NCBI GenBank assembly: GCA_944327225.1
Contig: CALVGZ010000001.1
Span: 1-64,000, forward strand
Reading direction: 5' to 3'
DNA from: Candidatus Gastranaerophilales bacterium
GTDB lineage: Bacteria > Cyanobacteriota > Vampirovibrionia > Gastranaerophilales > Gastranaerophilaceae
DNA: 64,000 nucleotides
Positions 1 to 64,000 of this stretch are shown here, in pieces (the first letter of the stretch is position 1; the number at the start of each line of letters is the position of its first letter). The notes under the pieces are model-generated. The model was not told the origin of the DNA. It made no database searches and saw only the letters and a list, made by a program, of their open reading frames with translations. The position numbers and the translations under genes were made by a program.

Positions 1-2
1 AT

Positions 3-74
3 TGGGGCGTCGCCAAGTGGTAAGGCACCTGGTTTTGGTCCAGGCATCTCGGAGGTTCGAATCCTTCCGCCCCA
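3..74 (+). tRNA. tRNA-Gln (UUG)
   Basis: The 7-bp acceptor stem TGGGGCG/CGCCCCA closes a full cloverleaf. The anticodon stem CCTGG/CCAGG carries a loop with anticodon TTG, which reads CAA (Gln). The T arm contains GGTTCGAATCC. CCA is not encoded after the discriminator, so it must be added by the CCA-adding enzyme. Confidence 0.95.
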
Positions 75-84
75 GATTTAAAAA

Positions 85-108
85 GACGGTTAGTAACCGT
101 CTTTTTTT
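85..108 (+). terminator. Rho-independent terminator after tRNA-Gln
   Basis: A 7-bp stem GACGGTT/AACCGTC with loop AGT is followed by seven T residues. It begins 11 bases after the tRNA end, so it ends the tRNA-Gln transcript. Confidence 0.85.
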
Positions 109-263
109 GTTAATTTATATAAAATCTTAAAAATTTAATTTTTCGGAGTTAGAGAATTTATTTATATTGCAAAATGTTTATTAACTAAATATTTTTTAAA
201 ACTTTATAGCTATGCAATACATGATTACTCGTTTGTGTTTTTAATAAAAATGTAAACAAATGT

Positions 264-311
264 AAAAAAAATACGAAGTATATATAAATTATATATACTT
301 CGTATTTTTTA
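264..311. terminator. Long perfect hairpin with A/T-tract flanks
   Basis: The 35 bases at 271-305 are a perfect inverted repeat (17 pairs around base 288). A-runs before it and T-runs after it extend the stem to about 22 pairs. The T-run on either strand would suit a bidirectional intrinsic terminator. It lies only about 20 bases before the start codon of the next gene, in its presumed leader, so a role in that gene's expression is also possible. tRNA-Gln already has its own terminator. Confidence 0.5.
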
Positions 312-331
312 TATATATAAGAGGTTTAAAA

Positions 332-2287
332 ATGATTGTTAATTTTTTATTACAAAGTGAAACATTAAGAAAATTAATTTTTAATCATAACTCTGAAATA
401 AATGAGGATAATATTTTCTCATATTCATCAAGTGAATTGGAAAAATTTTTAGAGGAAGCGATTAAAGAGAATCCTTCTGCTTCCTCGTCTGATATAATTT
501 TTGATAATGATAAATTTTCATTATCCCAAACCTCAGATGTTTCCAAAAATTCAAATAATGATGAAGCTATTTTAAATGTTTTAAATTATTTATTAAATGT
601 TAGTGATGTAAAAAAAATTATAGACGCCGATTCAGACGGCTATCTGAGTTCTGATGAAGTTAATAATTTTTATGAAACAATAAAGTCTTTTGATGAAAAT
701 CCCGATGATATTTCAATGAGTGATATCTATTCAACTATTCAATCAGTCAAAGACGGTAATTTGGAAAAGTTTTTATCAAATATAGGCAATGAAGACGCAG
801 AAAATTTAAGTGAAACTCCAGAAGTAGATAATCAACAAGGACGCAATTATTCTAGTGGTGCCAATAATGCAAATTACTATAATCCATCGAATGTTCCTTC
901 AACAAATTCAAATGCTCAAAATCTTGACAATTTGTCTTTAGAAGAATTGGAAGCTCAAAGAACTCAGCAAGAAGGTTTAGTTCAAGCAGCTCAAGAAAAA
1001 CTACAAGCGGCATATTTAGGCGAAACAGAAGCAATCCAATCTGCTCAATCTGATTACGATGAAAAAAAACAAGCATACGAAGAAGCTTTGTCAAGTGATG
1101 AAAACATACCGGATGAATTGTTAGCTCAGCAACAATCCAATCAGTCCGAAATTGAAAATCAAAAAACAGTTATTAGTGGTATAGAATCAAATATTAGCAG
1201 TAAAGAATCTGAAATTACATCTCAAAAAACAATTATTTCGGCTGATGAGGCAAATATCAGTGCGTTAGAAGCTTCTATATCAAAATTGGAATCGCAAACC
1301 ACGGAAGATGAATCTATACAAGCTGATATTGCATCCAAGCTAGCAACAGCAAAAAGCAAATTAGAAACAGCTAAAAGTAAATTAGCAGCGGATAAAAAAA
1401 CACTTGAAACTTTAGAAGGTGAAAAAACTACTTTAGAATCAAATTTACAAACCGAAAAAATAAACCTTGCTAATCTTGAAACACAAAGAGAAGAAATTGA
1501 AGCCGAAATTTTGGCAAACTGCAGTGAAGCAACAAAATTAGCTTTGGATGAATTTAAACAAGCCGAAGCAAACCTGGAAACTGTTAAAAATAGTGAAATT
1601 GAAGCAGCAAAAACAGAACAAACAAATGCACAAACAGTACTTGACCAAATAAATGCTGCAATAGAAACCAAAAAAGCAAAAGAAACTAAACGTGAATTCT
1701 CGGTATTTGACATAAATAATGCTCAAGAACTTTATGAAGCTATGGGACTTGAAGAAAAAGGTTTAAATTTTGAAGTATTTGCAAGTGCCTTGGAAGGATA
1801 TAACAATCTGGAAGATAGAGAAAACGATTATTTAGGCATTTTTGATACTACTCAAGGAAATAACGCAAATAGGTATTATTTATTAGATCTAAGTACGTTT
1901 GAATTGGTCGGTCAGTGTCAATTAAAAATAGGTTCCGGAAATATGGACGATGTAGAAGCAGCAAACAAGCAAGGCTCACATGCGACGTTATCAGGCTTTG
2001 AAAAAGTCGGAACAGAATATTATTCAAGTTCAATGGGAAAAAATGCTTTAAGACTTATAGGTCTGGAAGATGGTATTAACGATAATGCCCTAGCAAAAGG
2101 TACAGTTGTTCACTATACTACAGGAAACCATACTTGGGGATGTAAAGGCTTTCCGCCAATTACGAAAAATGGAAAAATTGATCTCGATGCAACTTATGAA
2201 TTTATGAGAAATATGTTTCCAACCGGAGCAATTATCTACACACACCCAACGGATGAAGATTATTGGGAATTAAGTGATTTATATTAA
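332..2287 (+). CDS. EF-hand / coiled-coil / L,D-transpeptidase-like (YkuD_2) protein
   Basis: The protein has 651 residues and three parts. Residues 98-109 form a canonical EF-hand calcium loop (D-x-D-x-D-G, then E at position 12). Residues about 204-450 are a long coiled coil rich in E, K, A, Q and S. Residues about 470-651 resemble the catalytic domain of the YkuD_2 family of L,D-transpeptidases: a LRLIGLEDGINDNA segment, then VVH (H594) and WGC (C604), the expected His and nucleophilic Cys. The family cross-links or modifies peptidoglycan by a Cys acyl-enzyme. The N-terminus (MIVNFLLQSE) is not a clear signal peptide, so the export route is uncertain. The ATG at 332 follows AGAGG with suitable spacing. 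The domain assignment rests on motif order only, and its activity is an inference. Confidence 0.7.
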   Translation: MIVNFLLQSETLRKLIFNHNSEINEDNIFSYSSSELEKFLEEAIKENPSASSSDIIFDNDKFSLSQTSDVSKNSNNDEAILNVLNYLLNVSDVKKIIDADSDGYLSSDEVNNFYETIKSFDENPDDISMSDIYSTIQSVKDGNLEKFLSNIGNEDAENLSETPEVDNQQGRNYSSGANNANYYNPSNVPSTNSNAQNLDNLSLEELEAQRTQQEGLVQAAQEKLQAAYLGETEAIQSAQSDYDEKKQAYEEALSSDENIPDELLAQQQSNQSEIENQKTVISGIESNISSKESEITSQKTIISADEANISALEASISKLESQTTEDESIQADIASKLATAKSKLETAKSKLAADKKTLETLEGEKTTLESNLQTEKINLANLETQREEIEAEILANCSEATKLALDEFKQAEANLETVKNSEIEAAKTEQTNAQTVLDQINAAIETKKAKETKREFSVFDINNAQELYEAMGLEEKGLNFEVFASALEGYNNLEDRENDYLGIFDTTQGNNANRYYLLDLSTFELVGQCQLKIGSGNMDDVEAANKQGSHATLSGFEKVGTEYYSSSMGKNALRLIGLEDGINDNALAKGTVVHYTTGNHTWGCKGFPPITKNGKIDLDATYEFMRNMFPTGAIIYTHPTDEDYWELSDLY

Positions 2288-2304
2288 TTGCAAAATTGAA
2301 TATT

Positions 2305-2334
2305 TTGGACAATAAAAAAATAACTTGGTATAAT
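2305..2334 (+). promoter_or_regulatory. Sigma70-type promoter for the MmeI-like gene
   Basis: A perfect -10 TATAAT at 2329-2334 lies 18 bases after a weak -35 TTGGAC at 2305-2310. Transcription would start near 2341, giving a leader of about 15 bases that contains the AAGGG ribosome site for the ATG at 2356. Confidence 0.55.
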
Positions 2335-2355
2335 AAAGAAACCAAGGGTATTGAT

Positions 2356-5148
2356 ATGTCCGATATAAAACATAAAAATGCAATAAAAAAATTTATAGAA
2401 TTCTGGACAAATAGAGGCTATGAAAAAGGTGAAAGCCAAAAATTTTGGCTTCAACTTTTAAGAGATATATTAAATATTGAAAATCCTGAAGAATTCATTT
2501 CTTTTGAAGATAAGGTACTTATGGATCATACAAGTTTTATTGACGGGTATATATCTTCAACAAAAGTATTAATTGAGCAAAAAAGCATAGATAAAGATTT
2601 AAACAAAGCAATAAAACAATCTGATGGCAGTTATTTGACCCCATTTTTACAAGCAAAAAGATATAGTGCGGAATTGCCGTACTCAAAAAGACCACGCTGG
2701 GTTATAACATGCAATTTTAAAGAATTTTATATTTACGATATGGAAAAACCGCAAAGTGAACCTGAAATAATCAAACTGCAAGATTTAGAAAAAGAACATT
2801 ACAGGTTGTCTTTTTTGGTAAGCGAAGAAGATATTCATCTTAAAAAAGAAATGGAAGTTTCAATCGAAGCGGGTAAATTAGTAGGACTTATTTATGATGC
2901 ACTTTTGAAGCAATATATAGATAAAAATAGTGAAGAAACGCTTAAAAGTTTAAACAAATTATGTGTTAGGCTTGTTTTTTGTTTATATGCTGAAGATGCC
3001 GAAATTTTTGACAAACATGATGCTTTTTATGACTATCTTAAACAATTTGATTCAAAACACATAAGAAAAGCCTTAATTGATTTATTTAAAATCCTTGATA
3101 CAAAAATAGAAGATAGAGACCCTTATCTGGATGACGACCTTAAGGCATTTCCTTATGTAAATGGAGGATTGTTTGCTGATGAAGATATTGAAATCCCTAA
3201 TTTTACCGATGAAATAAAAGAATTACTTTTAATAAAAGCGAGTAAAGGTTTTAATTGGTCTAAAATCAGCCCCACAATTTTTGGTGCCGTTTTTGAAAGT
3301 ACCCTTAACCCAGAAACAAGAAGAAAAGGAGGTATGCACTACACCTCAATTGAAAATATACATAAAGTTATAGATCCTTTGTTCTTGGATGACTTAAAAG
3401 ACGAGTTTAGAGAAATTAAAAAGATTTCAACCGGCAAGGCAAAACAAAATAAGTTAAAACAATTCCAAGAAAAAATTTCCAATTTAAATTTTTTAGACCC
3501 CGCCTGTGGTAGCGGTAATTTTTTAACAGAAACATATATTTCTTTAAGAAAACTTGAAAATGAAGTATTAGAAACTTTATATAGTAAAGAAGGTGTATTA
3601 CAGGGCAAACTTGGTTTTGAAGGAGAACATAATCCTATAAAAGTTTCAATCGGACAATTTTATGGTATTGAGATAAATGATTTTGCAGTAACTGTTGCAA
3701 AAACAGCTCTTTGGATTGCTGAATCTCAAATGATGAAGAAAACCGAGGATATAATACATCAAGATTTAAACTTTCTGCCTCTTAAAACTTATGCTAATAT
3801 TGTTGAGGCAAACGCATTAAGAATTGATTGGCAAGATGTTATTCCAAAAGAAAAATTGAACTATATAATGGGAAACCCGCCATTTGTGGGCAATAACAAC
3901 ATGGACAAAGCACAAAGAGAAGATTTGTTACCATTCTTTCCGGCAAATAAGACAATGGATTATGTTTGTTGTTGGTATAAAAAATCAGTTGAAATGATGA
4001 GTGCCAATAAAAATATAAAAGCGGCACTTGTTTCAACAAATTCTATAACACAAGGAGAACAAGTTTATTTATTATGGAATGATATAATAAATAAGTATAA
4101 TATTAATATTGATTTTGCATATAAAACATTTCCATGGAGTAGTGAAGCTAAGTTAAAAGCACAAGTTTATTGTGTTATTATAGGCTTTAGCTATCAAAAT
4201 AATAAACCTAAAGTAATATACAATGATAAACATTCTACAATCGTAAATAATATTTCTCCGTATTTGATAAACTCAGAAAATATAATGGTGAAGAGTTCTT
4301 CTAAACCGTTATGCAAAGTGCCGGAAATAAGAAAGGGAAATCAACCGACAGATGGTGGAAATCTTATAATTGAAGAATCCGAGTATAGTGATTTTATAGA
4401 AAAAGAACCTAAAGCGAAAAAATATATAAAAAAGCTAGTAGGAGCAAAGGAATATATAAATAATTCGAACCGATATTGCTTGTGGTTAAAAGATTGTCCT
4501 CCCAATGAATTAAGGCAAATGCCACATGTGTTAAAAAGAGTAGAAAAAGTAAAATTAATGAGATTGCAAAGTCCTGATGAATCAACAAAAAAATTAGCAG
4601 AAAAACCGACCTTATTCAGAGAAATGAATAATTATAATTCTTTTATAATTATTCCTTCGTCTTCTTCATCAAATAGAAAATATATACCCTTGGGTTTTCT
4701 GGATAAGGATACAATTCCTACAAATTCAGTATTAATAATTCCAAACGCATCTTTATATCATTTTGGCATTTTAACTTCAAATGTTCATATGGCTTGGGTG
4801 AGAGTAGTTTGCGGAAGATTAAAAAGCGATTATCGTTATTCAAAAGATATAGTTTACAATAATTTTCCATGGTGCAATCCGACAGACGAACAGAAAGTAA
4901 AAATTGAAAAAACAGCACAGGGGATTTTGGATGCCCGTTCCTTATATCCGGATTGCTCGCTTGCTGATTTGTATGACGAACTTACAATGCCGGCGGAACT
5001 AAGAAAAGCTCACCAAGAAAACGATAAAGCGGTTATGGAAGCATATAATTTTAAAAAGAAGGATGAAAACGGCAAAGTTCAATGGTTAAGCGAATCAGAA
5101 ACAGTGGCGGAATTGATGAAAATGTACCAAAAAATTTTAAACAAGTGA
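2356..5148 (+). CDS. MmeI-family (Type IIL/IIG) restriction-modification enzyme
   Basis: This is a 930-residue single-chain enzyme that should both methylate and cut DNA. The N-terminal nuclease signature is D63-x10-E74-x-K76. The N6-adenine methyltransferase core has the SAM motif LDPACGSGNF (residues 380-389) and the catalytic NPPF (507-510), the form used by MmeI relatives. The C-terminal ~250 residues should hold the target recognition domain. Length matches MmeI (about 920). An upstream in-frame TTG at 2296 would add 20 residues, but the ATG at 2356 has AAGGG six bases ahead and a promoter lies between the two, so the ATG is preferred. No separate specificity or restriction gene is adjacent, as expected for this family. 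It ends one base before the convergent MCE gene. The recognition sequence cannot be read from the protein. Confidence 0.88.
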   Translation: MSDIKHKNAIKKFIEFWTNRGYEKGESQKFWLQLLRDILNIENPEEFISFEDKVLMDHTSFIDGYISSTKVLIEQKSIDKDLNKAIKQSDGSYLTPFLQAKRYSAELPYSKRPRWVITCNFKEFYIYDMEKPQSEPEIIKLQDLEKEHYRLSFLVSEEDIHLKKEMEVSIEAGKLVGLIYDALLKQYIDKNSEETLKSLNKLCVRLVFCLYAEDAEIFDKHDAFYDYLKQFDSKHIRKALIDLFKILDTKIEDRDPYLDDDLKAFPYVNGGLFADEDIEIPNFTDEIKELLLIKASKGFNWSKISPTIFGAVFESTLNPETRRKGGMHYTSIENIHKVIDPLFLDDLKDEFREIKKISTGKAKQNKLKQFQEKISNLNFLDPACGSGNFLTETYISLRKLENEVLETLYSKEGVLQGKLGFEGEHNPIKVSIGQFYGIEINDFAVTVAKTALWIAESQMMKKTEDIIHQDLNFLPLKTYANIVEANALRIDWQDVIPKEKLNYIMGNPPFVGNNNMDKAQREDLLPFFPANKTMDYVCCWYKKSVEMMSANKNIKAALVSTNSITQGEQVYLLWNDIINKYNINIDFAYKTFPWSSEAKLKAQVYCVIIGFSYQNNKPKVIYNDKHSTIVNNISPYLINSENIMVKSSSKPLCKVPEIRKGNQPTDGGNLIIEESEYSDFIEKEPKAKKYIKKLVGAKEYINNSNRYCLWLKDCPPNELRQMPHVLKRVEKVKLMRLQSPDESTKKLAEKPTLFREMNNYNSFIIIPSSSSSNRKYIPLGFLDKDTIPTNSVLIIPNASLYHFGILTSNVHMAWVRVVCGRLKSDYRYSKDIVYNNFPWCNPTDEQKVKIEKTAQGILDARSLYPDCSLADLYDELTMPAELRKAHQENDKAVMEAYNFKKKDENGKVQWLSESETVAELMKMYQKILNK

Positions 5149-5149
5149 A

Positions 5150-5977
5150 CTAATTGCACTCATCAATAACCTGTCCAAAAATCAATCTTATCATTCCGCA
5201 TTTTTTCCTTAAAGTTTTTCTTATACCACAAGTTATTGCATTTATATTATCGGTTATATCTGATACATTTTCTGAAGTTGAGTCAATTGAAGGCATTAAA
5301 GTTTCATTTGCGTTAGATAATATATAATTTATGTTTTTACTTGTTTGTTCTATATTGGACATTGTATCGTCAAGTGTATCCTGATTAATTGAATTATCAA
5401 TTTTATTTGTCATGTTTTCTATATTTTTGCTTGTATTGATGATGTTTTTTTTACTTGAAGTTAGTGTAGAATTTATGGTATTAAGTATTTCAGAAAGTGT
5501 TTCAGTAGCCTTTGAAAGATTTTGAGTTGTTTTAAGTAAATTTTCTTTAATTGCTTCAATACTTTCCGGATTTTGAGATGCTAAAAATATATCCATATCG
5601 GACGAAACAAAACCGTCTAGAGTAGAATAGTTTGAAATTAAAATTTTAGAAGGATTTTTTGGATATACAAATTCCAAAAAATCTTTTTCTTTATTATTCT
5701 TTTTTTCTTTTTTCAAATATACGGTGGTATTTATTGGAAACATTAATTTATTAGGATAAAGAATTAATTTTATAATTGTAAAAGCACCGTCATCACTATG
5801 TTTTTTTCCTGCGGTTTTTCCGATATTAATGCCCTTATAGTATACCGGAATATTGTTGTGCAATGGTCTTAATTCTTTAAATTTTACAAAAATATGCGTA
5901 TAGACATATTCTTTATAAAGAATATAAGAAATTGTGCAAAAAAATAAAGCTATAAAAATTAAAAAATATTTTTTCAT
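5150..5977 (-). CDS. MCE/MlaD-family membrane-anchored lipid-transport protein
   Basis: The 275-residue product has an N-terminal transmembrane anchor (residues 1-22), then a MlaD-like MCE domain (about 28-120) with the hallmark stretch VYYKGINIGKTAG. A long polar helical tail with N, S and T-rich heptads (about 135-250) follows. Family members form rings in the periplasm that ferry lipids between inner and outer membranes, usually with MlaE and MlaF partners. No permease or ATPase partner is adjacent here. The presence of the family supports a two-membrane envelope. Confidence 0.75.
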   Translation of the reverse strand: MKKYFLIFIALFFCTISYILYKEYVYTHIFVKFKELRPLHNNIPVYYKGINIGKTAGKKHSDDGAFTIIKLILYPNKLMFPINTTVYLKKEKKNNKEKDFLEFVYPKNPSKILISNYSTLDGFVSSDMDIFLASQNPESIEAIKENLLKTTQNLSKATETLSEILNTINSTLTSSKKNIINTSKNIENMTNKIDNSINQDTLDDTMSNIEQTSKNINYILSNANETLMPSIDSTSENVSDITDNINAITCGIRKTLRKKCGMIRLIFGQVIDECN

Positions 5978-6046
5978 AATTCAAATAATAATTGAAACTT
6001 TAATAAATATAATTAGTCAAAAGGCTATTAATCAATCATTTTAATA

Positions 6047-6075
6047 TTGAAAGCAGTACAATAAAATGTTATAAT
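6047..6075 (+). promoter_or_regulatory. Sigma70-type promoter (TTGAAA-N17-TATAAT)
   Basis: The -35 TTGAAA at 6047-6052 and the consensus -10 TATAAT at 6070-6075 are 17 bases apart. It lies 25 bases before the ATG at 6100 and should drive 6100-6465 and the following hydrolase gene. Confidence 0.75.
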
Positions 6076-6099
6076 AATTACGTTACAAGGGGGTGTGTG

Positions 6100-6465
6100 A
6101 TGATTGGAAAATTAAGCAACTCAAATTTTTTAAGTTTTAGAAAAGGTATAATTAAAGAAAGAGAAAATGAAATCAAAGAACACGAACTTGCACATAAAAA
6201 TGCAGCAGGAAATCTTGCAGGTCCTATTGTAATTGAAAAAGATTCGCAAGGAATTCCAACAGGCGGACATGTAGATATAAAAATGCCGGTTTTAGATAAA
6301 GAAAACCCGACTCAGACAATTAAACATGCTAAAAAGGTTATCAATGCAGCACTTGCACCATCAGATCCTTCCAATCAGGATTATAAAGTTGCGGCAACCG
6401 CAGGAGATATTTTATCTAAAGCTAAAAATTTGGAATCTAAGAATAAATTAAATTATTTTGCATAA
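6100..6465 (+). CDS. SprA-related small putative metalloprotease
   Basis: The 121-residue protein has an HELAH zinc-binding helix (H28, E29, H32) followed by the conserved GPIVIE...GGHVDI and AALAPSDPSNQD stretches of the SprA-related family (the family of Campylobacter putative metalloprotease CJM1_0395). The family is normally longer at the N-terminus, so this is a compact version. The ATG at 6100 follows AAGGGGG at ideal spacing; the in-frame GTG just before it is less likely. No signal peptide is seen. The substrate is unknown. It is probably cotranscribed with the SGNH hydrolase that starts 3 bases after its stop. Confidence 0.7.
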   Translation: MIGKLSNSNFLSFRKGIIKERENEIKEHELAHKNAAGNLAGPIVIEKDSQGIPTGGHVDIKMPVLDKENPTQTIKHAKKVINAALAPSDPSNQDYKVAATAGDILSKAKNLESKNKLNYFA

Positions 6466-6468
6466 ATT

Positions 6469-7080
6469 ATGAAAAAGATATTGTGTTTTGGAGATAGCAA
6501 CGTATACGGATATATTCCGAAAAACGGCGGAAGGTATGCTGTTGATGTACGTTGGAGCGGATTGCTAAAAAACTACTTCAAAAAACAATTTGAAATAATT
6601 GAAGCTGGTTGCAATAATAGAGTTACTTTTGATAATAAAACAGATTTTAATCAAAGTTCAATACTATGTTTGGATAAATATTTATCTTTCGATTTTTATG
6701 GAGTAATTTTTTGTCTTGGAATAAATGATTTACAAAAAGTATATAATTTTACAGAAAACGAACTGTATTTAAATTATGATAATTTAATTAAACAAGCAAA
6801 AAAAATATGCAAAGATATAAAAATACTGATAATTTCTCCTGCAAAGTTAAATCCAGCGATTTTAGAAGGATTTTTTGCAACATTATTTGACGAGACGTCG
6901 ATTAAGAAATCAAATCATGTAGAAGAAATTTATAAAAAATGTGCCAAAGAAAATAATTGTGAATTTATAGACTTAAATAAATACGTTAAAACTTCACAAA
7001 AAGATGGTCTTCATTTTGATGAAAGTGAACATAAGATAATATTTGAAATAGTGAAAAAAACTATAAATAAATGGTATTAA
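6469..7080 (+). CDS. SGNH/GDSL-family hydrolase
   Basis: The 203-residue protein shows the SGNH blocks in order: FGDSN with nucleophile S10, LGIND with N86, and DGLHFD with D179 and H182 as the acid-base pair. The family hydrolyses esters of lipids or acetylated sugars. There is no signal peptide, so a cytoplasmic location is likely. It starts 3 bases after the previous stop without a clear ribosome site, which suggests translational coupling. Its stop overlaps that of the convergent zinc-ribbon gene by 4 bases. Confidence 0.8.
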   Translation: MKKILCFGDSNVYGYIPKNGGRYAVDVRWSGLLKNYFKKQFEIIEAGCNNRVTFDNKTDFNQSSILCLDKYLSFDFYGVIFCLGINDLQKVYNFTENELYLNYDNLIKQAKKICKDIKILIISPAKLNPAILEGFFATLFDETSIKKSNHVEEIYKKCAKENNCEFIDLNKYVKTSQKDGLHFDESEHKIIFEIVKKTINKWY

Positions 7081-7607
7081 AATTTTTTTCTAATTTTTTC
7101 AAAATATTTATCAAAAATTCTTTTTAAACCGGAGCGATTAACTTCTCCCTTGATTCTTTCTTGTTCAACAGCGTCCATTTCGGTCTTAATGTATGCACTA
7201 AGATACTTATTAAAATCTTCACTTCTGTCTTTTTCGGTGTTGTATTGTGCTCTTATTTTTATTAATTCGTTGTTGTCAAGGAATTTTCCACCGCACACAT
7301 AACAGCAATCAATTTCAACTTCTTGTTTTATACTTGCAAAATTTTTAACCATTAATGAACCGCAAGCAGGACAGGTTCTTTGGATTGTTTCATCAACTTT
7401 TAAAAAATCTTTGTTTTCTAATGCTTTCAAAATTTCTTCGATATTCTCATTTTCTTCATCAAATTTTTCAAATTCACGATTATCGAAAAAAATTCCCCCG
7501 CAACCTTGTGAACATATATCCAGATTTAATTTAACATCTTGAATATAAACTTTTTGCATTTCTCGCCCGCAAACAGGACAGGTTAATATTTCATTAGTAT
7601 CACGCAT
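7077..7607 (-). CDS. Double zinc-ribbon (zf-TFIIB type) protein
   Basis: The 176-residue protein carries two TFIIB-type zinc ribbons: C10-x2-C13 with C32/C36, and C79-x2-C82 with C102/C105, each followed by a GG(I/K)F(F/L)D turn typical of the family. The C-terminal 60 residues are charged and helical. The biochemical role of these proteins is unknown. The ATG at 7607 has AAAGG upstream. It lies 29 bases after the start of ddh on the same strand and may be cotranscribed with it. Confidence 0.75.
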   Translation of the reverse strand: MRDTNEILTCPVCGREMQKVYIQDVKLNLDICSQGCGGIFFDNREFEKFDEENENIEEILKALENKDFLKVDETIQRTCPACGSLMVKNFASIKQEVEIDCCYVCGGKFLDNNELIKIRAQYNTEKDRSEDFNKYLSAYIKTEMDAVEQERIKGEVNRSGLKRIFDKYFEKIRKKF

Positions 7608-7636
7608 TATAAACCTTTCAATATTGCATAATTAAA

Positions 7637-8614
7637 TTATAGCATTGTTTTTCTAATTTCTTCGTCGGTTTTTGAAATCAAATATTTTGGTGCAATATCA
7701 AAAACTGTTTTGCAACCTGATACACCTTCTTTATTAAGTTTATATGCTGCTCTGGCGTAGGAAACCAAAACACTGGAAGTAAACTCAGGGTTAGAATCAA
7801 GCTTTAGTGCGTATTCTATAATGTGAGAATTTTCATCACTTGTTTTACCGCTTCTTAAAACGAAACCACCATGAGGAATTGCTGAATGATTTTTCTTTAA
7901 TTCTTCTTCTGTTATAAAATGCACTGTGGTGTCGTAATCAGCAAAGTAATTCGGCATTGTTTTAATTTCTTGTTCAATTTTGGCTTTGTCCGCACCATCT
8001 TTAGCAACCACAAAACATTCTCTTGTATGTTTTTCACGAGTGGACAAATTCGGGTTTTTACCTTCCCTTACTGCTTGTAAGGCTTCTTCGACCGGTATTG
8101 TGTATTGCTTAGCGTCTTTCACGCCATCAATTCTTCTTATTGCATCGCTATGACCTTGGCTTACACCCTTGCCCCAGAATGTATAGTCTTTTCCGTCAGG
8201 CAAAATTGCATTTGCATATAATCTGTTTAGAGAGAATAATCCCGGATCCCAACCAACCGAAATTATACCTATTTTTCCGGAAGCAAGTGCTGCTTTATTA
8301 ACATTTTCGAAGTGTTCAGGTATTTTTGCATGAGTATCAAAACTATCTATAATATTAAATAATTTAATGTACTTTGGTGTTTGAACGGGTAAATCCGTTG
8401 CACTACCGCCACAAAGTATTAAAACATCAATTTGGTTTTTATATTCTTCAATAACATCAACAGATAAAACTTTGGCTGTTTTAGTTGAGATACTTAGAGT
8501 TTCGGGATTTCTTCGTGTAAAAACAGCTACAAGCTCCATATCATGATTTTTTAAAATTGCTTTTTCTACACCTTTTCCTAAATTTCCATAACCTAAAATT
8601 CCAATTTTAATCAT
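7637..8614 (-). CDS. ddh: meso-Diaminopimelate D-dehydrogenase
   Basis: The 325-residue enzyme makes meso-diaminopimelate in one NADPH-dependent step from tetrahydrodipicolinate and ammonia (EC 1.4.1.16). The N-terminus has the dinucleotide-binding GILGYGNLGKG. Family hallmarks include CGGSATDLP, SFDTH, SVGWDPGLFSLNRL and GKGVSQGHSDAIRRI, all present. Length matches the family. It bypasses the succinylase and aminotransferase branches and would supply the mDAP used by the MurE ligase at 18702-20156. The ATG at 8614 follows AAGGAG. Confidence 0.95.
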   Translation of the reverse strand: MIKIGILGYGNLGKGVEKAILKNHDMELVAVFTRRNPETLSISTKTAKVLSVDVIEEYKNQIDVLILCGGSATDLPVQTPKYIKLFNIIDSFDTHAKIPEHFENVNKAALASGKIGIISVGWDPGLFSLNRLYANAILPDGKDYTFWGKGVSQGHSDAIRRIDGVKDAKQYTIPVEEALQAVREGKNPNLSTREKHTRECFVVAKDGADKAKIEQEIKTMPNYFADYDTTVHFITEEELKKNHSAIPHGGFVLRSGKTSDENSHIIEYALKLDSNPEFTSSVLVSYARAAYKLNKEGVSGCKTVFDIAPKYLISKTDEEIRKTML

Positions 8615-8690
8615 AGTTGAATGCTCCTTTTTTTTTTGTTTAATATATCATATTTTTTGCATATTGAAAAGTTTTAATAATTAATTCGAC

Positions 8691-8718
8691 TTTACTTTTA
8701 GATATATATTGCTATAAT
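8691..8718 (+). promoter_or_regulatory. Candidate sigma70 promoter (TTTACT-N16-TATAAT)
   Basis: TATAAT at 8713-8718 is 16 bases after TTTACT at 8691-8696, and 29 bases before the ATG at 8748. It would drive the CDF transporter gene. Confidence 0.55.
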
Positions 8719-8747
8719 TTTATTAAAATTGAATATTGGAAATATTT

Positions 8748-9407
8748 ATGAAGGAATCTCGGAAAATTTTATTTGTATTAATTATAACAATTTTAACAAT
8801 GGCTGCCGAAATATATTTTGGATTTATAAGTAATTCAATGGCTCTGCTCGCTGATGGGTTTCACATGGGAACACATGCTCTTGCTTTTGGCTTGACTTAT
8901 ATTGCCTATTATTTTTGCAACAAATACATTAATTCAAATAAATTTACCTCAGGTACAGAAAAAATTAATGAACTCGCTGGATATACAAGCTCATTATTTT
9001 TAGGTTTAAGCGGAATTTTAATAATTTATGAATCTATAGGAAGAATTTTCAATCCTCTTAAAATAGAATTTTTGCAAGCATTAATAGTTATAATTATTGG
9101 ACTTGTTATTAATTTTATATGCATCATTATAATGGATTTTGATCATTTTCATAACCATATTCATAACCATTCCCATGCTCATACAAAAACGGATAATAAT
9201 TTTAAATCTGCATATCTGCACATTCTTGCGGATTTGTTAACATCAGTTGGTGCTTTATTTGCATTAATATTAGCTAAATGTTTTGGTTGGGTATTGCTTG
9301 ATCCTCTTATAGGTATACTTGGCGGTTTAATAATTTTAAAATGGTCAATAGGTTTAATAAAAGCTACCACTGTTAAATTATTAGATATCGATACAACAAA
9401 AAAGTAA
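8748..9407 (+). CDS. Short cation diffusion facilitator (DmeF-like) metal exporter
   Basis: The 219-residue membrane protein resembles the CDF family, DmeF branch. The second helix region has the metal-site motif LADGFHMGTHA, and the matching HxxxD in a later helix is HILAD. A His-rich loop (H-x-H repeats around residues 127-141) lies between the helices, as in zinc, cobalt or nickel exporters. Six hydrophobic segments are seen. The usual C-terminal cytoplasmic dimerisation domain (about 80-100 residues) is absent: the protein ends just after the last helix. An upstream in-frame TTG at 8736 would add four residues; ATG is preferred. The exact metal is unknown. Confidence 0.8.
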   Translation: MKESRKILFVLIITILTMAAEIYFGFISNSMALLADGFHMGTHALAFGLTYIAYYFCNKYINSNKFTSGTEKINELAGYTSSLFLGLSGILIIYESIGRIFNPLKIEFLQALIVIIIGLVINFICIIIMDFDHFHNHIHNHSHAHTKTDNNFKSAYLHILADLLTSVGALFALILAKCFGWVLLDPLIGILGGLIILKWSIGLIKATTVKLLDIDTTKK

Positions 9408-9409
9408 AT

Positions 9410-10372
9410 TTATGTTGTGACCCTGTGTATTAATTCTTTTGCAATTTTTAATGCTTTATTAAAAATTTTTTGATTGGTTAAAAAATTGTCATCATCAATA
9501 TAATTTTTAACAACTTTTCTTGCGTAACTTCCAATTGCAACTCCTGAGATGTCAACATTGCAAATTTTTGCCAGTTCATTTGATTTGGCATTAGTTCCTC
9601 CGGATATTATAATTGGACAATTTATTCCCGATTTTAAAATTAAATCAGCACAAGATACAGCTTGCAGGGTTGCATTGAAATCATTTTTACCGCCGGACAT
9701 TGATATACCGTCAGCTTGTATCATAACTTTGTTTGAATTTGCGTTTAATAACATTTTTTTAAGTTGTTCAATTAAAATTTCATCGGAAAAAATTGACCTG
9801 TTTATGCTTATGCTTAAAAATGAATTGCAATTTTGACACAAAAAATCCCATTTCTCCTTTATATCTTCTAAATCATCTGATGCTATATGCAGCTCAATAC
9901 AATCGCAGAAATTTTTTAATTCATTTATTTTTTTATTAAAGTTTATGGCATTATAATATCTTTCTATTGCGTTTTGAGGACATTTTTTTGAACAGCGAAA
10001 ACAGCCTATGCAATTTTTTTCTTTAATTAAAATTTTATTATCAAATTCAATAATTGCATTTTGTAAACACTCTCCCATGCATGTCTTACATTGATTACAT
10101 TTACTTTGGTTTATTATGCATTTTGAAATATGCGGATCATTCTTGCCGCCAACACTTATACATAAATAGCAATCATTTTTTTTTGAATATTCCAGACCTT
10201 TTTTTGCGGCATTTATTGCTTCAATACTTGCGTTTATATCAAAAAAACGACAGCCGGCAAGACTATAAAGTGCTACAAGCTTAGTTATTTCCTCATAATT
10301 TTCGTTATTTGCACCCAGTATTAATTTAAAACATTTTTTTGAAGTTAAATATTTTTTTAAAGAAATATTCAT
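9410..10372 (-). CDS. LdpA-like bis-[4Fe-4S] protein
   Basis: The 320-residue protein has two ferredoxin-type [4Fe-4S] motifs (C92/C95/C98/C102 and C121/C124/C127/C131) set between an N-terminal domain and a C-terminal barrel-like region with GGTNAKSNELAKICNV near residue 270. This arrangement and these segments match cyanobacterial LdpA (light-dependent period A), a redox-sensing protein linked in Synechococcus to the circadian clock. No kai genes are present in the window, so a clock role should not be assumed; a redox or metabolic role is more likely. It converges with the CDF gene (2-base gap). Confidence 0.75.
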   Translation of the reverse strand: MNISLKKYLTSKKCFKLILGANNENYEEITKLVALYSLAGCRFFDINASIEAINAAKKGLEYSKKNDCYLCISVGGKNDPHISKCIINQSKCNQCKTCMGECLQNAIIEFDNKILIKEKNCIGCFRCSKKCPQNAIERYYNAINFNKKINELKNFCDCIELHIASDDLEDIKEKWDFLCQNCNSFLSISINRSIFSDEILIEQLKKMLLNANSNKVMIQADGISMSGGKNDFNATLQAVSCADLILKSGINCPIIISGGTNAKSNELAKICNVDISGVAIGSYARKVVKNYIDDDNFLTNQKIFNKALKIAKELIHRVTT

Positions 10373-10418
10373 TATGATTATATTTTATTAAAAAAAATTT
10401 TAAAATAAAATTAATAAT

Positions 10419-13307
10419 TTATGATTGTTGAATTCTACCAAGTTGTTTTAAATAATCTAATTGCGAATTAATTGTATCTTTGCTTGCAAGAACGGAAATC
10501 GTCGGTTTACGTGAAAATATGAAATTTGCAGCTTGTTTTATATCTTCCTTAGTAACGTTATTTATGGCATCAATATATTTATCAATTCTTTTTAATCCGT
10601 ATGGCTCTGCAATATTTAAAGCAAGTAAATCATTCTCCAAAAGCGGATTTTGGGTTTGTCCTATAACATTTTGCTTTAATTTCATTTTTGCTGCTTCAAG
10701 TTCTTCATCTGTTACATATTTATTGCATAAATCATCTGTGTGTTTTTGAAAACCGTCTAAAGATTTCTGTACATTATCAAAACTTGTTACGCCTTGATCT
10801 TTATGATCAGTTGTTGTTTGAATTTTTAAGGTTAAAATACCTGAATTTTCAAAAGATTGAATGGTAGATGAAACACTATATGCTAGATTTTGTTTTTCAC
10901 GTAAATCAGAAAATAATCTTGAATTAGGATTTCCACCCAATATCATATTTAATATTTCAAATTTTGCTTCGTCTGATATGTTACCGGATAACGGAAAGCG
11001 ATATGATTTATATATTTGTGCTTGATTTAACTCATCTGTATCACAAATTACAACAGTTTCCGGAGTTTCTTTAAAAAGCGGAGCAAGCTTCGGTGTTGAG
11101 TCTTTAAAAGTTATATTTGAAGAACTTTGAGCATCAATTATTAAATTTTTTAATGTCGGAAAACGTTTAAAAGGTGCTGTTGCAACAAAAGTAGACGAAG
11201 CATTTTTGAGTAATTGTTGATAAAATTCTTTTATGTCATCTAAAGTTAGCTCATCAATACTTTTTAACATTTTTGCGGTACTTGGAAAGAAATCTGGTAA
11301 CATGTCGTCCAATAAATTTGATGATGCGTCTTTTTCACTATTTTGCAGAGCATCTTTTACGTATTTTTTTGCTTTATCAAAATCTTGCTGTGTTAAATTT
11401 GGATGATACATAAGCTCATCTAAAATTGAAAGAGTTTTATCAACATTATTTGCCAAACAATCGGCATTTATTTCAATGCTTTTTCCGTTTACATAAACAT
11501 CCGCATTAATACCGTTTAATTCTTTAAACCTTTCCAATTCACCTTGACTTTTAAAATCTGTCCCTTTTAAAAACATGTATCTTAAAACGGCCGGAATATT
11601 AGGATTTTTCGGCTTAACAGGAGGGGTTTTAACACTCCAGTTAAATACACATAAATTAGAATCTGTATTATTTAAAGCAACATGTGTATTGTTTTCTAAT
11701 TTAAATTCTTCAATATCTCTTGAAGATATATTTTTTTCTCCGCAAAAGGAAAGTAATGTCGGATTTGACTTTTTCGAAATATTTTTTAAAGAATATTTCG
11801 AATTGTTGTAATTTGTATTTATTTGTTTTTCTGAAACAGATTGAGGATGAACAACAACCATTGAAATTTTATTTAAGTCAAAATATTTTTTGGCATAATT
11901 CATTATATCTTCTTTTGTAATGCTTTGTAACAACCCTTTATAATTTGCAAATAAATCTAAGGAATTATCTAAATAGCAGTTTCCGAGCATATCGCAAATG
12001 CTTTCACTGTCACACATAAGAAGTTCTATATTTTTATTTATGTAATTGGTCATTGCAACCATATCGTCATCGCTTAAGGGTTTATTTTGTAATTTTTGGA
12101 TTGCATCATAAAATATATCTATTCCTTTTTGCTCATCACCGGGATTTAACCCAATGACATTTACCAATGCGTATGGATCTGACTGTTTAAGACCTACTTT
12201 TTGAACATCTGCAGCATAATCCGCATTTATTTCTTCAAGATTTTTTTTGAGTGATGACGATGAACAACTACTTAAATAGTAATCAATCATTTTACCTATA
12301 ATAAATTCTCTACTGTCTTGGGGCTTAGGTCCGCAAAAAGCCATAATTACCGACGTGTATGTTGCTTTAGGTGTTCTTATATCAACTCTTTTAGGATTTT
12401 GAAGCGGATTTAGAGTTTCGGTTTTATAATTTTCGAATGCTGAATTTTGCACAGGTAAAGTAAAGTTTTTTGATATTAATTCAATCGTTTCGTTTGGATC
12501 AACATCCCCTATAACAACAGTATATAAATTATTTGGATTGTAATATGTATTATGATGATTTACAAGATCATCTCTGCTCAAGTTTGAAACTGTTTCAATT
12601 GAACCTGCTACGAGGTTATGTGATTTGGATTTTATTTGAAATAAATTTCTTATTACAGTGTCAAATGCAACGGTAATAGGATCATCATTAATCATTGAAA
12701 TTTCAGAACATATAGGACCTTTTTCCGATTCAAGAGCATTTTTATCGAACAAGGGATTGCTTATCATATCACCTTGAATTTCAATTGTTTTTTTAAGATT
12801 ATCCTGACTCATATAAGGTGCGGTGATATAATAATCGGTCTTTGCAAAATCAGTAGAGGCATTGGTATTAGCTCCCATTAAGCTTGTTAATTTAAACACG
12901 TCGCCATCTTTTAACTTTGATGATCCTTTAAATAGGCAATGTTCTATACAATGACTGATTCCCCTTATTTCATCTGTTTCATTCATGGAACCGCCGTCTA
13001 AAAATGTTTTGACAATAGTAGCTTGGTTTTTTCTGGGCATAATGGCTACTTTTTGTCCGTTAGATAGCTTATATAAACTAACTATTTCACCAGAGGGAGC
13101 ATTAATCTGTCCGATAAGAGAATAATTTTGACCGATTTTTGGAACATATAACGGATTAAAAGGAAAAATATTGTTTTGATTATAAAAACTTGTATCATAA
13201 GGATTTTGTACCCCAAAATTACCGGCAGAAGACATTTGTAATGGCTGTTGCAGTATTATTGGTTGGTTATATGAGTTAAAATTTGGGTTAATATATTGAA
13301 AAGTCAT
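10419..13307 (-). CDS. Tandem M16-family zinc peptidase
   Basis: The 962-residue protein is a double-length M16 peptidase. The first half carries the inverted zinc motif HCIEH (H119, E122, H123) with the distal Glu near residue 202 (ICSEI). The last third has the R..Y element (LREKQNLAYSV) that positions substrate. An N-terminal stretch of about 55 residues rich in N, Q, P and Y precedes the fold and is not a clear signal peptide. Such enzymes degrade peptides inside a closed chamber formed by the two halves. It is monocistronic, with about 160 bases of non-coding DNA before it. Confidence 0.88.
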   Translation of the reverse strand: MTFQYINPNFNSYNQPIILQQPLQMSSAGNFGVQNPYDTSFYNQNNIFPFNPLYVPKIGQNYSLIGQINAPSGEIVSLYKLSNGQKVAIMPRKNQATIVKTFLDGGSMNETDEIRGISHCIEHCLFKGSSKLKDGDVFKLTSLMGANTNASTDFAKTDYYITAPYMSQDNLKKTIEIQGDMISNPLFDKNALESEKGPICSEISMINDDPITVAFDTVIRNLFQIKSKSHNLVAGSIETVSNLSRDDLVNHHNTYYNPNNLYTVVIGDVDPNETIELISKNFTLPVQNSAFENYKTETLNPLQNPKRVDIRTPKATYTSVIMAFCGPKPQDSREFIIGKMIDYYLSSCSSSSLKKNLEEINADYAADVQKVGLKQSDPYALVNVIGLNPGDEQKGIDIFYDAIQKLQNKPLSDDDMVAMTNYINKNIELLMCDSESICDMLGNCYLDNSLDLFANYKGLLQSITKEDIMNYAKKYFDLNKISMVVVHPQSVSEKQINTNYNNSKYSLKNISKKSNPTLLSFCGEKNISSRDIEEFKLENNTHVALNNTDSNLCVFNWSVKTPPVKPKNPNIPAVLRYMFLKGTDFKSQGELERFKELNGINADVYVNGKSIEINADCLANNVDKTLSILDELMYHPNLTQQDFDKAKKYVKDALQNSEKDASSNLLDDMLPDFFPSTAKMLKSIDELTLDDIKEFYQQLLKNASSTFVATAPFKRFPTLKNLIIDAQSSSNITFKDSTPKLAPLFKETPETVVICDTDELNQAQIYKSYRFPLSGNISDEAKFEILNMILGGNPNSRLFSDLREKQNLAYSVSSTIQSFENSGILTLKIQTTTDHKDQGVTSFDNVQKSLDGFQKHTDDLCNKYVTDEELEAAKMKLKQNVIGQTQNPLLENDLLALNIAEPYGLKRIDKYIDAINNVTKEDIKQAANFIFSRKPTISVLASKDTINSQLDYLKQLGRIQQS

Positions 13308-13465
13308 AATAATCTCACATTATATACTATTTTAAAACAAATTTTTTTAAAAAATTGTTAATTTTAATCTAAAAAGTAACAAAAATTTAATTATAAGTTT
13401 TCTGTTTAATATTTTAAATCCTGTTTGATGTATTATAGATGTATAATCTTAGCGACAGGTAAATT

Positions 13466-14497
13466 ATGAAAAAAGAAAAAACTATCGGCATACCTCGTGC
13501 AATGTCATATTATAATTATTTTCCATTTTGGTATGGTTTTTTTAGTAAATTGAATTTTAATATTATAATTTCTGATCCGACAACTAAAAAAACCGTTTCA
13601 GATGGTGCCGGTCTTGTTGTAACCGAAACTTGTCTGCCAATAAAAGTATATGTCGGACACGTTATTAACTTAATAGAAAAAAAAGTAAAAAATATTTTTG
13701 TTCCTTCTATTCAATCTATTGCTCCTAAGGTATATAATTGTTCCAAAATAAGAGGTTTGCCCGATTTAATCAGAAATGTTGTTAAAGGTGATTTTAATAT
13801 TATCGAAGCCACGCTGGATAAATCTGAAAAAAACAATAATTTAATCGATTTTTTAACAGAAATTGCAAAACAATTTGATATTTCAAATACAGTTGAAATC
13901 AAGGATGCACTGAAAAATGGCTTTATTGTACAGAATAATTTTAATGTTATGGTTCAGAACGGTCTTGATTTTGATGAAGCACTAAAAAATGCTAAAATTG
14001 GAAAAGTTATAATTCCGCCCAAAAAAGACAATAAACCCATAAGTGTGGCTTTAATCGGGCATGGTTACAATATATACGATAAAAAAGTTTGCATGGATAT
14101 CTTTAAAAAATTAGATAAAATGGATGTTCGAGTGTATAATGCGTATCAGCTTACAGTAGAACAATTAAAAGGCGGGATGAACCTTTTGCATAGCTCTCTG
14201 TATTGGGCAAATCAATATGAAATGACGGGTTGTGCAGGTCATTATTTTACTGATAATAAAATCGACGGGATAATAACAATTACTGCCTTTGGCTGCGGAC
14301 CAGACAGTTTAATGCTGGAAGATATTAAAAGAAAAGCTAAAAATTATTCTAAACCGATTTTAAATTTAACTGTGGATGAGCATACGGGTGAAGCCGGATT
14401 TATTACCCGTATAGAAGCTTTTTGTGATATGCTTTCAAGAAATAAAAGAGCGAAAACAATTAAAGCTAAAGAAAACCTCGAAATTATAAAAGTATAA
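13466..14497 (+). CDS. DUF2229-family protein related to acyl-CoA dehydratase activases
   Basis: The 343-residue protein matches the DUF2229 module (PF09989 type) normally found in large proteins related to 2-hydroxyacyl-CoA dehydratase activators. Recognisable segments are KTIGIPRAMSYYNYFPFW at the N-terminus, TETCLPIKVYVGH, and ITAFGCGPDSL plus LTVDEHTGEAGFITR near the C-terminus; the Cys residues in TETC and FGCGPDS are candidate Fe-S ligands. The ATPase (BadF/BadG) half is missing, so this is a stand-alone module. Its function is unknown. A TATAAT at 13442-13447 is a possible -10. It converges with the DUF1292 gene. Confidence 0.75.
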   Translation: MKKEKTIGIPRAMSYYNYFPFWYGFFSKLNFNIIISDPTTKKTVSDGAGLVVTETCLPIKVYVGHVINLIEKKVKNIFVPSIQSIAPKVYNCSKIRGLPDLIRNVVKGDFNIIEATLDKSEKNNNLIDFLTEIAKQFDISNTVEIKDALKNGFIVQNNFNVMVQNGLDFDEALKNAKIGKVIIPPKKDNKPISVALIGHGYNIYDKKVCMDIFKKLDKMDVRVYNAYQLTVEQLKGGMNLLHSSLYWANQYEMTGCAGHYFTDNKIDGIITITAFGCGPDSLMLEDIKRKAKNYSKPILNLTVDEHTGEAGFITRIEAFCDMLSRNKRAKTIKAKENLEIIKV

Positions 14498-14498
14498 T

Positions 14499-14789
14499 TT
14501 AATCTTCTTCAATTTCATCACTATCGGTTATAGCTTGTGCAACGAAATTGAATTCATCATCATCTTCTATGATTTCAAAAGTGCATTCTTCTTCACTTTT
14601 ATTCATTTTCATTATAATAAGCTCATCGCTTTCGTCATTATCTGACGTTGGTAAAGTATCTTCTTCAACAATAGATAATAAAGCATAATCCTTACCGCCA
14701 ACATTAACTATTTCTTGAAGTTTCATGTATATTTCTTCACCATGTTCGCCTATTGTTTTTATTATTTGATTTTCATTAGTTTCTTGCAT
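14499..14789 (-). CDS. DUF1292-family small acidic protein
   Basis: The 96-residue, strongly acidic protein has the family pattern: a GEEIYMKLQEIVNVGGKDY-like strand pair, an ELIIMKM strand and an acidic tail. DUF1292 (YrzB) genes commonly sit next to ruvX in Firmicutes and cyanobacterial relatives, and here too it follows ruvX by 10 bases in the same direction. ATG at 14789 follows AAAGGAG. Function unknown. Confidence 0.8.
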   Translation of the reverse strand: MQETNENQIIKTIGEHGEEIYMKLQEIVNVGGKDYALLSIVEEDTLPTSDNDESDELIIMKMNKSEEECTFEIIEDDDEFNFVAQAITDSDEIEED

Positions 14790-14799
14790 AAAAACTCCT

Positions 14800-15219
14800 T
14801 TATGATTTATTATAATCTAAATATTCTTGCAGTATAACACACGCAGCGGTTATATCTACTAGGCCTTTATTTTTTGTATATTTTTTTCCTTTATTTTTCA
14901 AAATTTCTTCGGCCTTTTCAGAAGAAAGCCTTTCATCATGTTTTAAAATTTTGTACTTTTTTTCCAATGGTTTTATAAAATTCAAACAATTTTTCGCTTG
15001 AAATCCCAAGCTTCCATCCATATTGTATGGTACGCCGATTAAAATTGTATCTGTATTATATTCTTCGAGAATAGCTTTAATTTCATTAATCGCATTTGTG
15101 TCATTATTTCTTATAATTAACTTAACAGGAGTCGCTCCTAACATCAAAGCGTCCGAAACAGCCACTCCTATTCTTTTTGTACCTATATCAAGTGCAACTA
15201 TTCTTTTTTTTGTGTCCAT
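14800..15219 (-). CDS. ruvX: RuvX/YqgF family RNase H-like nuclease
   Basis: The 139-residue protein has the RNase H-like fold signature ALDIGTKRIGVAVSD, then LIGVPYNMDGSLG and a basic DERLSSEKAEEIL segment, all standard for RuvX/YqgF. The family is annotated as a Holliday junction resolvase and in E. coli also takes part in 16S rRNA processing. Length is normal. It overlaps the upstream helical-repeat gene by 22 bases and uses ATG with GAGGAAAA, so it belongs to the 17071-14499 operon. Confidence 0.92.
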   Translation of the reverse strand: MDTKKRIVALDIGTKRIGVAVSDALMLGATPVKLIIRNNDTNAINEIKAILEEYNTDTILIGVPYNMDGSLGFQAKNCLNFIKPLEKKYKILKHDERLSSEKAEEILKNKGKKYTKNKGLVDITAACVILQEYLDYNKS

Positions 15220-16820
15220 TTTTCCTCGAATTTTTTTATAATATTTTCAAGTTCATCTTTTGAAAAAACGGATTTAATTTCTTTTTTAAATAAATTTTTG
15301 CTGTTATTAGAGTGTAAGACTTGTAAAAAGTACATGTAGAGGCTTTTGTCAATTATTGAATTAACAAGAATTTTTAAATATGGATTTTTGTAACATAGGC
15401 TATATGCAACGGATGATGTCATTTTTAAACCAGCAAGTCTTGCAACGTATGCTTGAATAAGCAACCTGCTTTGTAATTCTATTGAAAAATCTTTATTATT
15501 TAAAAAATCATCGTTCATAACTTTAACAATATTTTCATTTATTTCATCAAAGTTATTAATGTGTTTTTTTTCAATAATATCAATTAACTTGTCGATATTT
15601 TTATTTTGATTAAGAAAATAAAACCAATTTTCAACAATCTTTGAAACAGTAAATTTTCTGACTTTTGTTTCGTTCAAATTAACGGTTTCTAATTTTGAAT
15701 TTATAAATTCAGAAACATCATAGTCCAGTTTTTCAATGTCCTTAATAAGATTTTTCCACACAATAAATTCATAGGGGATATCGTAACCATTTTTCAAATT
15801 TTTATCATAGTAATATGATAAAATGCTTTTCAGGGCAATAGGATTGATTTCGACAGGAATTGAATCGCTAAATAATCTTTTTAATACCATATTAAAATTT
15901 TCAATTTCAAGTTTTGAAAAGCCCATGCAGGCAGTTATGCCTTTTAGAATATTTATCGTCACCATTGTACAATCAATTATATTATTGGAACGAATTCTGG
16001 AAATTATAAAAGAAAAATTAGAATTGCCATCCACAAAACTTATATAGCATTTATGTATTTTTGAATTTTCGATAAGTGATGTATTTTTAAAACCGATATT
16101 TTTAGAATTTATTTCCTTGAGAGTATTTTGTACGATTTCTCTTGTTTTTATGTCTATATTTTTATTTAATAATATAAATTCTAAACCTTCTTTTGCATAT
16201 ACACTCTCGCTTTTACTTAAAGTGTTAATGATAATATCTGCTTCATCATCTTCAATATCCAACTGTATAATCAAAGAAAAAGCATTAGCTAAATTATCGC
16301 CGCTAAACTCCTCTGCTAAATTATACAAAAGAGATAAACGCTCTTCTTTTGGAATATTTTGATAAAAATCAAGCAAATCAATTTGTACTTCCGCATCGTT
16401 AATAGCATCTGCAAGAAAATCTTTTACTCCATCTTGAGCTAATCTTTCGGGATTTTTTACGTAATTATCTAAATCATTATAGTCAAATTGCAGTCCTTTT
16501 TGTTTTAATAATGAAATTATAAAAAATTTTTTTTCATCAGAAATATCTTTATTTCTGAGTGCTTCAAGAGCATGTTTTTCAAATACTTCCTTATCTACCG
16601 TGTTCATTAAAAAAATTGCACAAACATTTGCATAATCTGTCTTGTGTTCTGATACTTCTTTGAGCAGAACTTTTGCAAGTAAATCTTTATCTGAAACACT
16701 TTTTAATTGTACAATATCGGCATCTATTTTTTCATTTGGTATCTCAGCTACATTAGAATATTTATTAAGTATGGACAATATAAATGCCCTGTATTGCATT
16801 TTTTCTGATATGTCTGACAT
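15198..16820 (-). CDS. Unknown helical-repeat (HEAT-like) protein
   Basis: The 540-residue, mostly alpha-helical protein has pairs of amphipathic helices in its first half that look like degenerate HEAT or ARM repeats, and a central beta-like segment (KCYISFVDGNSNFSFIISRI). No catalytic motif is seen. The ATG at 16820 overlaps the stop of the zinc-finger gene in a TAATG junction, so the two are translationally coupled; a GTG seven codons upstream is less likely. It also overlaps ruvX. Function unknown; the layout suggests a partner of the zinc-finger protein. Confidence 0.7.
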   Translation of the reverse strand: MSDISEKMQYRAFILSILNKYSNVAEIPNEKIDADIVQLKSVSDKDLLAKVLLKEVSEHKTDYANVCAIFLMNTVDKEVFEKHALEALRNKDISDEKKFFIISLLKQKGLQFDYNDLDNYVKNPERLAQDGVKDFLADAINDAEVQIDLLDFYQNIPKEERLSLLYNLAEEFSGDNLANAFSLIIQLDIEDDEADIIINTLSKSESVYAKEGLEFILLNKNIDIKTREIVQNTLKEINSKNIGFKNTSLIENSKIHKCYISFVDGNSNFSFIISRIRSNNIIDCTMVTINILKGITACMGFSKLEIENFNMVLKRLFSDSIPVEINPIALKSILSYYYDKNLKNGYDIPYEFIVWKNLIKDIEKLDYDVSEFINSKLETVNLNETKVRKFTVSKIVENWFYFLNQNKNIDKLIDIIEKKHINNFDEINENIVKVMNDDFLNNKDFSIELQSRLLIQAYVARLAGLKMTSSVAYSLCYKNPYLKILVNSIIDKSLYMYFLQVLHSNNSKNLFKKEIKSVFSKDELENIIKKFEEKWTQKKE

Positions 16821-17071
16821 TATTTTTTTGAAACACCCCACAGTAAATCTAAAATTTTTTGTGCTTCACCACTCATCAAACCATCCTGCAGGATTAAATA
16901 TTGGACGGCAATTAATGTACATTCGGAGCATATATTTACCCCGGGACCCTTAACCATCTTAGGTACTTGAGTATTTGGTCGTTTGCAAAAACTGCAATAT
17001 TCAATTTCTTGTTGTTTCTCGGTTCCTTTTGTATGTTTTTTTTCAAAGGAAACTACTTTTTTTTCTTTCAA
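16820..17071 (-). CDS. Stand-alone ClpX-type C4 zinc-finger protein
   Basis: The 83-residue protein contains one treble-clef C4 zinc finger of the ClpX N-terminal type (C26-x2-C29 and C48-x2-C51, with KGPGVNICSECT) but no AAA+ ATPase domain. In ClpX this domain dimerises and binds adaptors and substrates. A free copy could act as an adaptor or decoy; this is an inference. The start is TTG at 17071 with AAGGAG five bases upstream. It heads a minus-strand operon with the helical-repeat protein, ruvX and DUF1292. Confidence 0.75.
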   Translation of the reverse strand: MKEKKVVSFEKKHTKGTEKQQEIEYCSFCKRPNTQVPKMVKGPGVNICSECTLIAVQYLILQDGLMSGEAQKILDLLWGVSKK

Positions 17072-17194
17072 TTTAACTCCTTTTTGAACCTGAATTACTC
17101 TTTTATTTTAAAATAATTTTTAAAACTGTACAATATTTATTTTTTATTAAATATTAATTTTTGTAAATAATAATTTAATAAATATATCAATTTT

Positions 17195-17602
17195 ATGGTC
17201 AAAAAATACTTTATTATAATACGAGTGATAATATTAGGAGTTATATTATTTATGGCAATTGGTGCACAAGATAAACTGGATAAAGCTCTGGTTCGTAAAT
17301 ATCAAAGTTTAAAAGTTGATAATGCAATTGTTCAAAATTCAATGATTGACCCGAATAAAATCCTTAATACAATGAATGATTACGCAAATGCCCACATGGA
17401 AGCGTTTAGAATTCATCAGGCACTGAAAGATATATGTACAAAAGCCATTTCTATGAATATTCATTATACAAAGATGAAATCTGTTAAGTCAAAAAAAGAA
17501 AGAATAGCAGAAGCAGCAAGAAAAGTTGTTGCTGCACAAATGGCTAAGAAAAATGAATTAACAAGAAAATTGGCAAAAGAGCCTCGTCCTACGACGGCAT
17601 AA
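17195..17602 (+). CDS. Unknown small membrane-anchored protein
   Basis: The 135-residue protein has one N-terminal hydrophobic segment (residues 5-22) followed by a charged, helical and very basic C-terminal half (K, R, A-rich). It resembles no family I recognise. The ATG at 17195 has no clear ribosome site. A terminator follows 27 bases after the stop, which supports a real single-gene unit. Confidence 0.6.
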   Translation: MVKKYFIIIRVIILGVILFMAIGAQDKLDKALVRKYQSLKVDNAIVQNSMIDPNKILNTMNDYANAHMEAFRIHQALKDICTKAISMNIHYTKMKSVKSKKERIAEAARKVVAAQMAKKNELTRKLAKEPRPTTA

Positions 17603-17629
17603 ACAAATTGAATAGGTTTTGTGTGTTAT

Positions 17630-17655
17630 AACCTCTTTAAAAGAGGTTTATTTTT
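17630..17655 (+). terminator. Rho-independent terminator
   Basis: The 8-bp stem AACCTCTT/AAGAGGTT with loop TAA is followed by TTATTTTT. It ends the transcript of the small membrane protein before corA. Confidence 0.8.
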
Positions 17656-17720
17656 ATGTATTTACTTATTTTACAATGTGTAGTTTAATATAGGTGTTAC
17701 CCCTTTTTGTGTGGTGAATT

Positions 17721-18671
17721 ATGATAGAAATTTTAAAAACCACGGATAATAAACTGATTGAATTAGGAATAAACGAAGCACAAAGCGGTTCTTGGTTTAA
17801 TTTGATTGACCCTACTTATGATGAAATTCAAAAAGTTTCATTAATATTAAATTTAGATGAAAGTTTCTTGAGAAATTCACTGGACGTAGATGAGCGTTCT
17901 CGTATTGAAATAGAAGACGATTGTTTACTTATAATTACCAATATTCCTTTAATGGAAGATGAAGGTGCTTATGATACATTACCATTGGGTATTATTTTTA
18001 CGGAGCGAGGTTTTATAACTGTTTCTTCTAAGAAAAATAACGTAATTGGTTCTTTTAATAAAGAAACATCACACTCTTTTGACACTAGAAATAAAACAAA
18101 ATTTTTATTAGATATACTTTTCCGTTCGACAAAATACTATTTAAGATATTTAAATTATATTTACAAACAGTCGGAAGAAATCGAAGAAGAACTCAGAAAA
18201 ACAATGAAAAATAAAGCTTTGTTTCAATTGTTTGAAGTCCAAAAATCCCTTGTATATTTTACAACAGCCCTAAGAGATAATTACATGGTGCTTCAAAAAA
18301 TAATGCGTCTCACACAAACCGGAAAACAGAATTCTCTTTTAAAGTTTTCTGAAGATGATATTGATTTATTGGAAGACGTTATAATTGAAAACAAACAGGC
18401 TCTTGAAATGGTAGAAATGCACAGAAACATTTTAGAAAATATGATGGATGCATTTGCCTCAATAATTTCGAACAATTTGAATATTGTTATGAAATTCTTG
18501 ACTTCAATTGCTATAATATTTGCTATCCCTACAATGTTTTCAAGTTTCTGGGGAATGAATGTTGCCGTTCCTTTTGCAAATAATCATATGGGCTTTTTAA
18601 TCGTAAGTGTTATTTCATTAATAGCAGCTATAATGGCGGCTTTGTTTTTTGCAAAAAAAGGTATGTTTTAA
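17721..18671 (+). CDS. corA: CorA-family magnesium/divalent cation channel
   Basis: The 316-residue protein has an N-terminal cytoplasmic domain, a long stalk helix, and two C-terminal transmembrane helices. The selectivity motif GMN (residues 278-280) ends the first helix, as required in CorA. The length is normal for the family. It forms a pentamer in the inner membrane that takes up Mg2+ (or Co2+/Ni2+). It stands alone, with a terminator before it, and converges with murE. Confidence 0.9.
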   Translation: MIEILKTTDNKLIELGINEAQSGSWFNLIDPTYDEIQKVSLILNLDESFLRNSLDVDERSRIEIEDDCLLIITNIPLMEDEGAYDTLPLGIIFTERGFITVSSKKNNVIGSFNKETSHSFDTRNKTKFLLDILFRSTKYYLRYLNYIYKQSEEIEEELRKTMKNKALFQLFEVQKSLVYFTTALRDNYMVLQKIMRLTQTGKQNSLLKFSEDDIDLLEDVIIENKQALEMVEMHRNILENMMDAFASIISNNLNIVMKFLTSIAIIFAIPTMFSSFWGMNVAVPFANNHMGFLIVSVISLIAAIMAALFFAKKGMF

Positions 18672-18701
18672 ATTATAAACATTAATTTAAATTTTTTCTA
18701 T

Positions 18702-20156
18702 TTAAAAAATTTTATTTACTTCTTCTCTATCGTCAAAATGAATTGTTTTATCAGCTAAAATTTGGTAATCTTCGTGTCCTTTGCCTGCTAAAACAAGTAC
18801 ATCATTTTCATCCGAAATATCTTTTAAAAGTTTAATTGCAAGATGTCTATCAGATTCCACAAAAACAGTTTTAGGATTAATTAATGTTAAACCTGACAAA
18901 ATATCGGTTATAATTTGCTGCGGATCCTCTTGTCTTGGATTATCAGATGTTATAACAATTTTATCACATAACTGCTGGGCAATTTTTCCCATTTTGGGTC
19001 TTTTTGTACAATCTCTGTTTCCGCCGCAACCAAACATACAAATTAAATTTCCGCTTTTAGGTGTAAGCTCTCTTGCTGCTCTTAAAATATTTTCAAGTCC
19101 ATCTGGTGTGTGGGCATAATCAACTATGACCATAGGATTGGTTCTGACAATTTCAAATCTGCCTGCTACGCTTCTTGTGCCTTCAAGAGCCTCCTTAATA
19201 ACCTGCAATTCTATATTATTTGCAATTCCAACTCCAATCGCAGCCAAACAATTATATACACTAAACATTCCATTCAAATGAAGTTTAAAATTAACAATAT
19301 TATCCTTATATACACAATCAAAAGTAACGCCATCCGACATAAATTCAACATTTTTTGCCATTACATCGGATCTATTTTTAATACCGTAAGTAATGATATC
19401 AACCTCTTTATTTATTAGCGAAATCAAACGTTTTGAATACTTGTCATCGTTATTTATAATTGCAAAATTGCTCTTTTTAAGTCCGACAAATAATTTTGCT
19501 TTTGCATTAAAATAATTTTCCATTGTTATGTGGTAATCGAGGTGATCTTGAGTTAAATTTGTAAAAATTGCACCAGAAAAATTACAATTTTTAACTCTAA
19601 ATTGTTCTAGAGCATGGCTTGAAACTTCCGTAATTACATTTAACACATCTGATTTTAGAATTTTTTGCAAGGTTTCTTGCATTTGAGGTGCTTGTGGTGT
19701 AGTATGTTTTGCCTCTAAATAATCATCTTTTGAAGATAATTTATAGCCAAGAGTTCCTATAAGTGCACATTTTTTTCTCGCTTGTTCAAAAATCTTTTGA
19801 ACAAGATGGCAAACCGTTGTTTTTCCGTTTGTACCAGTAACACCCATTAAATTAAGCTCCAGACTGGGATTATGATAAAATATTGCAGCTAAATCAGCTA
19901 TACTTTCTTGGGTTGATTTAACAATCAATTGAGGAATTTCAATATTTAACGGCTTTTCGCACATTAAAGCAACAGCCCCCTTTTCAAAGGCCTTTTGTGC
20001 AAAATCATGTCCATCTACGTGTTCGCCTTTTAAACATACAAATATTTCATGTGAATTGATTGTATTTGAATTATACGAAATTCCTTTTATATCAATATCT
20101 TTAAAATTTAAAATTTTTTCTGTTTTAATGTTTTTTATTATTGTACTTAAATCCAT
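18702..20156 (-). CDS. murE: UDP-MurNAc-L-Ala-D-Glu:meso-diaminopimelate ligase
   Basis: The 484-residue Mur ligase adds the third amino acid to the peptidoglycan stem peptide. The ATP-binding motif GTNGKTT is at residues 108-114. The motif DNPRQEDP near residue 400 contains the DNPR signature that selects meso-diaminopimelate over lysine. The chosen ATG at 20156 aligns with the usual MurE N-terminus (MDLSTIIKNI); an in-frame ATG at 20198, just after the ftsI stop, would add 14 residues and is possible. It is the last gene of the cell-wall operon; murF and mraY do not follow, unlike in many genomes. Confidence 0.95.
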   Translation of the reverse strand: MDLSTIIKNIKTEKILNFKDIDIKGISYNSNTINSHEIFVCLKGEHVDGHDFAQKAFEKGAVALMCEKPLNIEIPQLIVKSTQESIADLAAIFYHNPSLELNLMGVTGTNGKTTVCHLVQKIFEQARKKCALIGTLGYKLSSKDDYLEAKHTTPQAPQMQETLQKILKSDVLNVITEVSSHALEQFRVKNCNFSGAIFTNLTQDHLDYHITMENYFNAKAKLFVGLKKSNFAIINNDDKYSKRLISLINKEVDIITYGIKNRSDVMAKNVEFMSDGVTFDCVYKDNIVNFKLHLNGMFSVYNCLAAIGVGIANNIELQVIKEALEGTRSVAGRFEIVRTNPMVIVDYAHTPDGLENILRAARELTPKSGNLICMFGCGGNRDCTKRPKMGKIAQQLCDKIVITSDNPRQEDPQQIITDILSGLTLINPKTVFVESDRHLAIKLLKDISDENDVLVLAGKGHEDYQILADKTIHFDDREEVNKIF

Positions 20157-20204
20157 AACATTGAGTCCTAACTTTTGATAACTTCTATATTTTATCAAAA
20201 AGAT

Positions 20205-21911
20205 TTATTTTTTGATATTTTTATCCGGAGTCAAATTTAAAATTCTCACAATTTCTGTTGAAATTTCTTTAAAAACCGGAGCTGCAATTGTTGATCCCCA
20301 AATCCCTTCACCTGAAGGTGAATCTACTACAACATACAAAACCGCTTTCGGGTCGGTAGCGGGAAAATAACCCACCATTGACGTATATAATTTATTTGAA
20401 TATCCCGTACCGTTTGCATTTGGCTTTCTGGATGTTCCAGTTTTTGCAGCTATATAAAAATCATCCATTTTAGCAGGATTTCTACCGTTTTCTACTGATT
20501 TTACCAGTAACTGAGTTATATCTTTGGCATCCTGTTCTTCTAAAATTCTTCTTTTAGCTATTTTTGTTTCCGCTTCTTCTTGTGAATATTTGATTAAATG
20601 TGGAGTTATCCATACGCCACCGTTTGCAATTGCACTGACGGCCGAAACCATTTGAATTGCGGTAACCGATGCTCCATATCCGTATCCCATTGCACCATGA
20701 GTAGCTACGTCCCAAAATTTCGGCTGAGGAAGAAGTCCTGCAGACTCTCCCGGAAGGTCAATGCCGGTTTTTTCTCCAAAATTAAATAATTTTAAACTTT
20801 CATAAAATTCTTTATCACTCATCATTTGGGATATTTTAATTGAACCAATGTTTGATGAATGTTCGAACAAATAGACCAAATCAATTAATCCCGGAGCACC
20901 TTTTGATTTATAATCGTAATTTACAACATCCCACCAACCTATTTTCATTTTACCGGTATCATTAATTTTGGTATGCTTATTTATTTTTTTATTCATGAAA
21001 CCACAAGCAACCGTAATTATTTTAAAGGTAGACCCAGGCGGATAAACATCGGTTATTGCCCAATTTTTTAACTCTTGCATTGAATATTTTTCAAACTCGT
21101 TCGGATTATAATTTGGTGCAATGGCAAGAGCAAGTATTTCACCGGTTTTTGGATCCATAACAATAGCAGCGGCACGCGGAGCATGAAATTTTTGTATTGC
21201 TTTTAAAAGATATTTTTCGCATACGTGTTGAACTGCACTGTCAATTGTTAAAGTTAATGTTTTTCCTTTAGCCGGTGCGGAAACATCCGCCGGATTAACG
21301 CTGATATTGTATATAATATCTCCATTCGGGGCTTTCTCATAGGTTATAGTTTTATCAACATATTCCAAATAATCTTTTGCCTTATATTCTATACCACCTG
21401 CCGTATCTGCATTAGGATTATAAAAGCCTAAAATATGCGAGGCCAGATTTCCTTGCGGATATACACGTTTATTTTTAACTTCATAAGAAAGTTCTCTCAA
21501 GCCTTTCTTTTTAATTTCTCTGACTGTTTTTCTGTCTAAATCTTTTTTAATTGTTATTATTTTTTTATTAGTTTGAGAAAGTTTTTTTGCCAATTCTTTT
21601 GTTGGAATTTTTACATAAGGAGATAAAATTTGAGCCAGCTCACTCGGTGTGTGATCATAATAATCGGGGTGAGCATATAAAATGAAAGTTGTTTTATCGG
21701 CAGCCAATTTAAATCCGTATCTGTCTACTATTTCACCTCTTAAAACGTACATTTTTGAGGTTCTTTGAGTTTTAGCTTTATTCTTGCAATGTCTTATATC
21801 GCAAACTTGCAACAAAAATAAATACACCACCAGTAAAAAGCAAGTTAAATAAAAAAGAGACTGCAAACAACCAATGCGTCTTTCGAAATTTTTATGTTTT
21901 TTTTCTTTCAA
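20205..21911 (-). CDS. ftsI: Division transpeptidase FtsI / penicillin-binding protein 3
   Basis: The 568-residue class B penicillin-binding protein has a short cytoplasmic tail, one membrane anchor (about residues 17-36), a pedestal domain, and a transpeptidase domain with the three active-site motifs: STFK (S294-K297), SSN (352-354) and KTG (490-492). It cross-links septal peptidoglycan. The start is TTG with GAGGGG close upstream. It lies between the ftsL-like gene and murE, the classic dcw order, which supports a septal rather than elongation role. The C-terminal PASTA domain is absent. Confidence 0.93.
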   Translation of the reverse strand: MKEKKHKNFERRIGCLQSLFYLTCFLLVVYLFLLQVCDIRHCKNKAKTQRTSKMYVLRGEIVDRYGFKLAADKTTFILYAHPDYYDHTPSELAQILSPYVKIPTKELAKKLSQTNKKIITIKKDLDRKTVREIKKKGLRELSYEVKNKRVYPQGNLASHILGFYNPNADTAGGIEYKAKDYLEYVDKTITYEKAPNGDIIYNISVNPADVSAPAKGKTLTLTIDSAVQHVCEKYLLKAIQKFHAPRAAAIVMDPKTGEILALAIAPNYNPNEFEKYSMQELKNWAITDVYPPGSTFKIITVACGFMNKKINKHTKINDTGKMKIGWWDVVNYDYKSKGAPGLIDLVYLFEHSSNIGSIKISQMMSDKEFYESLKLFNFGEKTGIDLPGESAGLLPQPKFWDVATHGAMGYGYGASVTAIQMVSAVSAIANGGVWITPHLIKYSQEEAETKIAKRRILEEQDAKDITQLLVKSVENGRNPAKMDDFYIAAKTGTSRKPNANGTGYSNKLYTSMVGYFPATDPKAVLYVVVDSPSGEGIWGSTIAAPVFKEISTEIVRILNLTPDKNIKK

Positions 21912-21930
21912 CTTCCCCTCAATATCTTGA

Positions 21931-22398
21931 TTAATAGCTTACAATTAATGCATGCTTTTTGTTTTTCTTATTTAAATTTAAATTTGGCAAATCAGCAGCG
22001 TCAACCTCTACAACATGCTTTGCACGTTCAAGCAAATTTGTTTTTGAAACAGCTTTATCAATATTGTAGTATGACTGAAGCGAGTCAACTTTATTTTGCA
22101 ATTCTTCATTTTCATAATTAAGCTCAAGCGTAGCTCTTGAAATTTGATTTAATTGCACTTCTTTGCAGGAAACAAAATAATAACAAACAAGACAAAACAA
22201 TACCAAAATTCCTAACAAACCGTATAAAAAATTGTTAACCCGGGCTATAATCATTTCTTTATAAGGTTTTTCATTTAAAAAATACCCGCTTATGATTTGA
22301 TTGTTTTCTATAGGCTGTCCAATAGGATTTGAAGTATTTATTGTATTTTTAGTATCGTCTTTATTAATCTTTTTTTTATTTTTATAACTGCTAATCAA
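21931..22398 (-). CDS. ftsL: FtsL-like cell division protein
   Basis: The 155-residue bitopic protein has an N-terminal cytoplasmic tail of about 55 residues, one transmembrane helix (around residues 58-77), and a periplasmic leucine-zipper-type coiled coil (LNQISRATLELNYENEELQNK region). This topology and its place between rsmH and ftsI are those of FtsL, which recruits FtsI/FtsW. Sequence conservation is weak in this family, so the call rests on topology and synteny. It starts 13 bases after the rsmH stop. Confidence 0.75.
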   Translation of the reverse strand: MISSYKNKKKINKDDTKNTINTSNPIGQPIENNQIISGYFLNEKPYKEMIIARVNNFLYGLLGILVLFCLVCYYFVSCKEVQLNQISRATLELNYENEELQNKVDSLQSYYNIDKAVSKTNLLERAKHVVEVDAADLPNLNLNKKNKKHALIVSY

Positions 22399-22411
22399 TT
22401 GTTTTCCCTCA

Positions 22412-23356
22412 TTAAACCCTCTTTGCTATCCGTAATTTAGCACTCCTTGATGGAGGATTAATTCTAACCTCTTCTGCAGTAGCAAGTATCGGTTTTTTAT
22501 TTATTATTTCCAACAACTTTCCACCGCAAGTACAAACAGGAGAATATTTCTCACATCTGCACTGAGAATATTTTTTCAACGTTTGCTTTGCTATCCGATC
22601 TTCAAGTGAATGAAATGATAACAAACTTATTATAGCACCAACATCAACTAAATTTATAACTTTTAATAATGTATTTTCAAAATTTAACAATTCATGATTT
22701 ACTTCTATTCTTAATGCTTGAAAAACTCTTGTTGCGGGGTGAATTTTTGATTTTATTTTAGGAGTTGAATTAATTATTAGCTCATTTAATTCCTTTGTTG
22801 TGTTAATTGGTCTTTTGTGTACGATTGCATTTGCTATTCTTTTTGAAAATCTTTCTTCGCCATATTTTGAAAATATATTAACTAAATCTGCTTCGCTATA
22901 TTTGTTCACAATATCCCAAGCAGAAAATTTTTGTTCTTGATTAAAACGCATGTCCAAAGGAGAGTCTTTTAAAAAGCTAAATCCTCTTTCTTGGTTTGTT
23001 AATTGATGAAAAGAAGCTCCTAAGTCAAAAATGACTCCGCCTGTTATTTTCTCTATTCCTAAGGATTTTAAGTGTTTGTCAATATCTGCATAATTTCCTT
23101 TGATAATAGTAATATTTTTATATTTTTTGAGCCTTTTAGATGCATGTTTAATTGCATCAATATCTACATCAAAAGATATAAGTTTGCCGTTTGGAGAAAT
23201 TCTTTTTAAAATTTCTTCACTATGTCCGCCACCACCAAGAGTACAGTCTACATATATTTTATCTGAATTTTCGCAACATAAAGAATCTACCACTTCGTTT
23301 TTCATAACTGTAAAGTGTGTAAAGCCATCTTTTTCAATTTCTACTTCATTATTCAT
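22412..23356 (-). CDS. rsmH: 16S rRNA (cytosine1402-N4)-methyltransferase
   Basis: The 314-residue enzyme (formerly MraW) methylates N4 of C1402 in 16S rRNA. The SAM-binding motif VDCTLGGGGHSEEIL is near residue 31, followed by FDLGASFHQL, RGFSF...PLDMRFN, and SLLSFHSLEDRI; a CxC...CxCGGK zinc-like cluster sits near the C-terminus. Length is typical. It starts one base after the upstream stop, in the dcw-type operon. Confidence 0.95.
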   Translation of the reverse strand: MNNEVEIEKDGFTHFTVMKNEVVDSLCCENSDKIYVDCTLGGGGHSEEILKRISPNGKLISFDVDIDAIKHASKRLKKYKNITIIKGNYADIDKHLKSLGIEKITGGVIFDLGASFHQLTNQERGFSFLKDSPLDMRFNQEQKFSAWDIVNKYSEADLVNIFSKYGEERFSKRIANAIVHKRPINTTKELNELIINSTPKIKSKIHPATRVFQALRIEVNHELLNFENTLLKVINLVDVGAIISLLSFHSLEDRIAKQTLKKYSQCRCEKYSPVCTCGGKLLEIINKKPILATAEEVRINPPSRSAKLRIAKRV

Positions 23357-23357
23357 C

Positions 23358-23738
23358 TTAAAAATTTATACTTCTTTTTAATTTTTTTAAAATATTTTTA
23401 AAATCTTCTTTTTTATCAGGTATGAGATTATCATTGTGAAATTGCAGATATTGTTGAATAATATTTTTGGGTAAACTTTGGTTATCCTTTAATATTTCAG
23501 CTAAATTAATTAAAAATTCATCTTGAGTTTCTTTATAATCTTTAATTTTCAGTCTTAAGTCTTCATCGGCTTCTCTGTGCATTAATGCATCAAAAGCACA
23601 CTTAATATTTATATCGTTATTATCTTTCGGAAATAAACTTAATGCTTTTTGGACAGTTATTTTTTCCAATATTACGTCTATTATTAATTTTGAGACATAT
23701 AATCTGTTTTCATATTTTTTTAAATTAGCACTTTCCAT
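23358..23738 (-). CDS. Unknown small helical protein in the cell-wall operon
   Basis: The 126-residue, mostly helical and charged protein has no motif I recognise and no signal peptide. It starts directly after the BlaI-type gene stop and ends one base before rsmH, so it is cotranscribed and probably coupled. It occupies the slot where mraZ stands in many bacteria but does not look like MraZ. Confidence 0.65.
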   Translation of the reverse strand: MESANLKKYENRLYVSKLIIDVILEKITVQKALSLFPKDNNDINIKCAFDALMHREADEDLRLKIKDYKETQDEFLINLAEILKDNQSLPKNIIQQYLQFHNDNLIPDKKEDFKNILKKLKRSINF

Positions 23739-24092
23739 TTATGCTCCAACAAGGTATGGCTCAGTTAATGAATTTAAAATTTGAGAAAGTTTTACAATAT
23801 CGCCGTTACAATATCTTGATGCTATGTCTTTTAGAGCATTTGCAACCATTTCTCTGTTTGTCATGGTGGTTCTATAATAAAATTTTCTTCCTTGTTTAAA
23901 TCTTATAAGAATATTTTTCTCATGAAGCCTGTCCATAACGGTTTTTATAGTTGTGTAGGCTCTTTTATCAGTATAATTTCTTTTCATTGATTCATATACA
24001 TCCTTCACTGAATGAGTATATATACCTTCATTTTCGAGGTCCCAAAGGACATTTAATATTGCACTTTCTAAGGTTCCGTGCTTAGATAACAT
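23739..24092 (-). CDS. BlaI/MecI/CopY-family transcriptional repressor
   Basis: The 117-residue protein has the family's N-terminal winged helix: LESAILNVLWDLENEG, then YTTIKTVMDRLHEKNIL as the recognition helix and KQGRKFYYRTT as the wing. A shorter C-terminal dimerisation helix follows. BlaI proteins repress beta-lactam resistance genes and are cleaved after signalling by BlaR1. No blaR1 or beta-lactamase gene is adjacent; instead it heads a division and cell-wall operon (rsmH, ftsL, ftsI, murE), which suggests control of that operon. The trigger is unknown. Confidence 0.85.
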   Translation of the reverse strand: MLSKHGTLESAILNVLWDLENEGIYTHSVKDVYESMKRNYTDKRAYTTIKTVMDRLHEKNILIRFKQGRKFYYRTTMTNREMVANALKDIASRYCNGDIVKLSQILNSLTEPYLVGA

Positions 24093-24111
24093 GTTTATAT
24101 ATTCCTTTCTT

Positions 24112-24381
24112 TTATTTTATACGTAAATCAAAATTTAAATCTCTAGGACCAAAATTAATTCCGGAGCTACCTGAATTTTTGTTTGAATTATCCTTGTATA
24201 TAATTATTCCTGATGATTTTTTAACAGTATCCTTTTCTTCCTGTTTTTTGAAATCATGCATAATTTCGTCCACTTTGCTTTCTCTGTAAAATTTTATTCC
24301 GTCTTTTTTACAGCCAAAAAGAACACAACTAATTAAAACACAAAAAATTATAAAAGAAAATTTAATTATTTTACTTATCAT
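24112..24381 (-). CDS. Small putative lipoprotein
   Basis: The 89-residue protein has a signal peptide ending in the lipobox LFGC (C24), followed by a short charged, Gly/Ser/Asn-rich mature part with no recognised domain. It lies between mscS and the BlaI-type gene, 8 bases after the mscS stop, in the same operon. Confidence 0.7.
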   Translation of the reverse strand: MISKIIKFSFIIFCVLISCVLFGCKKDGIKFYRESKVDEIMHDFKKQEEKDTVKKSSGIIIYKDNSNKNSGSSGINFGPRDLNFDLRIK

Positions 24382-24389
24382 TTTTAACC

Positions 24390-25247
24390 TTAATCAGCAC
24401 TAATTACAACAAGTTGATTAAATGGAATTTCTATATTTTCCTTCTCGAATTCTTCCTTAACTATTTTATTAAAAGTACGTCTTATTATCCATTGACCTTT
24501 TGGTTGAGTTTTTATTCTGCATTTGACACATAATGAACTTTCCTTGAATTCATCAAGCCCAAATATTTCGATGTCTTGTAAAATATATTTTTTAAATTCA
24601 TTATCTGCTATTAATTTATTAAAACATTTTTTCAATGTTTCTGTAACATGTTCAATATCCTCTTTATAAGCAACATCAAAAGCAAAAAAGGCGTAAGAAT
24701 AGTTCATTGTGTGGTTTATAATCGTATCTATGTATCCGCACCTTATAAAACAAATTGCCCCGGTTTTGTCCGAACGTACCGTTATCAAAGGAAGAGTTAT
24801 TTTCTCAACGGTTCCGGACATGCCTTGGATTTCAACATAATCCCCAACTCTTATTTGCCCCTCTATCAGTATAATTATTCCCGAAATAATGTCTTCTACA
24901 AACCTTTTAGCACCAAAACCAACAGCAATACCTACAACTCCAGCGGTTGCCAGAAACGGTTTTATATCTATACCGAAAATAAAAAGCATGCTGGCAATAT
25001 ATATTGCAAAGATTATAAATTCGCTGGTATGACAAATTATTGTCTTTAAGGTTAGTATCTGCTGCTTACGTTCATTTGATTCTATTTTAGAAACAATTTT
25101 ACAGTAAAACTTATTTAAAGCCCATCTGAAAAATTTTATTGTTATAAAAAGAAGTAAAGTACATTTAATAATACGCCAAATAAAAACGATGATTTTAATA
25201 TATTCGGGTCTTAAAGTAAATAATTCTAAATTTAAAAATTCTTCCAT
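24390..25247 (-). CDS. MscS-family mechanosensitive ion channel
   Basis: The 285-residue protein has an N-terminal membrane part with about three helices; the pore-lining helix holds the Gly/Ala pattern AVGFGAKRFVED. The MscS beta domain follows (RVGDYVEIQGMSGTVEKI) and then the alpha/beta C-terminal domain. It releases solutes under low osmolarity from the inner membrane. It is the first gene of a minus-strand run leading into the cell-wall genes. Confidence 0.9.
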   Translation of the reverse strand: MEEFLNLELFTLRPEYIKIIVFIWRIIKCTLLLFITIKFFRWALNKFYCKIVSKIESNERKQQILTLKTIICHTSEFIIFAIYIASMLFIFGIDIKPFLATAGVVGIAVGFGAKRFVEDIISGIIILIEGQIRVGDYVEIQGMSGTVEKITLPLITVRSDKTGAICFIRCGYIDTIINHTMNYSYAFFAFDVAYKEDIEHVTETLKKCFNKLIADNEFKKYILQDIEIFGLDEFKESSLCVKCRIKTQPKGQWIIRRTFNKIVKEEFEKENIEIPFNQLVVISAD

Positions 25248-25371
25248 TTAAAAACTCCCTTTAAATTTTAATTATAAAAAAAATAAATCTAAAGGTCAAA
25301 ATTAAAATTCATCTTTTGATTAATCTGTTTTTATTCAATTTTCGCTAAACTAACATTGTCTAGGAGGAAAT

Positions 25372-26142
25372 TTGACTTTTAGGTATTCAAACGATAAACA
25401 AAATAATAATTTTATGTCAAACCCTGTGAAAAAAGACAAGAGTTTTTTTTGTTCTTTAGGTGATTCATTTATGCTAAAAAATGAATACAGAAAGGCTGTC
25501 AAAGAATATCTTGTATCGTTAATGATTGATAAATCAAATATTAGAGCACATAAAGGAGCTTCTAAAGCATATAAGAATTTAAGAGAGTATGATAAAGCCA
25601 TTAAACATTTAAAAAATGCAAGAAATGTTTATGGTTTTGATTCCGAAATTTATTATGAATTAGGTTTGAACTATCTTTTAAATTCTGATAACAAAAATGC
25701 ACAAAAAAATTTTATAAGAACAATAAAACTTGAACCTGACAATAAGAATGCTCAAATTAAACTGGCCTTAACTCATGAGCTTTCGGGTGAACAAGAAATG
25801 GCTATTCTGGTTTACAATACGATAATTGAAAAATATCCGTCATATATACCGGCTTTATATAGTCTTGCAGGATTATATATTGAACAAGAAAAATACAAAG
25901 AAGCAATTAATCTTTTTAAAAAAATATTAACAATAAATAATCAATATTATAGGGCATATTTGGGTTTGGGACTATGTTTTGATAAAATAAAAAAATATAC
26001 TTATGCTATACGTTACTACAAAAAATATATATCATATAAGCCAAATTCGGATACTGCAAAGTCATTGGTCGGCAGGATATATGAAATATACAAGAATAAA
26101 GATTCAACAAAAAAAGTAAATTTGAAAATCATTACAAAATAG
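25372..26142 (+). CDS. TPR-repeat protein
   Basis: The 256-residue protein is built of about six tetratricopeptide repeats from residue ~20 to ~235, with the typical spacing of A/G at positions 8, 20 and 27 and P at 32 (for example KLEPDNKNAQIKLA). No signal peptide or membrane segment is seen, so it is probably a cytoplasmic scaffold. The start is TTG at 25372 with a perfect AGGAGG four bases upstream. It is divergent from mscS and precedes the pilin genes. Partners are unknown. Confidence 0.8.
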   Translation: MTFRYSNDKQNNNFMSNPVKKDKSFFCSLGDSFMLKNEYRKAVKEYLVSLMIDKSNIRAHKGASKAYKNLREYDKAIKHLKNARNVYGFDSEIYYELGLNYLLNSDNKNAQKNFIRTIKLEPDNKNAQIKLALTHELSGEQEMAILVYNTIIEKYPSYIPALYSLAGLYIEQEKYKEAINLFKKILTINNQYYRAYLGLGLCFDKIKKYTYAIRYYKKYISYKPNSDTAKSLVGRIYEIYKNKDSTKKVNLKIITK

Positions 26143-26171
26143 AATAAAAATATTAAAAAATGATAAAAAAA

Positions 26172-26200
26172 TTGACAATAGATTATCCAGCCCATATAAT
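26172..26200 (+). promoter_or_regulatory. Perfect consensus sigma70 promoter of the first pilin gene
   Basis: TTGACA at 26172-26177 and TATAAT at 26195-26200 are exactly 17 bases apart, a full consensus match. The leader to the ATG at 26246 is about 40 bases and contains AAAGGAAG. This predicts strong expression of the pilin-like gene. Confidence 0.9.
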
Positions 26201-26245
26201 TGGATTGATAGAAGTAGAGATAAGTTTTATAAAGGAAGTATTACT

Positions 26246-26986
26246 ATGAGAATTAAAAAAGGGTTTACATTAGCCGAAATTCTAATCGTTTTGATGGTAA
26301 TCGGTGCAATTGCTACCATGACTATTCCATCATTAATGAGAGGTGTTACGGAATCTCAATGGAAAACTGCTTACAAAAAAGCATACAACACTATTGTTAA
26401 CTTAACTGCAATGGAAAGAATTTCGGGGCAATTACCATCTAGTGCAAATGAAATTGGAATAACCAAAATGTTCCAATCCTTGAATTCTAATTTATCTGTG
26501 AAGGATTATGCTTCTGGTGCATCCGGATTACAAGAAGGTACTACTTTAACTACATCAGCATTTTTCCCGGCAGTTAAATTCACAGATGCAGCAGGTAACT
26601 TATTAGACCCTGGTGGAGATGATGTTCTTGATGCTTCAACAATTACTGATTTTTCTCCTTGGATTGTAACTGAAGATAATCTTGCGTATATAGTAACTAC
26701 AAAGGATGGTGCTACTTGTGGAACAAAACAAGATATCAATTCTGCAACGAACAGTTCTGATGCAGAATCCGCTTCTTGTGTTGTCATAATTGTCGATGTT
26801 AATGGTTTAACAAATGGTCCAAACAGAATTGAACCTCAAATTACAGATGCAAGCGGTATAACCGCAAGTAAAGCTTTAGATCCGCTTACAGGTGATAGAT
26901 ACTACATTTACGTAGGTTTAGACGGTGCTACTGCAGGTTCTAAAAAAACTACGGTTACAGGACGTATAGCAGCTGATATCAAGTAA
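26246..26986 (+). CDS. Type IV pilin-like protein (prepilin N-terminus)
   Basis: The 246-residue protein begins with a class-III prepilin signal: a short basic leader ending in G6, then FTLAEILIVLMVIG with E11 at position 5 of the mature protein. Prepilin peptidase should cut after G6 and methylate F7. The C-terminal domain has two Cys (CGTKQ and ASCVV) likely to form a disulfide, and conserved segments VDVNGLTNGPNRIEPQI and TGDRYYIYVGL. The next gene is a paralog with the same segments. It may be a major pilin or a secretion pseudopilin; no pilus assembly genes are in the window. Confidence 0.85.
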   Translation: MRIKKGFTLAEILIVLMVIGAIATMTIPSLMRGVTESQWKTAYKKAYNTIVNLTAMERISGQLPSSANEIGITKMFQSLNSNLSVKDYASGASGLQEGTTLTTSAFFPAVKFTDAAGNLLDPGGDDVLDASTITDFSPWIVTEDNLAYIVTTKDGATCGTKQDINSATNSSDAESASCVVIIVDVNGLTNGPNRIEPQITDASGITASKALDPLTGDRYYIYVGLDGATAGSKKTTVTGRIAADIK

Positions 26987-27005
26987 TATTTCTATAATGA
27001 ATATA

Positions 27006-27038
27006 TAAGCCGCTTTGAAATATAAGTGGCTTATTTTT
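27006..27038 (+). terminator. Terminator between the two pilin genes
   Basis: A 10-bp stem (27006-27015 with 27024-27033, one G-T pair) with an 8-base loop is followed by TTTTT. It should end or attenuate the strong transcript of the first pilin gene before the second, whose ribosome site lies just after it. Confidence 0.75.
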
Positions 27039-27050
27039 ATAAGGTTGTAT

Positions 27051-27770
27051 ATGTTTAAAATAAAAGCTTTTACATTGGCAGAAATTTTAATAGTTATTGC
27101 AGTTATTGGTTTAATTGCAGCTGTAACTATTCCTGTAATTTTAAGAGGAGTTATTGAAAAACAGTGGAGATCTTCGTATCAAAAAGCGTACAATACTGTA
27201 TCAAATGTATATATGTCTGAACATACCAGTGGTAATTTGCCGAATTCTAACGATGAAAATAGTGTGCTAACAATGTTTAAAGCAATGAATTCTTATATGA
27301 CAATAAAAGATTATGCAAAACCAAGCACAGAGGAAAAAATTATATCAGAAGCATTATATGATAATTCTGATTACTATAATTCAATTAGCTTTAATAATGA
27401 CAGTTCTGACAGTAATTCTTTATATGTTCAAAAATCTGTGATTTCACCTTGGATAATTACTGAAGACAATATGGCATATTGTGTAGTTGTTGGAAAAGGA
27501 TGTTCCACTAAAGAAAGCATAAATTCATCAGGTAACCATAACAATGCGGTACAAAATTCGTGTGTTTTGGTTGTTGTAGATGTTAACGGATTAAATAATG
27601 GTCCAAACAGAATTGAACCGCAAATATTATCTGCTGACCAATTAAATGAAACTGATGTAGTAGATATTTTGACTGGAGACAGATTTTATATATATGTTGG
27701 ATTAAATGGTGTTAGTGCTGGATCCAAAAAATCTACCGTTACGGGGAGAATTGTTTCTGACTTAAAATAG
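27051..27770 (+). CDS. Second type IV pilin-like protein, paralog of the first
   Basis: The 239-residue protein starts at ATG 27051 (AAGG upstream); a longer frame from 27015 would begin inside the terminator. The prepilin motif is KIKA, then FTLAEILIVIAVIG; the residue before the cut is Ala rather than the usual Gly. The middle differs from the first pilin, but the C-terminus shares GLNNGPNRIEPQI, TGDRFYIYVGL and a final STVTGRI, and the two Cys are kept. It arose by tandem duplication. Terminator-attenuated expression suggests it is a minor subunit. Confidence 0.8.
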   Translation: MFKIKAFTLAEILIVIAVIGLIAAVTIPVILRGVIEKQWRSSYQKAYNTVSNVYMSEHTSGNLPNSNDENSVLTMFKAMNSYMTIKDYAKPSTEEKIISEALYDNSDYYNSISFNNDSSDSNSLYVQKSVISPWIITEDNMAYCVVVGKGCSTKESINSSGNHNNAVQNSCVLVVVDVNGLNNGPNRIEPQILSADQLNETDVVDILTGDRFYIYVGLNGVSAGSKKSTVTGRIVSDLK

Positions 27771-28096
27771 TTTTTTAAAATATTTCATTTTGAAAACATG
27801 CTAAGAAGCAATGATAATATTAAACTATACGATTGAATTATAAAATTTAAATTTTTATATAGAATTTCTGGCAATTAAAAATTAATAGTAATGGCAATGA
27901 TTTATTTTGAAACTTATAACCAAAAAAAATGTTCTTAAAAAATTTTGATAATCGAACTTTTTGTGCCATTAGTTAGATTTTATGCCATACAGATTAGTAT
28001 GCAAAATATCATAAAATTTTTGTGATTGCACGCTAGTATAAGAAATTTAAAGTGAGCCAACCGTAAGTTCAACCTAAAAGATTGTTTTTTAAAAAA
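27771..28096. other. Non-coding gap
   Basis: About 326 bases of AT-rich DNA between the second pilin gene and tRNA-Pro. I see no open frame with a ribosome site, no convincing hairpin with a T-run, and no known RNA. Confidence 0.6.
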
Positions 28097-28170
28097 TCGG
28101 GATGACAGGATTTGAACCTGCGACCCCCACGTCCCGAACGTGGTGCGCTACCAAGCTGCGCTACATCCCG
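28097..28170 (-). tRNA. tRNA-Pro (CGG)
   Basis: Read on the minus strand, the acceptor stem CGGGATG/CATCCCG closes a full cloverleaf. The anticodon stem CCACG/CGTGG carries loop TTCGGGA, anticodon CGG, which reads CCG (Pro). The T arm is CAGGTTCAAATCCTG. The discriminator is A and CCA is not encoded. Confidence 0.95.
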
Positions 28171-28249
28171 AAAAGATATTAAATTGTCTATATTGTTTGA
28201 CTTTGTACCCTCGGGATTTGCACACCTCAAACGCAATGCCTTGGGTATT

Positions 28250-28269
28250 CTGCGGTATCCCGAAAAGAT
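28250..28269. repeat. Partial repeat of the tRNA-Pro 5' end
   Basis: Bases 28250-28269 repeat bases 28156-28177 (the 5' end of tRNA-Pro and its upstream flank) with a 2-base gap and one mismatch. The block TCCCGAAAAGAT is identical in both. It may be a leftover of a tRNA duplication or of a past integration; it is not a functional tRNA. Confidence 0.45.
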
Positions 28270-28374
28270 TTTTGTATGTAATAATATTATTTCTTTTTTA
28301 TTCTACAATAAAAAAAGTTAAAAATATACTTTTATTCTATGATATAATTTTCTAGGTTAATATTTAGGTGAGTT

Positions 28375-29061
28375 ATGTTATTAAAGGAATTGTTATTAGA
28401 AGTCGGAGATTTTTGTTTTGAAAATAAGTCTTTACAATATTTGCCTTATATTTTAGTTATTTTGGTTGAGTTGGAGAGATTTAAAGATGTAAATGAAAGT
28501 GTTCCTTTTGAAGTTTTTTGTTTTCTTGTTGTTATATTTGGTGTTTTTGTTCGTTTTATTACAATAGGTTTCCGACCGCAAAAAATAAAATCAGATACTT
28601 TAATAACCTCAGGCATTTATTCTGTTGTAAGAAACCCATTGTATTTGGGAAATTTCTTTATATTCTTTGGTATTACTCTTTTGAGTCAAAGTTGTGAAAT
28701 TATCGTTACTAACTCTTTATTGATGATTATTTTTTATTTTTTAATTGTTTTAAAAGAAGAAGACGTATTGGTAAAAAAATTCGGCAGAAAGTATGTTGAT
28801 TGGGCAAATAGTGTTAGTTGTTTCGTGCCTTCTTTTAAAAATTATGTAAAACCAGATATGAGATTTTCTTTTAAAAATGCAATATCTCATGAACATGATG
28901 TCTGGTTTTTGGTTGTTGTTTCTTTTGTTGGTCTTGAAATAATAAGAGGGTATTTTGAGGTTAACAAATTCTTTCTGATTTCGGTTTGGGCGATTTTATT
29001 ATCAGTTGCTACGCTTTTTTGGATTGTATGTAAAATATTAAAGTTTAAGAAAATATTATAG
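28375..29061 (+). CDS. Isoprenylcysteine carboxyl methyltransferase-like membrane methyltransferase
   Basis: The 228-residue membrane protein has the ICMT/PEMT signature SGIYSVVRNPLYLGNF, followed by EEDVLVKKFG.KY.DW, which form the SAM site at the membrane face. About five to six hydrophobic segments are present, including two after the catalytic part that are not typical. The family methylates lipids or small molecules in bacteria; the substrate here is unknown. It ends directly at the stop of the convergent flavin reductase gene. Confidence 0.75.
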   Translation: MLLKELLLEVGDFCFENKSLQYLPYILVILVELERFKDVNESVPFEVFCFLVVIFGVFVRFITIGFRPQKIKSDTLITSGIYSVVRNPLYLGNFFIFFGITLLSQSCEIIVTNSLLMIIFYFLIVLKEEDVLVKKFGRKYVDWANSVSCFVPSFKNYVKPDMRFSFKNAISHEHDVWFLVVVSFVGLEIIRGYFEVNKFFLISVWAILLSVATLFWIVCKILKFKKIL

Positions 29062-29604
29062 CTATACGTTTTGACCCATTGTGTAGGCTTCTTTGAGGTA
29101 TTTAACAGAGTTTTTTGCTTCTGCAGGGTTTGTTAGACCTGTTGCTTTTAGTACATTTTTTAATCTGGTTTTGCTTAGGCACTCTATCCAGCCCAGTAAT
29201 CCTTGAATTGTTTTATCTATGGCTGATTCATTGGAGTCAGCTGCAGTTGCAATTAAGTATACATCTTTAAAATTGTATGGTGAAACAAAAAGGGGATTTA
29301 GTCTGTCAATTAATGTTTTCATTTGTCCTGACATTGAATAGTAATAAACGGGCGTTGCCCAAACAACAACATCTGCTTCCTTAACTTTTTCAAATATTTC
29401 ATCGGCATCGTCTTTAATTATACATTTTTTATTGATTTGACATGCAAGACACCCTTTACAAAAGGCAATATTCTTGTCTTTTAGATTTATTTTTTCCACA
29501 ATGTGTCCTGCGTTTTCAGCCCCTTTTAAAAATTCGTCTGCAAGAATATCTGAATTCGAGTTGTTTCTTAAGCTTGTTGAAATTATAACAATTTTTTTTG
29601 ACAT
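29062..29604 (-). CDS. NAD(P)H-dependent FMN reductase / flavodoxin-fold oxidoreductase
   Basis: The 180-residue protein has the flavodoxin-like N-terminus IVIISTSLRNNSNSD (FMN phosphate loop), the Cys-rich segment FCKGCLACQ...KKC seen in this oxidoreductase family, and WATPVYYYSMSGQMKTLIDR contacting the flavin. It should reduce small substrates or flavins with NAD(P)H in the cytoplasm. It lies 9 bases after the acetyltransferase gene on the same strand and is probably the distal gene of a decayed LysR-controlled operon. Confidence 0.85.
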   Translation of the reverse strand: MSKKIVIISTSLRNNSNSDILADEFLKGAENAGHIVEKINLKDKNIAFCKGCLACQINKKCIIKDDADEIFEKVKEADVVVWATPVYYYSMSGQMKTLIDRLNPLFVSPYNFKDVYLIATAADSNESAIDKTIQGLLGWIECLSKTRLKNVLKATGLTNPAEAKNSVKYLKEAYTMGQNV

Positions 29605-29613
29605 AAATTTCTC

Positions 29614-30189
29614 CTATTCGTTTTCTTTAATTTCTTTTATTATTTTAGCAGGATTTCCGCCAACTATTGTATTTTTTTTAACATTTTTTGTAACAACGGC
29701 CCCTGCTGCAATTATTGCACCTTCGTCTATTATTACTCCGGGAAGTATTGTAGCGTTTGAGCCAATCCAGACATTATCTTTTATTTCTACGGGGCTCGGA
29801 AGGATAGATGCCCTATGACTAGGGTTTTGATTGTGGTTTAGTGTTGCAATTACTACATTATGCCCGATTAGTACATTGTTTCCTATTGTAATTTTTCCTT
29901 GATCTTGAAAGTGGCAGGATGAATTTATAAATACATTATTTCCCACTGTTATATTTTTACCGCAGTCTGTGTAAAATGGCGGAAATAGACAAAAAGTTTT
30001 GTCAAGGGGTTTGCCTATGAGCTTGAAGAATATTTTTTGAACTTTTTTGGGATTGTTGTATTTATTGTTTAATTTATTTGTGAGTTTCATTGCTTCATTT
30101 GCAAGTTTTGTCATATATTTATGCGTTTTTGAATTTGCTGTTATTTCTTTTTTGTTTTTCATTTGTTCAAGAAAATCTTTTAATAACAT
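29614..30189 (-). CDS. Maltose/galactoside-type O-acetyltransferase (left-handed beta-helix)
   Basis: The 191-residue protein begins with a helical cap and continues with hexapeptide repeats of a left-handed beta-helix ([37 protein letters not shown]). The catalytic His lies in the ATLNHN segment and the C-terminal [11 protein letters not shown] closes the coil, as in maltose and galactoside acetyltransferases. It transfers acetyl from acetyl-CoA to a sugar hydroxyl. ATG at 30189 follows AGAGGAA. It lies just downstream of the cupin remnant. Confidence 0.88.
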
Positions 30190-30202
30190 AAATTATTCCT
30201 CT

Positions 30203-30339
30203 TCATTTTTTTATTTTTTCTTGATATCTCTCTTCGCCTGTAGTAATAAGAAGAATTTGTCTGCCGGAATGTTTGTGCCAGTTTGTTCTTGCATCTTTTT
30301 TAAAAGTTACGTTAATTTTTTTCTTGTATTTTTATTCAT
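30203..30339 (-). pseudogene. Cupin-domain protein remnant, frameshifted
   Basis: On the minus strand, a frame open from about 30331 to the stop at 30203 encodes about 42 residues that fit a cupin core (NVTFKKDARTNWHKHSGR, then ILLITTGEERYQE): the WHxH metal ligands and the G(E)xYQE turn are recognisable. There is no in-frame start: the nearby ATG at 30339 is one base out of frame across a run of A residues. The rest of the cupin barrel is absent after an early TGA. Such cupin genes commonly accompany flavodoxin-type reductases and sugar acetyltransferases under a divergent LysR regulator, as here. Confidence 0.6.
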
Positions 30340-30523
30340 TTGCCTATGCCTTTCTATTTCCTGAATATCGTTATGTAATTAACAAACCGTAGATACCATT
30401 ATTGGCTTATTATTTATAATATTTTTATTATTCATCATGTTTAAATAAATAGCAAATACTTATATAGTATATTAATATATGCTTGACGAGTATATAAATT
30501 ATTATTAAATTCTTATTTCCGGT

Positions 30524-30886
30524 TTGGCTAAGAAGAATTTTATTATGCCTTCTGATATAAAAAATATACCTATAATTTCATATCGTCAGTTTTTGGTAAA
30601 AAATTTAGTATCCGGGTGGCTCGGCTATGATTATGATAAATTGAATATTGTCGGCACATATAATTTGCTATATAATGCCTCAATATTAGTGAATGAAGGT
30701 TTTAGCAGTGCTTTATGTATTGATGGAATAATTAACACAAAAGGTACAAATTTGTGTTTTATTCCTTTAAAACCGTTTCTGAAGTCAAATGTACTTTTGG
30801 CTTGGAGAAAAAATAAACCTATGTCGAGAGGTGCTAAAGTATTTTTATCTGTATTACAAAAACAATTGTTTAAAATTACAAATTAA
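30524..30886 (+). pseudogene. LysR-family regulator, C-terminal fragment only
   Basis: The 120-residue frame matches the second half of a LysR substrate-binding domain: LAKKNFIMPSDIKNIPIIS, a TYNLLYNASILVNEGFSSALCID core, and a final LLAWRKNKPMSRGAKVFLSVL. The DNA-binding helix-turn-helix and first effector subdomain (about 170 residues) are missing, and a stop lies just upstream in frame. It is divergent from the cupin/acetyltransferase/reductase set, the standard LysR layout. It probably no longer regulates; an effector-only protein cannot be excluded. Confidence 0.75.
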
Positions 30887-30904
30887 AAGCCCCGATTTGG
30901 GGCT
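30884..30904 (-). terminator. Terminator of tRNA-Ser
   Basis: On the minus strand, stem AGCCCC/GGGGCT with a 5-base loop starts 6 bases after the tRNA-Ser 3' end and is followed by TTTAATTT. The T-run is short. Confidence 0.65.
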
Positions 30905-30909
30905 AAAAT

Positions 30910-30996
30910 AGGAGGAAGTGGGATTCGAACCCACGGAACACTCGCATGTTCGACGGTTTTCAAGACCGCTCCGATCAACCACTCCGGCATTCCTCC
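30910..30996 (-). tRNA. tRNA-Ser (UGA)
   Basis: Read on the minus strand, acceptor stem GGAGGAA/TTCCTCC closes a class II tRNA with a long variable arm (GAACATGCGAGTGTTC). The anticodon loop CTTGAAA gives anticodon TGA, which reads TCA (Ser). The T arm is GTGGGTTCGAATCCCAC. The base after the acceptor is T rather than the G usual for tRNA-Ser, which may be a lineage trait. CCA is not encoded. Confidence 0.93.
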
Positions 30997-31053
30997 GAAA
31001 GTTACTTTCCAATATTATCAAAAAGAAAATATTAAGTAAAGAACTTTTTAATC

Positions 31054-31506
31054 TTATTTACTTGTAGGTGAATTTAAAGTTTTAACGACTTTATCGGTTA
31101 TATCTATACCGCCATGGAATACAACTGTTTTTTCTATTACAGTATCTATTTTGTTTGCTATTGCAACTTGTTTAATTGCATTTTTTATGGCATTATCGAT
31201 TTCTGCTTCTTTCTTTTCTTTCAATTTCAGGTATGCTTCTTGTTTTTTAGCAAGTTCTTTTGCGGTTGCTTCTTCGAAATTTTTTCTTTCCAATGGTGTT
31301 GAAAGTTTTTTATACTCTCTTTCCTTATCCAGTCCGTATCTTTGAATTTCGGAATATTTATCCGATATTTCATTGCTTACTGTTTTGACTTTTGAATAGT
31401 TTGATACAACTTTATCAAAATCAACAACTCCTATGACTTCTGCATTTGCTACATTAAGTAAAGTAAAAGTAGTAAATATAGCTGTAAGATAAAATAACTT
31501 TTTCAT
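31054..31506 (-). CDS. OmpH/Skp-family periplasmic chaperone
   Basis: The 150-residue protein has a signal peptide (cut after ANA, about residue 22), then the family start EVIGVVDFDKVVSNYSKV and a long central coiled coil that forms the tentacles of the Skp jellyfish. The C-terminal strand region is present. The family holds unfolded outer-membrane proteins in the periplasm, which supports a diderm envelope. It is divergent from the acyltransferase pair. Confidence 0.85.
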   Translation of the reverse strand: MKKLFYLTAIFTTFTLLNVANAEVIGVVDFDKVVSNYSKVKTVSNEISDKYSEIQRYGLDKEREYKKLSTPLERKNFEEATAKELAKKQEAYLKLKEKKEAEIDNAIKNAIKQVAIANKIDTVIEKTVVFHGGIDITDKVVKTLNSPTSK

Positions 31507-31531
31507 ATTCTCTCCTTTTCTTAATAAAAAA

Positions 31532-31563
31532 ATTATATCATATTTATTTTTATTTAGTATAAT
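31532..31563. promoter_or_regulatory. Divergent -10 boxes between ompH and the acyltransferases
   Basis: A minus-strand TATAAT (31537-31532) faces ompH and a plus-strand TATAAT (31558-31563) faces the acyltransferase genes. No good -35 boxes are seen at either, so the call rests on the -10 boxes and the divergent layout. Confidence 0.45.
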
Positions 31564-31585
31564 TTTTATAAATACAGGAGTAAAG

Positions 31586-32230
31586 TTGTCAAATAAGATG
31601 AGTAGAGATTATCAAAAAAGAAACCCCAAGGAATATAATTTTTTTAGAGGTATAATGCAGTGGATAACATGCACTTTAGTGTATGGTATGTATTTTAGAT
31701 TGGCCTTTAATTTAAAAATAGAAGGCAGGGAAAACGTTGCAAAAAGAGGTTTTTATATTATTGCTTCTAATCACACAAGTGCAATTGATCCTTTTTTGAT
31801 TATTTATGCTGTTCAAAGGCACGTCGCTTATATGGCTAAAGTTGAGTTGTTTAAAAATAGAGTTGCAAGGTTCTTCTTAGATATTTTAGGTGCATTTGCA
31901 GTGGACAGATCTAAACTATCCGTATCAACTATAAAAACAGTTCTCGGTTTAAAACAGACCAATTGGTGTCTTGGAATTTTTCCACAGGGTACAAGAGAAA
32001 CCGACGGCAATATGGATAATATAAATAAGGGTTTTGCGGTTTTTGCCAAAACTTTAAAGTGCGATATTTTGCCTGTTGCTATTACAGGTATGACTAAAGA
32101 CCAAAGAAAAATTTTTAGAGGGCGGATGAAGGTTAAAATCGGAAAACCTATTCCGTATAATGACAATATTGAGGAAATGATTTCGGTATGGAGCAAAGCT
32201 ATAGTGGAATTGTCAGAGGGAAAAAGATAA
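31586..32230 (+). CDS. PlsC-type 1-acylglycerol-3-phosphate acyltransferase (first copy)
   Basis: The 214-residue protein has the acyltransferase motifs NHTSAID (H63, D68, the HX4D charge relay) and FPQGTR (132-137, glycerol-3-phosphate binding), with an N-terminal membrane segment. It adds the second fatty acid in phosphatidic acid synthesis at the inner membrane. The start is TTG at 31586 with AGGAG five bases upstream; an ATG four codons in is too far from the ribosome site. A second copy follows directly. Confidence 0.87.
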   Translation: MSNKMSRDYQKRNPKEYNFFRGIMQWITCTLVYGMYFRLAFNLKIEGRENVAKRGFYIIASNHTSAIDPFLIIYAVQRHVAYMAKVELFKNRVARFFLDILGAFAVDRSKLSVSTIKTVLGLKQTNWCLGIFPQGTRETDGNMDNINKGFAVFAKTLKCDILPVAITGMTKDQRKIFRGRMKVKIGKPIPYNDNIEEMISVWSKAIVELSEGKR

Positions 32231-32899
32231 ATGAATATAAAAAAAGTTAATTTTGCCCAAAAGAAAGCAGCTGATTTTAATATTTTAACAAGACTTTATC
32301 AGTTCTATGCTTTATATGTTTTATTTCTTCCTTTTTTTGCAACTTTGTTTTATAATTTTCATTTAAAACGTAATAAAAGCATTGAAAAAAAACCTTATAT
32401 TGTAGCCCCTAATCACATTTCGTATATGGATGTATTTATTGTAAATTATGCTTTTGGAAGACCGTTGGCATATATGGCAAAACAAGAACTTTTTAAAACT
32501 GATACTTGGGGTCAAAGGTATATTACAAGAAATGTTTTACGTTTAGGCGGTTTTGCAGTTAATCGCGAAAAGGTAGGTTTATCTACAATAAAAACAGCAA
32601 AAGAAGTAATAAAGGCTAAATATAATCTTTGTATATTTCCTCAGGGTGGTATTAGAAAAAATAAGGTTATAGAAAATATTAATCCGGGCTTCATTTATTT
32701 TGCAAAAACGAACAAGGTTGATATTGTTCCAATTGCTGTTAGCGGACTTGAGACGTATAATTGGAAGTTATTTAAAAAGCAAGATGTTTATATAACTGTC
32801 TGTGACCCTATTTCATATAAACTTTCCGATGAAGAAATTATCAAAGAGTGGGCATTAAAAATTTCACAAGTAACCGGATATGAAAATAAAATAAATTAG
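32231..32899 (+). CDS. PlsC-type acyltransferase (second copy)
   Basis: The 222-residue protein has an N-terminal hydrophobic segment (about residues 25-43), NHISYMD (H62, D67), and FPQGG (136-140) in place of FPEGTR. The missing Thr-Arg suggests a different acceptor from the first copy. The ATG follows the preceding stop immediately, so the pair is one operon. It could act on lysophospholipid or another acyl acceptor. Confidence 0.82.
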   Translation: MNIKKVNFAQKKAADFNILTRLYQFYALYVLFLPFFATLFYNFHLKRNKSIEKKPYIVAPNHISYMDVFIVNYAFGRPLAYMAKQELFKTDTWGQRYITRNVLRLGGFAVNREKVGLSTIKTAKEVIKAKYNLCIFPQGGIRKNKVIENINPGFIYFAKTNKVDIVPIAVSGLETYNWKLFKKQDVYITVCDPISYKLSDEEIIKEWALKISQVTGYENKIN

Positions 32900-32958
32900 C
32901 AAATTATTTTAATTTTATGTTTTGTAAAATCGGATAATTCTATTTTGCAGGTATTATT

Positions 32959-34362
32959 TTGCTTATAAACAGTAATTCATATTCTTTCATAACAAAAGCT
33001 GTAAATGTTGTGCAAAATCCTGCACTTCCTGTTGGCACGCTTATTGAAGAAATCCCTTGTGATATAGGTCGCTCTTATGCAGGGTACAAGCGTGGCGGAA
33101 TAATAGAAGGTGCTGAGAAATTAAGAAAAGAAGTTATGACGGCTGTGGTTTGGTTATTTGGAATGCCTGCTTTTAGATATTTGGGCGACAAATTTTGTGA
33201 GTTTGCTTTTAAAATTCCCATGAATATTGATTATTCAAATTCTAAAGAGGGAAATGATGCTATAAAAAATTCAATAAAATATTTAAAAGATGGAATTAAA
33301 GAAGCTTCAACACCTGATGTAAGTGAATTAAAAAATGTCAGTAGTCGAATTATTAATAATTTGAAAAATATGAGTGTTGACGATGCAGTTAAGAGACTTT
33401 CTTTTGCAAAAAAGGCTACTTCTATTTCGGCACTTATTTTAAATTGTCTTGCAATGGGAATAATATTGCCTAAATTAAATCAAAAATTAACAAGAAAAAA
33501 AATTGAAAAAATGAAACGCAATTCTGTTCATAAATTTGATAATTTTGAAACTTTTAAAGCAAAGGTTTTCAATAATAAAACAAATAGCCAAGTTTCATTT
33601 AATGGTCTTTTTGCTAAATCTTATGCTGATATAAAGAATTATGGGCTTGCGGGTTTTACTACATATAATGTTGAGAATAATAACGTATTTAGGCTCTGTG
33701 CGACTGATATACCAATGACTGTTGGCAGAGTTTTAACATCAAGAAATAAATTTGAAGGCTTTGAGAACTTTTTTATGGATGTTTCAAGTATGTTTTTTTA
33801 TAATTTCTGTGCATCTTGTGTTCAAAGGGCTTTGAGGAAAAAATTTGATATTCCAAATATTAATCCCGCAAACGTTGAAGCGTTAAAAAATTCTTCTTCG
33901 GATATAATAAAAAGAGCTATTGATAATTTATCAAATATTCCTAGTGATGCAAAAGAAAAGCTTAGTTTTCTTTTTGATGATAGTTCTTTTGTAAATGAAA
34001 TATATAAAGAAGCAACCTATGGTAAATACGGAAAAATTAATAGATTTGTTAAAAATTCTGATATTAATGAAATTGATGAAGCGGTTATTAAGTTTTTAAA
34101 ACAGGCTAAGGATAAATGTTTCGTAAACGGTGACATTGATGCAAATAAATTTGCCGATTTTGCAAAAAGAATTAATAGAGCTAATTCTAAATATTTAGCA
34201 TTAGGATTGGGTATTTCAATTTTTGGTTTAGCTATTTTAGTTCCCAAGTTAACATTTTGGATTACAAAAAGAATAACCGGAAGGAATGAGTTTACAGGAA
34301 TTGCCGATTATAGTGATTTAGAAACTAAAAAACATAAAAAACAAAATGTAAATAAAAGTTAA
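32959..34362 (+). CDS. Lineage-specific membrane protein of unknown function
   Basis: The 467-residue protein has hydrophobic helices near residues 55-65 and 150-170 and near the C-terminus (about 415-440, LGISIFGLAILVPKLTFWIT). The second and the C-terminal helix each end with a similar LPKL/VPKL plus basic patch, hinting at an internal duplication. Long polar helical stretches lie between. The likely start is TTG at 32959. I recognise no family. A second protein with a similar layout is encoded at 56208-57281. Confidence 0.65.
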   Translation: MLINSNSYSFITKAVNVVQNPALPVGTLIEEIPCDIGRSYAGYKRGGIIEGAEKLRKEVMTAVVWLFGMPAFRYLGDKFCEFAFKIPMNIDYSNSKEGNDAIKNSIKYLKDGIKEASTPDVSELKNVSSRIINNLKNMSVDDAVKRLSFAKKATSISALILNCLAMGIILPKLNQKLTRKKIEKMKRNSVHKFDNFETFKAKVFNNKTNSQVSFNGLFAKSYADIKNYGLAGFTTYNVENNNVFRLCATDIPMTVGRVLTSRNKFEGFENFFMDVSSMFFYNFCASCVQRALRKKFDIPNINPANVEALKNSSSDIIKRAIDNLSNIPSDAKEKLSFLFDDSSFVNEIYKEATYGKYGKINRFVKNSDINEIDEAVIKFLKQAKDKCFVNGDIDANKFADFAKRINRANSKYLALGLGISIFGLAILVPKLTFWITKRITGRNEFTGIADYSDLETKKHKKQNVNKS

Positions 34363-34451
34363 AATCGTATATATTAATAAGCAATCTGTTTGATAGGAAA
34401 AACTTTAACTATTTATAAGGTATGTGTTAATAGTTTTAGTAGTGGTATAGT

Positions 34452-35180
34452 ATGGGTTTTATAAAACGTATTGATATTGCAAATGTAAATCGGGTATCTG
34501 ATATTACGGACAAAAATTTATCAAGTGATTCGGTTAGTTCAGTTAAATCAATTTCCTTTGAAAATGAATTGGCATTGAGTTCACCTGTTCGTTTTATCGC
34601 TTGTTATATTAATCCTTCTGTAATTGAAAATGCAATAAAGAATAATCCTAACATCGAAAATATTTTAAAATCAAACGGCCTGCCTCTTAAATATAATCTT
34701 GAAAATGTAGCCTCTCTTACTATGTCTCATTTAATTCCAACCGCAAGCAGAGCTCAAAGATTGTACATTAAAATGGGACATTCGTCAAATGAAATAAATT
34801 ATTTGCGTCTAACTCAAGCTGCCCTTTTGCATGATATAGGAAAAGTTTTTATTCCATCTGAAATCTTAAACAAAAAAGGTAAACTAACTCCAAAAGAACG
34901 AGAAATAGTTGAACTGCACAACAAATTAAGTTATGAAATTTTAAAAACAACAAATTTACATCCACAGGTAGCAAAGCTTGCCTTAGAACATCACGATTAT
35001 GAAAAAAATGTTGTAAGAAATCATGAAAATCAGGCTTTGACCATAGCGGATGTTTACAGTGCATTGCGTGAGTCAAGACCATATAAGAAACCAATTAATG
35101 ATCTTTGTGCTCGTATCATTTTGTATGATATGGGTGCAAGCGGGAAACTCGATACAAGATACATAAGTTATGTAAGCTAA
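34452..35180 (+). CDS. HD-domain phosphohydrolase (HD-GYP-like, lacking GYP)
   Basis: The 242-residue protein has an N-terminal unknown part (about 85 residues) and an HD domain with H127-D128 (LLHDIGK.FIP), H156, H180-H181 and D200 (IADVYSALRESRPYK). This order is that of HD-GYP cyclic-di-GMP phosphodiesterases, including the ALRESRPY segment, but the GYP loop after the HH motif is replaced by DYEKN. It may hydrolyse another nucleotide or act as a binding protein. A terminator follows. Confidence 0.75.
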   Translation: MGFIKRIDIANVNRVSDITDKNLSSDSVSSVKSISFENELALSSPVRFIACYINPSVIENAIKNNPNIENILKSNGLPLKYNLENVASLTMSHLIPTASRAQRLYIKMGHSSNEINYLRLTQAALLHDIGKVFIPSEILNKKGKLTPKEREIVELHNKLSYEILKTTNLHPQVAKLALEHHDYEKNVVRNHENQALTIADVYSALRESRPYKKPINDLCARIILYDMGASGKLDTRYISYVS

Positions 35181-35205
35181 ATCTAACTAACCAACTATTT
35201 TTTTG

Positions 35206-35226
35206 ATTGCCCTTGAGGCAATTTTT
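35206..35226 (+). terminator. Rho-independent terminator of the HD-domain gene
   Basis: Stem ATTGCC/GGCAAT with a 5-base loop and a T-run, 26 bases after the stop codon. Confidence 0.75.
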
Positions 35227-35272
35227 ATTATCTAGTGAGTTTTCTTACAATTATAAATTGATTTTATTTAAT

Positions 35273-35292
35273 AAAAAGACCCATAATGGGTC
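35273..35292 (-). terminator. Rho-independent terminator of tRNA-His
   Basis: On the minus strand GACCCAT/ATGGGTC (7 bp) is followed by TTTTT. It lies 10 bases after the tRNA-His CCA end. Confidence 0.75.
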
Positions 35293-35301
35293 AAATTTAA
35301 A

Positions 35302-35378
35302 TGGGGCGGGTAGTGGGATTCGAACCCACGTATACCGGAACCACAATCCGGGGCCTTAACCGCTTGGCGATACCCGCC
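35302..35378 (-). tRNA. tRNA-His (GUG), CCA encoded
   Basis: On the minus strand the acceptor stem GCGGGTA/TACCCGC is preceded by the extra G-1 that pairs with C73, the hallmark of tRNA-His. The anticodon stem CCGGA/TCCGG carries anticodon GTG (reads CAC/CAT). Unlike the other tRNAs in the window, CCA is encoded (35304-35302). It is the last host gene before the phage block, but its 5' end faces the phage. Confidence 0.95.
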
Positions 35379-35449
35379 ATAGAGTACGTAAAGCTAAATC
35401 GCTTTGATATTATAAATTAAACATTTAAAAATTGCAAGAAAAACGCCCT

Positions 35450-35473
35450 AAATTTGTAAGACCTTACAAATTT
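35450..35473. repeat. Perfect 10-bp inverted repeat upstream of the phage block
   Basis: AAATTTGTAA and TTACAAATTT are separated by four bases. There is no T-run after it, so it is not a standard terminator; it could be an operator controlling the phage operon or a boundary relic. Confidence 0.4.
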
Positions 35474-35602
35474 TGAGCTAAATCAGAGAAATTTTTAAAA
35501 ATATATGTTATCTTTAAAAAAGATTTTCGGACAATTCAAATTTGTATCATCCCTAAATTTTGGATAGAGAAACGAGGCTGACGAAAATAAGGAGGGAAAA
35601 CT

Positions 35603-35986
35603 GTGCGTCATTGCAACAGTGTGTTTGGTGCGTCTGATATTTGGTTTCTTTTAGACGACGATAAACGAGTAAATAAAAAATTGTATTTGGCAAATTGTCC
35701 TATTTGCGGGAAAAAAATTGCACTTTATTCTTATTGTGATGCTGATAAAAAGAATTACTTTGAACAATATTTTTATTCAGGAGGTGTATCCAGAATAAAA
35801 GATAAATTAAAAAAAGATGTTGTATCAACTATGTTAGGTTTTCGTGATAAATATAAAATGCCTTCAGGATTTAAATATGGTTTAAATAAGGAAATAAAAA
35901 AAGATGGAAAAATCGTAGGAGTAAAGCAATATGCATGTGACTTTTACGGTAATAAAATTTTAATCAAGAAAATGGAAGATGGATGA
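35603..35986 (+). CDS. Phage protein with zinc-binding Cys motif, function unknown
   Basis: The 127-residue protein starts at GTG 35603 with a strong AAGGAGG seven bases upstream. It has C32-x2-C35 (CPICGKKI) with C45, and a further Cys near residue 112, which could hold one zinc ion. It heads the phage operon and overlaps the small terminase gene by 8 bases. No known family is recognised. Confidence 0.65.
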   Translation: MRHCNSVFGASDIWFLLDDDKRVNKKLYLANCPICGKKIALYSYCDADKKNYFEQYFYSGGVSRIKDKLKKDVVSTMLGFRDKYKMPSGFKYGLNKEIKKDGKIVGVKQYACDFYGNKILIKKMEDG

Positions 35987-36293
35987 AAAGCAATCTATAA
36001 CTCCAAATAATTCAAAAGAATTTTTTAACAAAGTTCAAAAAAACAAAAATGAGTTTTCTGCTCAAGAAGCACTAGAAAAATTTAATGAATTGAAAGAAAT
36101 TGCCCTAAATTGTCTGGATAAAAACGGTAATCCTAATATTTCAGCAGCACTTCGTGCTGTTGAAAATATGGCTAAAATAGCAGGTTTATATAAACATAAT
36201 GGATTTGAAACAAGAGTAGTTGCTAAAATGGGTGAAATTAAAATTGATGGCGAGCAATTAAAATTAAATATCGGAGAAGATTTTATAGGATAA
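35979..36293 (+). CDS. Probable terminase small subunit
   Basis: The 104-residue helical protein lies directly before the large terminase. The stretch NPNISAALRAVENMAKIAGLYK resembles the helical oligomerisation core of small terminases, which recognise the packaging site on phage DNA. Sequence identity in this family is low, so synteny carries much of the call. Confidence 0.65.
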   Translation: MDEKQSITPNNSKEFFNKVQKNKNEFSAQEALEKFNELKEIALNCLDKNGNPNISAALRAVENMAKIAGLYKHNGFETRVVAKMGEIKIDGEQLKLNIGEDFIG

Positions 36294-36294
36294 A

Positions 36295-37617
36295 ATGAAG
36301 AACTGTATTTTACCTGAAATTTTAAACATTCCTCCGAAGTTGTATCCCTTTATTTTTAAATTTAATAATTATTCTTATTTTTTACTTGAAGGTGGAAGAG
36401 CATCCGGCAAAACCCAAAGTGTAGCGAGATTTTTATTGTATATAATGGAAAATCGTCATGTCAGGGTTTGCTGCGGTCGAGAAATACAAAATTCGATTAA
36501 TGAATCGGTTAAGGCTGTTTTTTTAGATTTAATCGAGCAGTATAATTTATCTTATGATATAAAAAGAGATTCTCTGACTCATAAAAAAACAGCGTCAAGA
36601 TTATTTTTTAAAGGATTTAGGGAACAAGGTAAAGTCAATATAAAAGGCTTAGAGGGGATAGATATACTTTGGATTGATGAGGCTCAATCAATTGCTAAAT
36701 CTACCCTGGATGTTATTATTCCGACTATTAGAAAAAAGAATTCCGTAGTTATTTTTACAATGAATAGATATACGCGGTTTGATGCAGTATATAATTTTTG
36801 TGCAAAAAGATCCGATTGCTTGCATATAAATGTATGTTATTTTGATAATCCTTATGTTGATGAAAAAATTAAAAAAGAAGCCCAAATTTCAAAAGAAACC
36901 AATATATTGGACTATAATCATATTTGGCTTGGGTATCCAATGACTAATAATAATGAATTTTTATTAAGTTCTGATTCAATTGATAAATCTATAAATCTTG
37001 AATTTGAAATAGATAGTTCCTATTTTTATAATTCGGTTATGAGCGTCGATTTATCGGCTTCTGGTGCTGATTTATGCGTTGCAAAATTGTTTGTTCAGCA
37101 AAATGAATGTGTTTGGTTGGAGAAATTTACAAAAAGCTGGTCAGAATCAGATACCGATATTACTAGAGGAAAAATTATAAGCTTATATTCGGAGTGGTCA
37201 CCAAAACTTTTAATAATTGATGCAGATGGATTGGGCTATCCGATTTGGATTAGTATACAAAAAATGATTAATTCTGCAATAGGTTTTAGGGGTGCTAAAA
37301 AGCCCCTTTCAAAATTTGCATTGAATGCCAGAGCTGATGGCTACTTGGCTCTTAAGGATTATTTGGATAAAGGATATTTAAAGTTAACTGACAAAAATGC
37401 AGTAAGGCAACTGGAGTATATAAAAAAAATTTATAAACCAAACGGTCTGATTGCTATACAGGATAAAAAAGAAATAAGAAAATTTCACAATGAAAGTCCT
37501 GATTTTGCAGACTGTGCGATGATGGCATTATATGCAATAAATTACTGCACAAAAACGCTTATATTGGAAAATTCATTTGATTCATTTGTTGAAAGCGAGT
37601 TTGAACCATTTGAATAA
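36295..37617 (+). CDS. Phage terminase large subunit
   Basis: The 440-residue packaging motor has an ATPase domain with Walker A GGRASGKT (33-40) and Walker B ILWIDEAQ (D128, E129), and a C-terminal RNase H-like nuclease with acidic residues D252 (MSVDLSASG), D309/D311 (LLIIDADG) and D403/D406 (SPDFADC). The layout fits the PBSX/Terminase_3 family. It fills the capsid with DNA and cuts it. All catalytic residues are present, so it appears functional. Its ATG lies one base after the small-subunit stop. Confidence 0.93.
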   Translation: MKNCILPEILNIPPKLYPFIFKFNNYSYFLLEGGRASGKTQSVARFLLYIMENRHVRVCCGREIQNSINESVKAVFLDLIEQYNLSYDIKRDSLTHKKTASRLFFKGFREQGKVNIKGLEGIDILWIDEAQSIAKSTLDVIIPTIRKKNSVVIFTMNRYTRFDAVYNFCAKRSDCLHINVCYFDNPYVDEKIKKEAQISKETNILDYNHIWLGYPMTNNNEFLLSSDSIDKSINLEFEIDSSYFYNSVMSVDLSASGADLCVAKLFVQQNECVWLEKFTKSWSESDTDITRGKIISLYSEWSPKLLIIDADGLGYPIWISIQKMINSAIGFRGAKKPLSKFALNARADGYLALKDYLDKGYLKLTDKNAVRQLEYIKKIYKPNGLIAIQDKKEIRKFHNESPDFADCAMMALYAINYCTKTLILENSFDSFVESEFEPFE

Positions 37618-37638
37618 CAAAATTAGAAAGGAAAAAAT

Positions 37639-37833
37639 ATGTGTTTTATTAAGTCTTCTACTAAACCTGTTGTTATACAGCAGGAGCCTGTTGAAAGAAA
37701 GCAAGCAAATGCACAAACAACAAAATCTACTCAAGATGAAAGATTTAGGGGTTATGAACAAAATGTTAAAACTTCTTCTATTGGTCTTACTGATGACGCT
37801 AACGTTGAGAAAAAAACACTTTTAGGAGAATAA
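37639..37833 (+). CDS. Small phage protein between terminase and portal
   Basis: The 64-residue protein has a polar, Gln/Lys-rich middle and the C-terminal pattern NVKTSSIGLTDDANVEKKTL. Short proteins with a comparable ending are common next to portal genes in podoviruses; their role is unknown. It has an AAAGGA ribosome site and sits three bases before the portal gene. Confidence 0.6.
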   Translation: MCFIKSSTKPVVIQQEPVERKQANAQTTKSTQDERFRGYEQNVKTSSIGLTDDANVEKKTLLGE

Positions 37834-37836
37834 AAA

Positions 37837-39471
37837 ATGGATTTTTATACTGTCGAGTATTTTCAAAAAAGAAAAAAGGAAATGGAAGATGTTTTTAATA
37901 ACATTAAACCAGATTTGCAAGAACTTGCGGATTATTTTTCGCCAAGGAGCGTTCAATTTATTGCAAGGAATGTAAGAAAACCTATAGTAAGAAACAAAAA
38001 AATTATAGATTCTACTCCTTTGATTGCATTAAGGAATTTTTCTTCCGGTATTATGTCCGGTGCAACCAGTCCTTGTTACAGATGGTTTAAAACTTCATTC
38101 TCAAACGCAGATGTAAATAATGATTATTATTTAAAGAAGTGGTGTGCAAGACAAGAAGAATTAACAAGACAAATTTTGTACAGTTCAAATTTTTATCAAT
38201 GTCTGCCCGAAGTATATAAGCAACTTGGTATTTTTGGTTTTAGTGCTGTTTCATTGGAGTCGGATTATGATACAATAGTCAATTTTAAAGTTCTTCCTAT
38301 AGGTTCTTATTATTATGCTAAAAATTCACGCGGAAAAGTTGATTGTTTTTGTAGAGTTTATATGGAAACAGCTAAAAATATTGTTCAAAAATTCGGGAAA
38401 AACTGTCCGTCAGAAATTTTGGAAGCATCAGTAAATAATCCTTTAAAACTTTACGAATTAATACATTTTGTTGAAGAAAATCAATTTTATAAAAAGAGAC
38501 ACCTTTCGTCCAGATTTTCAAAGTATGTTTCTGTTGTGATTTTATCAAATAAGAACGAGTTTTTATCAATTAAAGGATTTGATAAGTTTCCGTTTGTTGT
38601 TTTTGAAAGTGCATTTTCTTCTGATGTTGATTATCCTCAAGATTCTCCGGGAATAAACGCCTTAGCGGACGTTAAACAATTAATGACAATGGTAAAAGAG
38701 TATGCTAAAGCCGTCAAAAAGATTGTTTGTCCGACGTATAAAGGACCTGCTACTTTGAAAAATAAGAAATTAGCTGATGTTCCGGGTGCATATATAGAGG
38801 AAGACGAAAATGGCAGAGGTATCAGTCCCGTTTATGAAGTTAATCCGAGAGTACTTGAACTCAAACAAGAAAAAGATGAATTAAAACAAGCGATAAAAGA
38901 GCATTTTTATAATGATTTGTTTGCTATGATATTGACAACTGCGGAACGTGGCAGGACAGCGACTGAAGTAAATGAGCTAAAAGAAGAAAAAATGGTGCTT
39001 TTATCACCTTTATTGGAGCAAATTCATTGTGCTTTAAGGCAAATTTTAAATTGGATATATAAAGAAGAAATACGAGTAGGTATATTAGAACCTCTTAAAT
39101 CGAAGTATCAGAATTGCAGGTTTGAAATAGAGTTTGTATCTAGTCTTGCTCAAGCTCAAAAAGTTTCAAATATTTCAAGTATGGAAAGATTTACGACATT
39201 TGTTTCTAATATTGCCAATGCTATTGATCCGATTTTAAAATCTAAACTTAACGGTGAAAAAATTATTGAAGATTATGCCAATTATGCAAATATAGACCCA
39301 ACTCAAATTGTACCATCGGAAGAAATTGAAAAAATAAAAGCTCAAAATGCTACAAACCAAAGTCTTCAAATGCAATTGGAAGCTATGAAACAAGGCAGTC
39401 AAATAATACAAAATATGGGTGGAGTAGATTCGCATGGGGCTGATTTATTGTCTCGTTTTGGAATTATATAG
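37837..39471 (+). CDS. Podovirus portal (head-to-tail connector) protein
   Basis: The 544-residue protein matches the podovirus head-to-tail connecting protein family (PF12236 type): early LQELADYFSPRSVQF, IDSTPLIALRNFSSGIMSG, and later TAERGRTATEVNELKEEKM followed by LLSPLLEQIHCALRQIL. It forms the 12-fold ring at one capsid vertex through which DNA passes. Length is normal for the family. The C-terminus is a Gln/Met-rich helix. Confidence 0.92.
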   Translation: MDFYTVEYFQKRKKEMEDVFNNIKPDLQELADYFSPRSVQFIARNVRKPIVRNKKIIDSTPLIALRNFSSGIMSGATSPCYRWFKTSFSNADVNNDYYLKKWCARQEELTRQILYSSNFYQCLPEVYKQLGIFGFSAVSLESDYDTIVNFKVLPIGSYYYAKNSRGKVDCFCRVYMETAKNIVQKFGKNCPSEILEASVNNPLKLYELIHFVEENQFYKKRHLSSRFSKYVSVVILSNKNEFLSIKGFDKFPFVVFESAFSSDVDYPQDSPGINALADVKQLMTMVKEYAKAVKKIVCPTYKGPATLKNKKLADVPGAYIEEDENGRGISPVYEVNPRVLELKQEKDELKQAIKEHFYNDLFAMILTTAERGRTATEVNELKEEKMVLLSPLLEQIHCALRQILNWIYKEEIRVGILEPLKSKYQNCRFEIEFVSSLAQAQKVSNISSMERFTTFVSNIANAIDPILKSKLNGEKIIEDYANYANIDPTQIVPSEEIEKIKAQNATNQSLQMQLEAMKQGSQIIQNMGGVDSHGADLLSRFGII

Positions 39472-39482
39472 GAGATTAAAAA

Positions 39483-40403
39483 TTGAATAATGTAAAATTA
39501 TTGGCAGGCATTTCATACATCGAATTTATAAATAACGTTGATAATTTAATTAATGAGCTTTTGTATTCTCCTGATGGTGGATATACAGCTTTGTTTTCAA
39601 AGAATGCGGTGATTTCTGCTCAAAGTATTGTAGATAAATTTGATCACGAGACTGAAAAGTTAAAGAAACAAATAGATTTTCCCGATTCTGATAAAGTTAT
39701 TGAAGAAAAAAGAAAAGATTTAATTAAACAAATTAAAAAGCACTATGATATTCAGTCTCTTGCTTGGGCAGATGAAGTTTATCAAAATATGCTGGATAAT
39801 TGTTTTTTGCAAGCTACCATATTTAAAAATGATAAAGAGGTAAGAGATAAAATTTATGCAAAAATAATTTCAGGCGTTTCGTGGATAGCTAATGTTCGAA
39901 AATTAAATGATGAGACTTTAAATAAGCTTATTAAATTTAATTTAAATAAATTTTATCAGGCACTTAATTCAAATGATAAAGATTACATTCCCAAGTCGGA
40001 TACTGATAAATCAGATGTAGATTTGTTTATTGAATTTAGGGATTTAATTTTAAAAGATAAGGATAAATTTATTATCCTTGATTTTAACTCGTTAAATGAT
40101 AAGTTAAGCGTTGATGATATTAATTATTTCAATCGTTTAAAAAGGGATTTACAAACATATAAAATTAATACGGTGAAAGATGATATTTTGCTTGTTAATA
40201 GTGCTATTGACGTTTTAAAAATTAAAAACAATACTGAAAAATATAACTTTGTAAAACTGGTTGAAAATGATTTTAGTTCTCAACTTGAAAATTTGGATGA
40301 AAACAAAAAAATCGATCTTGTGAAAAGAAGAATGAAGTTATTTAAAAATTCTTTGCACAACGATAATATTTCAGAATATTTTAAAAGTAAAATTATTTCT
40401 TAG
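39483..40403 (+). CDS. Unknown phage-block protein
   Basis: The 306-residue protein is highly charged and helical (many K, D, N and I), with no motif I recognise. The start is TTG at 39483 with GGAGA seven bases upstream; no in-frame ATG exists for the first ~100 residues. It stands where phages of this type often carry a virion accessory gene, between portal and scaffold. Its end overlaps the convergent minus-strand gene by 11 bases. Confidence 0.6.
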   Translation: MNNVKLLAGISYIEFINNVDNLINELLYSPDGGYTALFSKNAVISAQSIVDKFDHETEKLKKQIDFPDSDKVIEEKRKDLIKQIKKHYDIQSLAWADEVYQNMLDNCFLQATIFKNDKEVRDKIYAKIISGVSWIANVRKLNDETLNKLIKFNLNKFYQALNSNDKDYIPKSDTDKSDVDLFIEFRDLILKDKDKFIILDFNSLNDKLSVDDINYFNRLKRDLQTYKINTVKDDILLVNSAIDVLKIKNNTEKYNFVKLVENDFSSQLENLDENKKIDLVKRRMKLFKNSLHNDNISEYFKSKIIS

Positions 40404-40818
40404 AATGAGTTATTGAACAATATTCGGGATTTGCCAGATACTTCTGAAAGACTTCTCCGTTTGTTGTCATCTTAGCTTCAAAAATAGGGTTTTTTGCCAA
40501 TTGTTTTTTAAATATTTCACTATATTTTTCCATTGATTTTGACATGAAAGGAAGTTGTCCTTCATTAAAATTACAAGTCAGCATTTGATATTCTTTGCCT
40601 TGGTATATTTTTTCTTTGTATACACATTTCCCGTTTTTTGTTTTTTCCAGGGTTACAAGAATGTTAAAAACTTCATTGTTTCTTTCAATGCTGCCCGTTT
40701 GTGAAAAGTTTTCGCATGTTAAAAGTGCTTTGGAAAATTTTGTTTGCATTGCATACACTGAGCAAATTCCAAGTGTTGTGCATATTATAGAAATAATAAA
40801 AAACAATGTTTTTTTCAT
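40393..40818 (-). CDS. Secreted small protein on the opposite strand (moron candidate)
   Basis: The 141-residue protein has a clear signal peptide (residues 1-23, ending SVYA) and a mature part with four or more Cys likely forming disulfides, so it should act in the periplasm or outside. It is the only minus-strand gene in the virion block and has its own ribosome site (GGGGAG) and a TACAAT -10 box at 40850-40845. Such inserted, independently expressed genes are called morons and often alter the host. No family is recognised. Confidence 0.65.
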   Translation of the reverse strand: MKKTLFFIISIICTTLGICSVYAMQTKFSKALLTCENFSQTGSIERNNEVFNILVTLEKTKNGKCVYKEKIYQGKEYQMLTCNFNEGQLPFMSKSMEKYSEIFKKQLAKNPIFEAKMTTNGEVFQKYLANPEYCSITHSKK

Positions 40819-40870
40819 ATTTATTTAACTCCCCTTCTATCTACATTGTATCACAAAAGAAAGGATAAAA

Positions 40871-41422
40871 ATGCAAGAACAAATTAAAAATTCCCTTTAT
40901 CTAAATGATGAAGGCGAGGACTTATTTGGAGTTCCCGAACAATATGACTGTTCGAAATTTCAGAATTTAGACGGATTTTGTTTGGATGATGAATTGATGA
41001 AACAGTTTATACCGATAGCAAAAAAACTTAACTTGTCTCAACGTTCTGTTGAGATGTTGTTTGAAATAGCTCTCAATATGGTAAAAAAACAAACATTGCA
41101 ATATGAGCGTGATAAAGAATTTACTAAGCAAACTATGCTTGAGGGTTATTATAAGAAATTTTGTGAGGATTGTGAACTTCCTAATCCAAATACTCCAAAA
41201 GTTTCAGAGTATATGAGAGTAGCAGACACTGCGTATAATGAGTTTGCCTCTGCCGAATTAAAAGAAGCATTTAAGGAAACGGGGCTTAATTATCATCCTG
41301 AATTAATAAAAATGTTTTATAAAATCGGAGAATTGGCTCAAGAAGATAATCTTTCGCACTATGGTAAACCTGCTTTTGAGGAGTTAACTCCTGCACAAAT
41401 TTTATACGGAAAAAATGACTAA
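40871..41422 (+). CDS. Probable capsid scaffolding protein
   Basis: The 183-residue protein carries the pattern LDDELMKQFIPIAKKLNLSQRSVEML and later HPELIKMFYKIGELAQEDN, both typical of scaffolding proteins of podoviruses placed just before the major capsid gene. It should guide procapsid assembly and then leave. It sits 12 bases before the capsid gene and reads like a normal-length member. Confidence 0.78.
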   Translation: MQEQIKNSLYLNDEGEDLFGVPEQYDCSKFQNLDGFCLDDELMKQFIPIAKKLNLSQRSVEMLFEIALNMVKKQTLQYERDKEFTKQTMLEGYYKKFCEDCELPNPNTPKVSEYMRVADTAYNEFASAELKEAFKETGLNYHPELIKMFYKIGELAQEDNLSHYGKPAFEELTPAQILYGKND

Positions 41423-41434
41423 TAAGGAGGAAAA

Positions 41435-42430
41435 ATGTCAGTCGTTGGAAATACTTATTTAACTTTAAAAGACAAATTTGCCCAAAAGGAAAACGGCAGA
41501 ATTGCAACTACTATTATTGACTTGTTATCACAGTCAAATGTAATTTTAGAGGATGCTGTTGTAAGAGAGTGCAATGAAGGTTCAACTCATAAAACAACAG
41601 TCAGAAATGGTCTTCCCGAAGTAGAATTTAGAAAATTTTATCAGGGAGTCGCGTCTTCTAAGGGTGAATATACACAAATAACTGATACTACAGGTATGTT
41701 AGAAGTATATTCTCAAGTTGATAAGTCACTTGCTGATTTAGAAGGCGATACTCAACAATTTAGGATGAATGAAGCACAAGCGTTTTTAGAATCCATGAAT
41801 AATACAGTTCAAGAAAATATATTTTATGGTTCTAAAGCTACCAATCCTGCGGGTTTTGATGGACTTGCGGTTAGATATAATAAAATATCTTCCGATCCTG
41901 CTTCAATTGGCTATAGAGTTTTAGACGCAGGTGGTACAGGAAATACGAATACATCTATTTGGTTTGTAACCTGGGGTGATTTACATACTCATTTATTATA
42001 TCCGAAAGGTTCTCAAATGGGACTTGTTCATACGGATAAAGGTGCTCAAACAGCTACGGATGCTAATGGAAACATGTTTGAAGTATACAGAGACCATTTT
42101 AAATGGGATATAGGAATGACCGTAAGAGATTTCCGTTCAACTGCTCGTATAGCAAATATTGATGTTGAAGACCTTTCGGGTAATGACGCAGCTGATTTAA
42201 TTAAATTAATGATTACTGCTTATCACAGGATTAAACGTTTTGCAAAAACCGGTCAAACCGTTATTTATTGTAATGAAACAGTAGAAACATATTTACATTT
42301 CCAGGCAATAAATAAAAATAATGTAAAACTTTCAATTGATGAATTTGCAGGACGTCCGATTGTTTCATTCCTTGGAATTCCCATAAAATGTGTAGATCAA
42401 ATTAAGAATAGTGAAAAGGCTGTTTCATAA
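41435..42430 (+). CDS. Major capsid protein, GP7 (epsilon15-like) family
   Basis: The 331-residue protein fits the GP7 family of major capsid proteins named from phage epsilon15 (HK97 fold). Segments supporting this are FRKFYQGVASSKGEYTQI, ENIFYGSKATNPAGFDGLA, GSQMGLVHTDKG and a final FAGRPIVSFLGIPIKCVDQI. The ribosome site AGGAGG is optimal, as expected for the most abundant virion protein. It forms the icosahedral shell with the cement protein encoded next. Confidence 0.88.
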   Translation: MSVVGNTYLTLKDKFAQKENGRIATTIIDLLSQSNVILEDAVVRECNEGSTHKTTVRNGLPEVEFRKFYQGVASSKGEYTQITDTTGMLEVYSQVDKSLADLEGDTQQFRMNEAQAFLESMNNTVQENIFYGSKATNPAGFDGLAVRYNKISSDPASIGYRVLDAGGTGNTNTSIWFVTWGDLHTHLLYPKGSQMGLVHTDKGAQTATDANGNMFEVYRDHFKWDIGMTVRDFRSTARIANIDVEDLSGNDAADLIKLMITAYHRIKRFAKTGQTVIYCNETVETYLHFQAINKNNVKLSIDEFAGRPIVSFLGIPIKCVDQIKNSEKAVS

Positions 42431-42445
42431 AATTTAGGAGGAAAA

Positions 42446-42838
42446 ATGTTATTAGATGCTCAAAATTTATTCTCTGATGCTCAAGCTATTACATCAGGAA
42501 CTATTTATTCTACAAATACCGTAAGATTTGGAAAAAACGATATTTCTTTTGTACCGATTATAATACAAGCAGTTAGTGATTTTACAAATTTAACCAGTTT
42601 AAACGTTAAGATTCAAACTTCTGAAACTTCAGATTTTAGTTCTTCTTCTGATTTAGCCGAGTCTACAATGGTTTTGGCTGACCTTAAAGCAGGCAAGAAA
42701 TTCCCTATTTCATATTTACCTAAAGGTAATAAAGGATATATAAGGCTTGCCTATGTCGTTACTGGAACTGCGGAAACAACCGGAAAAATAACTGCAGGCG
42801 TTGTTGCTTCTGATGAATTAAGCTATCACGAAATGTAG
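42446..42838 (+). CDS. Bbp16-like capsid cement/decoration protein
   Basis: The 130-residue protein resembles Bbp16 of Bordetella phage BPP-1 and the epsilon15 gp10 staple: the start LLDAQNLFSDAQAIT, the central IQTSETSDFSSSSDL, and GKKFPISYLPKGNKGYIRLAY. These jelly-roll proteins clamp neighbouring capsid hexamers. It directly follows the capsid gene with its own AGGAGG and is followed by a terminator. Confidence 0.82.
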   Translation: MLLDAQNLFSDAQAITSGTIYSTNTVRFGKNDISFVPIIIQAVSDFTNLTSLNVKIQTSETSDFSSSSDLAESTMVLADLKAGKKFPISYLPKGNKGYIRLAYVVTGTAETTGKITAGVVASDELSYHEM

Positions 42839-42852
42839 TCTGGTTTTATCTT

Positions 42853-42877
42853 GTGGGCTTTTATAGCCCACTTTTTT
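42853..42877 (+). terminator. Strong terminator after capsid and cement genes
   Basis: Perfect 7-bp stem GTGGGCT/AGCCCAC with a 5-base loop and six T residues. It lies inside the phage late operon and should lower transcription of the downstream tail genes relative to the capsid genes, as the T7 terminator after gene 10 does. Confidence 0.9.
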
Positions 42878-42894
42878 AATGGAAAGGAAATTAT

Positions 42895-43428
42895 ATGTGT
42901 ACACCTACTGATGCAATAAAATCTGTTGGTCAAACGCTTAAATTTGTTTCTAATATCTTTACTCCAATAAATACGGTTGTTTCTGTTGCTAATGATGCTA
43001 AATATAAAACTCAAGTTGCTATAAATAATGCAAAAAGTGCTGAAAATGAGGCAATGAGATTACAACAATTGGGAATTGAGGAATCTCGCAGAGAAAAAAT
43101 AATTGGAATTCAAAATGCAAATAAATTGTTAGCACAAAATGCAGCCGGCGGTATGGATATTTCTTCTGGCACAAATTCTTACGCTTATCAGGATGTAATT
43201 GATTCTGCTTATTCCGATGCTCAAAATACCTTGAATGACTATGAATATCAAGCACAAAGCTATTTTAATCAAGCAAACGATTATATTAGTGACGCTAATT
43301 ACGATATTGCTAGTACTAATAATTACTTATTAAACTATGCTGTTACGGGTTTGGGTAATGCTGGATTAGCTACAAAAGAGTGGTTTATACAAAAAGATAA
43401 AGAAAGAGACGAAAGGTTGACCGTATGA
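42895..43428 (+). CDS. Internal virion protein (T7 gp14-like position)
   Basis: The 177-residue protein has a weakly hydrophobic N-terminus (residues 12-35), then an A/N/Q/E-rich long helix (43-75), a short GMDISSGTN turn, and more helix. This architecture and place just before tail tubular protein A are those of the small internal core proteins that leave the virion to form the DNA channel in podoviruses. Identity is low; the call rests on architecture and synteny. Confidence 0.65.
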   Translation: MCTPTDAIKSVGQTLKFVSNIFTPINTVVSVANDAKYKTQVAINNAKSAENEAMRLQQLGIEESRREKIIGIQNANKLLAQNAAGGMDISSGTNSYAYQDVIDSAYSDAQNTLNDYEYQAQSYFNQANDYISDANYDIASTNNYLLNYAVTGLGNAGLATKEWFIQKDKERDERLTV

Positions 43429-44018
43429 CGTATTCAAAAGCTCAAATTTTTAATATTACTCTTAATATTTTAGGTGTATCAATGCCACTTGAAAATGCGA
43501 ACTCTAATGATAATCGTGCTATTTTATTAAATAATTATTATTTTTTGGCTCGGGACTATGTTCTGAAGGATTTTGATTGGAATTTTGCCAGTACTTTTAA
43601 AGAACTTTCCTTGGTACAAAATTTTGATTTAATTTTTGGATATAAATATTGTTATGATTACCCTAATGATTGCATTTGTGCAAGAGATGTATTTGAAAAG
43701 GGTGACTATAGAATACAAAAATATACGGTGGCTTCACTTGAAAATGGCGATAGAGCAATTTTTACAAACGTTGAACATGCTGTTTTGAGGTATACAAGAC
43801 GTATTGATAAAGAAATTTATTTTGGATGTGAATTTTCAATGGCACTTGCTCATTATCTTGCCGCGCTTACATCAAATGTATTGACCGGAAGCACTCAAAA
43901 AGGTGAGGCTGCCTATCAAAAGTATCGAGCAATATTGAAGCGTGCGAAAGTTTTAAATGCCGAAGAAGGCATTAATGACGTTTATGATGAAAATACATAC
44001 ATAGATGCTAGGAGTTGA
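43425..44018 (+). CDS. Tail tubular protein A-like (gp11-like adaptor)
   Basis: The 197-residue protein begins with FNITLNILGV and has DWNFASTFKELSL, DYPNDCICARDVF and a C-terminal helical EFSMALAHYLAALTSNVLTGS...A...Y...L..AK stretch, all typical of podovirus tail tubular A proteins that join the portal to the tail nozzle. It overlaps the preceding gene by 4 bases (ATGA). Confidence 0.85.
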   Translation: MTYSKAQIFNITLNILGVSMPLENANSNDNRAILLNNYYFLARDYVLKDFDWNFASTFKELSLVQNFDLIFGYKYCYDYPNDCICARDVFEKGDYRIQKYTVASLENGDRAIFTNVEHAVLRYTRRIDKEIYFGCEFSMALAHYLAALTSNVLTGSTQKGEAAYQKYRAILKRAKVLNAEEGINDVYDENTYIDARS

Positions 44019-44020
44019 TT

Positions 44021-46081
44021 ATGAGCGTTAGGGTTTCTCAAAATTCATTTTCTCGAGGGATTATTTCTCCGTCTTTACAGGGTCGAGTTGATTTGGAACA
44101 ATATTCTCTCGGCGTAAAAGAACTTGTAAACGGTATGGTCTTGCAAGAAGGTTGTATTGTTAATCGTCCGGGATTGGAGTTTTTGGTAAAAACAAAGTAT
44201 AGCAACAAAAAAGTTCGACTTATTCCATTTGTTTTTAATTTGGAGCAAAGTTATATAATAGAAGCAGGAAATCAATATTTTAGGTTTATAAAAAATGGCG
44301 GGTATATATTAAACGATAATGACGAAATTTATGAAATAGAAACACCTTATGTTGAGGCTGATTTATTTGAGTTAGATTATGTCCAGCAGGCTGATGTTTT
44401 GACTATTGTACATAGAAATTATGTACCTTATGAACTTTCGAGACTGGAACATGATGATTGGCAATTAAATGCTATTGATTTTAAATCTTCTATCGAACCA
44501 CCAAGTACGGTGAGTGCTGTGTATACGGGTTCAACATCTTCAAATACAACCACTTATGAGTATGTTGTTTGTTCTGTAGATACAAAAACAAAAGAAGAAA
44601 GTTCAAGAAGTTCCGTGGCTTCGGTTGTTGGTCATTTGGAAGCTTATTGGACAACGGCAGAAAAGATTACAATTTCATGGAGTGCGGTTGAAAATGCTCT
44701 TGAATATAACATATATCGTTCGGTAAACGGAATTTTCGGGTATGTTGGAACTTCGAGTACTACTTCTTTTGTGGATAATAATATTGAACCGGATTTAACC
44801 AGTTGTGCTCCTGTTTTTACAAATCCGTTTGAAGATGAAAACCCATCTTGTGTTTGTTATTATCAACAAAGAAAAGTTTACGCTTCTTCAAATGAATCTC
44901 CGCAAGCATTATGGGCAAGCCAAACTGGCACTAATGATAATTTTAATATTTCAAGACCGTTAAATGCGACGGATTCTATTTCAATGTCAATTTACGATAA
45001 TGTTGCAAATTTAATTCAACATTTAATTCCTTTTGATGATCTTATTGTTATGACGACAAATGCTGAATGGTCGGTAAACGGGTCTGACGGTATTTTTTGT
45101 GCTAGTCCAGCTCCAATTGCCAATATTCAATCTTATTACGGTGCATCAAAGGTAAAACCTGTCATATCCGGTTCGATGGTTTTATTTGTGCAATCGGGTG
45201 GCAATATTCTTCGTGATTTGGGTTATAGCTATTTGTCAGATTCTTACGACGGACAGGAATTAACTATACTTGTCAGTCATTTATTTGAAGGTAAACAAAT
45301 AGTCGATATGGCATATTCTAAGGAGCCTTATAGAATTGTTTGGTGCGTTATGAATGATGGTACAATTAACGCTCTTACCTATAATCCTAAGCAAAAAATA
45401 ACCGCTTGGCACCAGCATGTGACTGACGGAGTTTTCGAAAGTGTCACTACAATTAGAGAAAACAATGAAGATATAGCTTATTTTGTGATTAAAAGAATAA
45501 TTGATGGAACTGAGGTAAGGTATATTGAAAGATTTAAGTCTCGTACGGTCAAGTCGTTGAAAGATGCTTTTTTTCTTGATTGTGCATTATCTAAAACATT
45601 TGATTCAAAGGTTAGCAAAATTTATGGTCTGGAGCATTTAAAAAATAAAACAGTTAATGCCTTATTGGATTATGGGGTTGTGGAAAATCTTGTGGTTAAT
45701 TCAAGTGGTGTTCTTGATTTACCCTATGAAGCCAAGAACGTTTTAATTGGCCTTCCTTATACTTTTAGAATGGAGACTTTAAATATTGAAAGTGAAAGTA
45801 CTTTAGGTATAAATAAAGTTATAAATAAAGTTGATGTTAAGATTTTGAATTCAAGAGAAGATTTCTTTATTGAAAATGATGATTTTACGTTGTCACAAAA
45901 TGCTAGAAGTTATGATAGTATTAATTTTCCAGAAGAATTATACAACAAAGATGTTGAATTTTGTCCGCTTTCTAATCCTACTTTTCAAGCTTCGGTTAAG
46001 ATTATTCAGCCCTACCCCCTTCCTTTGTGTATTCTTTCTGTTTCTTCAACCATTTCCCTTGAGGAGATAGAACAAGCATGA
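44021..46081 (+). CDS. Tail tubular protein B-like nozzle protein with FN3-like domain
   Basis: The 686-residue protein starts at ATG 44021 (AGGAG upstream). The first segment SQNSFSRGIISPSLQGRVDLEQY, followed by NRPGLEFLV, is characteristic of nozzle proteins of podoviruses. Around residues 160-265 there is a fibronectin-III-like insert with paired strands (YEYVVCSVD, ENALEYNIYRS). The middle is beta-propeller-like in its repeating hydrophobic strands (for example VKPVISGSMVLFVQS). It forms the end of the short tail. Confidence 0.83.
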   Translation: MSVRVSQNSFSRGIISPSLQGRVDLEQYSLGVKELVNGMVLQEGCIVNRPGLEFLVKTKYSNKKVRLIPFVFNLEQSYIIEAGNQYFRFIKNGGYILNDNDEIYEIETPYVEADLFELDYVQQADVLTIVHRNYVPYELSRLEHDDWQLNAIDFKSSIEPPSTVSAVYTGSTSSNTTTYEYVVCSVDTKTKEESSRSSVASVVGHLEAYWTTAEKITISWSAVENALEYNIYRSVNGIFGYVGTSSTTSFVDNNIEPDLTSCAPVFTNPFEDENPSCVCYYQQRKVYASSNESPQALWASQTGTNDNFNISRPLNATDSISMSIYDNVANLIQHLIPFDDLIVMTTNAEWSVNGSDGIFCASPAPIANIQSYYGASKVKPVISGSMVLFVQSGGNILRDLGYSYLSDSYDGQELTILVSHLFEGKQIVDMAYSKEPYRIVWCVMNDGTINALTYNPKQKITAWHQHVTDGVFESVTTIRENNEDIAYFVIKRIIDGTEVRYIERFKSRTVKSLKDAFFLDCALSKTFDSKVSKIYGLEHLKNKTVNALLDYGVVENLVVNSSGVLDLPYEAKNVLIGLPYTFRMETLNIESESTLGINKVINKVDVKILNSREDFFIENDDFTLSQNARSYDSINFPEELYNKDVEFCPLSNPTFQASVKIIQPYPLPLCILSVSSTISLEEIEQA

Positions 46082-46557
46082 AAGAAATTGAAATTAATAA
46101 GGAAAATCTTATTAAATTGTTTAATAATTTAAGAAAAGATGATTTACGCGAATTAAAGGTAATTTTTAAAAATAATATTAAAAGAAATTTTGTCAAAATT
46201 TGTCTTGAAAATAAAGATACATATTTTATTGCCGATGATAAAGGTTCTCCTCTTGCGATAGGCGGGATTAAGATATTTTATATAAAAAATTTTTTGGTTG
46301 GTCAAGTTTGGTTACTATGTAGTAATGATGTGTCGAAAAATCGATTGTCGGTTTTAAAATATGTCAAAGATAAAATCGGTGAATTTAAATTGGAATGTGA
46401 TGTTTTATTTAATTTTATTTATAAGTCTAATTTTAGTTTTTTAAAGTGGCTTAAATATGCCGATTTTGAAGCTATACCGATAAATAATAATTTCAAATTA
46501 TTTTATTATAAAAAAGGAGGTATTAATTTTGATTTACGATATTTTACCTGTAAATAA
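46078..46557 (+). CDS. Phage gp13-like (GNAT-fold) virion protein
   Basis: The 159-residue protein resembles the T7 gp13 family, which has an acetyltransferase-like fold: YFIADDKGSPLAIGGI, VWLLCSNDV and a SFLKWLKYADFEAI helix-strand ending (the usual LRWLKWLGF). The catalytic acetyl-CoA loop is not obvious. In T7 gp13 is needed for virion assembly. It overlaps the previous gene (ATGA) and the next by 29 bases. Confidence 0.7.
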   Translation: MKEIEINKENLIKLFNNLRKDDLRELKVIFKNNIKRNFVKICLENKDTYFIADDKGSPLAIGGIKIFYIKNFLVGQVWLLCSNDVSKNRLSVLKYVKDKIGEFKLECDVLFNFIYKSNFSFLKWLKYADFEAIPINNNFKLFYYKKGGINFDLRYFTCK

Positions 46558-47551
46558 TTATCAGGGAAATAACAGCACAACAACTTTTGATTTTGATTTT
46601 TATATTGAAAGCAGTGAGCAATTAAAAGTTTATCATTTTGATGAAAATAATGTAAAAAATTTATTAATTGAGGGTGTCGACTACTCGATAAATGAATTTA
46701 AAAATGAAAACGGAAGTTATATTACCTTTCCATTGCAGGGTTCAACTTATGGAACTTTAGCGACAAATGAAAAAATATCTTTAGAATTGTCTTTACCTAT
46801 TTCACAGGATACTCAGTATAATAACAGTTCTTTATTAAATCTTAAGGCACTTGAGTATTCTCTTGATTATTTAACAAGATTGATTCAAATTTATGCAAGA
46901 AAAATTCAATTATGTGTTAAGGTTGAAGAATGTTCTGAAAATACACCGGAACAGTTGATTGATAGCATAAATCAACACTCATTAAATGTTGCTGGTTATG
47001 CAAATTCTGTTCAAAATGCTTTGAATTCAATCACTGAGATGAAAACGTCTATTGACAATACATATAATGTTATTTCTGGCTACAGTGAAAAATTTGATTC
47101 TATTGATACCCTTTCAGAGCATTGTGATGATATTGATGAGGCTATTTTATCAAAAGCAGATAGTGATTTAGAAAACTTGACAAACGGGCTTGCAAATACA
47201 ATATGCACAACACCGGCAACTACTGTAAGCTCTGCTACAAGTGCTATGCCTGCTGTCATTGTTGAAAATTATATTAGTGGTTATTCTTGGTATAGAGTTT
47301 GGTCTGATGGTTGGTGCGAACAAGGAGGTAGAACTGTAAATCCTTTACAAAGTAGTTTTAGTGTTTCGCTTTTAAAAAATTATACCAATTTAAATTACAG
47401 TATTTTTATTGTAATCTCTGGCTCAAATGCTACTGTTGTTACTGCAAATGTTATGTCAAGAACCACAAGTAGTTTTAATGTTGAAAGTAAGTATTTAGCA
47501 TATAACAACAGAGATTTGGAGTGGTTTGCGTGCGGATATTTGGCAAATTAG
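46529..47551 (+). CDS. Tail fibre/spike protein with T7 gp17-like N-terminus
   Basis: The 340-residue protein starts at TTG 46529 (AAAGGAGG eight bases upstream). The N-terminal ~125 residues fit the virion-attachment domain of podovirus tail fibres (NNYQGNNSTTTFDFDFYI, then DYSINEF and LSLPISQDTQYNNSS). A helical stalk follows (about 130-215). The C-terminal ~100 residues (YSWYRVWSDGWCEQGG to WFACGYLAN) look like a gp53-type receptor-binding tip. It should decide host attachment. Confidence 0.82.
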   Translation: MIYDILPVNNYQGNNSTTTFDFDFYIESSEQLKVYHFDENNVKNLLIEGVDYSINEFKNENGSYITFPLQGSTYGTLATNEKISLELSLPISQDTQYNNSSLLNLKALEYSLDYLTRLIQIYARKIQLCVKVEECSENTPEQLIDSINQHSLNVAGYANSVQNALNSITEMKTSIDNTYNVISGYSEKFDSIDTLSEHCDDIDEAILSKADSDLENLTNGLANTICTTPATTVSSATSAMPAVIVENYISGYSWYRVWSDGWCEQGGRTVNPLQSSFSVSLLKNYTNLNYSIFIVISGSNATVVTANVMSRTTSSFNVESKYLAYNNRDLEWFACGYLAN

Positions 47552-47559
47552 GAGGAATT

Positions 47560-48051
47560 ATGAGTTATAAATTAAATAAACCATACGAAGAAAATGAAAA
47601 AATAAACTTTATTGTTAATTATAACCATAATATGGGTTTAAAAATCGAAGAAACAGAAACTGCGATATATGCACTTGAACCTTATGAAATAATAGTTAAT
47701 GATTCTGTTGTTGATAATTCAGTCGAATATCAGAGTGAGCTGCTTCAAAGAGAACAAGAACGAATTGCAATGTTAAATTTGACTGCAGCAGATGTAGAAA
47801 GAGCTATATACAAGGCAAAAGGGATGGATTTTGATGATGTTATTGCTCTATTGGAAGCTCAGCCTTTATCTGATAATGGAGAACCTCTGGTCAATATTAA
47901 AGAATTAAAGATTGAATTGAAAGCTAATAATTTTTACAGGGGCAATCCTTATATAAATCTTGTTGGTTCTTTACTTGGTTTTAGCAATACTCAGCTCGAT
48001 GAATTTTTTGAAACAAATGATTATACTAAACTTATGGATACGCAAGTATGA
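47560..48051 (+). CDS. Unknown phage protein downstream of the fibre
   Basis: The 163-residue protein starts at ATG 47560 with GGAGGAA upstream; a longer frame from 47521 overlaps the fibre gene and is less likely. It has a helical Q/E-rich middle (QSELLQREQERIAML) and no known motif. Its position after the fibre suggests a fibre chaperone or tail accessory protein, which is only an inference. Confidence 0.6.
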   Translation: MSYKLNKPYEENEKINFIVNYNHNMGLKIEETETAIYALEPYEIIVNDSVVDNSVEYQSELLQREQERIAMLNLTAADVERAIYKAKGMDFDDVIALLEAQPLSDNGEPLVNIKELKIELKANNFYRGNPYINLVGSLLGFSNTQLDEFFETNDYTKLMDTQV

Positions 48052-48506
48052 TTGAATGGTATAAAGATATTGAACTTGAAATTTATTTTGATTCTGTTCC
48101 CCTTGTTATGATGCGGTACGTTAAACCTTATGATGACGATAAAGCAAAAGAAGAAGTTGCAAAAAAACCTTTCATATCAAAAAAGGAATTAAATGTTCTT
48201 TTGGTTGACAGTATTAATTGTAAAAGATATGAATTTTCTATTATTAAAGATTATTGTTGGGATGGGGCATCAATACCCAGATTTTTTTGGCGTTTAATAG
48301 GCTCTTGTACAGACTCTCGTTTTTTAATACCGAGTTTAATTCATGATGTATTATGTGAAAATCATAACTATATTGATAATGACAGGTATTTTTCAACAAG
48401 AGTTTTTGAACGATTGCTTTTTGTTTCTGGTGTCAATCCTTTTAATCGTTGGTTGATGTTTCATTCTGTGGATAATTTTCAAAAATTTTGTTCTTGGAGA
48501 AACTAG
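48048..48506 (+). CDS. DUF1353-family phage protein
   Basis: The 152-residue protein has the family signature WDGASIPRFFWRLIG followed by IPSLIHDVLCE and NDRYFSTRVFERLL. DUF1353 proteins are common in phage tail/lysis regions; the His-Asp in IHDV may bind metal, but function is unknown. It overlaps the upstream gene (ATGA). Confidence 0.85.
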   Translation: MIEWYKDIELEIYFDSVPLVMMRYVKPYDDDKAKEEVAKKPFISKKELNVLLVDSINCKRYEFSIIKDYCWDGASIPRFFWRLIGSCTDSRFLIPSLIHDVLCENHNYIDNDRYFSTRVFERLLFVSGVNPFNRWLMFHSVDNFQKFCSWRN

Positions 48507-48760
48507 TGGATCATTTGTTTGAATATGCACCATTTGCTTTGTTTGTTATTAATCTTTTATTGTGTTTAAGAATATTTGCAAGAACAGAGGATATGAATAA
48601 TTTAAAAGCGGAGCTTATGACTTATGGGATGGAGCATTTTGTGACAAAAGATACATATTCTGATAATCATAAGGCTCTTCAAGATCAAATGCTTCAAATA
48701 CATTCTGACATTTCAGATGTTAAAAATCTTTTAATAAATTCAATTAGCAACAGAGGATAA
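48506..48760 (+). CDS. One-helix phage membrane protein, holin candidate
   Basis: The 84-residue protein starts at GTG 48506, which overlaps the upstream TAG stop; GGAG lies six bases before it. Residues about 7-24 form one transmembrane helix (FALFVINLLLCLRIFA) and the rest is a charged coiled coil. A single-helix protein directly before an endopeptidase gene is a plausible holin or spanin-like factor. Confidence 0.6.
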   Translation: MDHLFEYAPFALFVINLLLCLRIFARTEDMNNLKAELMTYGMEHFVTKDTYSDNHKALQDQMLQIHSDISDVKNLLINSISNRG

Positions 48761-48764
48761 TAAG

Positions 48765-49166
48765 ATGAATAGATTGAATTTTACTTTTTCGGAATTATTA
48801 AAGTCTGATACGGCAAAAAATAATAATATAAGCAACATGCCTGATATTTCTTCTTTGGATAATTTATTAGATCTAATTGTTTTTTGTTTGCAGCCGCTGA
48901 GAGAATTAATTGATAAACCGATGATTATAACATCAGGTTTTAGGACTGATAAAGTAAATAAGCTTGTTGGCGGCTCGTCATTTTCTCAACATAAAAGTGG
49001 TCAAGCTGTTGATTTTGTTGTGAAAAACATGACTCCATCTAAAATTATCGATATTATATTAAAAAGCAACATTGAATTTGATCAATTGATAAATGAATAT
49101 GATAAATGGGTGCATATATCGTTCAATAAGCATAAAAATCGAAAACAGGTTTTAAAAATTAAATAA
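48765..49166 (+). CDS. M15-type peptidoglycan endopeptidase (endolysin candidate)
   Basis: The 133-residue protein fits the zinc DD-peptidase M15 family: FRTDKVNKLVGG, then SxHxxGxAxD as SQHKSGQAVD (H76, D83) and WVHISF with the third ligand H117. The catalytic Glu would be one of those near residue 104-111 (EFDQLINEY). It should cleave peptidoglycan peptides during lysis. There is no signal peptide, so it depends on the holin. It is the last gene of the phage block. Confidence 0.87.
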   Translation: MNRLNFTFSELLKSDTAKNNNISNMPDISSLDNLLDLIVFCLQPLRELIDKPMIITSGFRTDKVNKLVGGSSFSQHKSGQAVDFVVKNMTPSKIIDIILKSNIEFDQLINEYDKWVHISFNKHKNRKQVLKIK

Positions 49167-49172
49167 AATGTT

Positions 49173-49201
49173 AAAAGTACAGTATAAGCTGTACTTTTTT
49201 T
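49173..49201 (+). terminator. Terminator at the end of the phage block
   Basis: Perfect 10-bp stem AAAAGTACAG/CTGTACTTTT with a 6-base loop and T-run, 7 bases after the last phage stop codon. Confidence 0.9.
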
Positions 49202-49210
49202 ATGCAAAAA

Positions 49211-49235
49211 AAATGTTTGACATTGTCAAACATTT
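49211..49235. repeat. 25-base perfect palindrome beyond the phage block
   Basis: AAATGTTTGACA and TGTCAAACATTT flank a single T. On the minus strand it is followed by eight T residues, so it could terminate a minus-strand transcript, yet no minus-strand gene points into it nearby. It could instead be an operator or a boundary relic. The rest of 49236-49459 holds nothing I can support. Confidence 0.5.
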
Positions 49236-49459
49236 ATAAACACGAGGATATCAAGAGAGAGAGTAAAAATATCTTTTTTATTATCCCCACCTATTTATAT
49301 TTTCCATACAAAATAAATTTCATCTTTCATACTTTTATAAAGTTTTTATTTTTTTCATTATTGCTTGGTTGTATATACGAATTTAATAATTTTTAACAAA
49401 TTATGTAAAAAAATTTTTATATTTAGTCATTGCCTTATATTTTGGGTTATTATTGATAA

Positions 49460-51067
49460 ATGAAGTTTACGGATAATTTTGATTTTAAGAAATTTATTTT
49501 GGCGTCTATTTTTTGTTTTGCTTTATTTATTTTAATGTTAGCTTTTTCGTTTAAAAATAATGCTTTAGATTATGATCTTTGGGCTAGACTTATTATGGGA
49601 AATTATGTTTTCCATAAGGGTTTTCCGATGTTTTCGGATGTTGTTTCTTATACCCCGACACATGTTTGGTATGACCCAGAATGGCTTTCAAGTGCTTTTA
49701 TATATTTTGTTCGACTAAAGTTTGGTGTAATCGGGCTTACTTTTTTAAAGGCAATTTTGTTTTTTTTGTGTTTTGTTTTTATTTCATTTGCTATCAAAAA
49801 CAAGCTAAAATATGAGACTTCACCCTATAATATTTGTTTTTATTTAATTTTGCTTTTTATTTCTTTTGAGTTTTCTATCCTTGCTTATACGGTGAGATGT
49901 CAACTATTTACATTTTTGTTGATGTCGATATGGATTTTTTTACTTGAAAAGATTAGGAATTCGGAAGATAAATTTCTTTATTTACTGCCTTTTATTATGC
50001 TTTTTTGGCTCAATGTACATGGCGGTTGCATTGCGGGTGTCGGAATTTTATTTTTGTATGGTGTTGGCGAATTTTTAAATAAAAAACCTTTTAAAAAGTA
50101 TTTTATTGTTTTGATATTTGTGTGTTTGGTTTTTTTTATTAATCCTTGGGGGGTTGATTATATAAAATTTTTAATTGATAGTTCTTATTTGGATAGGAGT
50201 TGGATATCTGAATGGCAATCCCCTGTTTATTTTCCTTTAATTTTTCACTTTTTTTATTTTTTGGTATTATTAGGCACTTTATTTTGTTATTTGTATAAGA
50301 TATATGCTTTAAAATTAAATTATAAAAACATAGACAAGACTAAGTTGATTTTGCTTGTTGTTTTGGCTTTATTGTCTTTAAAGTATATTAAGCATAGCGG
50401 CTTGTTTATTACTATTTATGCGATTTTTATGTATGACGATTTCTATTTTGTATATAATTCTTTGATGGAAAAGCTTAGAAAATATTTGCAAATTAATCAT
50501 ATTGCCATAAAGTATTTATCTTATTTTAAAACTATAGTTATTTATTTATTAATTTTTGTGTATTCTTTGTTTGTTTTTCTTACCGTTCCTTTTAAATATT
50601 CTTATTACAGTTCTTTTCTTGCTAATTTTCCAGTTATGCCGATGCGTTTTTTAGAAATGAATAATATTGAAGGCAAGCTTTTTAGTGATTTTTATTATGG
50701 TTCATTTATTTCTTATAAGTACTACCCCAATATTAAAATATACATGGATGGCAGACAGGAACAGGTATATTCTTCTCAGTTATTTGATGAAGCAATGTTT
50801 TTTCTTAATCAATTCGGTAATACTCCAAATAAGGCAATAACAAGGTATATACCTGATATAATATTGGTTGAACAGTCTTGGAAATGCGTTAATTCATTAA
50901 ATAAAAACCCTTATTATAGCAGAGTATATAGTGATAATAAATATAATATTTATTTGGCAAAAAATGTTCAATTGTTTAGTTATAAATATCCGGACAATAA
51001 TTTAGATGATTATTTTGAAAAATTATTTGATACAGTTTTTGATTATTCAAAGGTAAAAAACAAATGA
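49460..51067 (+). CDS. Multi-spanning GT-C-like glycosyltransferase/membrane protein
   Basis: The 535-residue protein has about eleven hydrophobic helices. Between helices 1 and 2 a periplasmic loop has DYDLWARLIMGNYV...DVVSYT...WYDPEWLS, a pattern of GT-C-like proteins that use polyprenyl-phosphate sugars, with acidic residues that could be catalytic. The C-terminal ~130 residues are soluble and periplasmic (SDFYYGSFISYKYYPNIKI). It overlaps the next gene (ATGA), a polyprenol-phosphate sugar synthase, which suggests the two work as a pair: one makes the donor, the other transfers the sugar. Confidence 0.7.
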   Translation: MKFTDNFDFKKFILASIFCFALFILMLAFSFKNNALDYDLWARLIMGNYVFHKGFPMFSDVVSYTPTHVWYDPEWLSSAFIYFVRLKFGVIGLTFLKAILFFLCFVFISFAIKNKLKYETSPYNICFYLILLFISFEFSILAYTVRCQLFTFLLMSIWIFLLEKIRNSEDKFLYLLPFIMLFWLNVHGGCIAGVGILFLYGVGEFLNKKPFKKYFIVLIFVCLVFFINPWGVDYIKFLIDSSYLDRSWISEWQSPVYFPLIFHFFYFLVLLGTLFCYLYKIYALKLNYKNIDKTKLILLVVLALLSLKYIKHSGLFITIYAIFMYDDFYFVYNSLMEKLRKYLQINHIAIKYLSYFKTIVIYLLIFVYSLFVFLTVPFKYSYYSSFLANFPVMPMRFLEMNNIEGKLFSDFYYGSFISYKYYPNIKIYMDGRQEQVYSSQLFDEAMFFLNQFGNTPNKAITRYIPDIILVEQSWKCVNSLNKNPYYSRVYSDNKYNIYLAKNVQLFSYKYPDNNLDDYFEKLFDTVFDYSKVKNK

Positions 51068-51764
51068 AATATCTTATAGTTATTCCTACATATAATGAAG
51101 CAGAAAACATTGGACTTCTGATTGAAGAAATTAACAGAGTTTTAATTGGTTTTGATTTTTCGATTTTAATTGTTGATGATAATTCATTTGACGGTACCTT
51201 GGAAATAATTAAAGAGTTGGAAAAGAAATATAATAATTTATTTTTGTACAAAAGAAAAGCCAAGTTGGGGCTTGCAAGTGCTTATATTGATGGTTTTAAT
51301 TACGGTATTGGGCTTGGGTTTGATTGCTTTATACAGATGGATGCTGATTTTTCACATAGTCCGAAGTATTTGGTTGAAATGTTTGAAAAATTAAATGATT
51401 ATGACGTGGTTATCGGCTCAAGAAATATATTAAAAGGTAGTGTTAAAGGTTGGAGTTTTTTAAGAAATTTTATCTCTAAAGGCGGATCTTTTTATTCAAG
51501 AATTGTTTTAGGCTGTCCTATTTTTGATTTGACGGGCGGGTTTAACGGGTGGAGAAAAGATATTTTGGATAGAATTAAGCTGAATAAAATAATTTCAAGG
51601 GGCTATTGTTTTCAGGTTGAAATAAAATATAAAGCTTACAAAATTGGAGCAAGAATTAAGGAATTTCCGATAATTTTTGAAAATAGAAAATTTGGAAAAT
51701 CAAAGATGTCGGCTAAAATTTTCCTTGAGGCATTTGTTAATATATTTAGGCTCAGATTTTATTG

Positions 51765-51768
<4 letters not shown>
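51064..51768 (+). CDS. GT2 polyprenol-phosphate mannose/hexose synthase (DPM1-like)
   Basis: The 234-residue GT-A enzyme begins IVIPTYNEAENIG, has DDNSFDGT, GLASAYIDGF, the metal motif QMDADFSH (DAD), and GSRNILKG then LTGGFNGWR. These match dolichyl-phosphate mannose synthase homologues, which load a sugar from GDP- or UDP-sugar onto a lipid carrier. No C-terminal membrane segments or GtrA domain are present. It is coupled to the upstream GT-C-like gene. Confidence 0.88.
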
Positions 51769-54371
<2,603 letters not shown>

Positions 54372-54466
54372 ATTTTATTCCTTTATTTCTATAATAAAAA
54401 TTTACCATAAAAGTATTAGCCGATAAAGATATTATTATTCATATTATCATTTTATAAAATATATCA

Positions 54467-55915
54467 ATGCAGATGGTATCATTAATATTAATAATTTTTA
54501 TTTTGAATATGAATTTTGCATTTTGTGCCGAAAAGCTTTTTGAAAGCCCTATAGATTTACCTGTAAAAAAGGATTGTACTCTAAGTGAGTTTTGTGAAAA
54601 ATTCATTGATGATATTGATATTGAAAAATTTATTCGTAAAGAATTAAAAAACGATTATAAGGTTGTCAGCCTTGATGAATGTATCGATACTGCATTAAAA
54701 AATAATTTTGATATAGCTATAAAAGAGCATACATATAAAAGTTCTAAGTATGAATATCAAAATTCGCTGTCTAAATTTCTTCCCGTTTTGAAAACAACTT
54801 CTTATATTGCTGATTATAGCGGTCAAATTCTTGTTGGCGGTGTATTAAACGACAGTTTTCATGAAACGGCAATTTCGGTGAATTTTACGGCAGAACACAA
54901 GTTAACTGAAGGCGGGAGACAGATTTTTGAGGCCAAGGCTTCTAAATCTCTCGAAAGAGCAAAAAAACATGATTATAATTTTACAAAAACCGAGACAATT
55001 TATTTGGTTTCGAGATATTACTATGAGATGCTTTTAGCTAAATTAAATATTGAGATATATTTAAGAAATTTAATTGAAAGAAATGCCCAACTTGCACTTG
55101 CAAAAAAGCTTCAAAAATCCGGTTTTGGGACAAAATTTGATGTTATCCGCTCAGAAACCGAATCTGCCCAAGCAAAAGTTAATCTTTTAGAGGCTTTGAA
55201 TAAGTTTGTACTTTCTCAATCTCGTTTGGCAAATGTTATGGGAATTGAGGTAAATATGGCTTTGATGCCTTTTGAAGATGATATTAAACCCATGCATTTA
55301 GTAGATGAAAAATTAAATATAAGTGATTTTTTTGCACTTGCAGTTGAGAACAGAGAAGATTTGAAGGGTTATAAGGATTTAATTTCTTATGAAAAACAGA
55401 TTAAAAATGTTTATATGACGGATTTTATGCCAAAACCTTTACTAAATTTTCAAGAACAATTTCAAGGTACATTAAGCACATCTATCCGTCCTAACTATAT
55501 AGCTGCAGCTTTTGTAACATGGCAGCCAGGTGAAAATACAATTATGGGTACGGTTACAAAAATTAAGTCTCAGAAAGAAAAAATAAAGATAAGAACGCTT
55601 GAATTTCAAAATAAATTAAGAGAAATAGAACAAATTTTGGTTGATGCACTTTCCGTATCTGATTTTTCAAAAAAGGAAATGCTTGTAACCAAACAAAGAG
55701 TTGATTATTCAAATGAAAGTATAAAACTTGCCATGCTCAGATTTAATAACGGCAAAGGAATTTTATTGGATATAATTCAGGCTCAAAGTGAAATGACTCA
55801 AGCAAGAATTGAATATGTATCAACAATAGCTAAATATAATATTGCACAACTTCAGCTTTTGTATAATAGTGGTACTATCACAGATGAAAAGATAATTGCC
55901 AACTATAAGCCTTAA
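54467..55915 (+). CDS. TolC-family outer-membrane efflux channel
   Basis: The 482-residue protein has a signal peptide (ends FAFCA, about residue 20), then the paired repeats of the TolC fold: SLDECIDTALKNNFDI at the start of the first, long amphipathic helices, and LAVENREDLKGYKDLISYEKQIKNV at the start of the second. The last helix ends AKYNIAQLQLLYNSG. It forms a trimeric channel with inner-membrane pumps; none is adjacent. It supports an outer membrane. Confidence 0.85.
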   Translation: MQMVSLILIIFILNMNFAFCAEKLFESPIDLPVKKDCTLSEFCEKFIDDIDIEKFIRKELKNDYKVVSLDECIDTALKNNFDIAIKEHTYKSSKYEYQNSLSKFLPVLKTTSYIADYSGQILVGGVLNDSFHETAISVNFTAEHKLTEGGRQIFEAKASKSLERAKKHDYNFTKTETIYLVSRYYYEMLLAKLNIEIYLRNLIERNAQLALAKKLQKSGFGTKFDVIRSETESAQAKVNLLEALNKFVLSQSRLANVMGIEVNMALMPFEDDIKPMHLVDEKLNISDFFALAVENREDLKGYKDLISYEKQIKNVYMTDFMPKPLLNFQEQFQGTLSTSIRPNYIAAAFVTWQPGENTIMGTVTKIKSQKEKIKIRTLEFQNKLREIEQILVDALSVSDFSKKEMLVTKQRVDYSNESIKLAMLRFNNGKGILLDIIQAQSEMTQARIEYVSTIAKYNIAQLQLLYNSGTITDEKIIANYKP

Positions 55916-55927
55916 TAAAATTGTGTA

Positions 55928-55956
55928 TTGTAAAAATTTAAATTTTTCTATATACT
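55928..55956 (+). promoter_or_regulatory. Promoter of the ferredoxin gene (TTGTAA-N17-TATACT)
   Basis: TTGTAA at 55928-55933 and TATACT at 55951-55956 are 17 bases apart. The leader of about 24 bases contains AAGGAGA before the ATG at 55987. Confidence 0.65.
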
Positions 55957-55986
55957 TTATAGAGTAATTTGTTAAGGAGATTTAAA

Positions 55987-56166
55987 ATGAAAGTTACTAT
56001 CGAAGACGGTTGCATAGCATGTGGTGCTTGCGAATCTTTTTGCCCTGAAGTTTTCAAGGTTGAAGATATTTGCGTCGCTGATAATTCTAAGGTTGCAGGT
56101 AACGAAGATTGCGTAAAAGACGCTGCTGATGCTTGTCCTGTTAGTGTTATCAATGTAGCTGAATAA
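55987..56166 (+). CDS. Single [4Fe-4S] ferredoxin with extra disulfide cysteines
   Basis: The 59-residue electron carrier has C9, C12, C15 and C50 as expected cluster ligands, and C19 and C42 in the positions that form a disulfide in Thermotoga maritima ferredoxin. C29 is extra. The ATG at 55987 follows AAGGAGA; a longer frame from 55969 includes the ribosome site and is rejected. It is a single-gene unit with its own promoter and terminator. It would serve anaerobic redox enzymes in the cytoplasm. Confidence 0.92.
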   Translation: MKVTIEDGCIACGACESFCPEVFKVEDICVADNSKVAGNEDCVKDAADACPVSVINVAE

Positions 56167-56175
56167 TTTATTTAT

Positions 56176-56207
56176 AAAAATCGCTCTTTTGTTAAAGAGC
56201 GATTTTT
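56176..56207. terminator. Bidirectional terminator between ferredoxin and the convergent gene
   Basis: A stem TCGCTCTTT/AAAGAGCGA with a 4-base loop is flanked by A- and T-runs on both sides. It ends the ferredoxin transcript and, on the minus strand, the transcript of 56208-57281, whose stop codon touches it. Confidence 0.85.
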
Positions 56208-57281
56208 TTATGTTTGCGTACTATTGATTTTCTTTTGTTTAAGTCTTTTATCGATGAATTTTGCACCGGTTGAAAAAATGTTTCCAACTGCAAATCCGGC
56301 TATCATTGCTTTGATGCCGTTTAAAATAGGAAATATGGTGCCAAGTATCGGCATTGTTACGGTTGGAAATAACGGAATTCCCAAGTTAAGCAAGAGTGAC
56401 TTTCTTTCTTCTTTATCATCTGCTTTTGCAAGTGCTATACCAAATGTAGCAATTGGTACTGCTGCGGTTACCAAATCCGAAGGTGCTGCACCATAAGCAA
56501 TATCTCTTAATTTTGGAATTAATTCTTCCTGTTGAATTTTATTATAGTTTTCAATTGCTTTTTTGAGTGATTCACTTGCATCTTTTGGTATTTCGATTAT
56601 ATTTGCATTATATCTGACTCCTTCTGCAATTTTTGCATCTGAAAGCGGATGAGATAAATTGTGCCAAAGATTTTTAAGTTTGCCCTTTCTTCCCTCAAAG
56701 AGTTTTTTTGTACCCAGCTTTTCGTTTTGTGCGGCTGCCGTTATGCTTTCATCAAGTTTTTTGAACATTTCGTCAAATTCTTTGAGTTTATCTTTGAGGC
56801 TGTCGCCGTCTTCTGCTTTTTTTATGGCTTCTTGTGCCTTTTCATATTTTCCTTTTACTGATTTATAAACATTTGAGCGATACCAGTTGCTAAATTTATC
56901 AAACCCTTTTTTTATAAATTTAAAAGGTGTTTTTTTATCAACAAAATCTATTGCCCTGCCGATTGTTTCATCTTTAATATTATTAGTATTGTTTCCAAAA
57001 TCTTCTATAATATTCTTTGTATTTTCTAAATCATTCCCGGTGGGTAGTCTAAATTTTTTACTTCCAATCGCATAGCTGACCGCTCCCAAAAGGATTAAAG
57101 CGACTGAACCTATAATTAGTCTTTTTTTAATTTTTTTGTTTTTTATCTTTTTTTCATCGTTATAATATTGCACTTTGCTATTAGCGTAAGTGTTTACCAT
57201 ATAATTTTTTTTAGACGATAAATCTAATTTAGTAAATTTACAGTATAAGTTTGTCTGTGATTTTTCGGCACTGTTAATCAT
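56208..57281 (-). CDS. Lineage-specific membrane protein of unknown function
   Basis: The 357-residue protein has a basic N-terminal region (res 40-53, KKIKNKKIKKR) before a transmembrane helix (about 54-70), a long polar helical middle (res 80-250) and two or three hydrophobic segments near the C-terminus (PIATFGIALA, LFPTVTMPILGTIF, IAGFAVGNIFSTG). No signal peptide of standard type. I recognise no family. The layout of N-terminal helix, charged middle and C-terminal hydrophobic part recalls the protein at 32959-34362. Confidence 0.65.
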   Translation of the reverse strand: MINSAEKSQTNLYCKFTKLDLSSKKNYMVNTYANSKVQYYNDEKKIKNKKIKKRLIIGSVALILLGAVSYAIGSKKFRLPTGNDLENTKNIIEDFGNNTNNIKDETIGRAIDFVDKKTPFKFIKKGFDKFSNWYRSNVYKSVKGKYEKAQEAIKKAEDGDSLKDKLKEFDEMFKKLDESITAAAQNEKLGTKKLFEGRKGKLKNLWHNLSHPLSDAKIAEGVRYNANIIEIPKDASESLKKAIENYNKIQQEELIPKLRDIAYGAAPSDLVTAAVPIATFGIALAKADDKEERKSLLLNLGIPLFPTVTMPILGTIFPILNGIKAMIAGFAVGNIFSTGAKFIDKRLKQKKINSTQT

Positions 57282-57308
57282 ATATAAATAAAAACAAAGA
57301 AAGCATTT

Positions 57309-58448
57309 TTATTGACTTTTCTTATTTTTTTTATTTTTTTCTTTAATTTTTGCTAATTCTTTTAAGTTTGTTTTAGCATTATCTATTGAATATTTTGCAA
57401 CAGGTCTTTTAGTTTTTCTATCATAAAATATAAGCCAATGCCGAGCTTTTTTGTCATTTATGCAAAAGGAAAGTTTGCCCGCCACTCTATCTCCCGGAGC
57501 AATTGTTTTGAACCAAAGTGATGTGTCTCCAAATGGACTTGGAAAAAATATTTGTTCTGTGTTGGATGCAAGTGCAATATCAAATGTGGAGAAGGTGTAA
57601 TCTGTATAGTTGTCTATTCCGAGGGATAAGACTATAGTATTTTCAACGCCAAAAGGGTCTTTTTCAAGACTTATTGAATTTATTCTGACTTTTAATCCTT
57701 CAAGAAATAATTCTTCTTGTTTGAAGGCATCTTTCGAAAATACCGGTAAATCCATGCCTGTTTCGATTTTTATTTTTAATTCGTCCCCCGGTTTTATCAT
57801 AAAACCTTCACCTTTTTTGATTATTGCTGCAGTTAATCCAACTACTCCCCCTATGGCTGCTCCGCCTGCTACGGTATATCCGTTGGATGCTATTGCGGCA
57901 CCAAGTCCGAGAACATTAAGAGCAAATAGTCCGCCTGCAACCCCGCCCAACAAGGTGTATCCTGCGTGAGTTGCCAGTGTTTTTGCTGTTCCTTTTACAA
58001 GATTATCTTTTGTTGAAAGTGATGCTTGTATTGGAATTTCTCGTCCGTCAGGAGTTACCATATAATCAAAATCTATGTTTACATAACCGTCTCTACCCAT
58101 ATTTTTCGGATTTTCGATAAATTTTACAAGTCCATGAACAATTGTTCCTGTGGGAATTATTATTCCTTTATCGGATTCAACATCGGAAGTTACTTCTGCA
58201 AAAAATTCATCACCTTCAAGTGTGTAACCCGAGCTTAGTACTTGGGATACCGTTAAATTTATAGTATCTTTTTCGTCCAGATGTTCAATTTCGCCTGTAA
58301 ACAGTTTTTTGTCCAAATTTTTGTCAATTGTTTCGTCTTTTTGTACGTGTCCTGACATGGATGCACAGTAAACCAGTTGAATATTTGTTAAATTAACAAA
58401 CATTACGGTTAATATTATTGCAATTATTTTTTTAAATTTAATCCCCAT
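57309..58448 (-). CDS. Secreted envelope protein of unknown function with glycine-rich hydrophobic hairpin
   Basis: The 379-residue protein starts at ATG 58448; its signal peptide runs to about residue 29 (VYCA). The mature part has beta-rich segments and a central Gly/Ala-rich hydrophobic hairpin (LLGGVAGGLFALNVLGLG, then GGAAIGGVVGLTAAII), which recalls glycine-zipper envelope proteins. A loop IIPTGTIVHGLVKFI resembles segments of conjugal TrbI-like and similar beta-barrel folds, but this is weak. The C-terminus is Lys-rich. A longer frame from 58508 is unlikely because a promoter lies inside it. Confidence 0.68.
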   Translation of the reverse strand: MGIKFKKIIAIILTVMFVNLTNIQLVYCASMSGHVQKDETIDKNLDKKLFTGEIEHLDEKDTINLTVSQVLSSGYTLEGDEFFAEVTSDVESDKGIIIPTGTIVHGLVKFIENPKNMGRDGYVNIDFDYMVTPDGREIPIQASLSTKDNLVKGTAKTLATHAGYTLLGGVAGGLFALNVLGLGAAIASNGYTVAGGAAIGGVVGLTAAIIKKGEGFMIKPGDELKIKIETGMDLPVFSKDAFKQEELFLEGLKVRINSISLEKDPFGVENTIVLSLGIDNYTDYTFSTFDIALASNTEQIFFPSPFGDTSLWFKTIAPGDRVAGKLSFCINDKKARHWLIFYDRKTKRPVAKYSIDNAKTNLKELAKIKEKNKKNKKSQ

Positions 58449-58460
58449 CGTATGATTAAT

Positions 58461-58488
58461 ATTATAGTACGCATTTATATTAAGTAAA
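58461..58488 (-). promoter_or_regulatory. Promoter close to the start of 57309-58448
   Basis: On the minus strand TTTACT (58488-58483) and TATAAT (58466-58461) are 16 bases apart. Transcription would start near 58454, only about 6 bases before the ATG, so the mRNA would be nearly leaderless. Confidence 0.5.
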
Positions 58489-58551
58489 ATATAATTAATT
58501 TTTTTCATATTTTTAATTTATAATTTAAGTAAGGTTAAAAAAGGAGAAAGT

Positions 58552-58860
58552 ATGAAAGATTGTATTTTTTGCAAAATATTAAATAAAGAGATTCCTTCTA
58601 AATTCATTTATGAGGATGATTATTGTTTTGCTATAAACGATATCAATCCTAAAGCAAAAAAACATATTTTGGTAATCCCAAAGCAGCACATTGAATCTTT
58701 GAATGAAGTAAAAGATTTTAATATTGTAAAAAAAATGTTTGAAGCTATTTCAAAAATTAATATTCAGGAAAATATTTCTCATTTCAAGACTTTAATAAAT
58801 ACAGGTGCCGATGCTGGTCAAGAAGTTATGCATCTGCATATACATATTTTATCGGATTAA
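58552..58860 (+). CDS. HIT-family nucleotide hydrolase (HINT-like)
   Basis: The 102-residue protein begins CIFCKILNKEIPS (C4, C7) and ends with the catalytic histidine triad HLHIHIL (H94, H96, H98). The AINDINPKAKKHILVIPK segment is conserved. It hydrolyses AMP-linked small molecules such as AMP-lysine. It is slightly shorter than the usual 110-115 residues but complete in its motifs. AAGGAG precedes the ATG. Confidence 0.9.
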   Translation: MKDCIFCKILNKEIPSKFIYEDDYCFAINDINPKAKKHILVIPKQHIESLNEVKDFNIVKKMFEAISKINIQENISHFKTLINTGADAGQEVMHLHIHILSD

Positions 58861-58862
58861 GT

Positions 58863-59417
58863 ATGACTGTTTTACAAGAAAAAATTAAATCTAAAACCCT
58901 TTTGAGGCAAAATGCTCTTAAAAAAAGAGAGCTTTTTGCGGATTCTGGCATGCTTAAAAAAAATTCTTCTTTGATTGTTTCCAAAATATTAAATTCGGAA
59001 TTATTTACATCCTGCAAACATGTTGGTTTGTATTTTCCTATAAAAAATGAGGTTGATTTACTGCCCCTGCTTAAGGTAAAAGGTAAAAAGTTTTATTTTC
59101 CGGCTTGTGTAAATAATGACCTTGAATTCAGGTTATTTGACGGATTTGAAAATTTAAAAAAAGGTGCATTTAATATTTATGAATCAGTATTGGCTCCAGT
59201 GGAACCTGAGGTTTTGGATTTAATTTTTGTTCCTGCCTTGATGGCTAATAGCCGATTTTATCGTTTGGGCTACGGCAAGGGTTTTTATGATAGATATTTT
59301 ATTAAAAATAATGTAAAAGCTAAGAAAATAATTGTAGTTCAAAATGCTTTTGTGTGCGATGATTTTATTGAAGATTCTTCTGATGTTCAATGCGATTATA
59401 TTTTGTCTGAAAGTTAA
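58863..59417 (+). CDS. 5-Formyltetrahydrofolate cyclo-ligase family protein
   Basis: The 184-residue protein has a basic N-terminus (KSKTLLRQNALKKRE, ATP phosphate contact), FPIKNEVDLLPLL, and the signature GYGKGFYDRYF. The family converts 5-formyl-THF to 5,10-methenyl-THF with ATP. Length is normal. It follows the HIT gene by 2 bases in the same operon. Confidence 0.9.
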   Translation: MTVLQEKIKSKTLLRQNALKKRELFADSGMLKKNSSLIVSKILNSELFTSCKHVGLYFPIKNEVDLLPLLKVKGKKFYFPACVNNDLEFRLFDGFENLKKGAFNIYESVLAPVEPEVLDLIFVPALMANSRFYRLGYGKGFYDRYFIKNNVKAKKIIVVQNAFVCDDFIEDSSDVQCDYILSES

Positions 59418-59457
59418 TATATTTGCTAAAAATATTAAAATATTTTAAAATCGTCTT

Positions 59458-60039
59458 ATGGATGAACTTAGAAAAAAACACATTGTTCAAATAGCTCATA
59501 ATGACAACTTGATTAATGGTTTTGTTGTTGATTATTCTGCAGATAGAGTTATGATTTTAGTTGCTAATGAATTTTTGAATCAGGCCCAAGATTTGAAAGA
59601 ACTTGATGAACTTGAAGTAATTGTTTTTACTCATCTTGGTTTAAAAAAAATGAAAAGTGCAGTTATTTCGGAATTGAATAATGATAATTGTTTGATTATT
59701 GAGAATTCTCCTGCCTATCCCGTTCCTCAAAAGCGTGAGTTTGCCAGAGTTTTGAGTACCATTAAATTTTTAATAATAAAAAAGGATGCCGTTTATAATT
59801 GTAATTGTGTTAATATATCAGCAGGCGGAATTGCTTTTTCGTGTGATGATTCTGATTTTCAAATAGGGGATACGGTTAAATTGAAATTTTTTGAACGTGA
59901 TTTTGGTAAAGATATTATATGTATGGCAGATATTGTTAAGCGTTATGGTAATGTATTTGCAGCTAAATATAAAAATTTAAGCGGATTCGATGAAGACAGA
60001 ATTGTAAAACATGTGTTTAAATTGATGGTACATGAGTAA
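59458..60039 (+). CDS. PilZ-domain cyclic-di-GMP receptor
   Basis: The 193-residue protein has an N-terminal YcgR-like beta domain and a C-terminal PilZ domain with R93-x3-R97 (KREFAR) and N119-x-S-x2-G (NISAGG), the two parts of the cyclic-di-GMP site. Binding should alter motility, pili or surface attachment; a pilin pair lies elsewhere in the window. It lies in a plus-strand run with the TPR protein that follows. Confidence 0.87.
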   Translation: MDELRKKHIVQIAHNDNLINGFVVDYSADRVMILVANEFLNQAQDLKELDELEVIVFTHLGLKKMKSAVISELNNDNCLIIENSPAYPVPQKREFARVLSTIKFLIIKKDAVYNCNCVNISAGGIAFSCDDSDFQIGDTVKLKFFERDFGKDIICMADIVKRYGNVFAAKYKNLSGFDEDRIVKHVFKLMVHE

Positions 60040-60054
60040 GAATTTGGAGTTATT

Positions 60055-61647
60055 TTGGAAGATATAAAAAAAATTGAAAGAGAAATAAACAAATTGACTA
60101 AAAAAGGTGAAATTCAGCAAGCAATTGAATATTGTCAAAGTTTGCTTTTAAAGGAACCTTCCGATACTAATTTGCACATCAGATTGGGTGATTTGTATCT
60201 TGATTGGCATTTAGATATTTACCAAGCCAAACAATATATTGATGAAGCTATAACAGAATATCAAAAGGCTGCCGAAGTATTAATTGATAATGGTGAGATA
60301 TATTATAAAATAGGTCTTGCACTTTATCATAAGGGCGAACTCGATAAAGCTATCAATTATTTTAATATATCATCGGATAAAGGCGGAAATAAAGCCCAAA
60401 ATTATTACATGATTTCAAATTGTTTAAAAAGAAAGGACAGATTTCAGGATGCCTTGGAAAATGTAAATATGGCACTGAAATATGCTTTCTTTTCAACTTC
60501 TAGGCTTCATTATTCCAAGTCCAGACTTTTAAATGCCTTATATTTTAAAGATTATAAAAAGAGATTTCTTGCATATATTGAGTTGATACTGTCGTATATT
60601 ACATTACCGTTCGATAAAGAGGCAAAAAAGAATTTGAAATCTAAACTAAAATGGTTTCAAATTTTACCCACCTTGTTTAAAGCTGACAGTTATTTTGCTT
60701 CAGGCCAAATTGAACTTGCTTTCGAATGTTATTCAAAAGCAATAGATAAAATGCCCGGATTTTCTGCTTTGTATGTTGCACTTGGAGATACATACAGACG
60801 TGCAGGTAAGTTAGAAGAAGCAATCATAGAATATAAGATGGCTTTATGGATTGATTCATTGTGTCATAGTGCATATTCCGGAATAGTTCAGGCCTATGAG
60901 GAACTTGGTGATTACGATAATGCGATAAATTATTACCAAAAATATATAAAAATACATCCTTATAATGCAGTTTTGCATTCAAATATTGCAAATTTGTATT
61001 TTATGAAAGGTGAAGCAGAAAAAGCTATTTCTCATTATCAATCGGCAATTTCTATTAACCCTAAACCAGATTGGACAAGTATTGTTGCTCAGACTTTGGG
61101 GTATATTCAACAAAATGTTATAAAAAATACGGATTGTGCAATTGCGAACTATCAAATGGCACACATGTTGACTCCTAAAGAAATTGATGTATATATTTCT
61201 CTAGGTAGTGCATTTTATGATAATGAAGACTATAAAAATGCTTTAATTGTTTACAGAAGGGCACTTGAATTAGAGCCTAAGAATTCAAGAATTCACTGCA
61301 ATTTGGGTTATTTGTATTGGGGTATGGGAGATCTCGATGAAGCAATTAAAGAATATTCTTTGTCTATTAAATATGATCCTACGTATGATATTGCCCACAA
61401 TAATCTTGGAGTAATTTATCTTGATGATTTAGTTCAACTTCAAAAAGCAATTGATTGCTTTAATACTGCGATTGAATGTAATCCAAATTATGCACTTGCA
61501 TATTATAATCTTGGTCGTTCTTATGCACTTAAGGGTGAAAATGTGGAAGCGGCAAAATATTTCCAGCAGGCTATGGATGTAAATAATATAACAAATGAAA
61601 TTGACCCTGCTGATATTCAGGAGAGATTAAATAATTTATTTAATTAA
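60055..61647 (+). CDS. Large TPR-repeat protein
   Basis: The 530-residue protein is made of about twelve tetratricopeptide repeats, from residue ~20 to the end, with a non-repeat insert around residues 165-205. Typical units are AIEEYKMAL-like and ALVDYRRALELEPKN-like. The start is TTG at 60055 with GGAG six bases upstream. No signal peptide, so probably a cytoplasmic scaffold. It lies 15 bases after the PilZ gene and may be a partner. Confidence 0.85.
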   Translation: MEDIKKIEREINKLTKKGEIQQAIEYCQSLLLKEPSDTNLHIRLGDLYLDWHLDIYQAKQYIDEAITEYQKAAEVLIDNGEIYYKIGLALYHKGELDKAINYFNISSDKGGNKAQNYYMISNCLKRKDRFQDALENVNMALKYAFFSTSRLHYSKSRLLNALYFKDYKKRFLAYIELILSYITLPFDKEAKKNLKSKLKWFQILPTLFKADSYFASGQIELAFECYSKAIDKMPGFSALYVALGDTYRRAGKLEEAIIEYKMALWIDSLCHSAYSGIVQAYEELGDYDNAINYYQKYIKIHPYNAVLHSNIANLYFMKGEAEKAISHYQSAISINPKPDWTSIVAQTLGYIQQNVIKNTDCAIANYQMAHMLTPKEIDVYISLGSAFYDNEDYKNALIVYRRALELEPKNSRIHCNLGYLYWGMGDLDEAIKEYSLSIKYDPTYDIAHNNLGVIYLDDLVQLQKAIDCFNTAIECNPNYALAYYNLGRSYALKGENVEAAKYFQQAMDVNNITNEIDPADIQERLNNLFN

Positions 61648-61697
61648 CTTAACAGGCTGATTAAATTAATTTATATTTTGTTATAGGATTCATTATC

Positions 61698-62663
61698 ATG
61701 AGTATTTGGATTTACATATTTAAACGTATCATAGGTAGTATCCCGATTCTTTTTATGGTGTCAATTATAAGTTTTTTTCTAATCAGGCTTTCTCCTGTTG
61801 ATCCTTTGGCACAATTAAAATTGAATCCCGCAATAAGTGCTGAAACAATTGAAAAAGAAAAGATTAGACTTGGTTTGGATAAACCTGTTATTGTACAATA
61901 TTGTTTGTGGGCTAGGAATTTTATTTCGGGAAATATGGGTTATTGCACCGATAATACAAAAGTATCCACAAAAATAAAAGGCAGAATTTTAAATACCTTG
62001 TTATTGTCATTCTGTGTTATTTTTGCAAGTTGGATTATCGCTATTCCGCTTGGAATATTGGCGGCACTATATTATAATTCTTTTTTTGATAGAATATTGA
62101 CACTTTTTTCTAGTGTTGGTATGGCAATTCCTTCGTTCTTTTTTGCTATATTGATGTTGCTTTTTGCCCAGCGTACAGGTTGGTTTCCACCGGGCGGCTT
62201 AACAAGCTCCAATTTTGATGAACTTAGTTTTGTTTCTAAGTTTTTTGATATTTCCAGACATTTATTTCTTCCGGTATTTGTTTTGACTACAATTTCATTG
62301 TCATCTTTAATGAGACAAATGAGGGCTAATCTGCTTGATATTTTAAGTTCTGAATATATACGATTTGCTTATGCAAAAGGCCTTAGTAAATCAAAAATTA
62401 TTTTAAAACATGCCCTCAGGAATGCAATTAATCCTATTATTACGCTTTTGGGATTTGAATTTGCAGGCTTGCTTTCGGGTGCTGCTTTAACAGAATATGT
62501 TTTTCAATATCCGGGTCTTGGAAAGTTGATATTGGAAGCTGTAATGCAGTCTGATATAAATCTTGTTATGGCAAGTCTTATGATTGGTGCGATTATGTTG
62601 ATTGTTGGCAATTTAATTGCAGATATATTACTAAAGATTACAGACCCGAGGGTGAGGATTTAA
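61698..62663 (+). CDS. Peptide/nickel-type ABC transporter permease (DppB-like)
   Basis: The 321-residue permease has six membrane helices, the DppB start (KRIIGSIPILFMVSIISFFLI), the periplasmic segment LGLDKPVIVQY, and the EAA loop YIRFAYAKGLSKSKIILKHALRN that contacts the ATPase. It pairs with the DppC-like subunit encoded next (TAATG overlap). The substrate is unknown; the binding protein and ATPases are not in the window. Confidence 0.9.
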   Translation: MSIWIYIFKRIIGSIPILFMVSIISFFLIRLSPVDPLAQLKLNPAISAETIEKEKIRLGLDKPVIVQYCLWARNFISGNMGYCTDNTKVSTKIKGRILNTLLLSFCVIFASWIIAIPLGILAALYYNSFFDRILTLFSSVGMAIPSFFFAILMLLFAQRTGWFPPGGLTSSNFDELSFVSKFFDISRHLFLPVFVLTTISLSSLMRQMRANLLDILSSEYIRFAYAKGLSKSKIILKHALRNAINPIITLLGFEFAGLLSGAALTEYVFQYPGLGKLILEAVMQSDINLVMASLMIGAIMLIVGNLIADILLKITDPRVRI

Positions 62664-63724
62664 TGCTTAATTTTTTTAAAATTATAAAAAAAGATAAAAT
62701 TCCTTTTATTGCATTAGTTTCTCTACTTTTAATGTATTTTTTGATTATATTTGCAGATTTTTTTGCAATTTATCCTTCAACTTATGCAAACAGAAAGCTT
62801 GCTTATCAGCCCCCCAGTAATTTATATATTATTACGCCTGAAAATAAACTTGTTTTTCCATATACTTATAATTTTGAAAAATATTTTAATGAAGAAACTT
62901 TATCTGTTGAATATAAGCAATTAAGAGATAAAAAATATAAAATAAAATTTTTTTCAAAAGGATATGAATATAAAGTTTTAGGTTTGTTTAAAACGAATAT
63001 ACATTTAATTTCAAAGCCTGATGATTGCAATTTGTTTCTTTTGGGTACGGATATAAACGGGCATGACGTGTATTCGAGATTGTTTTTTGGCGGTAGAATT
63101 TCTCTTACTATTGGCTTTTTAGCTTTATTAATTTCGTTTCCTATTGGTGCTGTATATGGTGGTATATCAGGATATTTGGGTGGTTGGGCAGATAAAATTT
63201 TAATGAGAGTTGCTGAAGCTATTATGTCTATTCCAAGTTTTTATTTATTAATTATTTTAGCTTCAATATTACCTTCTAATATGACATCTATTCAGCGTTT
63301 TGCTTTAATTACCGCAATTTTGGCTTTCATTGGCTGGGCAGGATTTTCAAGGGTTATAAGAGGTATGGTCTTATCTATAAAAAATCAGGAATATATTAAA
63401 TCTATAGAAACTATCGGTGCTTCCAAAAAAAGAATTATATTAAAGCACATTTTACCTCAGACATCAAGCTATGTGGTCATTGCAATAACATTATCTGTCC
63501 CGTCATATATATTAGCGGAGTCGGGATTAAGTTTTTTGGGTCTTGGAATTCAGCTACCTGATGCAAGTTGGGGAAATATGTTAAGGGAAGCACAAGAGTT
63601 TGCAAATATAATATACAGACCGTGGTTGTTGATGCCGGGTTTTTTAATTTTTATTGCAGTTTTGTCTTTTAATGTTTTAGGAGATAAAATTAGAGATATC
63701 CTTGACCCAAAAACAATCAAGTAA
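62663..63724 (+). CDS. Peptide/nickel-type ABC transporter permease (DppC-like)
   Basis: The 353-residue permease has the DppC core: LLGTDINGHDVYSRLFFGGRISL, and the EAA loop EYIKSIETIGASKKRIILKHILP, then LSFLGLGIQLPDASWGNML. It has an N-terminal helix followed by a longer periplasmic insert (about residues 40-125) than usual. It forms the heterodimeric channel with the upstream permease. Confidence 0.9.
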   Translation: MLNFFKIIKKDKIPFIALVSLLLMYFLIIFADFFAIYPSTYANRKLAYQPPSNLYIITPENKLVFPYTYNFEKYFNEETLSVEYKQLRDKKYKIKFFSKGYEYKVLGLFKTNIHLISKPDDCNLFLLGTDINGHDVYSRLFFGGRISLTIGFLALLISFPIGAVYGGISGYLGGWADKILMRVAEAIMSIPSFYLLIILASILPSNMTSIQRFALITAILAFIGWAGFSRVIRGMVLSIKNQEYIKSIETIGASKKRIILKHILPQTSSYVVIAITLSVPSYILAESGLSFLGLGIQLPDASWGNMLREAQEFANIIYRPWLLMPGFLIFIAVLSFNVLGDKIRDILDPKTIK

Positions 63725-63750
63725 TCATTATAAAAAAGGAATTAGTTAAG

Positions 63751-64000
63751 TTGGAAAATGTAGATCAAAATTTAGTAATTATATTTAGAGTATTTTTGGC
63801 TGTTGCTCTTTCTTTCATTCCCGGTATTGAAAGAGAACTTACCGGTAAATTTGCGGGGCTTAGAACACATATATTAGTTTGTTTGGGTGCTTGCGTATTT
63901 ACAATTTTATCTATTTACGGTTTTGAGATGCGAATGAGTCCGGATATAATCGGAACAAATGATCCTGCAAGAATTGCAGCTCAAATTATTACAGGTATAG
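63751..64000 (+). CDS. MgtC/SapB-family membrane protein, cut by the window edge
   Basis: The first 83 residues are present. They match the MgtC/SapB family: a membrane helix, then IPGIERELTGKFAGLRTHILVCLGA and a further helix, and the conserved DPARIAAQIITGI. The family is linked to Mg2+ limitation and survival under stress. The start is TTG at 63751 with AAGGA upstream at a long spacing (10 bases). The gene runs past the end of the window. Confidence 0.85.
   Translation, partial: MENVDQNLVIIFRVFLAVALSFIPGIERELTGKFAGLRTHILVCLGACVFTILSIYGFEMRMSPDIIGTNDPARIAAQIITGI

Follow-up and report, generated by a model that had tools for sequence, protein, structure and literature searches.

The window analysed here, a stretch of 64,000 nucleotides from a Candidatus Gastranaerophilales bacterium, contains a compact cassette of virion, packaging and lysis genes of the epsilon15 podovirus type. 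This is probably a domesticated, host-controlled prophage, working as a podovirus-type gene transfer agent (GTA); we infer that its particles package host DNA and transfer it. Such a reading is based on the presence of the cassette throughout a genus of uncultured gut bacteria as a single-copy, vertically inherited unit, on purifying selection, on an invariant leader and on a small terminase (TerS) devoid of its DNA-binding domain. The same kind of cassette seems to have arisen independently in a second genus.

Gene content and genomic localization

Nineteen intact, packed genes are present in the list of open reading frames of the window at positions 35603-49166, 18 on the forward strand and one (40393-40818) on the reverse strand (Table 1). 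Searches against PHROGs and Pfam confirmed the podovirus virion, packaging and lysis gene set of the original prediction. Matches were obtained on the head side for the large terminase (TerL), the gp3-like, portal, protease/scaffold, major capsid and Bbp16-type cement proteins; on the tail side for tail tubular protein A, the nozzle, two internal virion proteins and the N-terminus of the tail fibre; in the 3' part for the DUF1353/tail-assembly protein and the M15 endolysin.

Table 1. Coordinates of the cassette genes and of adjoining elements within the window
Feature	Position	Strand	Remarks
tRNA-His (gtg)	35302..35377	-	ARAGORN; cassette start adjoins
Palindrome GCCCTAAATTTGTAAG-AC-CTTACAAATTTTGAGC	35445..35478	.	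Possible operator; many relatives have a perfect or imperfect copy
Leader motif A, TCGGACAATTCAAATTNGTATC	35527..35548	+	Probable promoter/activator site
Leader motif B, GAGAAACGAGGCTGACGA	35567..35584	+	Invariant 5' leader element
First cassette gene, small cysteine-containing protein, 127 aa	35603..35986	+	Homologue in same position in prophages
TerS, 104 aa, without N-terminal helix-turn-helix (HTH) domain	35979..36293	+	
TerL	36295..37617	+	ATPase and nuclease motifs invariant
gp3-like small protein	37639..37833	+	phrog_831; position of epsilon15 gp3
Portal protein	37837..39471	+	
306-aa protein, probably a shortened, relocated internal virion protein	39483..40403	+	Weak similarity
Secreted 141-aa protein, opposite strand	40393..40818	-	In all species covered
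Capsid protease/scaffold, 183 aa	40871..41422	+	Prophage counterparts 208-246 aa
Major capsid protein	41435..42430	+	epsilon15 gp7 / BPP-1 family
Bbp16-type capsid cement protein	42446..42838	+	
Internal virion protein	42895..43428	+	phrog_418
Tail tubular protein A / adaptor	43425..44018	+	
Tail nozzle, tail tubular B type	44015..46081	+	
Acetyltransferase-like internal virion protein	46078..46557	+	phrog_308; epsilon15 gp13 position
Tail fibre	46529..47551	+	Phage-type N-terminus; C-terminus and length vary between species
phrog_6034 protein, probable fibre assembly	47521..48051	+	Function suggested by position
DUF1353 / tail-assembly chaperone type protein	48048..48506	+	
Holin-like small membrane protein	48488..48760	+	Suggested by position and hydrophobic stretch
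Endolysin, M15 peptidase	48765..49166	+	Unrelated GH24 lysozyme instead in sister clade

Integrase, repressor and replication genes, as well as flanking repeats, had been described as missing, and they are: none of these genes was found within the cassette, either in the list of open reading frames or by PHROGs and Pfam, and the genome's four Phage_integrase matches all lie outside the window, which has no match to an integrase family. Flanking direct repeats of the att type were not detected beyond chance, the longest word common to the flanks being of 12 nt, as in random window pairs. Host genes lie on both sides, again as predicted, namely an HD-domain protein and tRNA-His upstream, a glycosyltransferase and valS downstream. 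As in GTAs, head, tail, packaging and lysis functions of tailed-phage origin are chromosomal, and genes for autonomous replication or integration are lacking, in contrast with prophages.

Serine recombinases were found upstream of the cassette in two genomes (G001 and G007). The possibility that they are what remains of an integrase was discarded, as they are limited to two species and arranged in a gene order unlike that of prophages; they are read here as elements separate from the cassette.

Conservation and inheritance

The original prediction suggested comparing the locus in other genomes, all of those used here being assemblies, mostly MAGs, which came from gut samples of rabbit, goat, roe deer and other animals. 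The major capsid gene is found, in one copy each, in all 28 species examined of the genus, with 79-97% identity and no internal stops. Gene order is identical across the genus, core genes are full length in all species whose contig covers them, and tRNA-His lies upstream wherever ARAGORN detects the tRNA on a contig extending that far. The dN/dS ratios are all below 1 (capsid 0.022, portal 0.025, TerL 0.032, adaptor 0.053, nozzle 0.074); the figure for the host valS gene, with a dS similar to that of the cassette genes, is 0.089.

Cassette and host (rpoB+secA) trees have 8 of 21 splits in common, while rpoB and secA share 7 with each other; with permuted labels the mean is 0.2 and the maximum 3. 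Agreement between cassette and host is about the same as between two host genes, and the cassette is vertically inherited. Taxon-wide presence, co-diversification with the host and slow evolution under purifying selection are features of GTAs.

An IMG/VR contig (L110) is essentially identical to the cassette of G001 over the proteins compared, an example of how virus catalogues may list chromosomal cassettes as viruses. Another (L109) shows the cassette with no TerL and a cut nozzle gene, reflecting either decay in a single lineage or misassembly.

Leader elements

Of the two invariant leader motifs, motif A was searched across whole genomes, and was found in 28 out of 28, with 0-1 mismatches, always upstream of the first cassette gene. 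In one genome (G018) it occurs on two contigs, each time preceding cassette genes. Motif B is retained where repeats insert between A and B. Motif A is probably a promoter or activator site, and the palindrome further upstream is a possible operator. A regulon search with motif A over the whole genus revealed no second site beside a non-cassette gene, so that dispersed GTA genes are not traceable by this motif.

Terminases, lysis and ejection proteins

The catalytic residues noticed in terminase and endopeptidase are conserved well beyond the single genome: the Walker A/B motifs and nuclease aspartates of TerL show no variation across 22 species, nor do the zinc-ligand motifs of M15 across 16. 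The lysis gene is of the M15 type in 16 species and a GH24 lysozyme in 4; the lysis function is kept in spite of the gene being replaced.

TerS is encoded, but without its usual DNA-binding domain. The N-terminal HTH region is present in all 10 prophage-type copies and in none of the 24 aligned cassette copies, 10 of which come from the genus, 13 from the second genus and one from a third. Loss of this domain is a proposed feature of GTA small terminases (PMC6854486; PMC11841831). The TerS structure model (pLDDT 54) is too poor for use.

The 306-aa protein is weakly similar to an ejection/endolysin-type protein of about 470-740 aa found in relatives. The giant presumed ejection protein is absent from the six cassette genomes searched, and no cassette gene recognisably matches the large ejection proteins known from epsilon15 and sister prophages; delivery of DNA may therefore proceed in another way than in epsilon15, or no longer occur. 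The secreted protein on the opposite strand yields a confident structure model (pLDDT 89), which matches nothing in PDB or among viral folds at E <= 0.001.

Related prophages and a second genus

For most of the family's other genera, the relatives are complete prophages of about 40 kb; these are rare and carry recombinase, repressor-like and replication-like genes. In the second genus (G075 and relatives) a separate compact cassette is found in 41 out of 41 species, at an RlmH/aspartokinase site. Both cassette lineages are without the TerS N-terminal DNA-binding domain and the giant presumed ejection protein. We lean towards the view that one family of epsilon15-like prophages in gut Gastranaerophilales gave rise to podovirus-type GTAs on at least two independent occasions, by the same steps. 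In each case the phage would have been deprived of the TerS DNA-binding domain, the giant ejection-type protein and its lysogeny/replication half; its scaffold would have become shorter, and the cassette would have come to lie behind a two-part leader controlled by the host. Since intact related prophages still circulate in the family, the route from phage to GTA may be readable step by step.

Compactness, TerS without HTH and a two-part leader, common to both cassettes, might also derive from one ancestral GTA, from which prophages escaped later, a view which would affect the parallel origin and not the GTA claim. We consider it quite improbable: grouping all cassettes together is rejected, being 482 log-likelihood units worse (p-AU 1e-49), the two genera differ in leader sequence and chromosomal site, and prophages would need to regain both HTH and giant protein.

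Proposed mechanism and alternative readings

If the cassette works as a GTA, a host signal would act at leader motifs A and B in a few cells, and short-tailed heads would then assemble from cassette proteins. With a TerS devoid of sequence specificity, headful packaging by TerL could begin at any chromosomal position; lysis of the producing cell would be due to the holin/endolysin pair, and the particles would pass host DNA to relatives.

The original prediction left three options: a recently trimmed prophage, a helper-dependent element and a podovirus-type GTA, the last of which is the one supported. Clear prophage relatives exist, and the lack of integrase, repressor and replication genes might suggest recent trimming or decay; this is effectively excluded by conserved order and place in all 28 species, dN/dS of 0.02-0.07, the invariant leader and congruence with host genes. 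A satellite travelling with a helper phage, which the serine recombinases adjoining the cassette in G001 and G007 could evoke, is very unlikely, as the cassette is inherited vertically, is never absent, lies in single copy at the same fixed site and is without mobility genes of its own in other species; moreover, its near-complete virion gene set is the opposite of the incomplete one of mobile, helper-dependent satellites.

Alternatively, the cassette might encode a domesticated particle with another use, which packages host DNA and lyses the cell without injection, as in PBSX-like killing or in the release of host DNA without delivery. PBSX is a precedent for a phage-derived killing particle packaging host DNA. 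Two points are in favour of this reading: neither cassette lineage retains the giant ejection-type protein or anything recognisable as epsilon15 gp15-gp17, and fibre variability suggests target specificity. However, the tail genes specify a short tail that does not contract, and a nozzle with no contractile sheath would hardly serve for killing; in addition, selection maintains internal virion proteins as well as a shortened ejection-type protein. On balance, such a use seems unlikely.

Comparison with known systems

GTAs with a known genetic basis are few, and the 2022 classification assessed three independently exapted groups (PMC9662315). Describing a podovirus-type GTA as something new, as in the original prediction, proved too strong, as the GTA of Faecalibacterium, FpGTA, found in 12 out of 12 genomes examined, was described in 2026 as "most likely podovirus-like" (PMC12946183). 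With respect to that report, the epsilon15 origin, the Gastranaerophilales lineage and the parallel domestication are new here. The original prediction did not include the invariant leader, the apparent second domestication or the missing DNA-binding domain of TerS. No literature joining Gastranaerophilales or Vampirovibrionia with GTAs was found in a search with subscription journals mostly outside its scope, the Melainabacteria papers being on other topics. If the GTA reading is true, GTAs extend to the Gastranaerophilales branch of Cyanobacteriota, to animal guts and to a podovirus chassis of epsilon15 type. Having two parallel domestications alongside living prophage relatives would make a long-standing question, the path from phage to GTA and the changes it requires, accessible to comparison, and would put to the test the proposed key role of losing the TerS DNA-binding domain.

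The cassette shares with Salmonella phage epsilon15 and its podovirus relatives (Uetakevirus; Bordetella BPP-1 type capsid) the gene order TerS-TerL-gp3-portal-protease-capsid-cement-tail, and its capsid protein is 46% identical over the full length, matching PDB 3j40. It differs from such an active temperate phage in the absence of integrase, repressor, replication module and att sites, in a TerS without HTH and in a shorter scaffold, while gp15 (lytic transglycosylase), gp16 and gp17 are unrecognisable.

The Rhodobacter capsulatus GTA (Rhodogtaviriformidae), whose cluster is of similar size, about 14-15 kb, is siphovirus-like, unlike the podovirus-type cassette. Both are chromosomal virion clusters, co-diversifying with the host and evolving slowly, with a TerS missing the N-terminal DNA-binding domain (PMC9662315, PMC6854486). 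They differ in regulators and accessory loci; transfer is proven for the Rhodobacter agent.

FpGTA, compared here by its published description, resides, like the cassette, in a gut bacterium, and features lysis genes and a TerS with no obvious DNA-binding domain; its heads are of about 40 nm and contain about 8.5-9 kb of DNA (PMC12946183). It belongs to Bacillota, and its genes are divided between operons of 10.5 and 5.5 kb (PMC12946183); the cassette of Gastranaerophilales forms a single operon-like block of epsilon15 type.

The same layout is found in the compact cassettes of the second genus and of G039, which share with the one described here the ancestral phage family, a TerS without HTH, a two-part conserved leader and host genes on both sides, but differ in chromosomal place, leader sequence and tree branch.

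Results

The cassette consists of 19 intact, tightly packed genes, as the original prediction had read from the ORFs of the window, arranged in the gene order of phage epsilon15. Packaging and head genes encode the small and large terminases (TerS and TerL), a gp3-like protein, portal, protease/scaffold, major capsid and Bbp16-type cement proteins; tail adaptor, nozzle, internal virion proteins, fibre and tail-assembly protein are also encoded, together with a holin-like protein and an M15 endolysin for lysis, and a secreted protein of 141 aa. The capsid protein matches epsilon15 gp7 (PDB 3j40) and BPP-1, and the nearest isolates by capsid are epsilon15-like phages, at 45-50% identity. The reported lack of integrase, repressor and replication genes was borne out among the cassette genes, a search for att-like repeats found none, in line with the predicted absence of flanking repeats, and the catalytic residues noticed in TerL and endolysin proved invariant among species. 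Four Phage_integrase matches (tyrosine recombinase genes) occur in the source genome, all distant from the cassette.

The locus is conserved in relatives: the capsid gene is found, in single copy, in 28 of 28 genomes of the genus (assemblies here and throughout, mostly MAGs), stop-free and with 79-97% identity. Relatives listed by GTDB are Candidatus Gastranaerophilales MAGs, several of animal-gut origin. As far as contigs extend, cassette gene order is the same in every species, and the genes for terminase, portal, capsid and nozzle have their full length in all contigs covering them. In each locus with an ARAGORN tRNA on that side, a tRNA-His immediately precedes the first gene; the HD-domain neighbour is also conserved, the cassette being inverted relative to it in most species. 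The lysis gene has been exchanged with its function kept, being M15 in 16 species and a GH24 lysozyme in 4.

Over close pairs, for which dS is about 1 or higher in cassette and host genes alike, dN/dS is below 1, as expected of a locus under purifying selection: 0.022 for capsid, 0.025 for portal, 0.032 for TerL, 0.053 for adaptor and 0.074 for nozzle, compared with 0.089 for the host gene valS and 0.11 for the HD-domain neighbour. Cassette and host (rpoB plus secA) trees have 8 of 21 splits in common, rpoB and secA trees 7, and label-shuffled trees a mean of 0.2 (maximum 3); the cassette has therefore been passed down with its host, with some recombination, like housekeeping genes.

In every species covered, two noncoding motifs lie 5' of the first gene. 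Motif A, TCGGACAATTCAAATTNGTATC, was sought across the full sequence of the 28 genomes, allowing 3 mismatches at most, and is present in all with 0 or 1, without exception upstream of the cassette (on two contigs in one assembly). Motif B, GAGAAACGAGGCTGACGA, is invariant in 29 of 29 leader copies; by comparison, only 4.5% of third codon positions in the capsid gene are invariant within the genus. Several species carry an insertion between the motifs, both of which are unbroken. The leader points to selected control specific to the cassette, motif A presumably acting as promoter and motif B as an RNA or regulatory element.

Location of cassette, neighbouring and inserted features
Feature	Sequence	Position	Remark
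467-aa protein	window	32959-34362	no Pfam match
Motif A	window	35527-35548	leader
Motif B	window	35567-35584	leader
Cassette	window	35603-49166	
Secreted-protein gene	window	40393-40818	- strand, opposite to rest of virion cluster
Slot insert	L057	14625-16610	
Slot insert	L109 (IMG/VR)	4374-6129	
Slot insert	G146 (L205/L206)		between TerL and gp3; up to ~10 kb
Serine recombinase	L110 (IMG/VR)	2183-3712	= G001, L317 6863-8392
Serine recombinase	L039		
Phage_integrase match	G000, C1	168061-168507	
Phage_integrase matches	G000, C12, C14, C20		

All 25 species with a contig spanning the site have the secreted-protein gene, with invariant cysteines and a dN/dS of about 0.12; the AlphaFold model of its product is confident and found no fold match, and the gene may be cargo or a moron that became fixed along with the cassette. 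The slot from TerL to gp3/portal, which accepts unrelated genes in both cassette lineages, a lysozyme among them, is a cargo hotspot. Two species have serine recombinases upstream of the cassette, probably separate elements at a shared hotspot, with the tRNA-His standing between recombinase and cassette; in one genome (G001) small phage-like genes accompany the recombinase. The G001 cassette region is essentially identical to an IMG/VR contig catalogued as virus (L110). In a related IMG/VR contig (L109) the cassette has no TerL, the nozzle is truncated and Mu-like genes are adjacent, reflecting either decay or misassembly. In most species the 467-aa protein lies beside the cassette; a genome of a second genus (G075 of g41) encodes a distantly related protein (23%) about 7 kb upstream of its own cassette.

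Outside the genus, capsid matches were found in 17 of the 181 genomes of the family sample, eight from g41 and nine spread over other genera; an order-level sample agrees. Those examined in g32, g7 and g8 are prophages of about 40 kb with the virion gene order of the cassette and, additionally, an endolysin/ejection-type protein of about 700 aa, a giant protein of 2700-2900 aa, genes resembling those for repressors and replication and, in the prophages in which one was seen, a recombinase of serine or tyrosine type. The giant protein was absent from all six cassette genomes searched.

In g41 the capsid gene is present in 41 of 41 genomes, with 85-96% identity among full-length copies. The compact g41 cassette, with the giant protein missing and TerS N-terminally shortened, adjoins RlmH in almost all inspected loci that have contig sequence on that side, aspartokinase following where covered, and has its own two-part conserved leader, common to a genome of g13 (G039). 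Two g41 genomes carry divergent extra capsid copies besides the fixed cassette (G204 on C5 and C7, loci L285 and L286; G230 on C18); those of G204 have a prophage-type TerS with the N-terminal DNA-binding domain (HTH), so that GTA-like cassette and related prophages occur in one genome. In another (G239) the capsid gene is found only in two pieces, on contigs C13 and C82, one with an internal TAG, reflecting either a break in the assembly or a rare defective copy.

Discussion

A phylogeny of TerL, portal, capsid and nozzle places the window's genus with one prophage set and g41/g13 with another; the host rpoB tree does not join the two genera. Domestication of one prophage family twice is the simplest account. 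A single cassette clade was 482 log-likelihood units worse (p-AU 1e-49), model and grouping having been chosen after seeing the data.

The cassette TerS, of 93-111 aa, has no Pfam match and, unlike the prophage-type TerS, no N-terminal HTH region, and a missed upstream start is excluded in the window by in-frame stops. Sherlock et al. proposed that the small terminases of GTAs are defined by exactly such a loss (PMC6854486), and according to a later review the putative TerS proteins of known GTAs show it as well (PMC11841831). The cassette has every sequence-level trait of a GTA that was tested. Induction via the leader would be followed by headful packaging of chromosome pieces, begun without sequence specificity, then by cell lysis and delivery of DNA to kin. 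Delivery is the doubtful step, because the cassette has none of the large ejection proteins, and all that seems left is a 306 aa relative of one of them. In the main rival reading, the particle sets host DNA free or wastes it, or else kills kin.

A podovirus-type GTA was originally predicted to be new; it has a precedent in a Faecalibacterium GTA published in 2026, which is described as most likely podovirus-like and has, like the cassette, a TerS without obvious DNA-binding domain (PMC12946183). Unlike that system, the cassette belongs to the epsilon15 lineage, forms one block with its lysis genes, resides in another host group and has a parallel origin.
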